Origin: Enchytraeus crypticus
Taxonomy: Eukaryota; Annelida; Clitellata; Enchytraeida; Enchytraeidae
Reading direction: 5' to 3'
Assembly: GCA_905160935.1 (NCBI GenBank)
Contig: CAJHZI010000294.1
Span: forward strand, 248,001-312,000
DNA: 64,000 nucleotides
Program-made: the position numbers and the translations under genes
Shown: positions 1 to 64,000 of the stretch, piece by piece
Layout: the number at the start of each line of letters is the position of its first letter
How positions within the stretch are numbered: position 1 is the stretch's first letter
Notes under the pieces: model-generated
The model's database searches: none
Told to the model about the DNA's origin: nothing
What the model saw: the letters and a program-made list of their open reading frames with translations, nothing else

Positions 1-2397
1 TGCCCGTCAAACTGAAGCCAGCCAATCAGAAGAGTTCGGCACGTTTGAGCGCAACACACCCCTGCGTAAAACCTCAGACATGATATTGGGTGGTAGAAAT
101 GTCAGTCAAGCGTTGAACCAGGGTGAGGTGGGAGGAGCTAAAGATAGATTGATGGGAGAGGTGGGGTTAGAGCTCAACAAAAGAGCCTCTCTGAAACCAT
201 CCGGGATTCCACCTCTTAGACCGACACCTCCAGTGAACAAAGCAACCGTGGGGAGAAGATCATTGGACGAGCTCTCCACTTCTGATACAATGTCTGACGC
301 CTCCGCAGGTATTGTGTAAAAAGCTGGTAAAGCTAAGGTTAATGTCAGTTTCCTCACTCGAAAGCGATGTCAATGACGGGCGAGCCCAGGATTTGAACCG
401 CGCACATACTGACTCGTGGTCGAGTTTTTACCGCCTTCGCCACTGGCTCCAGCCATTGGCAAAAATTTGTGTAAATTTGTTATATTAATACATTTTTTAT
501 TAGTAGCATAAGCAAAGGTAAGAAGGCCGAAAAACGACAAATTATAAATTCCTGCCAGTAGCAAAGAGCAAATAACCTGTGGGACTACCGAGTTAAAACA
601 GAAAAAATCGTTATTAGCAAATTGTTCACCCACCATCTCTACATGTCACCCACCATCTCTTCTTACATGTTGAGACTTTGTAGTGCTTTTTTTGTAATAA
701 ATGTTTTTTACATTTTGATCAGGATTCAGTAATTTAATATCTTTGTTCAGCATAGAACAGGATTGCATTGATCTACAAATTTGTTTATCTTTGAAGACTT
801 TGAGCTCAGTCGTCTATTGAAGAAAGATTATGTGTTTTGAGATTGCACGTTTTTTCATTGCCGTGATTTATTTGTGGCCCAAGCCTTACAAATTTAGCAA
901 AAATGAAAATAACTCGTAAACGATAAATTAGGTATAATATTAATTAATAAATACCATTTCTGAAATCGTATATTATCTAATTGTGTAGATCTTTTCTGAA
1001 TGTTAAAAATTTATATTTCATAAAATTATATCACAGACTTGTATATTATCATACTGACTGGAGCCAGTGGCGATGTCGTTAAGATATGCGACCGCAGATC
1101 CGTATGTGCGGGGTTCAAATCCTGGGCTCTCCCGTCACTGACATAGCTTTCGAGTGAGGAAACTGACGTTAAAATTATTTTTTATCTTCATCATCATCCT
1201 CCCTTGAATCCTATTTAGCTAGTCTCAGGATTAGAAAATTCTGTAGCAATTTCCCAAGCCTAGCCGCTCACCAACCAAACACCTCTTCTGACGTTGATTT
1301 GGATTTTAGTGTTTGTCACGTGCAGTCCGCGGTTGGTGTATTCTTCAGAAACCCGGACACAACACGAGTAACACAGACTTAGGCATCAATGTGTGTATAT
1401 TATTGAGCAGAAGAACCCAAGCCTAAGCCTCGCCCAGCTATTATCAAGTCTGGTGCGCCCACCATTAAGCCACGCCCACCACCACCATTGGCTCCTAAAC
1501 CTGCAGGTGGCAACAGAAATCGACTGAGCAGCTCAGGAGTTTCATCTGCTGAGTCTGCCTCCACGCAGAGATCTGGTAAGTTTTGTCAATGTGATATACA
1601 TTTTCGATCTAAAGTTTTATATTATTTATAGAAATACGAATTGTTAAATTCTTATTTATTTGAAATACGAATTAAGGTTGAATGAATGAAAAAAAATTCT
1701 ATGCTGTTTTTACTGCAAATACTGAAATCCTTCCTTCAATAATTCCACGATATTAAGCTTCAACAGTTTTATTAATATGCTTGTATAGAATTTAACAACA
1801 TTTTTTAGCATTTTGTAAAATTTAATCCATAACTATTTTCAAAATGTTATATCCTGTTTAGACATGTTTCTATCCGTTTTACTGAGGGTATGCGGTCTAT
1901 CTTCGTATGCTGACGATATTTTCAGAGTAGTAATGAATCGGAATGAGATTCCCAACTGGTCATTGTTTATTGCTGGTAAGACTTCATGTAGACTTGAAAA
2001 GTCTAATCACTTTCGATTATTTTTGCTGTTCACAATAGACTCCTGATTTTTCATAACGACGTGAAATAAAAGTATTTGAAAAATGTCAATTAATTGAAGT
2101 TGAATCAAAAACCTCGGGGTATAACTTAAAATGTGTTTCAATACAAAAATTCTGAAAATTCTTGGAACTTATCACTTCAGAACGACGCCCCTGCCCAGTA
2201 AATGTTAGTCGAAGCTGAGGAAGACATAGGGGGCCCTCCTCGTCATAAGTAAAATCACCCAAGAATAATGGTTTATCAAAAGGAATGTTATAGATGATTT
2301 AAAGATCCCCTGGTATATGGACTTGAGGAGGACAGGTAAACGGAAGGCAGAGACGAGTGTAGACGTTATATACCAGGGATCTGCCAGTAGGAAGTGA

Positions 2398-2477
<80 letters not shown>

Positions 2478-2755
2478 AAATATGAATTGAATTTATATAA
2501 TTTTCCTATATCCTGTTGGACATTTAACAATCTGTCTAACCATGTGATGACTGTTGCAGGTGATAATGTTGATGGTGAAGGTGTAGGTAAAGTACCTGAG
2601 AGACCTGCGAGTAGAGATCTCTCGCTAGATACTAACAGTAATGTGAAACTAGGGGCAGCTTCTGCTCAAGCTGCTGCTGAGTCGAGTGCAGCAACGGGTA
2701 ATACACTTATATAAGCACACTCCCATACGCAATAAGTACACTTGCATTTTTCTAC

Positions 2756-2815
<60 letters not shown>

Positions 2816-2950
2816 CTAAGGTTAACGTCAGTTTCCTCACTCGAAAGCGATGTCAGTGACGGGCGAGCCCTGGATTTGAACCCGCACCTACTGATCCGCG
2901 GTCGAATATCTTACCGACTTCGCCACTGGCTCCAGCCGGTATATACGGTA

Positions 2951-3015
<65 letters not shown>

Positions 3016-4185
3016 CCTTTCGTGAAGGGATACATTTGTTAATCGATGGAGTGTCTGTCTGTGGAGCGTGACAGCTGACTGTGAATACAAATATGTACCT
3101 TGACTGGACCTGTACTTGGCAGAACAAATAGAAATAAAGACATGGTAAGCCTCGCTGTAATAACTCCTGACGATATCGTCGTTACCTGCGAGGGAATTTT
3201 GACGCTGTAGTTTTATTTAACAATTTCTTGAAGTCTACTCCAAGTATGCTGCTTATTACGCTACTTGGGCAACCAAAACACAAACAGAACAAAAAAATTG
3301 GCAAATGTACAGCAAACAAAAGAATATAAAATATAAAGAAAACAATAGACTGCATTGCGAAAAGCACGCAATAAGAGCATAAATATCACCAGCATTTAAA
3401 CCGCACAGGTTGCACTTGACAAATGTACTCAACAGTACTTATACAGTACAGTGCTTACTGTTGTACTAAGTTACAGACATGATACTTTTCTCTCGCAATT
3501 GTTCAGAGGTGAGGTTTGAGGTGTAATAGATGTAAATTGTGAGCCTGTGAAGAAATATTTCTTTAATTTACAAGATATACTATAATAATAAGTCGTCTTG
3601 TGCGATATGACGTGCGTGGAACTAATTTTAAATGAAATTTAAAATTAATTTAATGGCAAACGATTGACTTGACTATAGTAGTCTATCAGTGATGACCGAA
3701 TGGCTCACTGTCAAAGCCATTCGGTCATCAGATTGTTCTCGTAGAATAATGCCGCGTTCAAACCCTGAGCAAACGACAGACAGTTGATCGTAAAAATCAG
3801 AGTGTTGCTGTTGTCCATGACAACATCGAGCGCTAATGTGGCAAGTGCAAGCCGGTGAGTCAAGAGAAGGAACAAAACGGTGCAAATTCCAATTGCTCGC
3901 CGGCTTGATTTAAATATTATAAATAAATTTAAATATTAATTTAGGGTTCTTATAATGTACTCGGTACACTGTACTGTAGTTTTGTACTAAATTTTCTTCT
4001 GTCGATTACATGATTCTGTCTTTATTTTAGGAGACCAATCAGCGGCCATTAAGAAGAATTTAACTGCAGCAGGGATCCAATCAGATAGTTCCATTGGTAA
4101 AGAATCCTGTGTTGAAGACCAATCAGATCAATCTAATCCTCCAGAGTCCAAGGCAGAAGATTTAACGGATGTTGTTTATGTTTAG
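1..4185 (+). CDS. 3' part of a proline-rich, low-complexity protein (family not recognised)
   Basis: Four exons join cleanly: about 2-308 (open at the window edge), 1411-1575, 2560-2697 and 4031-4185 (TAG stop). All three introns have GT-AG ends (donors GTATTG, GTAAGT, GTAATA) and every junction is phase 1, so each internal exon can be skipped without a frameshift. The visible protein is about 205 residues of Ser/Pro/Lys/Ala-rich sequence with no folded domain. Exon 1 holds a [13 protein letters not shown] stretch and exon 2 a KPKPRP...[13 protein letters not shown] stretch, both typical SH3-ligand sequence. The last residues, VVYV, could be a class II PDZ ligand, which is inference. It may be the tail of a cytoskeletal or endocytic adaptor whose folded domains lie upstream of the window. 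The exon joins are well supported by phase; the identity is unknown. Confidence 0.72.
318..456 (-). repeat. tRNA-derived SINE, family A, full copy
   Basis: Read on the minus strand it starts CTGGAGCCAG, then has a pol III box A-like TGGCGAAGGCGG and a box B-like GGTTCAAATCC. A conserved 3' body follows (CGAGTGAGGAAACTGAC..., ending in AGCTTTACCAGCTTTT). Many copies of the same ~130-bp unit recur in the window in both orientations. It lies just inside intron 1 of the proline-rich gene. Confidence 0.85.
1058..1176 (+). repeat. tRNA-derived SINE, family A
   Basis: Plus-strand copy of family A with box A-like TGGCGATGTCGT, box B GGTTCAAATCC and the CGAGTGAGGAAACTGACGTTAA body. It lies in intron 1 of the proline-rich gene, 740 bp from an oppositely oriented copy. 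Confidence 0.85.
1182..1292 (-). repeat. Interspersed repeat family D
   Basis: Contains CTTGAATCC...TTTAGCTAG and a CCTAGCCGCTCACCAACC block. The same block order recurs around 17560-17690 (+), 18411-18597 (+), 51160-51260 (+), 57570-57630 (-) and 60717-60830 (-), usually ending in a short (ATG/ATC)n run. I cannot assign it to a named family. Confidence 0.6.
2182..2399 (+). repeat. Interspersed repeat family C (two adjoining pieces)
   Basis: 2182-2250 matches the reverse complement of about 38952-39020. 2287-2399 matches the GATGATTTAAAGATCCAC...TATACCATGGACCTGCCAGTAGGCAGTGC block seen at 4360-4450, 42810-42910 (-) and 57340-57445. In other copies the block runs into (GA)n; here it runs straight into (AT)n. 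Confidence 0.6.
2400..2473. repeat. (AT)n microsatellite, ~74 bp
   Basis: Uninterrupted AT dinucleotide run. Comparable arrays lie at 2757-2812, 2955-3014, 5637-5717, 6437-6510, 28804-28875, 32140-32330 (interrupted) and 43965-44070 (interrupted). The poly-(YI) reading frames across them are artefacts. Confidence 0.97.
2757..2812. repeat. (AT)n microsatellite adjoining a SINE 3' end
   Basis: Pure AT run that abuts the 3' end of the minus-strand SINE at 2813-2937, so it may have grown from that element's tail. Confidence 0.95.
2813..2937 (-). repeat. tRNA-derived SINE, family A, full copy
   Basis: Well preserved copy. On the minus strand it has box A TGGCGAAGTCGG, an exact match to the eukaryotic TRGCNNAGYNGG consensus, then box B GGTTCAAATCC and the conserved body. 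It sits between two (AT)n arrays inside intron 3 of the proline-rich gene. Confidence 0.9.
2955..3014. repeat. (AT)n microsatellite
   Basis: Pure AT run between the SINE at 2813-2937 and a family C repeat piece at 3015-3130. Confidence 0.95.
3015..3130 (+). repeat. Interspersed repeat family C, 3' part
   Basis: Shares GCCTTTCGTGAAGGGAT, TTAATCGATGGAGTG and ATATGTACCTTG blocks with 7740-7870, 34540-34680, 36530-36605 and 42490-42620. It ends without the (GA)n tail seen in the better copies. Confidence 0.6.
3690..3905 (-). repeat. Interspersed repeat family E with a 16-bp inverted repeat
   Basis: 3690-3705 and 3715-3730 are perfect reverse complements separated by 9 nt. A box-B-like GCGTTCAAACCCTG lies at about 3753. 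The following block (GTTGTCCATGACAACATCGAGC..., CAAGCCGGTGAG) recurs in reverse complement near 11213-11345 and 25139-25225, and in this orientation at 45120-45210, 62655-62750 and 63621-63770. It looks like another tRNA-related SINE family. Confidence 0.55.
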
Positions 4186-4749
4186 CTCTCCTATCATGTG
4201 ATAAACAGACCTATTTCCATTACTATTGACCAATATTCTGAGCCTAATGATGATTCTATGTAGAACTTTTTACATGTAGTTTTTTCTTTCTATAAACTTA
4301 CTGCTGTATTTATTTTTAGGCCGTAAAATGTAAAGTGGAAGAGGCAGGCCGAGATTAGAAATGTTAAGATGGTTTAAAAATCCACTTATATGCGGACTGA
4401 AGAGGAAACCATGGACCTGCCAGTAGGCAGTGCACTAAGAGTGAGAGAGAGAACCTTGAGCGTACTATGAGCATGTCCAATATTTGGCGCATTCTTCTAG
4501 GTTGTTTTTGCAGTTATTAAAATTGGTGCAACTGAGTTAATAGATATTCTTGTTGAGAATATAAAACAGGCTAAAAGCTGGAAAAATCTTTGTATATTCT
4601 GCTTATTTTAATGGCTTTGCATTTTAAAGTTTTCAGCTAATCTGCTTTTTAATTATAATTTGTATTGACTAGATAAGTTTCAAATTCTAATGTCAGTTGT
4701 TAATGTCAGTCCATCATTTTTTATCCACTGAAGAAAAGTTTAAAACTTT

Positions 4750-4932
4750 AAACACTAATTATATAAAATGATCATCTATGATGTTAGCTATCACTTTTCT
4801 TACCACATGTTTAACGATTAAGCAGATTATTCAGTTATCCATGTGTTCAATTATCCATTCAGTTAACCAGTTATCCAATGTCCTGTGAATGTCTGATATT
4901 TTACTCTCGTGATCTGCTCTAATGAGAATTGA
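4750..4932 (-). repeat. Diverged tRNA-derived SINE, family B
   Basis: Matches the family B order: AATGATCA...GATGTTAGCTATCACTTTT, then ACATGTTTAA, then CAGTTAACCAGT...TGTCCTGTGAATGTC, then TTTTACTCTC. Copies with an intact box B are at 40001-40236 and 47918-48154. Confidence 0.6.
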
Positions 4933-5631
4933 TCCCAAGCTCTCTGGAATAGTCATTTAATATTAATGACATTATCTAAAGCACCTACTCTCTGCGCTAG
5001 TTGGACTTTCTTAACCCTACTTTATGGCACATTTAACTAATATTCTTGGCGCAACGAGTTTAGATCTAAAGGGGCGGCATTTATTAGTGCATGTACGATT
5101 CGGAAACTGACTTTAAATTTCACTTTTAAATTTTTTAAATTTTAAATAGCAATATAGATTCAACGACCCATGCTCTTCCAAAGTTCAAATCAGGGACGTC
5201 TCAAACATGTGGAACTCCTTTGATATGAACTTATTTTTCCAATCTCTTGGGCGAATCACGGCAAGTCTATTCGCCTAAAATAATTGTCAAGATATTTGAA
5301 ATAGAACGTGCTGAAAAGTGAAAGAGATTATCAAATATTATTGTTCAGGTGAATCTATAAACTCTGAAATCCAAAGGTTGTTTATTCCAGTTGCTCACTG
5401 ATTTATAAAATACAATTTTGATATAGTAAGTCATATTAAATTCTTGAAAAACTTAAAAAGCATAATTTCTTGACTAATATTGGGATAGATTTGCCTTGGC
5501 TTAGCCTATAGTTTTAAGTTATAGTTGCTGGTGAACAATGTTATGTTGCACCGGATTTGTACAACAGACATTTTATTTCAGCATAGCACCCGACACGTTA
5601 CTCTTGTGCTCAGGTAGTGAAAGTGTATATG

Positions 5632-5636
<5 letters not shown>

Positions 5637-5717
<81 letters not shown>
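5637..5717. repeat. (AT)n microsatellite
   Basis: About 80 bp of AT dinucleotides in intergenic DNA. Confidence 0.97.
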
Positions 5718-5719
<2 letters not shown>

Positions 5720-6285
5720 CCTATAAAATAATAAAGATCTAGATACATAGCGTCTAATTTTTTGAGTTATGAAACTTATGCTAAAGTTAGTGAGATTTCA
5801 CTAGAAGTAAATTTTTCATATAGGCCTACTTTCATTATTCTTTCAATACGTATCAACTTAAATAACTGAATTATTGAAACGAGTTTTCGTGTTTTGACAA
5901 ACAATAGGCCTATGTGAATATCTGATATTATTCATTGTGTTTGTTGTTATTTGTGTGCGGTATTCTTTTGCGTGTGTATCGTTCAAGTTGACCTAATAAT
6001 TTTTCGGTAAATATTGTTGGATATTTTTTGAATGACCTTATGAATGCGTTAATTTCGTTGTAAACTATAAAATGTCGTTATCGTTATATATCGTTGAATT
6101 TGCAGCTTACTCTTCTTAGCCTTTCGCTTCGCTTAGAATTTAATGTAAACGTTCGATGCTAAATGATCTAGTTAACATTGTGAAAACCAGTTGTGGTCTG
6201 CAATTTGCGGCATGTACCTCTAATAAGAATTCTATATCAGCTGCGTTATGTGATTATAATCTCCTAGTAGCCAAATTAATAATTA

Positions 6286-6344
6286 ACATTGGCTCAAATG
6301 TATGTAGTCACATATTGTATGTAGTCATATATTTGAGCCAATGT
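6286..6344. repeat. Inverted repeat, 14-bp perfect arms
   Basis: Arms 6286-6299 and 6331-6344 (ACATTGGCTCAAAT and its complement) enclose 31 nt, which itself contains a direct repeat of GTATGTAGTCA. It could be a small fold-back element. Confidence 0.75.
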
Positions 6345-6436
6345 GTACCTCCAATATTATAAATATATAACAAGGTGTCCTAGACTCTGCTGGTAGGATA
6401 CTGTGTTAAATACTATACGGTTACAGGTATGCTTAT

Positions 6437-6510
<74 letters not shown>
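6437..6510. repeat. (AT)n microsatellite
   Basis: About 74 bp of AT dinucleotides. Confidence 0.97.
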
Positions 6511-6511
<1 letters not shown>

Positions 6512-8629
6512 TGATTAATTCTTGCCATCAGATGTCTGTATTTGTTTGAACGTGTGTTAAATAATTGAGTTTGAAAACCGTAGGCGTATCTCTTGTCTGC
6601 ATTCTGTTCTGTTATAATAGCAGGCACGTGTGTAAGTATGATGTGAGTTTATCTGTGGGTACGTGTATTCTTGCAAGTATGTACTGTTTGTTATATGCGC
6701 GTGTGTCTGTGGTTATGTATGAACATGCTGATAATTCCTGTGAATGCTTGTTAGAGTGAGTCGCGGTGATTATTGCTGCAATTTCTTAATATATGTATAT
6801 AGAATTTTAAAGGTATTATAAATCAACTGTTAGTGTTACAATTTCTCACTTTACTGCTGCTTGGGTGATTGTGATTCTATGATTTTCTTCGGTGGGTGTA
6901 ATGTAACTTATGACCATTAGATGCTCCAAAATGTACCAAACTGGGTAATGGCTTATTGTTTAACTATTGTAATAGTCTATTAAACTAATTCTTTATCATC
7001 TAATTATGCAATTTATAGGAATATGTAGAGTATATATACGTGATAATTCTCACTTCAGAACGCTCATCTCTGTAGTTCAATTGTTGCTCGTTGCCTCGCT
7101 ACGATGTACAACCTCGACGAGTCCTTCAGTGAAACCACAGGTATTGGTGTCCATACAACAATATTCCGATCATCGATCAGTCCTGAGGCGTCTTCGCCAT
7201 ATAAGCGATGAATCAGTTTACGTCACGAAATTTTCCGGGGGTGCCTGAAAATCAAACTTAGGGTATACCGAAGGGTACCCCACTAGTTGGGGTTTGCATT
7301 ATAGGCTTGGGGGGAGGCGCCCTGCTTCAGTCTATTATTTCGCTCTTTAACGCTATCGACTTGCACGTACGCCACACCGTTATCCTAATCTTAACAGAAT
7401 TGTTTCTCAAGTTAAAAATAAGATTTCTGAGATTGATTGCGATTGCTAAATGAGTGAGCTATTCAGTTTCTACGATACTTCTCGAGCTAACAGGTGATTT
7501 GTTTCGTTTTCAAATTGCTGGCGAGAAATTTTGTTTAAATTTTGCTTAAGAGTAACGAATTCCAGTTGTTAAAACAATACTTTACCCTTTTTACATGTAG
7601 TCAATTTCTGAGAATAAATTTCTTATGTGTTCCCTTGTTTTTCCAGGCCAAGGCCATTGAAGAATTGACAAACCGTCAACTTCTCAGATCGTAGGGGCGA
7701 TTAAGCAAGAACTGAGGAAGGCAACAGGAAACCACCTCAGGACTACTTGGATAAGGCATAGCTTTTTGTGAAAGAATTAATTGTTGATGTAACTTTTCTT
7801 GGAGACCGTGAAAGCGGACTCTGAATGTATGAATACGTACCTCTTAATCGACCTATCACTTAGTAGATCACTAAAAATAGTGGATTGTATGTAATGTATG
7901 TTACATAACATGTAAGTCACACTAGAGAAAACTGAGTGAAAATTGCGTGAATGTAGCTGTCAATGTAATTATGAAAAGTACTTCAATAATGACGTTACCA
8001 TTAGCTTTACCAGCTTTACTTTTTAGTGATACCTTCTTATGATAAATATTTTTCTATAAAAATAAACGATATGAACAAAGGCTTGGCTTAGAGTTAAAGT
8101 TAGGCTACAGATGAAGGTAAATAGGATGTCGTTATTTAATCATTATTACTAATACATCTTATTAACTTTATTGTCACTTGATATAATTGTGGTACAATTA
8201 TATCAAGCTCAATAAAATTGTGTCGCGCTAAATAAAGGTGTAATGATCAGATACGGTTGTGTTGTTGTTGTATTTCATTACTACATTGCAAAGATGAAAA
8301 TATAGGCACTCGTGTGCAACATATAAGCTCATGTTCAAAATTTCACATAATTCTAGTTCAGAGTGGAACATAGAATAAAGAAAAACAATTATTTTAAAGT
8401 TTTTGAAGTGGAATTACATGTCTTTTTAAAATGATGAACTTCTGCTATATAAGATATAACGAATATCGAATATTCTTGAACGATATAAGAAATTTAACAA
8501 TATAGGCCTAATGGAATATGAAGGGATTCTTCAACACTCAATAGAAACCAGTAGATCTTGGGATGAGAAACTGATACGAGTTTGTTTAAAAAATAAATTA
8601 ATGAGCTATTAACTTTACAAGTTATAGGA

Positions 8630-10970
8630 ATGTGGGGCAAGATTGACCGTTGGGGCAAGAGTGACCATAGATAAAAGTGTATTGTATAATGAATGAATCT
8701 GAGTGTAAATCGCGTTTACTTTTACAGCTGAGAGTGTTGATCGAAGTTGTAAACAAATTGAGGTTTTATTTCATGTTATATTTGTTTGGCAGTTAAAGAT
8801 CAATACTTGTCTGTAGATATTTATAGAAATTTATTCATTTGTTAACGATTACATATTCAATTTTTAACAATTAAATGCACTTGTCAAGTTGCTTTCCATA
8901 AAGAAGTAAATAAATTTAGTGGCCATTTATTATTGGTTGCTTATATTGGGACAAGAGTGACATTTTGCCTATGACAAGAGTGATATTTTGCCACAACATA
9001 ACGAAATTATGTTACGACGTTGCGTATTTTAATTTTTCTTCCTTAAATTAGTATTCAGCATAACAAACTCATTATCGTTTAAGCTTTAGTCTGCTATAAC
9101 CACAACCAATCTAATAAATCAAAATGTAGCCTAAGCAAGAATATGTATCAATGTCTGCTATACGTTTATTTTAGATGGTTCATTCTTGTAAGAGAAAGAC
9201 ACAGAGATCGTCTTATACCGAGGAATCTCTACAAAAAGCTTTATCTCTTGTTTCTAAAGGAGAAATTAATAAACGTGAAGCTAGTATGCGATATAAGATA
9301 CCAAGAAGTACAATTATAAAGAGGCTTAAAAATAAAGACTATATTCTGCCCAGCTTAGGCAGGTATAGGCCAGTCTTTGATGAACAATTTGAAGTACAGT
9401 TAGTAGAGTATTCCTGCGAGATGCAAAAGAGGTGCTATGGCATTACAATGGTGGATTTGCGTAGACTGGCCTGTGATCTTGCTGAGAGAAATCGGCTTCA
9501 GAACCTATTTTCTGTCAGTAAGAAAATGGCAGGTCGTGACTGGGTTTCACATTTCATGTCTCGCCATCCTCTATTATCATTTCGTACCCATGAGTCAACA
9601 AGCTTTCTCGCATAACTGGATTTAACAGAGTTCAAGTTGGCAAGTTCTTTCACCTGCTACAAGAAGTTATGTAGACAAACCAATATGAATCCAGACAGAG
9701 GGCACCAAACAAGTCGGAAAAGTAGTAAGTGCAGAAAAGGGTACAACAACAACCGTAGTTTGTGGTATGATTGCTAGCGGTACCTTTACACCGCTAATGA
9801 TGATCTTCATGCGAAAGAGAATGAACGATGTTCTACTGAGAGATGCTCCTCCTGGAACCATTGGAAGTTGCTCTGATAATGGTTGGATTGATGGAGACAT
9901 TTTTTTAGATTACTTGCAGCACTTCACGAAGCATGCTAAGCCAGGTCCAGAGAATAAAGTTCTCTTGATTTGCGATGGTCACCAGAGCCACAAGACTTTG
10001 CAGACCATAGATTTTGCAAAAGCTAATCACATCACTTTGCTCACACTACCACCGTCATATCGTCTTCAGCCCCTAGACATAAGTTTCTTCTGGTCCTTTT
10101 AAAGCATACTACGGAAGAGCGTTGGATAACTGGATGGTACAGAATCCTGGTAAGAGAGTCACACCGTTTGATATCGCAGGTCTGTTTCTTACTGCCTTCC
10201 TACGTGCAGCATCAGCAGAAAATGTGATTAAAGGATTCTTGGCATCCATTCTTTTAATCATCCTGATATATTTACTGAGGCTGATTTTGCTTCCAGTACT
10301 GTCACTGATAATACTGTTGATCCATCACACCAGTCTGCTGTTCCTTCAACATCACTATCTGATAAGCAGCCTACTCACGTTCCATCCATAGAAGCATCCA
10401 TTGTGATTCCAGTAACTTCATCATCGCAATCTACTGAAATCCAAGGATCATCCACCGTGACGTGACACCAGATACACCAATCACCATTGAAGCATCCACC
10501 ATGGACCCTGGTGTTTCATTTTCACAAAATACTTATACCCAAGGATTATCCACGTTGACACCTGGATCGGCAATCATTGAAGTATTCATCATAACCCATG
10601 ATGCTGCAACAGCTGAGGTGACCGATATTTTATAGGGGATATGATAGTATCGGTATTGTCAATCAGTCCTTAACCTCAAGCCTCGCGAGATAATGCTCAG
10701 TCGAGGAAAATAAAAGTCGAGACATCTTGCATTCTAACCAGTACACCTAATAGAAGTAAGACTGCTAATAGCAAGCATGCTAAATGTATTACACAATGTC
10801 GTGATAAACTTAAAGCTGTGAAGAAACTGAATGTAGGTAGGCCAGCTGTTAATGAGAAGAATGCAGAATGCAGAAGGTAATTGTTGAGTACTTTTTTATC
10901 TACTGTAAGGAGAAATGAGACTGTGGAAGTTGTGGGCTCATGAAAGCTGCGCACCTATTGAGAGAGGAAG
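8630..10970 (+). mobile_element. Decayed pogo/Tigger-type DNA transposon
   Basis: Contains the transposase remnant at 9175-10440 and degraded coding-like sequence to about 10960. Upstream, GGGGCAAGA(G/T)TGACC occurs twice near 8635-8670 and in weaker form near 8945-8985. Such repeats are often found at pogo-like termini. I found no matching inverted copy downstream, so the 3' end is undefined and both boundaries are approximate. Confidence 0.6.
9175..10440 (+). pseudogene. pogo/Tigger-like transposase pseudogene (psq HTH + CENP-B-like + DDE_1)
   Basis: The 146-codon frame at 9175-9615 starts with a pipsqueak-type helix-turn-helix (ALSLVSKGEINKREASMRY...IPRSTIIKRL, residues ~20-52), followed by a CENP-B-like second HTH ending in FMSRHPLLSFR. 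About 100 bp later, and in another frame, comes the DDE_1 core at 9767-10102: TTTVVCGMIASGTFTPLM, SDNGWIDGDIFLDYL, LLICDGHQSHKTLQTIDFAK and LPPSYRLQPLDISFF. Another frame change at about 10100 continues into AYYGRALDNWMVQNPGKRV and AFLRAASAENVIKGF. At least two frameshifts and an in-frame stop make it non-functional. In an intact enzyme this fold cuts and rejoins DNA at TA targets. The family call is confident; the exact ends are not. Confidence 0.85.
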
Positions 10971-11640
10971 AAAATCTTTCATGAGTGACTACTGTTATAA
11001 TTAAATACGTATGCCTTATAGATATACTGAGATACCAATCCATGATGTGAAACAGTTGTTATAGGCATAAACAAGGACTCTAAATGTGTATTAGACTATT
11101 ACACCATATGATTCGCCTTCTCTTCTGCATCTTTATTATAAGTATTCAGGCCCCTATGTACGTGTTAACCTGTAAGACTGGGTATAAGACATAGTACTGG
11201 ACTTTGAACCGTTTTCACCTTATTTTTTTAAACCGACCGGCTTGGGTTTGTTTCAATAATGCTCGATGTTGTCATGGATGACAGTAGCACTCTAATTGTT
11301 GTGTCAAGACGTGACGACTGACACAACAGTCAGTCGTCATGTCTAATTTATGCTTTTTTACTCTTATTTTTCTTAAACTTTAAATTTATTTAATCATAAA
11401 TATTTAGAAAATTATACTACAAAAATTAACTTTTCAGGTTTTAGGGTATGCCTTTAAAAGGTTATGGATATATTTTAAAATATGGAATAAAAAACTCAAC
11501 TGCAGATATAATTGATAAAATTAACTAAACCATAATTGGATAGAACTAATGTACTCATGCGTTCACCTCCATATTCACATCAACACAGATACTGGTATAC
11601 TTACATCACTTATCTTATCACTTATCACTTATCTAATCTA

Positions 11641-11694
11641 TTAAAAAGCCGGTAAAGCTACTGTTCACGTCAGTTTCCTCACTCGAAAGCAATG
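11641..11694 (-). repeat. Truncated SINE family A (3' end only)
   Basis: Only the AGCCGGTAAAGCTA...GTCAGTTTCCTCACTCGAAAGC part survives, with no tRNA head. Confidence 0.7.
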
Positions 11695-11759
11695 CTATTA
11701 TACTTATATCACTTATCTAAATATTTCTCAAAATTGAATGTAAATATAGTTAGCTGTGT

Positions 11760-11992
11760 AGGGCGTCAGTGAACGTCACGAAATGCAAGCAAAATCCCTG
11801 ATCCTAAGCCATGCTCTAGTGGGTTCAATTTACTGATGGACCGTTCAGACTTCAGAGATAAAAATCTTCGATATTCAAAGCACCGACAAACGAATATTGG
11901 ACTAGTTCCCTAATGGTTTAAACATATGTACTAAAGGCGAAAGATATCGGCATGGATAATAATTTCACTACAATGCGTGTTTTAAGAATTTA
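11760..11992 (+). repeat. Diverged SINE family B
   Basis: Order of conserved blocks on the plus strand: CCTAAGCCATGCT, GTGGGTTCAATTTACTGA (degraded box B), CAGAGATAAAAATCTTCGATATTC, GTTTAAACATATGTA, ATATCGGCATGGATAAT, ATTTCACTACAATGCGTGTTT. Confidence 0.6.
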
Positions 11993-12020
11993 CTTATACG
12001 GCCTGAACGTGCCTAATTTT

Positions 12021-12059
12021 CACTCAAAGATGATGCCATGATGGCATCATCTTTGAGTG
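12021..12059. repeat. Perfect palindrome, 19-bp arms with a 1-nt spacer
   Basis: 12021-12039 and 12041-12059 are exact reverse complements around a single G at 12040. The arms begin CACTCAAAGATGATGCC. No flanking element was recognised. Confidence 0.9.
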
Positions 12060-12178
12060 CATCATCCTATCATCCTTTGTAGTTCTCCACCACTGGAGAA
12101 AAACAGCAAAAATACATAGCCGCTATCACATCTGCCAGAGTTATGCTCTAACTAAACTATTCAGTTCTCTTTATCTAA

Positions 12179-12230
12179 CATCGCTTTCGAATGAGGAAAT
12201 TGACGTTACCTAAGCTTTACCAGCTTTTAA
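12179..12230 (+). repeat. Truncated SINE family A (3' end only)
   Basis: CATCGCTTTCGAATGAGGAA followed by ACGTTACCTAAGCTTTACCAGCTTTTA; the tRNA head is absent. Confidence 0.7.
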
Positions 12231-14344
12231 TTAAACCATTCAACATATCTTCGATGAAACCATTCAATTTGCTTTCCTTTAACTAACATTTAGTTGATTA
12301 TATAACGCTTAACTTGTTCCATAAACAATAGGACCAATCTTTTAAAAAATATTCGACACTAAAAGATAGTAAGATAAGAGCTATTATCAGCAAATTATAG
12401 CAACAATAATAGCAAAATTATATTCCATAAAATATGGTTTATTAAGACATAAGACATACAAGAGCGATTAATTTTCATGAACAGAAATAAAAAAACAACA
12501 TGAATATTATATAAGCAGCATCTATTAGAAGTAATTATCGATGAAGTAACTGGCATACATAAAAATTAGAATCAGATCTTTCAATATAAAAAATCAACAA
12601 GATTAGCTAACAATAATACTACGCTAGAATACTATATTCGTTTAGTTCAAAACAATATGTTTAATTAAATTAAACATGTTCAATCATTGTTTATATAAAT
12701 GTTTATCAGTTTCAAAAAGCTTCAAGGGAATTAGACTGCAGAAACTAGTAGAGAAAATTCATTTATAAGATTTTAATTTCCACATATCTAAATACATGTG
12801 CAATAAATAATTTACCAGCAATTATTGTGCATCGATAAATAAGCAGACATTTCCTTAGACAAGGACACTGTTAGAAACTGTTAGTCAGGGCTATTAGCCT
12901 GTACCTCTCTGCCTATACTCAAACCCTAACGTGTGACGTCGATAGCTTCAGCTGTAAACATTGGGGACTTAAAAATTAGAGAAAAAACAAATAAGCGGCA
13001 GCAGCTTAGCCTCACTCACAGTGACTGAGAGCGTGTGTGAAATTGCTTAGATCAGGAGCGATACATGGAAACAGATCCGCAGGCGCACTTGCTTAAAATT
13101 GAATCGCGCTTATATCCCTGGTGCTTATAACCGAAATTACTTGCAATAGAAATAGCTTCAGCCCCGGAAGACAACATGCGTATAAGCGGAATCTGCTTAT
13201 ATCTGACATTTTATAAGTGAAGTGCCCTGTATTTAAGCATCATCTACAAGAATGTGCTGCAATTCAAGACGTGTAATAAATAATAAAATAAATCATTTCA
13301 TCATTCAATACTCACATACATTCTAATAAAAAATCATTTTAATCCAGTAGACCTACACAAATATTAGGCACGCAACAGTGATATTATCCTTGGTGGAAAA
13401 TTATACTTTAAACCTATGCTTTCATAGTTTTTAATAAAAGCCTATCCAAGAAAGATACTAAGTTATATTTTATATTACTATAAAAATTATATTTGCATTA
13501 CGCTGCATTACGCTATATTAGTATTTCGATAGATTACTACAGATGTATACTTGAACATTCAATATTAAAAAATTTACCCATTTGAAGCATATCTACACCA
13601 ACGGAGCTACATATATCTGCAATATTAAAGTTACATTATATTTAGAATAATCTAATCTCAAATTATATTACTTAGTTACTCTAGTACCCTTACTTATTTT
13701 GTTATTCAACACAATTGCAGATGATTTTTATTTCATAAGAACATTAGGATTAGTCTATAACGACAACTTACATTATACATATTCAGATACTAGTTACAGT
13801 GTCACTGGATACATCAAGTGAATTCAAACAAGCTACGAGTATTACATTCGACTACTCAGTGATGACTAGAATCTACTGATTAACCAGAAGATCATTCTGG
13901 AGTTCAGTAGCAGAAAATAGACTTTTGTATATTTGAACTTTGGCAAATTCTTATTCGATTTTCTCTGCACAAATGCAAACAATATGAACACTAAATTATG
14001 ATAACATCACCATACAAACAACAATAACAGATACCAAAGAAGAATTCAGGCTACACGAGATAATACAATAAATTTGTAGCAATTAAAATGAATTTTTTAA
14101 TCTTTTCAGTTCTTCATGGCCTCCATCAATGACAATAGTATGAACATATACCCACACTCTCATAGTCTGCTTTCGTTTCTCAAAGATCTTTATCCAAAAG
14201 TAAACTAAAATAATCATTAAGACTTTCCTTTAACATATTGTAGCCATTACCTTCAGGATAATAAGGCTTCTGCAATGATTATAAGCTTAGCTTTATCTCA
14301 GTCGCGTATTATGACAGATAAAGTGACGAACTCTTGGCTCATTC

Positions 14345-14456
14345 CGTAGATTCATACCATAACATTTTAAAACAATTACAAGTCAAACCATACCATAACA
14401 TTTTAAAACAATTACAAATCAAACCATACTATAACATTTTAAAACAATTCCAAGTC
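14345..14456. repeat. ~42-bp tandem repeat, 2.7 copies
   Basis: ACCATAACATTTTAAAACAA followed by TTACAAGTCAA is repeated at near-identical spacing. The open frame across it (14334-14564) is a product of the repeat. Confidence 0.8.
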
Positions 14457-17035
14457 ACACAGCATAATGCTCAAGCATACAACCACCACTACACCGCAGA
14501 GTTGAGCGAGTGTGGCATAAATACCAATGAATATTTGCTCATAAAATTTAAACAAATAAATTAATAGTTGTAAAATGAAATAAGTACTGCTGTGTTTAAA
14601 AGGTTCTTAAATTTCAGCTGTATTTAACGTTATAAATTAGAAAAAGAACACAATGATCATCAACGCACACTAGATAATGACAGAATAAAGAAAATTAACT
14701 CCATATAATGGTCACACCAAATAATAAATAATTTATCAAGTACAGTAACATAAAAGAAGACTGATAAACTTTATAATATAATACAATTTGGCATGCTTTC
14801 TTAATCAGCTAATATAAGAAACTATGAAGAAAAAAACATTAAAATGGTCACAGAACACACATATCTACTGCGTTCTAAGCCTGCACCAGACTGGCAATGG
14901 TGCTTACAATATTATATCCTATGTGTAAAGTGGATAGCAGGTTGCTGAGGTGTTTAAAGTACTTGCCCTTCAAGATGACATGTGCACTGGGCATAGTTCA
15001 CAAAGATTAGTTCACGCTTATTACAGCGGTCACACCACTAAGTCTACAGTATTGGTGCAGTGTTAAAATAATATAATTTATATCTAAATAATTAGATCCT
15101 ATAATTGTAACGCTATATTAGTATTTACACATGGCAGATGAGTAACAGAACAGACTAGAGTCGTCGACTTGAACTGTAGACTACATAACTTTCTCTCTAA
15201 ATGCATATGGTGCTTCAGTGTACACACACCGCAAACAATAGAAATATTGAATGACTGTATATACAACAACACCCAAATAAACTTACATCTGTTGACTGAC
15301 AACATAGGAAACGAGTTATTACACAAGTCACACAGTCATGTCTTTCATTTATAAGTCTAAAATGTATACATTTCCATGAATGTGACACTTAATATGCATT
15401 TCTATCCTGCTGATCCATAAACAAAATTGCAATTTCATACGAGAATGCGTTAAAATGAAAATTTGAAAATAAAAATTATATAATACTGAAACAAGTACAC
15501 TTTGCTTAACAAAAAACTTAAACGTTTTAACACTGACATAGATCTACAACTAATTCTAAGTGCACTCACAGAATAAGAAACCTTTAAGTGCAGATTTTAC
15601 ACACGTTATAAAAGCAGTAAATGCATAGGTAATTCACGTCGATTCGATACAAATTCCTATAAAAGAAACTGTGAATTATATTAATACACATTTGATTTAA
15701 GCAGCATGCAAGCAATACTGTAAGGGAACACATTTATAATTTGTTCTGAGAGAAGCACCAAAATCCCATAGCTTTTTAAGGAATACTGCAAATAACATTA
15801 ATAGCACGACAAATGAATCAAACTAAAATAGAACAAAACAAATGCAATAGCAAATAGACAAACTTCAGATCTAATTACAATATCAATATAACGATGACCA
15901 GCTGGGTTATAGAGCACTAATGACCTAATTAAATAAAAATGTCATTAAAGAAGAAAAAGAAGAATCTGAAAATACCTAAGGGATCTCCAACATTAAATAA
16001 GAAATTAGACTGCTATAGATCTCAAAGTAGGAATCGCCACGATGACTCCTTGATCACAACAAAATTAAGATTAGTTTCCACATGAGCAATATCACGATAC
16101 TACATCGAATCCTGGAAGCCCAGATATTAGCCTAAATTGTTGAAACATACTAAATAATTTATGAACATTATGCTAGGCATCAAGACATTACGTCGCAAAT
16201 TAAACTATAACAAATATCAATACCAGAGATCCAATGTTTAAAATTATTATTATTATTACTCAACTGAGAGCCATTTACTAATAAAGAAAGTACTGCAATC
16301 TATTCCATACAAAGAATATCAATAATTAATTAGACAGACACCATTATAAAAGTTTCAACAATTCCCAATAATATCATCTAAATAATTAAGAAGAAATAAC
16401 GTCCATTTTTACTATTATGAAATCTACTGCAGCGTTTGATTCTTTGCAAACAATGATGTTCTGTACAGACTAATAAGCAGAAAAAGCATCATTGCACAAT
16501 ACGTTATAAAGCTACATCAAAATCCTGTCAGAGTAAATAAGATATTGGGGAAAATATTTAAATACAGAAATTATCTAGTAAAAATATATATCCGAGAATG
16601 TAATTCAAGCACAACAATTTATCTCAGATATTTTCAAAAAGCACACTGATTTAAGCAACAATCAGCTCATAGGGAAGCATCGTATTTTGGCACTAAATAA
16701 AACACAACAGTAAAGAGTATAGATCCACTAACAAAGATTTAAGCAGTGTTGAAAAGGCTTCGATGCCAGATTGCAAAATAATTGCGGAAGAATAAAAAGC
16801 CAATATCATATGCATATGTATTCAAAATATGACTTTACTTTGTATAAACCATCTACAATTTATACCATGCGTCACTCATCAATATGAATGATACACTTTG
16901 ATTGACAGTTCTGACTATTTTTAAGTTACACAACATTTGAAACAAGTACAGTTACGTTATATGCACAGCGTTAGAGTCCACACACAAGGAGTAGACATTC
17001 ATACACACACACACACACTAAATCACAGTAAGATC

Positions 17036-20000
17036 TCACTCCACTTTCTTAATATCCTGACTTTTACCATTGCTGTAGATCAAATTTTTGTTCATCCAAT
17101 CACGGGTCTTCCCACTGTCCCCAGAGGCTGGGCTTACATCAGAGGTGGAGTCAGAGATGTTGCCATGACGACGTATACGGGCATAGGGTCCAATGCTCGG
17201 ATCAAAGATGAAGTCCCAGATAACCTTGACCCATGAAGAGTGACAAGGCAAGTTTTCATAGAATTCTGGCGCTATCTTACGAACCTGGATAATATATGTT
17301 AACGATAATTATCTAGAAAGTTATAATAATCATCTATAACAAGGAAAAGATATCTCTTTTTCATTTTTCAATATTAAATTTTAGGTATGCATAAATGTTT
17401 ATTATTATAGTATTATTAATAACTATTTTTATTATTAATAACTATTATTATATTTAATATTAACCCATGTTGAGTCTGGGTTGCTTAAGAATAGATCAAC
17501 TGTGGACTGCATGAGCCGTAAAAGGCAACAAAGCACTAAGACCTAAACCAACATCAGAAAGGCATTCGGTTGGTGAGCGACTAGACTCCAGAAATTAATA
17601 TAAAATTTTCTACAAAGAATGAAAAAGCTTTAGGTCTATTCGTATCCCAACCGTAGTTCAACTGAGACTCAAGGGTTGATGATGATGACGTATTATATAT
17701 TAATTTAACTGGTCCAAACCTGTAGCTCAAACAATACTTTTAAACTGAACACAATGAACTAAACATTACTATGCTAAAATAAATAAATAAAATATTTTAG
17801 CATTAAAAGAAAATAAGTATTAATACCAAATGTTAACATTCCAACAATAGTTGTTCTCGGGGAATAAAATAAATGCATCTAAAAACTAAACGTCATCATA
17901 TCATACTGTAAATAATACAGTATACATATACATGTTAACCATATCAAGATAAGAACAAAATCTTGTAATTATGTCCGAATGCTGCGCTTACAAGGCTGAT
18001 TGGCATATAAAAGATATAGTCAATACAAGCTCCAGTCAAGTAGAAAGGCAAGTTAGGTTTTTAAACAATAACATTACATACAAGCAGTGAATTGCTAATG
18101 AAATCATACATACAGTAGCACTCTCGATTGAACCACGTAAAACATCTGCATACGATTTTCATGAATACCAAAGTAAATTTCTCCTGATTAACTCTGCAAC
18201 TTGAAGACGCTAACAGTTTGTATATGTCTATCAGCTATTAAAGCCATACAGTAATAACTTCCTCAACAAAATAATCTATAAAATACATATGCACGCAGAA
18301 CAAGTTTCAATTATAGAGACTATACATAAATTAAGTATCATCACATCACAAACTATAGGTTAACCAATGATAGACGACTATAGAACATACACAGATACGT
18401 ATCATCTATAGACGGTGGTGAGCGCCTAGGCTCCAGAAATTGCTATAAAAATTTAAAAGAATAGCTCAGTCTCAAATAGGGTAATAGGGGACTGACTGAT
18501 AGATGACATGATGTAGGACATAGAGGATTTGAGACAGTCTATTCGTATCCCGACCCTAGTTAAACTGGGATTTAAGGGATGATGATTATGATGATATAGA
18601 CTATACATATATGAAGTATCATAAAATCGTAAAGTTTTCTAACCAGAGGCAGACGACTGCCGGGAATGTTGGGAAAGTCGTGATGTTCATTGTGGTAGCC
18701 CACATTGAACGTGATCCAGTTGAGAGGACCGTAGTACGAGTAGGTCTCGTAGCCGACTCTGAACATGTAGTGCTCCGAGATGAAGTGACCGGCTGTAGGG
18801 TGCAGACCCATAGCTAGCAGAGTTCCTGTCGCCAGGTAGATCAGAGATCTACACGGACACACACACACACACATACAGAAACACAAAGACATTAAGTTAA
18901 GTGGATGGTCCAAGGTACTCACGTAGATCAGAGATCTACACATACACACACACAGATACACAAAGACATTAAGCTAAACGGCTGGTCCAAGGAACATATT
19001 CCTACTCACATTACGCTTTCATGCTGCATAAAGAAATGGCTTCTGACTTTGCCTTTCTCAGCTCTTGCCCAGCAGCCCTATACGACACATCCAGTCTATC
19101 ATTGGTTTATTCTTCAATTATTGCGTACTCGAGACAGATGATCAAGAAACTCATTACCTGATGCTCACAGAAGTAGCACTAGTCGGGCTTATGATAAAAA
19201 TCAATTTAGCGAAAGGGATTAAGCATGACTTGTTGAGGAATAATTCACTGCTACTCAAATCAGGCAAAAACTGGTTTCTACATTAATCAAATAGGAAATT
19301 GTTACCTCCAGTCATAGATTTAGACAGACAGTGACAACTCCAGCATCTCTGAACCTAATACTGCACTAAATTATTATCTTAGGCTTCATTTGAGACACAT
19401 TACTATAAACATGTACAGATGTAGACCATTGACAATGACAACTATGTATTTAATATCATTACTACTGTAAGATTCTTACCCAAGGCTAGAGAGATCATGA
19501 TGACTCGTATATCTTCAGATATCATCATTATTTCAGTATGCTTACCTCCAGCCGATGGCTAGGTAGATCAAAATAACTATAATATCTTCAGATATCATCA
19601 TCAATGCTTACCTTCAGCCCAAGGTTAGGTAGATGATGATAACTATTACATCTTAGATATCATCACCAATGCTTACCTTCAGCCCATGGTTAGATAGACG
19701 ACGGTAACTATTACATCTTAGATATCATCACCAATGCTTACCTCCAGCCCATGGTTAGGTAGATGATGACATCAAAGCAGAGTTGAGCAGAGAAGTTGAT
19801 GAGCTCCAGAGATGTGAGAGGTTTAGGGTTTAGCATGATGGGTCTCAGTGTGTAGAACAATGGCTGAAGTATCACCCACAACAACTTAGTGAATGTTCTC
19901 TGAAACAAGCGAGCCTCCAGACAAGATGGTATGTCCATGTCTAACTTTACGTCTCCCTACAAACAGCACCAAATCTAAATACAAAGTGGTGTAAATCACG

Positions 20001-22038
20001 TCTTCTACAGTATTGTTCACTCAATTTTTTAAAATCTATTTTCTCAGAGACTGTATTGAGCTGATATATTAAAATACAGGCCTCTAAATCATCGTTCACA
20101 AGCTGAACCAGTAGCACAATCGGTTTAGTGTCTGGCTGCAGATCAGGAGGTACATTTTTACATACAGTATTCACCCAATCACTGATTCACTTAAGAGACA
20201 TGAAATAGTCGTTAAACTAAACTTTAAGTCTTTAATTTTCCATGGATGAATTATCATATTTCTTGATGAGTTCCAACCAGACGTTATATAGTGATTGAAA
20301 AGCATCAGCTTCCTACTTCTCCCTTTTCCTGCATAGCAAATAACAGCTCCGTGGCATACAGCTATTTCACCATTCTTGAGCTTCTGTAGGCCTACCTCAT
20401 TTAAGAGCTGTCAATATCTCACCTAACATTTTTAATGTACCATCAGATAAGCAGAAAACTAGAATGCTTAAAATTTAAACTTGGACACAAGTTGACTAGA
20501 TTTCAACTGAATTATTTAAAACGATTTTGTATAGATTTCTAAAATTTGGTTTTCTAGAGATCAAGATTTTCTTTTTAAGCTGCAATATGCTGCAATAATC
20601 ATTAATACAGTTGTTTAAATGAGTAGCTAATTACAAATTATAGAGCATGATATAGATTATGAATTATAGAACACAGCTTGTGATATCGATGGATACAATG
20701 TAAACTGACGATATTATGCCACTGTTAATAGGATGACCACATTACCTTTGCATAGTCAGTAAGTTACTACTACTAGAGTAACTACAGACTATAACATGTT
20801 CATTGTGTCAATTTTAATAGGTTGCATCACTATTAATATGACAGTCATGTTTCAGTGATTACCTGGTATCTATGATGCTCGAGATGATACTTCTTGAACA
20901 CGACAGCATACGGAATGGCTAGGATGAGATTACCAAATATCGCCAGCGTTCTATTGGCTACCGGTCGCGCATGGCCGAACGCTAAATTGTGCGATATCTC
21001 ATGTATAGCGAGAGTCATGCTGTGGTTTATAACTCCACCCCAGCAATATCCGACCAATAGGATCGTGTACCAGGCAGCATCTCTCATCAGGAAGGCAGTG
21101 ATTATTTGAATTACGACCAACAGAGTCACGGCATATTTAAGATTTTCATCGTGGCCCATTAATTCCTTGATCTCCGGATGCTTTTCTAATATAAACACAC
21201 ATGAGCAACATGTTAATCGTTTCTATATATAACATCCATAGAGAATTAGATATAAGATTTCTTAAATATCATTAGCGATGTAGAACTAAACGTAAATCTT
21301 TATCAAGTTTGTTACAGCCAAAGCTAAAGCTAGCTTTGCCATCAGTTTGACAGAAAATAAGTGACGAGGAGTGCACTGGATTTCTATCCTGCACCTAAGG
21401 ATCTGCTGTCGAACAACTTTAAGAAACCTCCTTCTCAGTCAATTATTATTATTACACAATAACCAAAAAATAGGTAGAAATATTGAAGTTAGCTATATTA
21501 AACCTCTCATATTCTGCCAAGTGGCAGGTCCACAGTACTACTCACAATCTGCCTTCATGCTCATTATGAGCATGATAAGGTGCATCAGATAGGCTTTACT
21601 ATATACCTTAATGAAATCCTGGCCTTGGAAAGACAAGTTTCTGAAGTGGTTTCCTATAGCCTTCATTTGTTTCTTAAGTAAGGCTATATAGGGCAAAGCA
21701 AAACAACGGTAGTTAAATCAGATCCATACCATAGTAGCTCAGCGTGAAACATGGGAAACTAATAGAATATAAAGATATTTCTAAGTAAATAAAAATTTAG
21801 TTAAAAATTTAATTAAAGCAATTTCATCCAAAGTAGATTAAAAACTACACTATCCAGAAAATATCATATGTATTAACTGGACTTAACAATGTCAGTTAAC
21901 TTTAAATATCGTAACTAATAATAATCACAAATTTATACTCAACGTAATATAATTACCTAGAATAAGTTTGCGTCTAGTTTTGTGGGGCTCCTCCGTATAG
22001 ACCCACTCAAAGTCTGATCTTGATACTTTCTGTCCCAT
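17036..22038 (-). CDS. DEGS1: Sphingolipid delta(4)-desaturase / dihydroceramide desaturase (DEGS1 type)
   Basis: Five exons on the minus strand: 22038-21957, 21185-20863, 19956-19742, 18848-18644 and 17284-17036. All junctions are GT-AG and all phases close, giving 357 residues (human DEGS1 has 323). The protein starts [20 protein letters not shown], which matches DEGS1, and Gly2 fits the known N-myristoylation. The three di-iron histidine boxes are intact: HEISH (89-93), HLEHH (128-132) and HNEHH (259-263), at human-like positions. Hydrophobic spans around residues 45-80 and 105-125 and further ones in exons 3-4 fit a multi-pass ER membrane enzyme. It introduces the 4,5-trans double bond into dihydroceramide to make ceramide. 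The C terminus after [10 protein letters not shown] runs about 30 residues longer than in human and is Ser/Asp/Lys rich. Intron 3 carries tandem copies of the flanking splice sites. Confidence 0.95.
17460..17700 (+). repeat. Interspersed repeat family D, in the last desaturase intron
   Basis: Contains AAGGCATTCGGTTGGTGAGC, TCTATTCGTATCCCAACC and CTCAAGGGTTGATGATGATG, the same order as at 18411-18597. Confidence 0.6.
18411..18597 (+). repeat. Interspersed repeat family D, in the last desaturase intron
   Basis: GGTGGTGAGCGCCTAGGCTC ... CTATTCGTATCCCGACCC ... AACTGGGATTTAAGGGATGA, ending in (ATG/ATT)n. It lies about 50 bp downstream, in gene orientation, of the exon 4 donor. Confidence 0.65.
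18830..18980 (-). repeat. ~83-bp tandem duplication of the desaturase exon 4 acceptor region
   Basis: GTAGATCAGAGATCTACAC occurs at the true acceptor of exon 4 (18848) and again at about 18921-18939. Both are followed by a CA-rich tract, ACACAAAGACATTAAG and TGGTCCAAGG. In the gene's orientation the intronic copy keeps the TGTAG acceptor and gains a GTGAGT donor only 13 nt later. Confidence 0.85.
19470..19762 (-). repeat. 65-66-bp tandem array built from the desaturase exon 3 / intron 3 donor
   Basis: CTTACC (the reverse complement of the GGTAAG donor) recurs at 19475, 19541, 19607, 19672 and 19737. The last is the true exon 3 donor. Each unit carries the last ~15-25 nt of exon 3 (on the plus strand CCAGCCCATGGTTAGGTAG and variants) plus the first ~40 nt of the intron. 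Confidence 0.92.
21321..21428 (-). repeat. Degraded SINE family A in desaturase intron 1
   Basis: Order of AGCTTTGCCATCAGTTTGA, AAGTGACGAGGAGTG, TGGATTTCTATCCTGCACCT and GGATCTGCTGTCGAACAAC follows the minus-strand family A consensus with many changes. Confidence 0.5.
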
Positions 22039-22984
22039 AACGACTCAATATATATGGCCGTACCTTAACTGAGAATTATACTGCAGGATATTTCAGAATA
22101 TCTACACCACTCCACTTACCTGCAATAAATAGCATGCATTCTATATATAAATTAAACTTTTAAAAATACTAAAATTTTACTTAAAGCACTCAAAAGGTTT
22201 CAAATGAAAACTTTAAACAGAACTGAAAAAAGTTCGTCAAAGTTTGAGAAAAGTAACAGAGCGCTGAATTGCCCCTATCCTAAATTTACAGATATTAATA
22301 TCTACAAATGTGCTAATTATTTCAAAATTGATTCAAATCTAATCAAGGAACGAGATTTGCAGTATCAACATGACAATGTTCACACTCAAATTTAATGCTC
22401 CCATTGTCATTATTTTTGCACAAGACCTAATAGAGTAATCCTTGCTTGACCATTTTTCTTATAAATCGCTAAAGTACTCTAATAAATTATTGAGACTCAC
22501 TATATATTATCCACTTTAATAATTAACTGATAAAAATTTTAAACTTGACCATTAATTATTGCTAAAAATAACATATTAAATTACAATTTAATCTAATATT
22601 GCAGAATCCAATAAGTAAATAGCAGAATCCAATAGATGGTACTGATTCCACAATTTTACTTTTACATGTCTTTGTTTGTTTATCAAGGAAGGTTATATAT
22701 GCGTAACGGTGAGTGTTCACCTAGAATACATGTGGTCTGGTTTCAATGCACAGGTCAGTCAACAAATATTGAATATTCCCTTGGACCCATTGAAGGTTAA
22801 TCTTGTATTGCAGCTTGCTGCCGATTGGCGCTATTAAGATTTGATTAACCATGGAAAGTATTGGTAATAACTTGACAGGAACCAGTAAAGCGGCTTCAAA
22901 GACCGAATAACAGCCATGACACTGCTAGGGGAATTGTGGGAGGTTATTATGATTATTATTATGTACAAGCTACGGAGCTCTTAA

Positions 22985-23215
22985 GCTAACTTTCCTGTTC
23001 GGCACCTATCTTACGATTTTCACTGTATTTCCAAAGTAGGCCATGGTTAAAGTTGGGGGTTGGAATGCAGAAGAACTCAATTCCCTACCTCTCACTTTTT
23101 CTGAGGTGTATGCCTTTGCTGGGGTCCATATTAGACACTAGGAGATGTGTAAAACAAGGAGGCCCCGAAAAATTCTGACCGTTCCCCTAACTCTCAATTA
23201 TCACTTCTAATGAGA
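22985..23215 (-). mobile_element. Fragment of hAT-like non-autonomous family N1
   Basis: Shares with the complete element at 49220-50009, in reverse complement, the block GGGGTCCATATTAGACACTA, then AAGGAGGCCCCGAAAAATTC, then GACCGTTCCC...CTCTCAATTATCACTT. No termini are preserved. Confidence 0.6.
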
Positions 23216-23244
23216 CCTGCACCAACACCGGCAGCAGGTGTTCC

Positions 23245-23600
23245 AAACTATTAAGGGATTCAAAGCATTAGGGTATGAGGAGAGGCTAAGGGCAGTTCAA
23301 CTGACAATCCTAGAAACCAGGAGAATTAGAGGCAATTTTATAGAGGTTTAGAAAATTATGCATGGGCTTACCTAATTAAGAGCAACAGATTATTTTCAAA
23401 TTCTCCAATAATGGTTTAAGAGGTCATAGCTATAAGTTGTTTAAGCCTAGTGTAAGGACAGACTTAGGAAAGCTTTCTTTTTCTCAAAGGGTGATTGATA
23501 GGTTGAATTCTTTAAGTGAGGATGTTGTGAATGCGGTGTCGGTGAATAGTTTTAAAAATAAGCTAGATGTAATCATGTATGATTGGGGATTAAAATAAGC
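23245..23600 (+). mobile_element. L2/CR1-type LINE fragment (C-terminal reverse transcriptase tail)
   Basis: Conceptual translation across two frames gives YEERLRAVQLTILETRRIRG, then GLRGHSYKLFKPSVRTDLGK, then LSFSQRVIDRLNSLSEDVV and AVSVNSFKNKLDVIMYD. This order is typical of the C terminus of L2/CR1-like LINE ORF2 proteins. Stops and a frame change show it is dead. Confidence 0.8.
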
Positions 23601-23689
23601 CCTTGACTTGCTTCCCTTGTTCTTGCTACCTATTTTTGACTAATGATTGAATAACGAAAGATGGTCGCAGTTCTGGTAAATTCTGGTAA

Positions 23690-23866
23690 TGGTGTAGGTT
23701 ATCTTAGTAGGGTTACCATGGTAGGGTAATAACCACAAGTTAATACTCTAACCTTAACCCTAAATGTCCGGACAGGTTATCTTAGTAGGGTTACCATGGT
23801 AGGGTTAGGGTAATAACCACAAGTTAATACTCTAACCTTAACCCTAAATGTCCGGTCAGGGGTGTT
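23690..23866. repeat. Tandem duplication, ~95-bp unit, two copies
   Basis: GGTTATCTTAGTAGGGTTAC ... TAATACTCTAACCTTAACCC ... TAAATGTCCGG is present twice. The second copy carries an extra GGTTAG. It contains single CCCTAA words, but this is not a telomere array. Confidence 0.9.
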
Positions 23867-24768
23867 AGCGTAAGAGCCCTCGTGCTAAATCTAATAAAAA
23901 CAAGCCAGTATGGTTCCACCAATAGCTCTGAAATATCAATTAACAGGACGATATATAACATAACATTACAGAGTCAGGAAGAAATTATATGCTTGTTTAA
24001 GACTAATTATATCCTACCAGATATATCCTACTTTTCTCTTTGTAATGGCCAATACAAGCGCATTCGCTGAAAAATTCCACTTGTAATCGAATGTACTTTC
24101 GTGACACATTAATTCTATGAACGGCATTAGTGCACTACCGGTATCTCTCATGACCTCAAATGTTCTTTATTAGACCTGCAGCAAGAAAAGTAATTCGTTT
24201 GTAATAAATATTACTCGCATTAATACTTTTCTCATATCCGGATTTAAAGTTAATAGATTAGTATATGTTACATTGACTTCAGACTTCAATTTCAGAGTAA
24301 ATACTAAATACTATAAATAGGCGAACTATATAGTGAAACCGTAGTTACCGCACCCAGTATATCCATTATTTAAAATATCACGCCTATCATATGGCAGCGT
24401 TCTAACAGATGTTTTTTGATTATTTTGTCGCAGTTTGTCTGCAGGGTTTACAGCGTATAGTTTATAGCGATGCTAGAAATATATCAGCAAATACACAGCT
24501 CAGAAACTCAAGTACAACTTTTCTTTTTACTGATATTTAGAATTAACTCAGTAAAATATAAATTTCCGTCAGAGATGCCAATCCCCTGCAACAAAAGTTA
24601 GCAAAGGTGCCACGGAGCACTGCAAGCAGTTGCCTTGCTTCTTTGTTTATTTATAGATGACGTGCCAAAGATTGTTTTCATGACTGTTTTCATGATTGTT
24701 TTCATGTTTTAAGTTGATTGCTTTAGTTAATTCTTAATATTAGGCATTCATGTGCGACAACTTTCTGG

Positions 24769-24897
24769 CTGGAGCCAGTGTCGACGTCGGTAAGACACTC
24801 TACGGCGGAGCAGTATGCGCGGGGTTCAAATCCTGGACTCACCCTTCACTGACTTCGCTTTCGAGTGAGGAAATAAACATTAACCTTAGCTTTTTTG
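24769..24897 (+). repeat. tRNA-derived SINE, family A, full copy
   Basis: CTGGAGCCAG head, box A-like TGTCGACGTCGG, box B GGTTCAAATCC and the CGAGTGAGGAAATAAAC body, ending in CTTAGCTTTTTT. Confidence 0.85.
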
Positions 24898-25138
24898 TTT
24901 TGCTTTAGATTGCCAAATGTTTAAGACGAAATATATGATCGAGGAACTCGGAAGAAGGTTAAGATTTAAGGGCGAGATTTAGCGCGCTCGGTTAAGCTGC
25001 GGGTCAATTAAACGAAGTTAAGCTAAAAGGCTCCCGGTTAGTGTTTTATGTTGACCACCTGGGAAGACCTAGTGTTGACAGCTTTAAATGAAAAATCCCG
25101 AGGGCATTGGAAGGTTATTCTTAAATCTGTGCCGGCTA

Positions 25139-25225
25139 CAAATTCTTTTTGCTCACCGGCTTGAATTTTTCTCAATAATGATCGACACTGTCATTAATGA
25201 CAGTAGCACTTTAATGGTTAAGTTG
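25139..25225 (+). repeat. Repeat family E fragment
   Basis: TTTTTGCTCACCGGCTTGAA ... CAATAATGATCGACACTGTC ... ATGACAGTAGCACTTTAATG matches the reverse complement of 3790-3905. Confidence 0.6.
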
Positions 25226-25654
25226 TTAAGCAATTGATGAGCAAACAAAACGCAACGATTACTAATAACCACAGTAAGGATTGAAGGATATAACTACAAA
25301 AATGCAACTAAAAAAATGAAACTAAATTAATTAATTGTATGTAACACAAGTGAATGATGACATGTGTGTAACTAGGCCTATACGTAGCCTGCAAAAAAGA
25401 AGTAATTACTAAGAGCATTTGTGTGGTCGACAGACTAGACACATCTGGACGGATGTAAACTGATGTCGAAATGATAATGACGGATTTCCGGACGTTTAGG
25501 AAAGAGGAAATGTTCAGGGAACTATGGAAGCATTGAAATTGTACTTACGGCGAAAGATGAAAAGATTAATGAGCTCATGCATAAAATTACAAATGCAAAA
25601 GTTCTTGAGAGAGTAGGTATATGTAGACACTGGACTGCTAATCAGTGATTAAAA

Positions 25655-25815
25655 TGACAGGGGGGGGGGGTTATGCATGGGAATTTAGTTCCTCTAGTTC
25701 TCATTTTTTAAGGTGCTTTCCCCTGCTAGGGGCCCATATTAGATGCTATAGAGATCTGTAAATAAATTAAAAGGGGAGCCGGAAAATTTTGACCGTTCCT
25801 CTAGCACTCAATGCC
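25655..25815 (-). mobile_element. Fragment of hAT-like family N1
   Basis: A G-run, then CTGCTAGGGGCCCATATTAG, then AGCCGGAAAATTTTGACCG, then ACTCAATGCCCACTTTAA. Same block order as 46390-46570. Confidence 0.6.
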
Positions 25816-25859
25816 CACTTTAAACACTGACACTAATAATAATTGTAATCAGTAGGAAA

Positions 25860-26480
25860 AAGGGAAGAAATTTAAGATGGATAGGATTTATTATACTATA
25901 GGGGATTGCAGAAGTTTGTGCGGGAAGCGAGCTTGGACTGCAGAAGATAATGGATAGGCTGAATAATACAGCTTTGAGATATGGCATGAAGATTAATATA
26001 TAAAAGACCAAGGTTATGAGAGTGTCCCATAGTAAAGATGACGTTAATGTCACAATAAATGGTACGAAATTGGAACAGGTAAGGAGTTTCAAATATTTGG
26101 GTCATACTATAACCGACGATGGGAAATGTGAGACAGAAATATGCAGTAGGATTGCGCAAGCAAAAGCGGCCTTTGGTAGTAGAAAAGAACTATTAAAAAA
26201 AGTCTAAAGAAAGGCGCAAAGATAAAGATAGTGAAAACTTTGGTTTGGACCACGCTATTGTATGGATGTGAAACATGGACCTTAATTAAGGAAATAAGAT
26301 ATTATGAAACTAGAGGCATTGGAAATGTGGATTTGGAAAGGAATGGATAGGACTCAAAAGGTTACAAATGAGGAAGTTCTGCAGAGAGTTGGTACAGATA
26401 GACAGTTGATAAATGTATTAATTAAGAAATAGGAAGAAGAGTTGATAAGACACATTCTAAGAGGGGAAAATCTATTAAAA
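25860..26480 (+). mobile_element. LINE reverse transcriptase fragment (3' half of the RT domain)
   Basis: The frame around 25920-26207 reads LQKIMDRLNNTALRYGMKIN, stop, KTKVMRV..., FKYLGHTITDDGKCETEI and SRIAQAKAAF. After frame changes come VKTLVWTTLLYGCETWTL and fragments of the LEALEMWIWKRM-like block. FKYLG...DG...EI..RI..AK and LYGCETW are hallmarks of the RT thumb of non-LTR retrotransposons. Several stops and frameshifts are present. Confidence 0.85.
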
Positions 26481-26499
26481 GAGGTCATATATATAAAAA

Positions 26500-26785
26500 T
26501 GAAACTGCCAGTAGGCCGTGCGCACTAGGATAGATGCCATTGACCTGCTAGTTGGCAGTTCGCTATGAGGGAGAGAGATGGGAGATTTCTGAAATATATA
26601 ATAGAAGGAAGAATCAAAGGGTGAATGAGCTAGAGACAAACTGAGTCTTAGAGTCATAGGACGCATCCAACACGAATGACTTGATAACAAATTGGCACAT
26701 AAATATAACTTGACGTTAGGCAGTGCACTGAGAGAGAGAGGGGGGGGGAGAGGGAAGAAGAGAGAGAGAGAGAGAGATTAACAAA
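26500..26785 (+). repeat. Family C repeat piece followed by GA-rich tracts
   Basis: GCCAGTAGGCCGTGCGCACT and ACCTGCTAGTTGGCAGTTC are family C 3' words, each followed by GAGAGAGA. A purer (GA)n lies at 26728-26777. Confidence 0.6.
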
Positions 26786-27224
26786 CAAACACTCGAAATA
26801 TTAAACATGCTGCGTAAGTTTATTACATGTTAATAATGATTGTTGACGTTAGTAAACTCAGATATCTTTTGGCAAATAAACAACATGATACAATAAAATC
26901 AGTACAGATTTATCTAGACTTCATCAAACGACAAGTAAAATACAATTTACAAGAATTTACAAGATCAACAACTAGTTAGTGCCTTACAATACTACCTTGC
27001 CTTCACATTGTAATTACTGTTAGATCGATGTTTTATATTGGCATATGTCGTTGTCGTTGGTTATGCCGATTCATATTTTTGCTTTCGTCCGGTATTTTAA
27101 ACTGTTTGTCTAACGGATCAGTAAGTATTGAACTTCTTATAGAGAATTAAGTTAATGCATTAATTCCTAAACCAGTATCAAGTAAGAGTAATCATAGTCC
27201 AACTGTCATGTTGTGCACAGTCTT

Positions 27225-27392
27225 AAATTACTACAAGTAATTCCTAAACTAATTACTTCAATTAATTACTACAACTAATTACTACAAGTAGTTGCTACAA
27301 GTTATTCCTACAAGTAATTACTACAAGTAATAATTACAAGTAATTACTACAAGTAATTACTACAAGTAATTACTACAAGTAATTACTTCTAT
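27225..27392. repeat. ~15-bp minisatellite (CTACAAGTAATTA)
   Basis: About ten imperfect repeats of ACTACAAGTAATT. The last five are nearly identical. Confidence 0.85.
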
Positions 27393-27934
27393 AAGAATAT
27401 TATATGTTGTTAATAATTCACGCAGCGTTTAATGCATATGTTGACGAGGTAGCTACGATAACTATTATCTCTGATTCCGATAAATAAATTGCATAATTCA
27501 ACGAAGCTTTTATGAAAAAGAGTATAGACCTACAACTGTGCAATGTTTATATATAAAATTATCCACATTACAGCTGAAATCACAGCAATTTAAATAAGGT
27601 TCAAACATATACAAAAAATGATCATCCATAATGATATCTACCAGGGAATTGTAATATTATCTCGGTAGGTAGCTGGTTATACGGTAATTGTATATTATAT
27701 GTTAAGAATTAATTAACACACAAACCAGCTACAGCAATATTTTTTAAATTGCCAATTCCTTTATGAATTATAATTTATCTGATTCATTAGCTAACAGAGC
27801 AAAACCCTTTAACTCCTTAATAAATTAATGAATAGGATTGATTATTTGACGATTTAACTAAGTGCTCGCATATGAAGAAAAATGAGAACGGAGCAAGATG
27901 AGTAATACGTAGATATACAGCAGACACCTGTCAA

Positions 27935-27939
<5 letters not shown>

Positions 27940-27989
<50 letters not shown>

Positions 27990-27994
27990 TAGAA

Positions 27995-28055
<61 letters not shown>

Positions 28056-28065
28056 TAGAGAGAAA
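27940..28065. repeat. (GA)n array with ATAGA interruptions
   Basis: Two long GA runs separated by a short GATAGATAGAAAGAG segment. It is purine-only on the plus strand. Confidence 0.95.
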
Positions 28066-28436
28066 ATAATAATAATAATAATGAAAGACTACTTTTTATC
28101 TGTAATGTAAGCTTCGAGTCAATATTAGTTTACATTTACAAATTTAATCCAAAATAATCCCGATGAGTCAATTCAGTAAGTTATCAAATAAATTAACTAA
28201 TGCAATCATGACCTATCAAGTACGCAAGTACACAAGTCAATAGTTTCACTGTTATTTAATCAACTATAGATAAAACGACGCTTGTTAAAGAGAAGCACCC
28301 GAGAATAAATAAAAATGCTAATTATCTAATTATAAGATTAAATTAATAAAAACAAACCGGAAGACACTTAGAATAGCCAGCATATAAATATGACGTTATG
28401 AAGATAAATTTTGCGTCAGTCTCTGTACTACAGAAG

Positions 28437-28712
28437 TCAAGTCAGAGACAGTCCTGTTAGAGACAGTCCTGTCAGAGACAGTCCTGTCAGAGACAGTCCA
28501 GTCAGAGACAGTCCTGTCAGAGACAGTCCAGTCAGAGACAATCCCGTCAGAGACAGTTCAGTCAGAGACAGTTCTGTCAGAGACAGTCCAGTCAGAGACA
28601 GTCCAGTCAGAGACAGTCCAGTCAGAGACAGTCCTGTCCGAGACAGTCCTGTCAGAGACAGTCCTGTCAGAGACAGTCCTGTCAGAGACAATCCAGTCAG
28701 AGACAGTCCGGT
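28437..28712. repeat. 15-bp minisatellite (GTCAGAGACAGTCCT), ~18 copies
   Basis: The unit length is a multiple of three and has no stop in several frames, so long VRDSP (plus) and TGLSL (minus) frames appear. Variants change one or two positions (CCT/CCA/CCC/TCA). No start context, splice sites or flanking domain suggest it is translated. Confidence 0.95.
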
Positions 28713-28802
28713 TGGAATTTTAATCTGTAATCTTCGGCTTATCAAGATAAGTCTACCAATCGGCCATCCAATCGGTATAAAGCCGACCTGTACGATGTAT
28801 AG

Positions 28803-28803
<1 letters not shown>

Positions 28804-28875
<72 letters not shown>
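28804..28875. repeat. (AT)n microsatellite
   Basis: About 72 bp of pure AT, 90 bp downstream of the 15-bp minisatellite. Confidence 0.97.
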
Positions 28876-28880
<5 letters not shown>

Positions 28881-29096
28881 CTTTGGACACTAAATACGCA
28901 CAGAAAGCACGGCCATCAAAAATTACGTAGATGACTTCTAGGGTTGATATACACGAACAATATTTAAGTAATCGTGCCTTTTAAGAACATATGCACTATG
29001 TCACATGTGAAACAGGATTTGTCGCATTATGACCACTAAATTTAACAAATCAGTTTCCTAGCGAAAACGTAGTTCTACACTCTTAAATATCCCGAT

Positions 29097-29166
29097 AGGA
29101 TGGCCGAATCGATAGCACGTTTGCCTGAGGAGCAGAAGATCCGGGTTCGAATCCCAACTGGACCGC
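29097..29166 (+). repeat. tRNA-like sequence (tRNA pseudogene or SINE head)
   Basis: TGGCCGAATCG resembles box A and GGGTTCGAATCCC is a perfect box B. The anticodon arm folds as TTTGC / CTGAGGA / GCAGA with T33 and anticodon GAG (Leu). The acceptor stem (GATAGGA against CTGGACC) pairs at only about three of seven positions, and the T stem has two mismatches. It is therefore probably not a working tRNA. Confidence 0.6.
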
Positions 29167-31233
29167 CTCAGACAGTATCCATTGTGATACAGAAACAGAA
29201 ATTAAACTTTACATAATAAATAGTCAAATGGAAATGAGAGTTTACGAGATAGTGCAAACGTTAAGCTAAACTACCGCAGTGTCTGATATTAGTGTGCATT
29301 ACCAAACACTAGCAGTTGTTTGGGCTTAACTCATAGTTTAAACTTCCCCACGGAAATTTAGAATAAATTACTGAAAAGAATTTTATGTGAACTTACAAAA
29401 CAGACCCTACATCCTACATAAAAATTAAGAGACAGAAATTAATTAACGTTAACATACGAGTCTGTACAAACAAGTGAACTGCTCTATATACAAAGTAGAA
29501 TTATTCCAGTAAACGCTAAACAATACGCTTCATTACCTATAATTAATTAAAAATCATATTAATTGTATTTGCCTGCAACTTAACGGCAACACGTTAACCA
29601 CGAATTGCTTATTTTGTACGCGTTTTAAGTCTGTTATTAACGACATAGAAATAAGAAAAGTCAGTAAATACAAAATATTTATATACCGTTATCTGAGGCG
29701 GGGAATGGCAGGCATGTTGGTATAACTTACGCCTAAGAATCCCGAGGCTTGTTTTCAATCCCAGTTCACTTAATAAACCCTGGATTCAGTGGATTGTAGG
29801 GGAAAGATTTTATTAATTTCCAAAAGCTGCAATATATGTAAATGCTCTCAGAAAGTAACTACTATGATTGATAATCAAATAGAGAAGAAAATAACAAACT
29901 ATAAAACAGCAACTTAAATAAGAAACCCCTTAAGCAAAATTTACGTGGTGTATCATATTATTATGCAAAGACTTGACGAATAGAAATGTAAAAGCTAAAA
30001 GTAAAATACAGTTTATTTATAGGCCTATATTACTAAAGGGCTAGTTCAGTTTTGATTTCATAATAAAATATGCAGGCCTATTAGAATTTTTGCCTTGATC
30101 ACACCTACAATTTTTAGAACAGGATATGCCATGTCAAAACAGACACAAACGGCTTACTGTTAAAATATAAGATTGTACAAAAAATAAAGTTATATAAATA
30201 GTTTATTATAGATATTTTCACAAGAAATGACTTCACTTCTGCAACTGCTGATGTTTGTAGCAAAAAGTGCAGTTGCCCAAGGGGTGTCGTCTAAATCTAT
30301 TCCATCGCAAACATCTTAGTTTTAATATAGAATGCAAGGATTACAAGCCATTCAACAAGAAGTCCACTACTTCATGGGCGTCACTACAAATGCCCCCGAC
30401 ATTTTTGCGTTACCATTCAGAGAAAAATTGCACTTGTTGAGATTGGATAAGTCTAGATCAAACTCAAAAACCATTAAACAAAAATTGTCTAGCAACACGC
30501 AATGTATTCATCATATTTCGTGCGAAATATTGTCAAATGACAAAAATGATCCATCAAAATCTATAAAGATAAGTTTAACGTCAGTTTCTGCATCACAAGG
30601 GACACTGTCAATGATCCAGATGAATTCGAACCCAAGGTCTAATGTTACAAACTCAGTCATAAAAACCGGTACTACTACAACAGATACCTAATAAGACAAC
30701 AGGGAAATAATATACTAGCTCTAGTGATTTCACAAATAAAGATCTAGGCCAGATCGTAAAGAATACATGACGTTAACACACTTTAATTGAGGCAATAGAT
30801 CCCTACTAGAGCTTAAATGGATCATTGATCCTATAAACAAGTGAGATCTAAATGTATACACAGTGCCTCTTTGATGAAGCGCCTCTTTGATACACGAAGT
30901 TCACTTGAACAGTCGTGACCTGTCTATCGCTATTTGTGAACAAGTTAACAACCTACGACCCAGAGTTAGCATTAGCTAGGGTTACAATTACCAAGCAGTT
31001 GTCTGATAGTTTAAAAGTTATATAAAAAAGTGCACTTAAGCTAAAAGAAAACAAATTGACTTCTGTCATGTTTCACAATGAGGAACGTGATAGGAATAAT
31101 ATATACCAACTGGGCTATCAAACAGGTGCATCAGTACAAAAAGGTACTGCACGTACTAAAAAAAACAATCCTACAGAGGCGCATCAAATTTTTACGTTTT
31201 AGATGTAAACTGTGTTTTTTATAACTGATACCA

Positions 31234-31350
31234 CAAGTGGCGGATCCAGGGGGGGCCCAGGGGGCCCGGGCCCCCCCTTAGGCCAGAAGATAAAAAATTG
31301 TAAACTATATTTTCATTGATTCTATGCAATTTCTAGGTGCAAATATGTTT
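31234..31350 (-). mobile_element. Terminal fragment of hAT-like family N1
   Basis: AGTGGCGGATCCAGG, then a G/C block GGGGCCCGGGCCCCCC, then CTATATTTTCATTG...TCTA. This is the reverse complement of the 3' end of the element at 49220-50009. The other end is missing. Confidence 0.7.
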
Positions 31351-31662
31351 TAAGGGCGTAATTTAATTAATTAACTTAATTTAAAATTGTGATAAGTGAA
31401 GATGCTCCAGATAACTTTTCTTTTATTTAAAATCCAAGAGCTTGCCGATACTTTTCTTCGGATTGTAAATATTTGTTATATTATTAATTTTATCATATCT
31501 GGCACTGCATTTTTGCTCAAATAATTTTACTTCATCACAGCAAACAATCAATGCAGACGGTTCGTTACTGCTTTTACAGATATAGTCGACGCAGTTACCC
31601 CACTGAATGTACAATTAATTACCTACAGAACAACAACCCCGCCCACCCTGGGTCAGCTAGGG

Positions 31663-32250
31663 TCACGTCGAGACCTTGTTGAACTGACCTAACACGTTGA
31701 ACACGGCCCCTAACGGCCAGGCTATCTCTACGTTCCCAACGCGCTTCCTCAACTGCCAAATACACAACGAAGATTAGCACCAGTGACAGCAAAGTCAATA
31801 TCATGCAACACTACGAACATTTACCTAATCCACTAAAACTCTAAATGACAATTACATAGTATATTTACAAGTTCAGCCATAATAGCGGCATTTTTAAATC
31901 TAGTGTTAAATACCTTATTAAGTTATTAGCACAATTGATGAGATTAGCCGCAATAGATTATTATTAAAAAGTTTAAGTATAAGCCTATTATTACGTTTCC
32001 TCAACCATACTAAAATACGAATATTAGATATAATATCGAAACTTCAACAGACAAGAGAAATTTCAATAGCAAATTCTAAATTCGAACACAATTTAGTGTT
32101 TCTATCTAGAATTAGAGAGTACAATAATATATTGTTATAATATATATATATTATATATATATAATATATATATATATTATATATATAATATATATATATA
32201 TAATATATAATAATATATAATAATATATAATAATATATAATATATAATAT

Positions 32251-32325
<75 letters not shown>

Positions 32326-34671
32326 CATATATAAACACTACTTGACCACATCAGCATTAGAGATCTTAAGAACTTTAGGTCAAAATGTTTCTTGATGAAG
32401 AATGGACCCACTGACGACAAAAAGTTTGCTGCTGCAAGTAAGGGACGTGAACCATGTCTTCACAGTGATTTGAAATACATTGCTATTATTAATGAGAGAA
32501 TTAGACAGATATAACAAACTAAAAAACTTTAAAATAAAAGATAAACTAAACGAAACTATAATGATATCTTTATTTGCTGATGCCCGCATCAACATCAGAT
32601 GGGCCGTGGATTCATATCAAAGGCTCACGGAACCTACCTCCAAATCCAAATCAAAGAGAAAGGTGACTCATGTACCATGCTGTAAGTGACTCGTTGAAAA
32701 TAGAGCTAATGACTCACTGATCATAGAGCCAATGACTCATTGATCATGAAGTCAATGACTCACTGATCATAAGCCAATGACTCACTGATCATATAGCCAA
32801 TGATTCATTGATCATAAAGCCAATGACCCATTGATCATAAAGCAACGACTCACTGATCATAGAGCCAATGACTCGATGTTCATCGAGATAATGACTCATA
32901 GATCATAGAGCCAATGACTCATCGCTCATATAGCCAATGACTTACACGGTAGAATTAAATAACTACCTTTCTATTACATAGATGAATACAAACCGTGACA
33001 GTATGAGTAAAAGGCAGCCCTAGACCATCGTGTAGCAGAGAACAGATGTAGCAGAGATCCATGCAGGAGAACTCTTTCTCTGAGGTGCTCAACCTCTCGC
33101 AGACTTGCTTGCCGGCAGTACAGAACTGCTGAACCTTCACCGGACCACCTTGTTCTTTGTCCACCAGTCCAGCTAAGGCAGCCTTGTCGAAGTAGTAGGA
33201 GATAGCATAGAGGGCGGAGCCAAGGTTGGTTAGCTTGTCCATGCTGTAGCTTAGAATGACCTGACGAGCAGCAGCATAGCAGGCCTCGTGCCGACTCTTG
33301 CCTGCTGACGCTTGGTAGCTGTCAAATATCGGCATAATACAGTTTACTACAGCTGAGTCATAGCTGTCACACATCGGCATATTACAGTTTACTGGAGCCA
33401 GTGGCGAAGTCGGTAGGACACTCGACCGCGGATCAGTATGTGCAAAGTTCAAATCCTGGGCTCGCCCGTCACTGACCTTGCTTTCGAATGAGAAAACTGA
33501 CGTTAATCTTAGCTTTACCAGACTTTTTAGCTTTTTACTACAGCTAAGTCCTAGCTGTCAAACATTGGCATATTATAGTTTACTACAGCTAAGTCATAGC
33601 TGTCAAACATCCGCACATTACAGCTCACTACTGCTAAGTCATAGCTGTCAAACATCGGCATAATATAGTTTACTTGAGCCAGCGGCGAAGTCGGTACGAT
33701 ATTCGACCGCGGATCAGTATGTGCAGAGTTCAAATCCTGGGCTCGACCGTCACTGGCCTCGCTTTCGAGTGAGGAAACTGACGTTAACCTTAGCTTTTTT
33801 TACCAGCTTTTTAGCTTTTTACTACAGCTAGTCCTAGCTGTCAAATATCGGTATATTATAGTTTACTATGCAAAGTCATAGCGCTGTCAAACATAGGCAT
33901 ACTATAGTTTACTACTGCTAAGTCATAGCTGTTACACATCCGCATATTACAGTTTACTATGAAAATCATAGCTGTCAAAGATAGGCATATTATAGTATAC
34001 TACTGCTAAGTCATAGCTGTCACACATCCGCATATTACAGTTTACTACAGCTAGGTCATAGCTGTCACACATCCGCATATTACAGTTTACTACAGCTAGG
34101 TCATAGCTGTCAAACATCGGCATATTACAGTTTACTACTGCTAAGTCGTAGCTGTCAAACAAGGCATATTACAATTTACTACTGCTAGGTCATAGCTGTC
34201 AAACATCGGCATATTATACTTTACTACTGCTATGTCATCCCATATGTGGCATAGATACAGAGGTGACGTCGTCAGCTTGACGGAGCACATTTTCACCTCT
34301 ATACTGAACGACTTCCCCGTGTTGAGCCCGGTTGTGGTTGGTATCACTGCAGAATAGGGCAAACGCAACAAGTTGCCGCGTGTACGTAAGAGGCGACTAA
34401 GGCAGGAGCTGAGGAAGGCAGAGGGGACCCACCTCACCATAAAAAAAATTCCAGGATTAATGGCAGTAAATTCAATATTGAACTGAGGAAAGCAATGGGA
34501 AACCATCTCAGAAGCCATATTATTTTCAAGCTATACGCTACATTAAGGTGTGGATCAAGCATAGCAATCTGTGAAGGGATTAACTCGTTAATCGATGTAT
34601 GCTCTATAAGGAGCATGAAAGCAGCACGGGAGTAGGAATATGCACCTTGGACCTGCCGCTTGGCAAAATAC

Positions 34672-34707
<36 letters not shown>

Positions 34708-37700
34708 CTGAAACACTAGGTCTCCAAGTACTGGGCTATTATCGAATAAATTAACAGAGCTCTTCATGTATATGCATTGTGTAGTTTAAGACATTGTGAA
34801 ATCATCTGAGATGCCATAACAATTTCAAGCTAAAATTCCTTTAATGCTTAATTAAGGAAGAACCTTTGTGATGGGATCATCTAATTGATCAATGGAATCC
34901 TCTCTATACGGTGTGAAAGCAAACATTTCACACTAATATGAGCATCTAGGGACAAATTTCAAGGTTTGAAAGTTAGCAAGAAATGGCATGATTGAGATCG
35001 AAGCTATTAGTTAATTTTAACACTAAAGCGTGATAATGTTCACTTCTCAATATACTATCAAAATTACATAAAATCGAAGCTAGTAATCATAAGGGTGTTT
35101 CATTTGATTTACCTAATAGAGTGTTCAGCTCCAGCGTGCTTCCACTTGCCAGAAAAGCCTTCAGCAAAGCATGGACTGCTAAATACACCAGCTGGAGTAT
35201 CTTTAAAATAAGAAATATAATTATCAAAATATTAGAGAACAATAGCAAAGACAAAAAATCAATATAAAAATTAGTTCTCCATAAATAGACGTCTAAAAAA
35301 GTGTAAATCTATTTAAAATCGGAATATAACTTTACCTAATAAATAATAATTTATGATAAAAATATTTTACTTAAAATCACAGCTTTCAATTCTTTTAACG
35401 CAGGAAAATAAATTTACTTCCTATAATTTTTATGCAAAACAATTAGCAGGTGAGACCATAAAGTAATTCAACTTTCTCCAGCTAATAGACTAATGATTGA
35501 TTAGTCATTAATGACTTTTAATGTTATATTTTGTTAACTATTAATCCGAAAAATGACTTTTACGGGGGACTTACTATTTTCTGCTACACTTCTCGAAAAC
35601 AAGAGATTGAAATTGTTTCGGAAGCGAAATGAATGCAGAAGAAGGGTAAGAATCAGAAAATATAATAATTGCTCCAGCAGGTGCAACATTTAGCACGTTA
35701 CAGAAAAGCACGAGAGGGCATGATGTAAAACTTGAGATTAAACTATGAATTCTTAACTCCTGTAAAGTATGTAAAGATGGGAATCACAGGAATTAATAAA
35801 GACAACTGAAAAAGAATTGAGAGTCACCAAAAACAAATGGTTAAAGATATTACAGTTACAACGAGCATGTAGCAAATGATGCAGTAAGGACAAAACAACA
35901 AATGGTCAGTAAAATCATTATGAAAAGAAGAATGAAATGTGTAGGACATGTGCTGCACTTGGACAAAAACAGAAACCCCGGAAAGATATTTAGCCACAAA
36001 GCATATGGCAAAAAACAGTGGTAAGTCCTAAAAGAAGAAGGAAAGATTTCCTCGAAGATGGCCTGACGGCTGCTGGAATTAATATTTATGGGAGAACAGA
36101 AGATAAACAATTACAATGGAGGAAACGGCGAAGAAGATAAACTTGTGGAGGAATATTCTAGAGAAATTTTTGGATGGCATGACTTTCTAATTTCTTTCAA
36201 ATTATCTGCATCAGTGAGTTCCTATGCAGTCTCAGCTTAATTAACAATGCAAATCTTTCAAGCTAAGGCACCAATCAAATGATATCCTTTAATCTAAACT
36301 ATACTACAATTGTTAACTCGCCACACAAAATACTAATAGATAGTTTCAGAATATTAGTTATTAGAAGAAAGGATGGAAACTCACTTTCCTTTGCTTCTTT
36401 TCCGCCTAGAATCTGAAAGCGACCTGAATTCAAACCCAAGCCTAGGTAACTGCACATCAATAATACCAGAAAATTAGATATACGATCATTGAACAATTTT
36501 ATGCATTAAAGAACATATTTAGCCAAATCTTGTGAAAGCAGACTTTGGATATGAATATGTACCTTGGATCTGCCACTTGAACGAACACTACAGAGAGAGA
36601 GATTTAGCTTAGTACTTAAAACTAAATAATTTCTATATGTTATGTAATGCCTTCAAACGTCTACCACCGACAACTTAAACATAAATATACAACTTGATCT
36701 TTTTAACTTAGACTTTAAACCTTAAATGTGAACCTAATTTTTTTGCAATGACCATTTTACACTAGGAATAGAGTAATCTACACTCATCACAAAGAGGCTT
36801 GCAAAGAAAATATCTGAATAAGTAAAATATCTGCAAGTAGCTATTGTATACATGAAAAACCCAAAAAAAATACATTACAAAACTCAAATACACTTTCGTT
36901 AAGCCAAAGATTGAAGGCAGCAGTATTTAACCACATACCTTCTAGTGTAAAGTTTAACATTTTGTTTGAGTAAACTAACACTCAAAGCATGTGAGTTGAC
37001 AGCTGCATCACTCGTCTCCTAAAACAGAAAACAAAATGACGGAAATTTAAAAGTGGAATTTATATATTCTGTAATTCTTAGGTCCATGTTAAATATATTC
37101 TACTATCAAACCATTTCGTCGGATTATATCGTTCAATGAATATCTTTAAATTTAATTAATACAAGAAAAATATCTATAATTGCTTATATATTTCAATAAA
37201 TAATAGCAGAACATTCTCAGACTTTGAAACGGATGTTAGATCTTTGTTATTTTTACTAACATTATTGAACGCAAAAATTGCACCTCATATAGTACCAGTA
37301 GTCAAGCCATGACACTCCCAAAGACTACTAGTAATTTTAACTTACAAATTTTAGGGAAAACACAGCATGCGATTAGCTCTCATATGAGACTTACAGAAGG
37401 TTTAATGGCGTAAGTGACTTGTGTTGAACCGCCTCCGAGATCCATTACACCCACCATACGTTCTGCACTACTCAGAGCACCTGGGTTAACAGCAACATCA
37501 GCAGTTAAATAACATAGCTTCTATCTTAACAACAACATCAGCAATTAAATAACACAGCTCCTAGGTTAACAGCAACAACATCAGCAGTTAAATAACATAG
37601 CTTCTATCTTAACAACGACATCAGCAATTAAATAACACAGCTATTGGGTTAACAGCTACAACATCAGCAATTAAATAACATAGCTCCTGGGTTAACAGTA

Positions 37701-38465
37701 ACATCATCAGCAATTAAATAACACAGCTCCTGGGTTAACAACAACATTAAACAGCTATATTGTACGTTGTACGTAAGTTTCTAAACCTCAAGGGATCAGT
37801 CAGGGATGGTCCAGTTGGGATTCGATTCAATGGCTTCCTGCATATCAGGCAAGTTTGATATTCATTCAGCCATACAACAGATTCATCAGCAATAAAACCA
37901 CGCAGCACATGGGCTAACAACAATATTAGTAATTAAAATACTGAGCATCAGGGTTAGCAGCAGAAACATCAGCAATAAAACAACAAAGCACCAGAGTAAG
38001 CTGCAGAAAATCACTAAGATAACAAATCAAAATAATAAATCAAAATATCAGCAAAATTTATGTTCCTGCTTAACAAAAACAACAATCTACATACAGATAA
38101 TACTAAAAATCTCTCTTACAATTACTTATAAGTTATCAGAATAACACAATAAAGGATGCTGAAAGATTGAGAGTACATATAAGTTTCTACCAATTAAGAG
38201 CAGTTTTAAAAGCTTGGTAATATGGCACAAAATATAATGTATATCTTAAGCCAGTTATTACATCAATCACAAGAACCTTAGACTCCAGTTACACTCGTCG
38301 GTAAATTAAGCAAAACGTCTCATAACACTGCTGCTCAAGTGTAATTAAGCAAACGTCTCATTACACTGCGGCTCAAGTGTAATTAAGGCATACATGCTTT
38401 GCGAAAAATTCAACTGGAATTGCCTCCGTGACAAGACATTAGAGTTAAAATTTACCGGGTTTCAT

Positions 38466-38500
<35 letters not shown>

Positions 38501-41500
38501 GGTTTAACGTCCGTTTCCTCATACAAGGATGACGTCAGGGACGGTAATATAGCAACCGCTTCAATAGATGTTATTACAGCATGGTAACCTTCAATAAGTA
38601 GATTGACTGTGAACCAGCTGTATAGACCTTCATCCTCTCCCTCTAATATGGACACTGCATTGTTATCCACATGGAATGGATAAGTTTTGAACAGTTTCAG
38701 CACCTACATGTGGCACAACAAAACAATACAAATAATATATTAACGTCAGTGTCTCCACTTGATTGCCTTAAACCATAAAATGTGCTAATAGAGTAATTAA
38801 TACAACACTGCTATACTTAAATATGCCATCATGTTCACAGTATTCACTGATTTTCTACAAAGTCAACAGTTATAGAGTTCTAACAAAGTCAACTGACAAG
38901 TTGCAATGAGACTGTAACAGCGAAAAATTATTCTAGGTGGAATCAGTTTATGAAGAGGTGGGCCCCTATGCCTTCCTCAGCTTCGACGAACATTTACTGG
39001 GCAGGGGCGTCACTCCCTGAGAAAACAATCCTGTTTACCCAAATACATAATTAATATAATCATTAGAATTGTTCGTTGTTCAAAGAAATTGAATTGAATT
39101 GAAATTGAATAAGCCGAGTAGTTGCTCCAATATAGCTCAATAAGCATGAACAAAAGTTACAGAAGCATCACAAAACTTTTAATGTGAGAAGATACTATGA
39201 GCCTATGACTCTGTCCTTCTGAATAAAAAGTCAGCTTTCCTCAGAGCATTTTTAATTGCAGATTAACAAACTGACAGTTTTACAGTATTGCATAATCCTG
39301 AAAAAAGTATTGCAGTTCAAAAGAATCAGCAATATGTTTGATTTTAAATAGGTCGTGCTTCCTCAATGATTGATTTTTTTACCAAAGGTGAAAATTAATT
39401 ACACTATAAGTTAAAAATGGAATAAAATTACTCTTTTACACATTGTAATGGTTAAGCATCTTAAAGCATAGAAGCAGCAATGATTCTATTATGAAATGTT
39501 TGAAAAAAGGCATTAAAAATTGTCAGAAAATTTATATTTAAATGCCTAGTTGAATAATTCTATATCTTTCCACAAATCAAATGCTTCAAATAGATAGCAT
39601 TAAAACAAGTTCTATCATTTATTAGTTCTCTAATGGATATGTATTAATCACATTTTATTTACGCAAATTTGTAAGTTATGGCGGCAAAATAGAAGTTTAA
39701 AGATGTGGTACAACAAACTTTACATGACATACAAACTAGAGAACCGTAATATTATAATATAACACAACTAAAACATAAATTTATAGAAAAACATATTTAC
39801 ACATATTAACAAGCTGAGTAAAATTTCGTAAACCTAAAAATACCTGCAAAAGTATAATTATACGAACAGCAAAGTTATAAATTAATTATAATTTAAGTAT
39901 AATTTAAAGTTAATTTATAATTTAAATTAATTATTATTTATAATTAATTTATTAATATAGGTTATAATTATTTATAATGTATAAAGTTATACAAAAAAAG
40001 TAAACACACATTATTGTGAAATGATCAACTAAGTTGATATCTATCACTTTTTAATACCACATGTTTAAACCGTTAAGCAATTTAGACCATTTTCCGTTTA
40101 ACCTGTCCAGTGAATGTCCGAGATTTTACTCTCAGATCAGCACGGCTGGGATTAGAACCCATGAGGGTTCAATTCACCCCAGGATCTGTCATCTAAAAGT
40201 TCATGACGTTACCCCTAAGCCATTAAGGCATTCTATATTATATAGTTAGTTTCCTTTACTTCATCCACTCTAGATGCAAGGAAATAGTGGACCACATACG
40301 AACCTCGTCCAGTATTGCCGCAGCAGACTGATTGGAAATGAGTCTAAGCCCAGCCGTTGCCTTGAGAGCCAAGCTCGTCTCAGCCCACAGCGGCTCAGGC
40401 ACGTAGCCCTTAGCCTTCTCCAGCATAGGTCTCAGGCTCTCAGCAGCCTAAACACGCAGTAACCATCAGACACCAGTTACTTATGCACTGCTACTGGTAC
40501 ACTTAAAAATTCTAAGTTTTATATATCATTAGGATTATTTAATATGGTCATTTTTGTATTAGTAGTTTTTTTTTAAATTTAATTTTTAATGTAATTATAT
40601 TATACCGGTTGAGGAGGTCGCCAAGACCTGTATCACCAGTTTAGTTATTAGTTAATCATCTCAGTAATTCAAGTAATGAAGAATTAACATCAGGGGTTAA
40701 AGTATGAATTAAAAGCTGGAGGAACGGTCACATTTTTTGGCCCTCATCCTTTTACAGGGTCCCTAGTATCTAATTTTAGTCCTTTAGCAGGGAAATTAAC
40801 TTCCGAAAAAATGAGAAATTAACTTTAGAAAAAATTAGAGCTACTGAAACTGAGTTCCCTAGCATTCTCCCTATATTAACCACAGCTTAACTTCTAAATC
40901 CTCACAGAAAAGTTATGACGTCTAGCAGAGATTAAGCAACTACAGATGTCATCTCGTCTAAGAACTTCTGCTTTTGCAAAATAAAACCAATGAGCTAACG
41001 TCATCGTCAAGTCTATCTCAGACATATCTATAACTGGAAGAGACGACAAATAAATAATATTACATTTAAAAAGTAAATTTATCATAATCGGCATATAAAA
41101 GATAATTTACGGTACATATAATCTGAATATATGATTCAGAATATACTAAAACTATTGTATATACATGTACATTTCATTAATCATGTACTCATTTACCTGT
41201 AATAATATAATTTTAGGATATTTGATAAAGTTGAAATGATCTGAATGACCAATCGTTGTAATCACTATGGTACAGTATACTTTGTATTATTTTATTTCAA
41301 TAGTATGCTATTTATTTATTTTTAAAATTAACAACAAAGCTGTCACGCATATGCATATAAATTACATTACATGTCCACAGTTAAAATCACTTTACATATT
41401 TTTCTAGAAATATCGATGGTAGTAAAGCCTAACTTTGGCAGGTTGACCAGCATATGCAGAAAGACCAGGTTTGGTGTGATCAAACAGCTCATCTAGAAGT

Positions 41501-43677
41501 TTGAACGAGCCATCTGGTGTCTTCTTAAACTTGAACACGTGTATTCTGCTACCTGTGCTGCCCGCATCGAACATTATGCCATAGAGAAGGTTCAACTGAG
41601 AGTCTTCTTCTGCACGAAACACAGACAGCGAATAACAATCAACAGAAATCTCTTTAGAAACAGAAATAGCAGAGATTGAATAGGAATATAAATCTTAAAC
41701 TTGCCATTAGGCAAAACAGAGAGAACAAGCAATACAAATTAAATATATGTAACAGTATATTATAAACTAACAAAAACATTGTTAATCTACCCCGCAGTGC
41801 AAGTAAGACGTAACCTCTACCTCTGCAGTATAAATGGGATGCAGAACCTACCCATGCAAATACAAATAGGATGTAAAATCTACCTCTGCAGTACAATTTG
41901 AAAGTTAAATGCTAAAAATGTCAACTATACACTGATCAGATGGCAGTCAAACTAGATATAATAAATAAAAGCAAATAAATTAAAAGTAATTAAAAAATAA
42001 ATCAGAATGCAGCCTAAAAAGTAGGAGGCAGAATAAATCTACCTAGCTGATCCAACATATTTCATATATAAGGTAAAAACTGCTTTAATAATTCAAAAAT
42101 AATCTACATAACTTATTAATATATATTACTATTAAGGTTTGAGCAAAATATTTCTATCAATACCTAGGGGATATAGATCATTAATTTGCAAATGATGTAA
42201 ATTTACCAGTACAAAAAGACACCCATATATCCTGTTTATAATTACAAGTAGATATATAGTATATACATGCACACCTTCCTTCAAAAAGGCTACGCCTTAT
42301 CCTTACCTTATAATGTAAACTATACATAGCCCAGGAAAATACCTTTCTGTGGCGGTTTCCTGTTAACATCCTCAGTTCTTGCTTAGTCACCTCTTACGAT
42401 ACGTGCAGTTAATGGTTGGACTGTTCTACTGTGTTTCGGACACAACATGGGAAGACATATTGTTTCCAAGCTATAGGCTACATAAGGTGTAGATAAAGCA
42501 GAGCCTTTCGTGTAGGAATTAACTTGTCGATCTATGGAGTGCTCTTTATGAAATGTAAAAGCAGCCTCTGATTATGAATATGTACCTTAGACCTGTCAAT
42601 TAGCAGAGCACAAGAGAACGAGATAGATATTCCTAATACTATCATAATTATGCAAAAACTCTTGCTGAATCTTTACAACACTTGATCTTTTGATTCAGTT
42701 ATAGATTGTATATAATCGTCCTAATAATCTCTCTCTCCAGTCTAATCCTATTCTCTCAAAGTTCTAATACTCTCACTTAATCCATCTTCTCTAAAGCCTA
42801 CTCAAAATCTCTCTCTTAGTGCACTGCCTACTGGCAGGTCCATGGTATATAACGCCTATACTCTTCTCTGCCTTCTGCTTTCCTCTACATGTCCACATAT
42901 GAGTGGATCTTTGAATCATCCAACATTCCTAATGTTGGCCTGCCTCTATTTCTTTCCAATCTGCCTTTCATGATCTCTTTAAGTAGACTCTAAATCTACA
43001 ACACATCAAAACCAGTTCCCCTGTCCCACTTATGGCTTGCATTGCCCTTATTTCTTCTCTTGTGTCACATTCTTTCATAAAATAAAATAGCGGTTTACTT
43101 ATCAGCAACTCTGCCTTTGATTGAACGTGTTCATTTCTTACTTTAATAAGATTTTGGACGCATAGAATTATAGAATATTAACTTATCGCTATGTGATCCT
43201 AATTTTTTACTGCGCTTCTTTTCTTATGAAATGAAATGAAATTATTGATTTGGTAAATAATATCTAGTTACATACTGGTTCTAAACACTTCATTGCACAA
43301 TTCCACTGGAATTTCTCTGGATCAATGACATTCCTCTGGAAAGTCATCAATATCTCTGCAACTTTTCATTTCTCAATTCTTCAATCGCTTAATACATTTT
43401 CGCATATATAATATCAGGTCCTTTTTGATCACCAAATATCACCTCTTCAAATTAAAAGCCATCTTCCATTGGAAATGCAATGACAACAAATATTTTCAAG
43501 TGAGAGAAATATAAAATAATCAAACTATAAATCCACTTTATGTTTACCTGCTGTAGTACTGGAAGTTAAGCCAGACTTCCTGCTGTAGAGAAGAAGTAGA
43601 ATAAGAACAACTCCAATGAATAAGAATGCATAGAAAATTTTACGTCTCTGACTACGCATGGCTTGTTCGCGATGCAT
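31663..43677 (-). CDS. ENTPD5/6: Ectonucleoside triphosphate diphosphohydrolase 5/6-like (GDA1/CD39 family)
   Basis: Eleven minus-strand exons: 43677-43548, 41609-41434, 40447-40304, 38703-38589, 37480-37395, 37018-36939, 36449-36385, 35200-35113, 34346-34297, 33310-32994 and 31752-31663. All sites are GT-AG and phases close to 446 residues, between human ENTPD5 (428) and ENTPD6 (484). Residues 14-31 form one hydrophobic signal-anchor ([18 protein letters not shown]) after a basic start, as in ENTPD6. Apyrase regions are present: DAGSTGS (58-64), KATAGLR (131-137), [10 protein letters not shown] (171-180), MDLGGGSTQ (201-209) and YAISYYFD (346-353). The terminal [10 protein letters not shown] block is also present. 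Family members hydrolyse UDP/GDP in the ER-Golgi lumen or after secretion, supporting glycoprotein folding and glycosylation. Introns hold SINEs, LINE debris and two acceptor-derived minisatellites. ENTPD5 and ENTPD6 are not separable by eye. Confidence 0.93.
32140..32330. repeat. (AT)n array with ATAATATATA interruptions
   Basis: A compound AT array in the last ENTPD intron, with many short self-complementary ATATAATATATAT segments followed by a pure (AT)n run. Confidence 0.95.
32690..32945. repeat. ~23-28-bp minisatellite (ACTCACTGATCATAGAGCCA)
   Basis: About ten imperfect copies of ATGACTCACTGATCATAGAGCCA. It begins some 50 bp downstream, in gene orientation, of the ENTPD exon 10 donor. 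Each unit contains the palindrome TGATCA. Confidence 0.85.
33392..33530 (+). repeat. tRNA-derived SINE, family A, inside the 45-bp array
   Basis: Box A TGGCGAAGTCGG is exact and box B is AGTTCAAATCC (first G lost). The body is CGAATGAGAAAACTGACGTT. It is preceded by CAGTTTA of the array unit and followed by TACTACAGCTAAGTC of the next. Confidence 0.88.
33673..33815 (+). repeat. tRNA-derived SINE, family A, second copy inside the 45-bp array
   Basis: Box A CGGCGAAGTCGG, box B AGTTCAAATCC, body CGAGTGAGGAAACTGACGTT. Its flanks match those of the copy 281 bp upstream. Confidence 0.88.
34380..34705 (+). repeat. Family C repeat with (GA)n tail
   Basis: GGCGACTAAGGCAGGAGCTG ... GAAACCATCTCAGAAGCC ... 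TTAACTCGTTAATCGATG ... ACCTTGGACCTGCCGCTTGG, ending in GAGAGA at 34673-34704. This is one of the most complete copies; a related degraded copy follows at about 34790-34960. Confidence 0.7.
35620..36150 (+). mobile_element. LINE 3' end in an ENTPD intron
   Basis: Broken frames give [19 protein letters not shown] and a downstream DGLTAAGIN...[15 protein letters not shown] block. This matches the C terminus of many LINE ORF2 proteins (GHVLRM...R..GK...GRP...W...DR..WR). Stops interrupt it. Confidence 0.7.
37470..38000 (-). repeat. ~40-46-bp tandem array built from the ENTPD exon 5 acceptor
   Basis: The true acceptor reads TGTTAACCCAG|GTGCTC at 37481. On the plus strand the motif CTCCTGGGTTAACAGCAACA with ATCAGCAATTAAATAACA recurs at about 37521, 37561, 37604, 37645, 37687 and 37731. 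Degenerate copies run on to about 38000. Most copies keep an AG at the boundary. Confidence 0.88.
38465..38555 (-). repeat. SINE 3' tail with (TAA)n, family G
   Basis: (AAT)n followed by AAGGTTTAACGTCCGTTTCC, TCATACAAGGATGACGTCAG and GGACGG. The reverse complement occurs at 58556-58625, ending in (TTA)n. A tail of the GACGTTAAACC type is common in invertebrate SINEs. Confidence 0.65.
40001..40236 (-). repeat. tRNA-derived SINE, family B, full copy
   Basis: Plus-strand block order: TAAACACACATTATTGTGAA, GTTGATATCTATCACTTTTT, TTTAGACCATTTTCCG, CCAGTGAATGTCCGAGATTT, GGCTGGGATTAGAACCC, ACCCCTAAGCCATTA. On the minus strand the last two read as box A (TGGCTTAGGGGT) and box B (GGGTTCTAATCCC). Confidence 0.8.
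40690..40880 (+). mobile_element. Fragment of hAT-like family N1
   Basis: AGGAACGGTCACATTTTTTG, then TTTACAGGGTCCCTAGTATC, then GAGCTACTGAAACTGAGTTC. Same order as 49570-49670, and lying in the intron between ENTPD exons 2 and 3. Confidence 0.6.
42430..42625 (+). repeat. Family C repeat in ENTPD intron 1
   Basis: TTGTTTCCAAGCTATAGGCT, GCAGAGCCTTTCGTGTAGG, CGATCTATGGAGTGCTC, ATATGTACCTTAGACCTG and a short GAGAACGAGATAG tail. A reverse-oriented related copy is at about 42790-42970. Confidence 0.65.
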
Positions 43678-43989
43678 ATCCCAGACTATTGCACCGCAGC
43701 TATACTTCTGTTAATGACAGTGGAACGATAGAGGTGATAAGCCACATTGACAGTAATATTAAGAAATAAGATCATTTGACGCACGCCTAAATTTCTCAAC
43801 TATTTTGACTAGTGTGATTTCAATACTTATTCAAATATATGATGGTAAACTTTATAAGTACTTCGCATGTTTTCATTTGGTATGTAATTTGATTCATATA
43901 TGTTACATATTCAGGAACCTGAAAGTGAATACATAGGAATATTTAATAAAATTTGGTGTCTATATATGTATATATATGTATATATATAT

Positions 43990-44029
<40 letters not shown>

Positions 44030-44449
44030 ATATATATTATGTATATATTATGTATATATTATTATTATATATAATCATTAGCTATAGCACGTGGCAAACT
44101 GTACGTACAGCCAAGTATTTAACTTGCGTGCCCGTTTTTGAAGTGTATTATTAGAGCTGTTAGAGATAGCCACATTAAGTTAAATTTCATATCTAGGCTA
44201 CATGAATACAATTACATTTGAATTGAAATATCTTAGTTGCTTTCTGAAATATCTATCCCTCTATGAGGAATTTCAATTGACCTTGCGATCTTTGGAAGTT
44301 TCAGGTAATGACGGACATATGCCTACAATTTTTGTAATTTTAACTAATTATTATTTAATTTGTATATCAACATGCATTTAGTTCAGTAACTACTATATAG
44401 TATTTATTATCAGTTCAGTATGCTATCAAATGTTATCAATTTGAATACA

Positions 44450-44645
44450 TTATTTACAAAAGTGCTTCAGCTTCTGGGGGAAACACTGCCCACTACTACT
44501 TCCCTGCAGAACTCATCAATTCCTATATTCGTCTCTGCATAAATAATAAAATATAAGTTCGAGAAACTATAACCAATGAAATTATGGTCTGAAAAATTTC
44601 CCCCCCCCCCCCCAACCCCAGAGTGCTGGCGACGCCAGTGTTTAT
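44450..44645. mobile_element. Possible small DNA-transposon terminus
   Basis: The right end reads on the minus strand CACTGGCGTCGCCAGCACTC, then a long G-run. This resembles the G-rich ends of the hAT-like elements in the window, but no partner terminus or target duplication could be fixed. Confidence 0.35.
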
Positions 44646-44839
44646 AGTACACCTATATATGTTCAGAGTAATATTCAAATGCTCTGATAAATCACATCCA
44701 TTATGTTTAGAAGACTGCCAATTAATAATAAGTTGTACCGTTAATCACTATTATTGATATATTATTAAGTATAATCAGCTCTAATATATTTTATATAATA
44801 TTAGGTACATTTGAACTAGCAGGCTCACAGAAAAAAAAG

Positions 44840-45018
44840 AAGTAAACACGCATTTTAGTGAAATGATCAACTATGTTGATATCTATCACTTTTATTACTG
44901 CATCTTTAAACCGTTCAGCAATTTAGACCATTTTCCGTTTAACCAGTCCAGTGAATGTCCGAGATTTTACTCTCAGATCAGCGCGGCTGGGATTGGAATC
45001 CACGAGGAACCCTCATAC
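44840..45018 (-). repeat. SINE family B, truncated at the tRNA head
   Basis: AGTAAACACGCATTTTAGTG through GCGCGGCTGGGATTGGAATC; ends soon after box B. Confidence 0.8.
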
Positions 45019-45890
45019 ATTTACAGATTATTATTATAGATTATTTATAGATTATTCCTTTACAGAGTAGTAAACGAGATAAGAATACTATTCCTAATAT
45101 ATAGTTGATGATATAATAGACGACGACGGCGACGACAAGAACATCAGCAACAACAGTTAGAGTGCTACTGTCATCAATGACAACATAGAGCACAATACTT
45201 AATAAAGTTGAATAAAAATAACAGAACTGAAAATAAAAACAAATACAAATAAAAAATATATAATAACTAACAAGTTAACAATAATAGAAAGATTTATGAA
45301 CAGTAATTTATTACACTGACTTTTTAATTGAAGTGCTAAATTGAGATTTTAAGATTTTAAATAAGAGATCAATCACTAAGAAATGATGTAAATATACTGA
45401 TCAATCAATAAGCCATGATGTAAATACAATGATCAATTGCGTCAATACACTGAATAATCAATGGTGTCAAAACACTGATCAATCAATAAGCCATAACGTA
45501 AAAACACTGATCGATTAATAATCAACGTCAATCCACTCATAACGACACGCAAACATTTAACTCAAACGTAAACATTGACCACACCTGCAGACCAGTGCTG
45601 CCATCGCACGCCTCACGCGACCATATTTGAGAAAAAAATCATGTCGCTGGTTGCTTTTGTTCATATAGTTATATCAAAGATAAGGCATATAGATATAGTA
45701 ATTCTTCATTCTATGAGTTACGCACATGACTTACCGAATGTGTTAAATAATTTCCTTTCTTATTTGCTGCTTTTATAGTTCTCATTATTTCCTCCATTCA
45801 ACTCCATGGTTAGACTGGTGTTACAATATAATTATGAGTTAAGAATATAATCATCCTTCCAAAACCTACTTTGCCTTCTTTTTTTTAAAG

Positions 45891-46035
45891 CCGCGCTGAT
45901 CTGAGAGTAAAATCTCGGATATTCACTGGACTGGTTATACGGAAAATGGACTAAATTGCCTAACGGATTAAACATGTAGTTTTAAAGTGATAGATATCAA
46001 CATAGTTGATTATTCACTATAATGCGTGTTTACTT
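45891..46035 (+). repeat. SINE family B, plus orientation, lacking its head
   Basis: Begins GCCGCGCTGATCTGAGAGTA just after the box B position and runs to the ATAATGCGTGTTTACTTTT end. Confidence 0.8.
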
Positions 46036-46329
46036 TTACTTTACTTCAGGATTTTTCATTCAAAGCTGTTAACACTCGGTCTTCCAAAGTGGTCACCCAT
46101 GATCGAAGTACTAACCTCGCGCTATGTAGCTTACCTTCATTCAAAATGATGACAAAATGATGGCGCACGAAAAAACATATAATAGAAAATGAAAAAATTT
46201 TAAAATTAAAAAGAAAAATTGTATCTTAAAGGTTCGATCCCATGGTTGCCGGGGTAGGTTGAAAAACTATACTTCAATCCGGACTACGCTTGTATAAAAT
46301 GACTATGAGTATGGGAAGAAGCGCCAACG

Positions 46330-47605
46330 TAAGCATAGAAACCAATAACTTCATAGAAATGTGTAAATAAGTTTCGATGTGCAAATAAGTTTGCAATGTC
46401 AGTGGTGGGGGGGGGTACAAGAGGGAACTCAGTATCCATTAGCTCGATTTTTTGTTCAAATATGGGCCCCACTAGGGGCCCATATATGATATACTAGGAG
46501 TCCAGTATAATGTAAGGGGGGCCCGAAAAATGTTCACCGTTTCACTGTAGCTCTCAATTTTCACTTTAACCACTGTATTAGAAGAAGAAGGGTGTAAAAA
46601 ATGTGACCTCTGTCCCAGAACAGTGGTGCAAATAGCCTTGGCTAGGAGGGGCTTAAACCCCCCTTACATACCGCCAAAATTAGGTTACTTTTGCAATTCG
46701 TCCAGATCCGCAGAGTTTTTCAGAGGTTAAAAAATTAACCTAAATTTTTACAAAACAAATGTAGGACTTTAGGCATTTTAAGTTTTCCCCTGACTTTAGT
46801 ACGAGCATGATAGGGGGGGGGGGGGGGGGTAAGATACAGGGATACGCTCACTCTATGAGCTGAATTCAGTAGCGAAACAATTTTGAGCCCCCCCCCCCCT
46901 CCACAGCATTTTCTGGTTGCGTCACATGTCCCGAAGAAGGTGAGACTTAAGCAAAAAACATAGAATAAAGAAGAACCGTAGAAGTGTCAAAGGCAATCTC
47001 AACCATTGTAAACATTGAGTTCAAAAATTACAGTGATGCCAACGACTAATTCTGCTAGCTGGAGGTAAACAATATAAGCTGATGGTTATTTAAAGGCATA
47101 AAATAATGAAATTTTTGAACATTTGCAGAGCTTTTGAACGATAATGAAACACTTTAGTAGCACATTTATCGTCACATATATCCCATATATCGTCATGACA
47201 AAAAACTTATTTGAAACGAAGTCCTATTTATTTGATGTATATTTTTATAATACAAAATGCAAACAAACTTTATTTCTAATATTCCCCGTTCATTAGATTT
47301 CGGATTTCTGGAATTTGAATACCCAAACGCGCAACAATACATCGATCTTAAAACTGTTTAGAGGCCGACTGTCATGAAATAAATCTGAAATTACAGAAAT
47401 TACTATTAAATACACATATGACAAAGGGGCTTTGTTTACCTTCACGATTAAATGGAGCATGCTGGAAATCAAGTCGCTCTTGTTACAAAACTGGTATCGC
47501 TGAAATAACAGTCATGCCATATCTACTTACTTTAAAGATCTTTGGCAAAAAGTGTGTACTCTCCAAAAAAATTCAGGCCCCCCCTTAAGAAATTCCTGGA
47601 TCCAC
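46330..47605 (-). mobile_element. Second hAT-like N1 copy, interrupted by a nested N2 element
   Basis: 46390-46950 is an imperfect reverse complement of the internal part of the element at 49220-50009 (G-run, GGGGCCCATATATGATATAC, AAAAATGTTCACCG, TCCCAGAACAGTGGTGCAAA). The match resumes at 47552-47605 (ACTCTCCAAAAAAATTCAGG ... AATTCCTGGATCC). The sequence between, 46959-47544, is a separate insertion. The left boundary is approximate. Confidence 0.7.
46959..47544 (+). mobile_element. hAT-like non-autonomous element N2 (586 bp), nested
   Basis: Flanked by GCAAAAAA (46951-46958) and GCAAAAAG (47545-47552), a 7/8 target duplication. It starts CATAGAATAAAGAA and ends AAAGATCTTTG, so both ends begin CA.AGA. 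It is closely similar over its full length to 62848-63430. No transposase frame is present. Confidence 0.82.
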
Positions 47606-47685
47606 ATCTACCCAAAGATGTTTCATCTTGATTCAAGAATCTGAGTTTCGAAACTTTACGTACTTTTTCGCTGCGCGATATGGTA

Positions 47686-48300
47686 AATAATACATTCTGA
47701 AGGCTTCCGTTAGAAGTTTTAGAACTTTACAAATAACAATAAATGTAGTAGCCTGTAAATATAAGAAGAAATCTTGAAACTGCGACTAACTCAAGCCGTG
47801 TGGTGCGGTTTTCAAATCTCCTAAAAAAGGTTATTTTTACTTTAGTATTAAGTTTTATTATTCTCTAATGTCTTATCTCCGATTCGCTTCTTTATTTGAG
47901 TTATTTTTCCTTAAAAAGTAAAAACACGCATTATAGTGAATAATCAACTATGTTGATATCTATCACTTTTTAAAATCACATGTTTAATCCGTTAGGCAAT
48001 TTAGACCATTTTCCGTATAGCCAGTCCAGTGAATGTCCGAGATTTACTCTCAGATCAGCGCGGCCGGGATTCGAACCCACGAGGGTTCCATTCACCTCAG
48101 GCTTTGTCATTTAAAATTTCCATTGACATTACCCCTACGCTATTTAGACATTCAAAGGTATCGCTGAAATAACAGTCGGCTTGAGTTAGTCGCGGTTTCA
48201 AGATTTCTTCTTATATTTACAGGCTACAGCATTTATTGTTATTTGTCCTAAAACTTCTAACGGAAGCCTTCAGAATTTATTATTTCAGAATTTATTATTT
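47686..48300. repeat. Inverted duplication with ~110-bp arms around a SINE B
   Basis: 47686-47796 and 48178-48300 are imperfect reverse complements (shared words GGCTTCCGTTAGAAGTTTTA and ATATAAGAAGAAATCTTGAA, about 90% identity by eye). The spacer contains the SINE B copy at 47918-48154. The right arm is joined at 48158-48177 to a short piece of the N2 element (GGTATCGCTGAAATAACAGT). Confidence 0.85.
47918..48154 (-). repeat. tRNA-derived SINE, family B, full copy with intact box B
   Basis: The minus strand carries GGGTTCGAATCCC (perfect box B) and a box A position TAGCGTAGGGGT. The body follows the family order down to AATGCGTGTTTTT. Confidence 0.85.
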
Positions 48301-48451
48301 CCTTACTACGGGTTGATTACCACGGGTTTGCCCTTCGAGTAGATACAGGTCAATCATTACTCTGGGTTTGCCTCCCGCAGCGGTTTAAAGCTATAGTTCT
48401 AATAATATACGTCGCAACTCCAAAGTCTCTAATTATCCATGACTAGAAGTA

Positions 48452-48712
48452 AACCAGTAAACACGCATTATATTGTGAAATGATCAACTATGTTGATATC
48501 TATCACTTAATATCACATTTAAATCGTCAGGCAATTCAAGTCCATTTTCCGTCTAACCAGTCCAGTGAATGTCCGAGATTTTACTCTCAGATCAGCGTGG
48601 CTGGGTATTGAATCCAGGAGAGTTCAGTTCACCTTAGAATCTGTCTAATAAACTTCATGAAAAAACCTTTCCTAAACATTTTGCCTCTATCCACTACTCT
48701 ATTGAGACATTA
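48452..48712 (-). repeat. SINE family B, diverged head
   Basis: AAACACGCATTATATTGTGA ... GTCCAGTGAATGTCCGAGAT ... GTGGCTGGGTATTGAATCC. It lies 300 bp from the previous copy in the same orientation. Confidence 0.8.
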
Positions 48713-48789
48713 TAATTCTTATTAATTATTGACATTCAGCACTTACATGATTGTGATTGCCGATTTACAAACACATTCTGAACATAAAG

Positions 48790-48856
48790 TTAAACTGAGT
48801 GTATGCATTATCATCCCCAACAGTGTTGAGGATGATAATGCATACACTCAGTTTAA
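48790..48856. repeat. Long hairpin, 27-bp perfect arms
   Basis: 48790-48816 and 48830-48856 are exact reverse complements (arms begin TTAAACTGAGTGTATGCATT). The 13-nt loop contains CAACA-G-TGTTG, so after one mismatch the stem extends five more pairs to a 1-nt loop. It could be a microRNA-like hairpin or a fold-back element remnant. Confidence 0.88.
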
Positions 48857-49219
48857 TTTTAATGTTGGGCCAACATCAGCTCAGCTTCGTCTTTGTTTTA
48901 AGTGTCATCCTTAGAATCGTCGTCGCACTGCATTAGATTTTGTAACCTTTTATTTTTGACAGTGGAAAATGTACCATCCTTTCAAACATAATATAATATA
49001 TCGAACAAATTTTATCAAATTTTTTATCAAATTTTTAGTTATGATTAAGTACTTCTGTAATGAAATTGTTTATTTAAGAAAATTTTATTGATGTGGATAA
49101 AAAGTAAGCTTCCACTACCACGTTAAGACTGCGGAATGAGTTAAGACACAGAGAGATCAAAGTTCTCCTACACTTATACAGTGAGAGTTGATATACCATT
49201 TAGGGGAGGGGAAGAAGTC

Positions 49220-50009
49220 CAGGGGCGGATCCAGGAATTTTTTAAGGGGGGGCCTGAAAATTTTTTTAGAGTACATTTTTTGCTTACGCCCCGCCTTCTT
49301 CGGGACATGTGTAACTTATCCCCCCCCGCTTATACTAAAGTCAGGGGAATACCTAAGATGCTACATTTGTTTTGGAAAAAGTAGGTTAATTTTGTCACCT
49401 CTGAAGAAACTCTGAAGATCTCGACAAATTGCAAAAGTGACCTAATTTTGGTGGTGGTGGGGGAGCTTAACCCCTCCCATCCTAGGCTGTTTACACCACT
49501 GCTACAGGACAGAGTTCACATTTTTTACTTACACCCTTTTTTCTTCCAATGCATAGGTTCAAGTGAAAATTGAGAGCTAGTGAAACGGTCACCATTTTTT
49601 GGACCTCCTTCCATTATACAGGGCTCCTATAGTATATCCTAGAAAAAATCGAGCTATTGGAAAGAGTTCCCTGTCGTACCACCCCCCTCTCCCCGGCCCC
49701 CCTATCCACGGCCATTACTAACATATTTACACATCGAAATTGCCTTAGAAACAATGAAACTATACCCAGTCATACCCTCCACTCCGGGCCCCCCCTAACC
49801 ACTGCCATTACTAACATATTTACACATCGAAATTGCCTTAGAAACAATGAAACTATACCCTGTCATACCCTCCACTCCGGGCCCCCCTAACCACTGCCAT
49901 TACTAACATATTCGCACATCGAAATTGCCTTAGAAACAATGAAAATATAGTTTCAAATTTTTTAACGGCGGACCTTAGGGGGGGCCCGGGCCCCCTGGAT
50001 CCGCCACTG
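49220..50009 (+). mobile_element. Complete non-autonomous hAT-like transposon N1 (790 bp) with 8-bp TSD
   Basis: The 8-bp target duplication AAGAAGTC flanks it exactly (49212-49219 and 50010-50017). Terminal inverted repeats are CAGGGGCGGATCCAGG and CAGTGGCGGATCCAGG (15/16), each followed by G/C-rich runs. An 8-bp duplication with CAG ends is the hallmark of the hAT superfamily. No transposase frame is present. Internally it has about 2.5 copies of a ~100-bp tandem repeat at 49680-49945. It ends about 200 bp upstream of the WDR53 start codon. Confidence 0.9.
49680..49945. repeat. ~100-bp tandem repeat inside the hAT-like element
   Basis: CCATTACTAACATATTTACA, then CATCGAAATTGCCTTAGAAA, then CCCTCCACTCCGGGCCCCCC is repeated with few changes; the third copy is partial. 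Confidence 0.9.
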
Positions 50010-50205
50010 AAGAAGTCCTATTTATTGGACTAAGGTTTCAAAGTTTTATTGTTTCGACATTTCATAGGGATTACATGGTTTTGAGGTTTTGTGATTTGTT
50101 GGACTTCTAATTCTTTTTCTAGATGGTAATTATTATCAGACTAAACAGTGGATCTTGTTTATTAAAATAAACAGAATTTTGTTAAATGCCTGTAGTGCTG
50201 CTAAG

Positions 50206-52098
50206 ATGACTGAGCTGATAATAGAACAACTTGAAGGTGGTCACACGGGGAGCGTTTTGTGTGTCATTGTTAACGACAAATCTTGCATTATCTCTGGCGG
50301 AGAGAACAGTGAAGTGGCTGTCTGGTCGTCGGATGGCACTCTCATAAAATCATGGAAGATATCATTGGAAGATTATGATGATGTGACTAGTATAGTGTGT
50401 TCAAAGCTACACCCAGGTCTCTGCTATGTTGCCTGTGGCAGTCATATATACACACTGAACATAGATCAGGTCGACCAGCAACCTGTGCGAGTATTTTCTC
50501 ACAGCAACGAGGCTGGCGATGATGAAATCAATCAAATTTCATTGGATTCGGATGAAACATATCTAGCTATTGCCGATGATTCGGGGAAAGTTAAAGTCAT
50601 CAACACGAATGATTTCAGTTTGTATCGAACCTTGCGAGCACACACGAACATCTGCTCAAGCGTTAGCTTTGCGCCGAACGGAGATCTCTACAGTGCTGCA
50701 TACGATTGCGATGTTAAGCGATGGAATGTAAGAAAGTCTCGCAGCTGTGCAACTGTGAACATGAAGAACATAAGTGATGATGACGCAGATGTTGAGAATG
50801 GGCGCTTCAGTGTCAGTCCTCCTTTCGTTCACTCACTGAAGGTCTCACCAGATGGGGCTCTGCTCGTCTGTGGCACTGAAAACTCTCTCGTTCATATCTT
50901 TGATCTGTCGAAGAACACGCTGCGCTATGGCACGACGCTACGTGGACACACACAGGGTGTCTCTCAGGTTAGTTTAGTTATTAATGTGTTTCATTATGAA
51001 GCTTTGCAATAACAAGTTTCTCCAATAGTAACATTTTTTATATACCCGTAACGATTTGTTTAAGAGATTCTACTTCTACAACACTATGGCTTCTATTTTA
51101 GAATATAACTTAGCAGCCTTTGACGCCTCTGATGTGTATATATGCAAGAGATATGAAAGATAGGATAGTGACTGATGCTACGGTATAGGAAAGAGAGGAG
51201 TGGAGAGAAGGTGTGTGCATATCCCGACCCTAGCTAAACTGGGATTCAAGGGAAGATATTGTTTATAAGGAAGTTGTAGCTTGTATATTGCTGATGTATG
51301 CTGATGATAACAAGGAAGTTATATATGCTTTAGATATCCAAAACTAATTAGATTCAGACTATGCCATATAGCAGCTCTCTATGTTAAGCAGAGATTTTGA
51401 AATGAAGGTTATATTTCAGCTAAGAGTTTTATTACTAATTTTAATTGCAAGTAATGTCAATTACAGCAATTAAAGAGGCATTATATTGAAATTATTATAC
51501 AGTACTAGAGTTGTATTTAACTTCTATGGCAATTAATAACTGAAACAATTCAAAAATGAAAATTGATGTGAAGCACTAATGTTTAGCCACATTTCTGCTA
51601 GTGTATTTTTTAAAAATGTATATTTGGCTCAGACCTCTACTTCAATGATATCTTTAAAATTTTGGATGTTATAAATTGTGCACGCAGAATTTGCAAATTC
51701 GATACCTAGTACAGTTTAGCAATATATCTATCATGTTGTAGGTGGCATTTCTTAATCACTTAAACAGCAATGGAAGCGGCAATGATGACTCACTGACTCA
51801 GTATCTGATAACAGCCGGTAACGACAACAAAATCTGCTTGTGGGACGTTCATGAAGTGATCCAGTCTAGTCGATTTACGTCTAATCAAGGTTCTTCTGAG
51901 AGAAGTGGTAAGAAGAAAAAGGGTGGTGTTAATAAAACGCCGGAGACCAGTGAACCGACCTCAGCAAATATTCAACCGAAACGTGTTGTGGAACACTCTG
52001 AAAAAATAAACTCAGTCGCAATAGGGAATCTTAAGGGAAAGTCATACGTCATAGTCGCTGACAACTCAAGCAGTTTAACGTGCCTTACTCTGGCGTAA
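50206..52098 (+). CDS. WDR53: WD repeat-containing protein 53
   Basis: Two exons, 50206-50967 and 51742-52098, joined by a phase-0 GT-AG intron, give 372 residues (human WDR53 has 358). Alignment from memory of the family is clear along the length: GGHTGSVLC, DDVTSI, a DDSGKVKVI blade, RAHTNICSSVSFAPNG, LRGHTQGVSQV and GNDNKICLWDV. The C-terminal part has the family's basic, low-complexity insertion (SERSGKKKKGG...) before EHSEKINSVAIG...VADNSSSLTCL. It should fold as a WD40 propeller acting as a protein-binding scaffold. Human WDR53 has been listed among DDB1-CUL4-associated WD40 proteins, so a ubiquitin-ligase receptor role is possible but not shown here. The frame is open 51 bp upstream to another ATG at 50155; I prefer 50206 because it matches the usual N terminus. 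Confidence 0.94.
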
Positions 52099-52904
52099 TG
52101 GGAAGCTCTCTAACAATATAACTTAGGCGTATTAATGTGTTGCCTATATTTAAAATATTTATTTGTGTGAAAAGATTTTTATTAATTTCAGATATTATTT
52201 AGTTTCTGTGAAATTTTCTAAGTAAACGTGTGCTAATACTGGATCAAGTGTACATTTAAAAACAGTTAATAAGAATGAGATGGAGAGAAACTCATGTAAA
52301 AGTTTTGAAGAACAGAAAGGAAAGGAAACTGTTGGCGTAAAGATGTGCCTATATCATGTGTAACCATATGAAAGATCAGGAAATATTTATACTCTATACT
52401 GATATCATTCTGAGCAATTTAAAGCTGCTATGCTTTTGACTTAAACTCATTATATTATCAGATCCATGATATTTGTTCTTGAATTTTTTTCTTCACTATG
52501 AGCATATCATCGATCAACTAAATAGCTGATTGGAATATAAAGGATTTTCCTTTTGTACCATCCATCAGATACATGAATTATACCTATCTACAATAGGAAA
52601 AAGTAATGTGAGAAAATTCCATCAAAGTTTTATTCTCATATTGCTGATATCACTCAATCATTGCATATGCTCAAGATAACCTTCTATAACCTTCAGTTAA
52701 ATGTGCTATTTTTTGTTTTCAATTTTTCAGATAGAATTAAAAATAGAGACAACTTAAAATTAAATCTTATGTACATGAGTATTACATCTACTGTTCACAT
52801 TACTATAAAGGTAAAATTCTACCATTTGCAAAATCGTGACAATTTCATATTTGTTAAATTAGTGCTTTACTTTGTAAGAATTTGATAGCATACAAGCAAC
52901 AGAC

Positions 52905-53172
52905 CGTGAATCATCAGTGATGATCATCATGGGTCATCAGTGATAATCACCATGGGTCATCAGTGACAATCATCATGGGTCATCACTGATGATTATCAAG
53001 GGTCATCAGTGATGATCATCATGGGTCATCAGTGACGATCATCATGGGTTATCAGTGATGATCATCCTAAGTCATCAGTGACGATCATCATGGGTTATCA
53101 GTGATGATCATCTTAAGTCATCAGTGACGATCATCCTGGGTCATCAGTGATGATCATAATAGGTCGTCAGTT
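52905..53172. repeat. ~23-bp minisatellite (ATCATCATGGGTCATCAGTGATG)
   Basis: About eleven copies of GATCATCATGGGTCATCAGTGA with GGTTATC and TAAGTC variants. Confidence 0.92.
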
Positions 53173-53395
53173 ACGATCAACTGAGAACTCTGTTAAGATC
53201 AATAGAGAACTCTATTAAGATCAATAGAGAACTCTATTAAGATCAATAGAGAACTCTATTAAGATCAATAGAGAACTGTATTAAGATCAATAGAGAACTC
53301 TATTAAGATCAACAGAAAACTCTATTAAGATCAATAGAGAACTGTATTAAGATCAACTGAGAACTCTATTAAGATCAACTGAGAACTCTATTAAA
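53173..53395. repeat. 22-bp minisatellite (AAGATCAATAGAGAACTCTATT)
   Basis: Ten copies directly abutting the preceding 23-bp array. Each unit contains the short palindrome AATAGAG...CTCTATT and can form a small stem. The unit is unrelated to its neighbour apart from GATCA. Confidence 0.92.
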
Positions 53396-54692
53396 GTATC
53401 AAACAGACTGTCACTGACATCATCGTACTGGTACAAAGGAAGAGAAAGAACTTATCTCGTCGTTTTAATGGTAATGATTAAAGCTCAGTCTTAACTGAAC
53501 ATGTCGCTTCATAGCAGCTATGATATTGTTTGATGATTAGTTGATTCCTAATAAATCTAAACATTATTAACATAGAATAGAAGATGTAGCCTGCAGGACA
53601 TGAATCGTTCGTTGTGACTTTTGTTAAAATGCAAGTAGGCTAGTTGCAGGGAGTGATAATATATAGCCTATAGGAGATCTAAAAAACATTAACCCGACAG
53701 TTATTAATTTGTATTCATCACATCTATTATTTATTGACATCACTTCCTTGAAAACGTTAATATAAACGTCATATAACACACATACTGAGATACATACAAT
53801 TTGAAGTATAAAATTTTGATAGCCTATATAATTATTTTAATATGAAGACTCACTTAACACACGACAAATCTGTTGATAAGAATTATGAGTGCATGTTGTT
53901 TACGTTGAGACCGCTCAAATGCAGAAGAGAGCAAATATAAGCTTACACTGTGCACCTCTTATAGTATTTTCAGTAACAACTAACTAGATTTTTACAAACC
54001 ACTTATATATTGAAGTTTTATCATCAAAGAGTGGAAATTGTTGATTAATGAAGTAAATCTGATCATGAAAAAATTACCTAAAATATTATAAATACAGGAA
54101 TACTCATTCTGATATTAAAAAGTTCTACAAAATAGTTCATGTACTATATGTTATTTTTTATTTACATCTAATTTACTAATCTAACAATTGACAAATATTA
54201 TCCTGGACTGCCTTGTAGGGGAAAAATCCTGGTTGTATACACAGTGTCCATATTCAAATCCTAGTAGAATACTTTTTGATAACATCCTAGTTATAGAGAA
54301 AGAGACACTCAACTGTGAAGTTATATCAATGATCGACGATTTAACTGCACTTACTCCACCCAACAGTGATGTAAGATATTAAAAAGTGTGAGAATGGGTC
54401 ACAGAAATGGAGTCTTTCAGAATTCGGCACTATCTGAAGATGGCGTCATACTCAAAGACCAAGAATAAATCTGATCATGAAAGAAATACCTAAAGATGTT
54501 TAATTACAGGCCTATGTATATTAATTATAAAAACAAAAAAACTCTTTCTGATATTTAAAAATTATACAATTAAAAGATAGTCATGAACTACCAAATAAAC
54601 TGCCAATATAAATTTTTAAGGAATGAGGGCTAATATATTGGCAGATAATGCCATACATACAACTTGAGTTCTGAAGAAATTTCACTAACAGC

Positions 54693-54835
54693 AAAAGCTG
54701 GTAAAGCTAATGTTAACGTCAGTTTCCTCACTCGAAAGCGATGTCATTGGTGTGCGAGCTCAGGATTTGAACTCCCCCCCCGCACATACTGATCCGACAT
54801 CAAATATCTTACCGACATTGCCACTGGCTCCAGCT
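54693..54835 (-). repeat. tRNA-derived SINE, family A, full copy
   Basis: Minus strand: CTGGAGCCAG, box A TGGCAATGTCGG, box B AGTTCAAATCC preceded by a run of G, conserved body, and AGCTTTACCAGCTTTTGC end. Confidence 0.85.
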
Positions 54836-55765
54836 AATTACTGCACTCGCACTATCGTGGCTTCATCGCAGCAGTCTGTTGCTAACATTTAGTCTATTTA
54901 TATTTTTTATCACAGGACGTATGAACTTAAAACCTGACGCCATACCACTAGACTACGACAGCACTCGATCCGCTGAAGTTTATTTGATGCATCTAATAGA
55001 CTGCAGTAGATATTTTATAAGTTGAAATCTTATAAAATATAGTAAATATACCACGATTAGCTGTGCAATAGTTAGTAAAATTTTAAAAAACTCTATACGC
55101 TATTGACGTAGTCTAATTGACATAATAAAAAGAAGGAGATGAGTCAAGAAAAGTAGTAAAGCATTGTCACTTTCTCCAACATCGAAGATATTTGCCACAA
55201 AACAACCGAATGTTTGTTGAGAAAAGATTTGACATGCTTGCCAACAAATCAAATATATAGCTGTACAGAAAGGATATGGAAACCAGGTAAGAAAATGAGG
55301 TGTAAAGGCTGATAAATTGTTGTTAAGAGTTCAATAAGGTACAAATTTACTATAATTAGTTAATCTATACAAAGATGCATCAAAGTTTACATCTGACAAG
55401 CTAAATTTATATAAATATGTCAGTGCTTTGACAACTTTACCTTTAGCTATTTGACATTTCTCACACAACAGTATTCAAAGTAAAAGCTAAGCTACGAACA
55501 CACGTTACACACACTATGCAGATTCTAATTAACAAGAAGAAGCCCATGAAGCTACACATTTTGAACAAATTCATTGCATATCTAGTCATAGTGCTGAACC
55601 AAGCTTTCTATCATATTTTACAGACATCTTATTTTATTTTGAATGTAGGTCTGAATGTTATGGCAGTAAAATTTCATGATACATAACAGAAGCACTTTTT
55701 TAATTTTGAGTCGGTTTGCTTCTTCTTTATTAGAACCTGTGTTTAATTTATGATGCTGTATTTTC

Positions 55766-55814
55766 TTTGCTGAATTCTACTAACATAATCGTTATGTTAG
55801 TAAAATTCAGCAAA
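55766..55814. repeat. Hairpin, 23-bp arms, 3-nt loop
   Basis: 55766-55788 and 55792-55814 (TTTGCTGAATT...ACTAACATAA) pair with one mismatch around TCG. Confidence 0.85.
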
Positions 55815-55837
55815 AGCCCAAACTAAAGATAAGTCTC

Positions 55838-55993
55838 AGATATGTATGATTCCGAATTGAAGATTCTAAATGGATTTAAATCAAGATCAGCCAGTGATGG
55901 ATAATTCCTGAAAGATACAGAAATTATCCATTATTGACTGATCTTGACTTGAATCCATTCAGAATCTCTCAATTCAGAGCCACACGTATCACC
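55838..55993. repeat. Large imperfect fold-back, ~70-75-bp arms
   Basis: About 55838-55913 pairs with about 55921-55993 (shared AGATTCTAAATGGATTTAAA and AAGATCAGCCAGTGATGGAT against their complements), with roughly ten mismatches and a very short loop. It begins 24 bp after the preceding hairpin. Confidence 0.85.
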
Positions 55994-56677
55994 TTCTATT
56001 ATACCTGTATCCACAACGCCAAACTCACTCCGGTAATAATACGAAGAAATTTATAAAGAAATAAAGTATGTCAATAGATAAACTCAGTTAACTTCTTCAA
56101 GTAAAGTGTTATAGAGTTTAGTATCATATTCAAGCACTGAAAATACATGAAAGTAGATGAGTACAATATATAACTCATATATAGGCTCATTAGATAAATC
56201 AGAACAAAAATACTTAAAGTGTTGGGACCCTTTATATACAAAGAATGATAAATGCATGCAAGGGATGAAATATACAAAAACGAATTTTAGGGTATTTATT
56301 AGGACCTAATACTTACAGTTGATTAAATATTGGCAATTCTGAATAAATGATAATTTAATCACTGATAACTTAAACATTGGACTCAAAATTACATTAACAG
56401 TTAGCTAACTCTATAAAAAAACATTCATAAACGATTTAAACAACTATAATTCTTCCCATTAACTAATTAAATGTATTAACAACTATATTCACTGATTTTG
56501 ACCTTAAAAAAGAATCAGAGGATAAGTAACTATGCAAGTCTTGTATCTAAACTTAGTCAGGACCTAATACGACTTTATCAGTGAAGCATTGTCAAGCCTC
56601 ATCTTCCATTAGACTAACAGCATGCTGCGAATTGATAGAGCAACAACAGCTACAGTCGATTCTGCAGAATTGCTAGC

Positions 56678-59600
56678 TTACACTGGTGGCAGACATTTCT
56701 CAATGAATTTCTTTACATCTTCCAATTCCTATCACATCACACACACAAAAACAAGCAAGCATAAATTATCATGAAGAAAAATATTCGTCAAATTTAAGTT
56801 AGAATGAAAGAATGCTCTATGGTTAAAAATTTGTTTTATTAATGTAACCTGAACAAAGTTCGTAAACAAGACATAGATAAAAAAAATTTATTTTAACAGA
56901 AATACAAAAATATTACAAACACTGTTCAGATTCTTCTATTTCTGTCAGAAAACTAGTCTTAACTAGTAAACTACTTTTTCTAGCTAGAACCCAAGTAAAA
57001 CACTTAAGAGTTCCCTTATACGAATCATTAAATAACTTTCTTTAGTAACTAATCAGCTAAATTTTCATTTTACAGTTAAAAATGAAACAAAGCACAATTG
57101 AAAAATGTGCACATTTGCAACGGAATATTTTGCATAAAATGTAATTATAATATAATCAGAGCCTACGAGTTCATAAAACGTGACTGTGTAAGAGCTGTTG
57201 TACATCACTTCAACTTGCTAAAAACATTTTAAAATTGTTACTTCGAGGTTGACCAGCTAATGTCAAGCAATAGAATTTATGTAATTGAATTAAAACACTT
57301 GTAGAAATAAATAAATCACCGAGATTAGGGGCATTAGATGATTTAAAGATCCACTCATATGAGGACATGAAGAGGAAAATGGACGAGAGAGAAGAGTGGT
57401 GGCTTTATATACCATGGACCTGCCAGTAGGCAGTGCACTAAGAGAGAGAGAGAGAGAGTAGAAATAAATATAGCCATCCACATAAGAACTGCCACAGAAC
57501 AAGTGGAAAATTTCAACGAGTTATGAAGCTGATCGCAGCATCATCACCAGTAGCTATCAATAAAGTCAATATCGTCATCTTCCCTTGAATCCCAGTTTAG
57601 CTAGAATCGGGATACGAATAGATATATATAAATGCTTAGTTATCAATAAAGTCAAAGTGTTAAATCAGGTAAAGTAGTTAGACAGAGCATATAGTTTCTA
57701 CCTCCTCACACGATGAATGGGCCATTCCCTCGTAGCCCTTGAATGTTGCATTCTTATTGAACGACTGCAGCAACAGTGACGTCATGTGACCAAAAGAATA
57801 TCTAACAAGAGCGTCAGATTTGCCGTGACACTGCAGAACTGGAATCGACTCGTTACCCTTCAGCGCCTGTGCACAAACAACAAAATATTTTCCGTATAAC
57901 CAACCCTTTTCTGTATAGCCAGTCCAGTGAATGTCCGAGATTTTACTCTCAGATCAGCGCGGCTGGGATTAGCACTGAGCACTGAGTTACTAAGCACTGA
58001 GTTACTACATCATAGGTCTTTATTATGGTTATAAGCACAAAGAGAAAGCAAGAAGATGACAAGAGAGAGGCGTACCGCAGGGAATGATTTAGCAAGAGGC
58101 ATCCAGGAGCTGAGAGCTACAACACCTGCGACAGGCTCAGCGTGGGTGAACGTTGAGTGCAGAGCTACCGCTCCTCCTTGAGAAAAACCCCCCACAACGA
58201 TCCTGTTCCTCGGCACTCCCAGCTTTACCTCCTCTTCTATGAATGTCTGCACTGAAGAAAATTAGTAGAGTTCTAGGCAATACAGAGTACATCTTCTCAA
58301 TAATGCAACAGATTTCATTATTGCACAGAAACTGTTTAATTTCGAATATTAACCTAAGTTCTTAGCAATAGATTTGTAGATCTATTAAATAATGCAGCAT
58401 AGATATCGTTATATTGCACAGAAACTGTCTAAATAAAACAGCGCTCGATAATATATATTCATTTCGTTCCCCACAAGCACGAATATTAACCGAGTTCTTA
58501 GCAATACATTTGTAGAGCTATTAAATGATGCAGAGTAGATATCATTATATAGCGTAGTCCCTGACATCATCCCTGGATGAGGAAACGGACGTTAAACCTT
58601 TATTATTATTATTATTATTATTATAGAAACTGTTTAAATAAAACAGCGCTTGGCAACATCCTTTATACTACGTGACAGAATTTATTACAGTACAGGGAGA
58701 TCAACCTAAAGTTTTACAGGAGTTTAATAATTATACGAGTAACTAGATTAATCAAAATTATAATTATTTGTCTACTGACAATCTAGTCGATTCCACATTA
58801 CTCCATACAACCAGGGCCCAAGTGGGACATCTTGCACTACTGTTAACCTAGAGGCATTTAATTAGTGAATGCTGCAATCATGAAGGTTACAGGGCAAAAT
58901 GTCACAGCATTCAGACTGAGTCAGTATAACTTGAGAGAACTGCTAATAGAAGACTGCTCGTACTCGCTGAAGGGTCATACGAATACACTTAATAAAACTT
59001 ACGATCTAGGATCAAAGATTAGAAGTATACACCTTATAATTTCAAATCAGTCACTAGTTGGTCTATCATATCATTGACAAGTATACAAGGAGTGATTAAT
59101 GTCTAAACAATATTTATTCCCACAAAGTAAATATAAAAGCCAATATATTTTATAGGATGGAAAACTGAAAAAATAAAAAACTATTAAAAAACCATAAAAA
59201 ATGAAAAAATATTTAAAATTTTTCAAAACTCTCGGATTATCATTTTGAATTTCTACTGTACAATGTGTATTATTTAAATTTAAAAGCTGAAACAAGTTTA
59301 ACATCTGCTTCTGTGTTTCCTGGGATACTGCCACAAATGAGAATTTCTTTAAATTTGTCAATGAGCTGTAGATATAGGAAGGTATTATTACACTGTGCAG
59401 ATGCTGCCAGTATTCCAGCTTCATCCTCTGCACTGTCTGGTGCCAGACCAATAATGTCAAACCTAAAATTGTTCATAATATTTAGCCCCATCACACAACA
59501 GAAAACATGATACTTAACTAAGCGATCAAATCACAGAGCAATCAATCCAGAAGAATCATGTATCTGGCCATAGTGTTGCAAATACAAAACTGATGGTGTT

Positions 59601-62470
59601 GAAAATACAAAACTAACTCAATCGATTAGTAAATTAGAGTGCAAGTGTGGGCTTTCATGCATCGTGAGGTATGGGTTCAAATATTAGATCAGTTGGCAAT
59701 GTTAAAATGCATCGGTGGTGAATGAAACTGTTCATAAAATAACGATAGCCGACAATATGTGGATCAAGAGGCAAAGACAATGAATAGTCGTGAAGTGAGA
59801 AGAAAACAATACATATTTTATACAAGAGCAACTTCAAAAATGATGCTTTCTTAATAGAGTTACGGCAAATAATTAACAAGCCTAAACTTACTTTAATATC
59901 ACAAGACTAGAATTACATTTTATTTGTGCACTTAAAAACAACTACACTCTCAAACTTATTTTCTCTCTCTACAAGTCTCAAGTGTTCTGTCAAGTGGAAG
60001 GTCAAAGGTACATATTCATACTCAGCGTCTGCTTTCATGCTCCATCAAGAGCACTCCACAGATCAGCAGGTTGGTATATTCTTCAGTGTCCCGGACAAAA
60101 TACGAGAAACTCAACTGTCGTTTGCTTTTAATATAACAGAATAATAAATAGAATTTATCAATACATCATTACATGTAATGACCTGATCTGTAGAATACAG
60201 AATATATGCCTCAACTATCAATTTCTCAGTTGTCTGGATGAAAGAAGACATAGAATGCAAGCAAGTGTAATTTGTATAGCATTTACATACCAGGAGGGCA
60301 TACGCATTCCCATGTTCAGTGAGACTGGAATGGCATTGCTGCAGAACAATCAACAGAGTTCAAGAGTAAACAGTAGTATTTACAAAATCTCAATGCTACA
60401 TTATTCTCAGTAAATTATAGCTAGCTAGCATTGTTGGCAGCAACACACAGTGAGCTGTCATCACCCTCAAACAAGAGAAAGAGTTATCTGGGTTCAAAGC
60501 CAGGTCAATCAACTAATATTTAAAAAGCCAGTACCATGAGCATGAATGTGCATTCAATGCCTTGAACTCAATGTACCAGCACACGTTGAAATAGACAGTG
60601 TATATAACACAGATTTAAGACAATATTCTATAACTAAAGAAAAAAAGTAGACAAACTAATTCATGTTAAAAAGTAAAGGAAAGAAATATAGGCATAAGAA
60701 ACAACTTTACATATTGTCATCATCATCATCTTTCCTTGAATCTCAGTTTAACTGGCACCAGCATTAGATAATTTCGTAGCAATTGCTGGAGCCTAGTAGG
60801 CACTAACTGAATGCCCTTTCTGCCTTAAAATATTATCAAAATCATTAATATCATCAGTGAAATTTGAATAAACTTTTATAAACTTTCAAAGCCATTGAAT
60901 ATAAAATTCGATACTTGCTACAACAATAATTGATATTCGGGTTTTAAGAGTCTACAAAAAAACAGTTTTAAATTGATTTGTTAATAGGGGTAAAGTGAAG
61001 ATTCTAATTTATCCAGTTAAAAACTCACGCAGTGGGGCAGACATATTTGATGTGAGGCTGCCGCATCGACTGAAACATCTGTGACCATCCATGACTGACA
61101 GACAACAGCAAATATATTTACCATTTAAATAAATAATTTAAAAAATAATTCAAAATTTGTGTATAGTTTCTACCATTTCACACAAATATAAAATCCAAGC
61201 TCTATATACTCAAATTCCAGTCTAGATTTTTTCAACTACATAACATTTTAACCAAAGAATTAGCCTCTTCAGAAAGCATATGCCTTAACCAAACCTTAAT
61301 TCAGTTATTATTTTAGCTTTCCAATGTGGTTTCCAATAGCCTTTCTCAGCTTCTGCTAAATCATATATACAACATTCACATACAGATTTCTGTAGCCTAT
61401 GCAATAGCTCAGCAGCAGTTCCACGACATATAATATCTCCACTTACTTCTACTATTTATTTCATTTCTACATCCAAAAGCATTATTATATCATCTAATAT
61501 CATCTATTGTCATATCATCTATTGTCATCCAATATCATCTAATGTCATATAATATCGTATAAATATCATCTATTGTCATCTAATATTATCTAATATCATC
61601 TAATATTATCAAATATCATCTAATATCATCTAATGTCATCTACTACTGGTGTATGTCTTTATAGTTTTCTCAATCTTCCTTCTACTAACCCTCCCTCTCA
61701 GATTAAGTCCAAAACAGAATTATCCTATTTTTCAATCAGTACTAAGTACTACTAATCCACGCAAAAGTTTTCATTTGTAATTTCTAATTACGACACACCT
61801 TTTGCATATTTTCATATTTCCAATATCTCTAATTTTAGCAGATATCCTTCATTTACATTTACTGTGCTATAAAAATCTAATGTTCAATAAGAATATAGAT
61901 TGTACTAACCCAGTGTCTCCCAGTCCATGCAGAAATATTACCTACAAAATACAAAAAAGTCTAATTATATTGGGTAGAGTTTGCAGTCTCCATCCATTAG
62001 CTCACCAGCCAATTTATCTATATTATTACAGTACAGTATGAAATTACGACTAGACTAGTGCTACAAGTCTTCATGACTTCCTGAACGAGTATAAGTTAAT
62101 TTAATTTTAAGCTCATACCAAAAGAAGGGCTGATGGGATATATGTAACATCGCTACATGGAGTATTATTAATTCGGAATACTTGATTGCATTTAAAAGAG
62201 ACTTACTGAACATGCCATTAAAGCAATTATTATTAATTTACATTACATCTGCATCATAATTATTATAAAGAACTTGTTGCGCACAAAATTTGCTATATAT
62301 TGTAAAAATATCTTAATTAGACCAGACGAAATAGAATCTAACCATAAAAGCTTTGCCTAATAACAAAACGTATTAACTGAGTTGCAGGTAAAATGAGATT
62401 ATCTCTACAATTTGAGGATACTAACACTAGCAGTATGCTTGGCTGTTGCATTAACAACGACGTGAGCCAT
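56678..62470 (-). CDS. LYPLA1/2: Acyl-protein thioesterase (LYPLA1/2 type)
   Basis: Eight minus-strand exons: 62470-62426, 61941-61910, 61094-61029, 60338-60291, 59462-59392, 58251-58076, 57866-57702 and 56728-56678. All GT-AG junctions close in phase to 217 residues (human enzymes about 230). The alpha/beta-hydrolase is complete: VIFLHGLGDTGHGW forms the oxyanion side, GGFSQGG carries the nucleophile Ser111, HGKSDALV carries Asp164 and MAHSSC carries His196. [20 protein letters not shown] is the family signature and the C terminus is FIEKCLPPV. The enzyme removes palmitate from S-acylated proteins and has lysophospholipase activity. The N terminus (MAHVVVNATAKHTAS) is short and lacks the Cys2 that human APT1/2 use for their own palmitoylation. 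The 32- and 48-bp exons are unusually small but fit exactly. Confidence 0.95.
57320..57465 (+). repeat. Family C repeat with (GA)n tail, in a LYPLA intron
   Basis: GATGATTTAAAGATCCACTC, ATGGACCTGCCAGTAGGCAG and TGCACTAAGAGAGAGAGAGA. This is the same orientation and order as 4340-4455. Confidence 0.7.
57887..57972 (-). repeat. SINE family B fragment in a LYPLA intron
   Basis: GCCAGTCCAGTGAATGTCCG, AGATTTTACTCTCAGATCAG and CGCGGCTGGGATTAGCA. Only the central part remains in the 209-bp intron between exons 6 and 7. Confidence 0.8.
58556..58625 (+). repeat. SINE 3' tail with (TTA)n, family G
   Basis: CCCTGACATCATCCCTGGAT, GAGGAAACGGACGTTAAACC and (TTATTA)n. It is the reverse complement of 38465-38555. 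Confidence 0.65.
59955..60075 (-). repeat. Family C repeat in a LYPLA intron
   Basis: CTCTCTCTACAAGTCTCAAG, AGTGGAAGGTCAAAGGTACA and GCTTTCATGCTCCATCAAGA: the minus-strand tail and 3' words of family C. Confidence 0.55.
60717..60830 (-). repeat. Repeat family D in a LYPLA intron
   Basis: CATCATCATCATCTTTCCTT, GAATCTCAGTTTAACTGGC and GGCACTAACTGAATGCCC match family D in reverse. Confidence 0.6.
61480..61645. repeat. ~10-11-bp minisatellite (ATCATCTAAT / ATTGTCATCT)
   Basis: About fifteen imperfect units of ATATCATCTA with GTCAT variants, in LYPLA intron 2. Confidence 0.88.
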
Positions 62471-64000
62471 TTTACTTAATTTAAATACTAAATGAGATAA
62501 ATTAGACTATAAATTTATTGAATTATCTGAATGATCAGGTTTGCCTCAGTTTACTGAAAACAAAAGAATAATTTTATTTTCTTATTTTATGTTAAATAAA
62601 AATAAATAAAGTAGACGACTAGTATCTAGATTGCACAAATCACTGACTCATTAACAACAACAACAACAACAACAACGTGACAACGTTGAACACAATGGTA
62701 ACAAATCCAATCCGATGAGCAAAATGTGGGGGCCAAAACGGTGCAAACTAAAATCTAGGAATTCAGTCTAAACAGGAGTACTAGAGGAATGAAGGCTTAC
62801 GTGTTGGTCTCAGTTCCTGTGAAATGAGAGGATAGGAGAGGTCAAAGCATAGAATAAAGAAAAACCGTAGAAGTGTCAAAGGCAATCTCAACCATTGTAA
62901 ACATTGAGTTCAAGAATTGCTGTGATGCCAACAACTAAGTTTGCTAACCGGAGGTAAACAATATCAGCTGATGGTTATTTAAAGGCATAAAAGAATTAAG
63001 TTTTTGAACATTTGCAAAGCTTTTGAACCATAATGAAACACTTTTGTAGCACATTTATCCCAATATATCGTCATGACAAAAAATTATTTGAAACGAATTC
63101 CTATAAATTGGATGTATATTTTTGTGATACAAAATGCAACTAAATTTTATTTCAAATCTCGTAAAGGATATTCCCCGTTATTTAGTTTCCAGATTTCTGG
63201 AATTTGTATACCCAAACGCGCAACAATACATCATCTTAAAACCGTTTAGAGGCCGAATATCATGGAATAAATCTGAAATTACAGAAATTACTATTAAATA
63301 CACATGCCAAAGGTGCTTTGTTTACCCTCGCGATTAAATGGATCGTGCTTGAAATCAAGTCGCTCTTGTTACAAAACTGGTATCGCTGAAACAACAGTCA
63401 TGCCATATCTACTTATTTTAAAGATCTTTGGGTCAAAGAGAAAAGCTTTTACCCGCTTATGAATCTGTTTATAAAGAAGAGAAGGATGATCAGAAGTTGA
63501 GGGAGGGGTAGCGTAAAGTAGAAGGAAGAGAATTCCATATCTGTGAAGCCGTGTGCTAGAAGGAGCGCTTAACTACTGTAAGTCTATAACTACTATTATT
63601 AAAATAACTATTAACATAACACAACAACAATTAGAGTGCTACAGTCAGTAGCACTCTAACTAGTATCTTAGTGCTATGACAACGTCATCGGCTACTAAGA
63701 CAAATCCAAGCCAATTAGCAAAAGAAGGTCCAAAACGATGCCAATTTCAAAATACAAAAACCGTTTCAAAGACAAAATGGGTTTATAAACTGCATGGTCT
63801 CAATACATGGACAATGGACTCTAAGATGGAAACAGTATTCTGAAGATTTTCTATATTATTTCGAATCTTTGAGTTAAATTTTATGGCATACTTAACAAAA
63901 TATTGTACCATATTAAATCCTTCATATCCTTGAATTTCGGTTACAGGAAAAACATTTCACATACATGCGCATTTTGTAATTATAGTAAAAAGAAAACTTT
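62471..64000. other. Region upstream of LYPLA
   Basis: The LYPLA promoter should be just above 62470, but no motif can be assigned. The rest holds an (AAC)n run at about 62655-62675, family E pieces at 62655-62750 and 63621-63770, and the N2 hAT-like element. No gene is seen. Confidence 0.65.
62848..63430 (+). mobile_element. hAT-like non-autonomous element N2 (583 bp), second copy with perfect TSD
   Basis: Flanked by the exact 8-bp duplication GGTCAAAG (62840-62847 and 63431-63438). It starts CATAGAATAAAGAA and ends AAAGATCTTTG, like the copy at 46959-47544. A 67-codon frame (63134-63337) has no counterpart of equal length in the sister copy and is probably not a gene. Confidence 0.86.

What the first reader, a model, noticed from the sequence alone, without database searches (positions are those of the whole stretch)
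19470..19762. Five tandem copies of a real 5' splice site in the DEGS1-type gene
The exon 3 donor (GGAG|GTAAGC) and about 65 bp around it have been duplicated into a five-unit array running into intron 3. Every unit still reads GGTAAG(A/C) at the boundary. The copies could compete as donors and extend exon 3 by 65, 130, 195 or 262 nt, or act as decoys for U1. The array is anchored exactly on the functional junction rather than at a random intronic place.
Basis: seen in the sequence. Interest (0 to 1): 0.75.

Follow-up and report, generated by a model that had tools for sequence, protein, structure and literature searches.

The report
Tandem repeat copying a splice site
A short repeat at the edge of an exon in an animal lipid-enzyme gene has copied the exon's splice signal into five versions in a row; the extra signals look about as strong as the real one but would cut the protein short if used, so they are most likely ignored leftovers, much like a repeat already known in a human clotting-factor gene.

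Summary
On the minus strand, the last 29 nt of exon 3 and first 36 nt of intron 3 of a DEGS1-type desaturase gene are the first of five tandem units (19770-19437); all five carry G|GTAAG. Their predicted U1 pairing energies (-9.2 to -9.6 kcal/mol) are the best of 87 GTs scored, so strength cannot pick out the real donor. A splicing role is not supported: each extra donor leaves an immediate in-frame TAA (207 of 357 aa), and the donors are not detectably better conserved than the rest of the unit. The likeliest reading is a donor-spanning minisatellite whose first donor is used. Human F7 intron 7 is a published parallel, seen here in a review. No RNA, second individual or related genome was examined; the window's own genome could not be searched.

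The parts
17036..22038 (-). DEGS1-type sphingolipid delta-4-desaturase gene, coding exons 22038-21957, 21185-20863, 19956-19742, 18848-18644, 17284-17036 (357 aa)
   Evidence: one open frame; HEISH at 89, HLEHH at 128, HNEHH at 259; Pfam Lipid_DES 2e-21, FA_desaturase 2.6e-14, on a partial model; tblastn
19706..19770 (-). Unit 1: last 29 nt of exon 3 (19770-19742) plus first 36 nt of intron 3; functional donor after 19742
19641..19705 (-). Unit 2: intronic copy, donor GAAG|GTAAGC after 19677; intron-like part equal to unit 1 at 36 of 36, exon-like part at 23 of 29
19575..19640 (-). Unit 3: intronic copy, donor GAAG|GTAAGC after 19612
19502..19574 (-). Unit 4: intronic copy, donor GGAG|GTAAGC after 19546; intron-like part seven columns longer than in units 1-3
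19437..19501 (-). Unit 5: most diverged copy, exon-like part 7 nt shorter, donor TTGG|GTAAGA after 19480
18923..19009 (-). Upstream copy of the intron 3 acceptor: 74 nt intron-like plus 13 nt exon-4-like; AG at 18937-18936, donor-like GTGAGT starting at 18922
18836..18922 (-). Functional acceptor unit: last 74 nt of intron 3 plus first 13 nt of exon 4; 70 of 77 aligned bases equal to the upstream copy

Best explanation
This is an intronic minisatellite that arose by repeated tandem duplication of the exon 3/intron 3 boundary. The first donor is the only productive one and is most likely the one used; the four copies behind it are near-equal but mostly passed over, because the first donor on the transcript tends to win when strengths are equal. 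Occasional use of a copy would give a stop-containing mRNA, probably destroyed by nonsense-mediated decay. Shown here by sequence: the array, near-equal predicted strength, the stop codons, falling similarity of the intron-like part away from the exon, and no detectable extra conservation of the donors. Inferred: use of the first donor, decay of the rest, and neutrality.
For: Array and junction. 4 of 4 extended forms end after residue 207, with the stop 61, 126, 192 or 258 nt before the exon 3-4 junction. Donor columns: P = 0.052, and runs of that length are common in shuffles. Identity of the intron-like part to unit 1: 36/36, 33/36, 30/36, 25/36 for units 2 to 5. TRF arrays of period 30 or more cover 3.4% of the window, of period 10 or more 6.5%; simple arithmetic from these makes the chance that at least one of the gene's 8 coding splice junctions falls in an array roughly 0.24 to 0.42, so the placement needs no special cause (rough: the coverage counts this array too, and I chose one period per merged row). 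Equal-strength tandem donors: first one predominantly used (PMC6783452). F7 intron 7 repeats: only the most upstream donor used normally (PMC6627357, passages). In the fold of 19960-19350 the real donor is the most unpaired of the five (0.46 against 0.20 to 0.41).
Against: Simultaneous U1 occupancy of sites more than 40 nt apart is reported to favour the downstream site (cited in PMC5933811); here neighbouring sites are 65-66 nt apart. PMC6783452 used contexts with donors 2-77 nt apart in a human reporter, and this animal is not identified. In 150-nt windows the real donor is not the most unpaired (0.34; copy 4 has 0.41; range 0.28 to 0.41), so folding does not settle it. Exon-like identities do not fall evenly with distance (23/29, 26/29, 23/29, 16/22 for units 2 to 5), and unit 2 differs from unit 1 at 6 of 29 exon-like positions while its intron-like part is identical, which simple whole-unit duplication does not explain. 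That the other end of the intron is duplicated too is left unexplained.
Confidence: 0.8

Rival explanations
1. The extra donors bind U1 without being spliced and strengthen the definition of exon 3.
For: U1 binding downstream of a natural donor enhances exon inclusion in PAH intron 11 (PMC5933811, abstract and discussion). All five sites pair with U1 at -9.2 to -9.6 kcal/mol.
Against: The real donor already has the best predicted U1 energy, tied with copy 4, so it hardly needs help; donors are not detectably better conserved than the rest. The PAH variants lie at +17 and +20, here the next site is 65 nt away.
Confidence: 0.08
2. The array is a regulated unproductive-splicing switch: competition among donors diverts transcripts to stop-containing forms and so tunes desaturase level, with copy number setting the dose.
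For: 4 of 4 extended forms carry a stop far enough upstream of the junction for the usual (recalled) decay rule; near-equal donor strengths; downstream preference under double U1 occupancy as cited in PMC5933811.
Against: No excess conservation of donors detected (low power); no expression data; no relative to compare.
Confidence: 0.07
3. Assembly or base-calling artefact: the true copy number differs or the array is not there.
For: No reads could be examined; unit 2 has several private changes in its exon-like part.
Against: As cut the units differ from one another at 6 to 21 aligned positions, so this is not a stack of identical copies, and the whole array is 334 nt, short enough for one long read.
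Confidence: 0.04

Closest known systems
Human coagulation factor VII (F7) intron 7 37-bp repeats
   Same: [quoted passage not shown] that each repeat holds a donor copy is recalled).
   Different: Unit about 65 bp, not 37; another gene in an unidentified animal; use of only the first donor is reported for F7 and untested here; copy-number variation untested here.
Potato RdRp intron gain by tandem duplication across an intron-exon boundary (PMC4974935, abstract and results section read)
   Same: A tandem duplication carrying the 3' end of an intron and the 5' end of the next exon, with a donor-like site near the junction of the copies, as at 19009-18836 here.
   Different: In potato the new intron is supported by RNA reads. 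Here the 13-nt exon fragment used as a small exon would shift the frame (264 aa); no RNA seen.
Short-range tandem alternative donors (PMC2423196, passages)
   Same: Competing donors at one exon end.
   Different: That study deals with extensions of three to six nucleotides; the passages seen do not speak of minisatellite duplication.

Membership tests
Donor-spanning intronic minisatellite (F7 intron 7 kind) | Functional donor lies inside the first unit of a tandem array | tested here: met
   Unit 1 = 29 exon nt + 36 intron nt; donor identified by homology, not RNA
Donor-spanning intronic minisatellite (F7 intron 7 kind) | Later units carry donor-like sites | tested here: met
   GGTAAG in 5 of 5 units
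Donor-spanning intronic minisatellite (F7 intron 7 kind) | Only the most upstream donor is used | not testable with these tools
   No RNA reads available
Donor-spanning intronic minisatellite (F7 intron 7 kind) | Copy number varies between individuals | not testable with these tools
   One sequence only
Regulated unproductive splicing | Alternative form carries a stop more than about 50 nt before a junction (rule recalled) | tested here: met
   61 to 258 nt for 4 of 4 alternative donors
Regulated unproductive splicing | Decoy sites kept by selection | tested here: inconclusive
   No excess seen: P = 0.052 for the five GTAAG columns, a run of five or more in 85.7% of shuffles; five units of one array, low power, no other species
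Intron gain by tandem duplication (acceptor side) | Duplication crosses an intron-exon boundary | tested here: met
   2 x 87 nt, 70 of 77 aligned bases identical
Intron gain by tandem duplication (acceptor side) | The new intron is spliced in RNA | not testable with these tools
   No RNA reads; on paper the 13-nt fragment shifts the frame, 264 aa

The most novel reading that the evidence does not exclude
Both ends of one intron carry duplicated splice sites of similar predicted strength (five donors, two acceptors), and together they work as a length-variable switch: donor copies divert transcripts to decay while the second acceptor yields a desaturase with 29 extra in-frame residues after residue 207, so that repeat copy number sets enzyme output or form in natural populations.
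Probability: 0.06. Interest if true: 0.7.

Novelty: new member of a known kind. Interest (0 to 1): 0.3.

Why it matters
It is a natural version of an experiment done in reporters: several near-equal donors in a row, and two similar acceptors, in one 893-nt intron. If reads exist for this animal, the share of junctions at each site would test outside human cells whether the first donor wins while acceptors show no such order. As a gene-function story it matters little unless the extra sites prove to be used.

Tried and rejected
Considered that each unit might be a small alternative exon: held unlikely, because the units carry stops in the exon 3 frame and by eye show no pyrimidine-rich acceptor; no acceptor scoring was run on them. 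Considered a hairpin that selects the first donor: the array folds well (z -5.86, 0 of 100 shuffles as good), but single units mostly do not (z -0.96, -0.28, -2.73, 0.09, 0.52 for units 1 to 5), and accessibility is mixed: the real donor is the most open of five in one long fold and second in 150-nt windows. Considered an RNA family or tRNA: none reached the thresholds in the window. Looked for direct repeats of 16 nt or more around the other six coding splice junctions of this gene: 0 families in 6 of 6 regions of 241-321 bases.

Literature: seven searches ran (one search found nothing). In the listings no donor-spanning array other than F7 was evident, but most listed papers were not opened and the library is open-access only, so this is no claim of absence. 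The primary F7 paper is not held, so F7 rests on passages of a review. PMC3778950 was opened for passages and was irrelevant. PMC8724738 was seen in passages and not used. PMC12783039 on earthworm metallothionein genes was seen in passages; its intronic minisatellites are not said there to span a donor.

The organism was not identified. The best protein match to my partial query is 73% identical and unnamed; named ones include Capitella teleta 67%, Helobdella robusta 66% and Lingula anatina 66% (best 120 of 7721 listed), so a spiralian, perhaps an annelid, is a guess. The locus-finding tools for prokaryote, viral, plasmid and phage collections were not used, as they hold no animal genomes.

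Full report
What is there. A DEGS1-type sphingolipid delta-4-desaturase gene lies on the minus strand. Five coding exons (22038-21957, 21185-20863, 19956-19742, 18848-18644, 17284-17036) give a single open frame of 357 aa with HEISH at 89, HLEHH at 128 and HNEHH at 259 (that these are the family's histidine boxes is recalled). Pfam gives Lipid_DES (2e-21) and FA_desaturase (2.6e-14) on a partial model, and tblastn with four relatives places all five exons. All four introns are GT-AG.

The array. The last 29 nt of exon 3 and the first 36 nt of intron 3 are the first of five tandem units that run 334 nt from 19770 to 19437. Each has G|GTAAG.

Strength. Predicted pairing with the U1 5' end (sequence recalled) is -9.6, -9.5, -9.5, -9.6 and -9.2 kcal/mol for units 1 to 5. 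These are the five best of the 87 GT sites scored from 19955 to 18861, and better than the gene's other three coding donors (-6.5, -8.1, -4.1). By a plain count of Watson-Crick pairs the exon 1 donor ties with units 1 to 4 (nine each; unit 5 has eight). Either way the sequence of the site cannot explain why the first of the five should be used.

Consequence. With any of the four extra donors the frame meets TAA at once: 207 aa in 4 of 4 cases, without HNEHH, and with the stop 61, 126, 192 and 258 nt before the next junction. None keeps the enzyme whole; all four fit the usual rule for nonsense-mediated decay, which is recalled and untested in this animal.

Selection. Of 58 ungapped columns 33 are invariant in all five units. 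That the five GTAAG columns are all among them has probability 0.052 under random placement; a run of five or more invariant columns occurs in 85.7% of 20000 shuffles; the longest invariant run, seven columns, lies in the intron-like part. The alignment is by hand and the array small, so the test has little power, but it gives no clear support for donors kept by selection.

History. Identity of the intron-like part to unit 1 is 36/36, 33/36, 30/36 and 25/36 for units 2 to 5; the exon-like part gives 23/29, 26/29, 23/29 and 16/22. Units 4 and 5 are seven columns longer in the intron-like part, though the bases there differ between the two. The simplest history (inference) is that the exon end was copied more than once and older copies were pushed into the intron; later evening-out of the near copies would look similar. 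Because only the first donor is productive, the exon-side copy must stay in use whatever happens behind it. One feature does not fit: unit 2 differs from unit 1 at six exon-like positions while its intron-like part is identical.

How special is the place. TRF arrays cover 7.7% of the window in all, 6.5% with period 10 or more and 3.4% with period 30 or more (from the rows merged by me). By simple arithmetic at least one of eight coding junctions would fall in an array with chance 0.24 to 0.42. So an array on a junction is not remarkable here.

The other end of the intron. The acceptor of intron 3 is also duplicated: two 87-nt units, 19009-18923 and 18922-18836, each 74 nt of intron end and 13 nt of exon 4 start, 70 of 77 aligned bases identical. 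Both acceptors have 11 pyrimidines in the 20 bases counted upstream. Use of the upstream one adds 87 nt in frame with no stop (386 aa); use of the 13-nt fragment as a small exon shifts the frame (264 aa). No such repeat was found around the other six coding splice junctions (0 families in 6 of 6 regions).

How it most likely works. In a large reporter study, equal donors in tandem were used first come, first served, whereas equal acceptors showed no such order (PMC6783452, one section read, and passages). Applied here (inference), the donor copies should be mostly silent and the acceptor pair the likelier source of a real alternative form. Against this, work cited in PMC5933811 (discussion read) found the downstream donor favoured when both are bound by U1 and lie more than 40 nt apart. 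Folding does not settle it: the real donor is the most unpaired of the five in one 611-nt fold (0.46 against 0.20 to 0.41), but not in 150-nt windows (0.34; copy 4 0.41).

What is known. [quoted passage not shown] a review states that only the most upstream donor is used normally, and that a mutation of it leads to exon skipping and to use of downstream sites (PMC6627357, passages; the primary paper is not held). The present array works like that on paper; the two F7 features that need RNA or several individuals could not be tested. The acceptor duplication resembles the potato RdRp case (PMC4974935, abstract and results read), without a frame-keeping new intron.

Limits. No RNA, reads, second individual or related genome was available; the window's own genome could not be searched (nine unanswered requests). 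The organism is not identified.

Noticed in passing
18836-19009 (minus strand): Acceptor of the same intron duplicated as two 87-nt units; the upstream acceptor gives an open in-frame form with 29 extra residues, and a GTGAGT follows the 13-nt exon fragment.
   Followed up: yes
22120 (minus strand): Strong donor-like CAG|GTAAGT about 80 nt upstream of the start codon, possibly the end of a 5' UTR exon.
   Followed up: no
50095-51009 (+), 57681-57953 and 58013-58261 (-), 41407-41694 (-): Pieces of other genes by Pfam: WD40 repeats, Abhydrolase_2, GDA1/CD39; with 9175-9612 these are the 5 of 8 scanned segments that had a match.
   Followed up: partly
9175-9612 (+): Reading frame with Tc5-type transposase DNA-binding and Psq domains; the open frames that follow to 10388 look transposase-like by eye only.
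   Followed up: no
32687-32942, 33534-33674, 33818-34238, 37476-37746, 52911-53394: Further minisatellites with units of 22 to 91 bp or more in some rows; tandem arrays cover 7.7% of the window.
   Followed up: no
19677-19705 (minus strand): Unit 2 has several private changes in its exon-like part beside an intron-like part identical to unit 1.
   Followed up: partly
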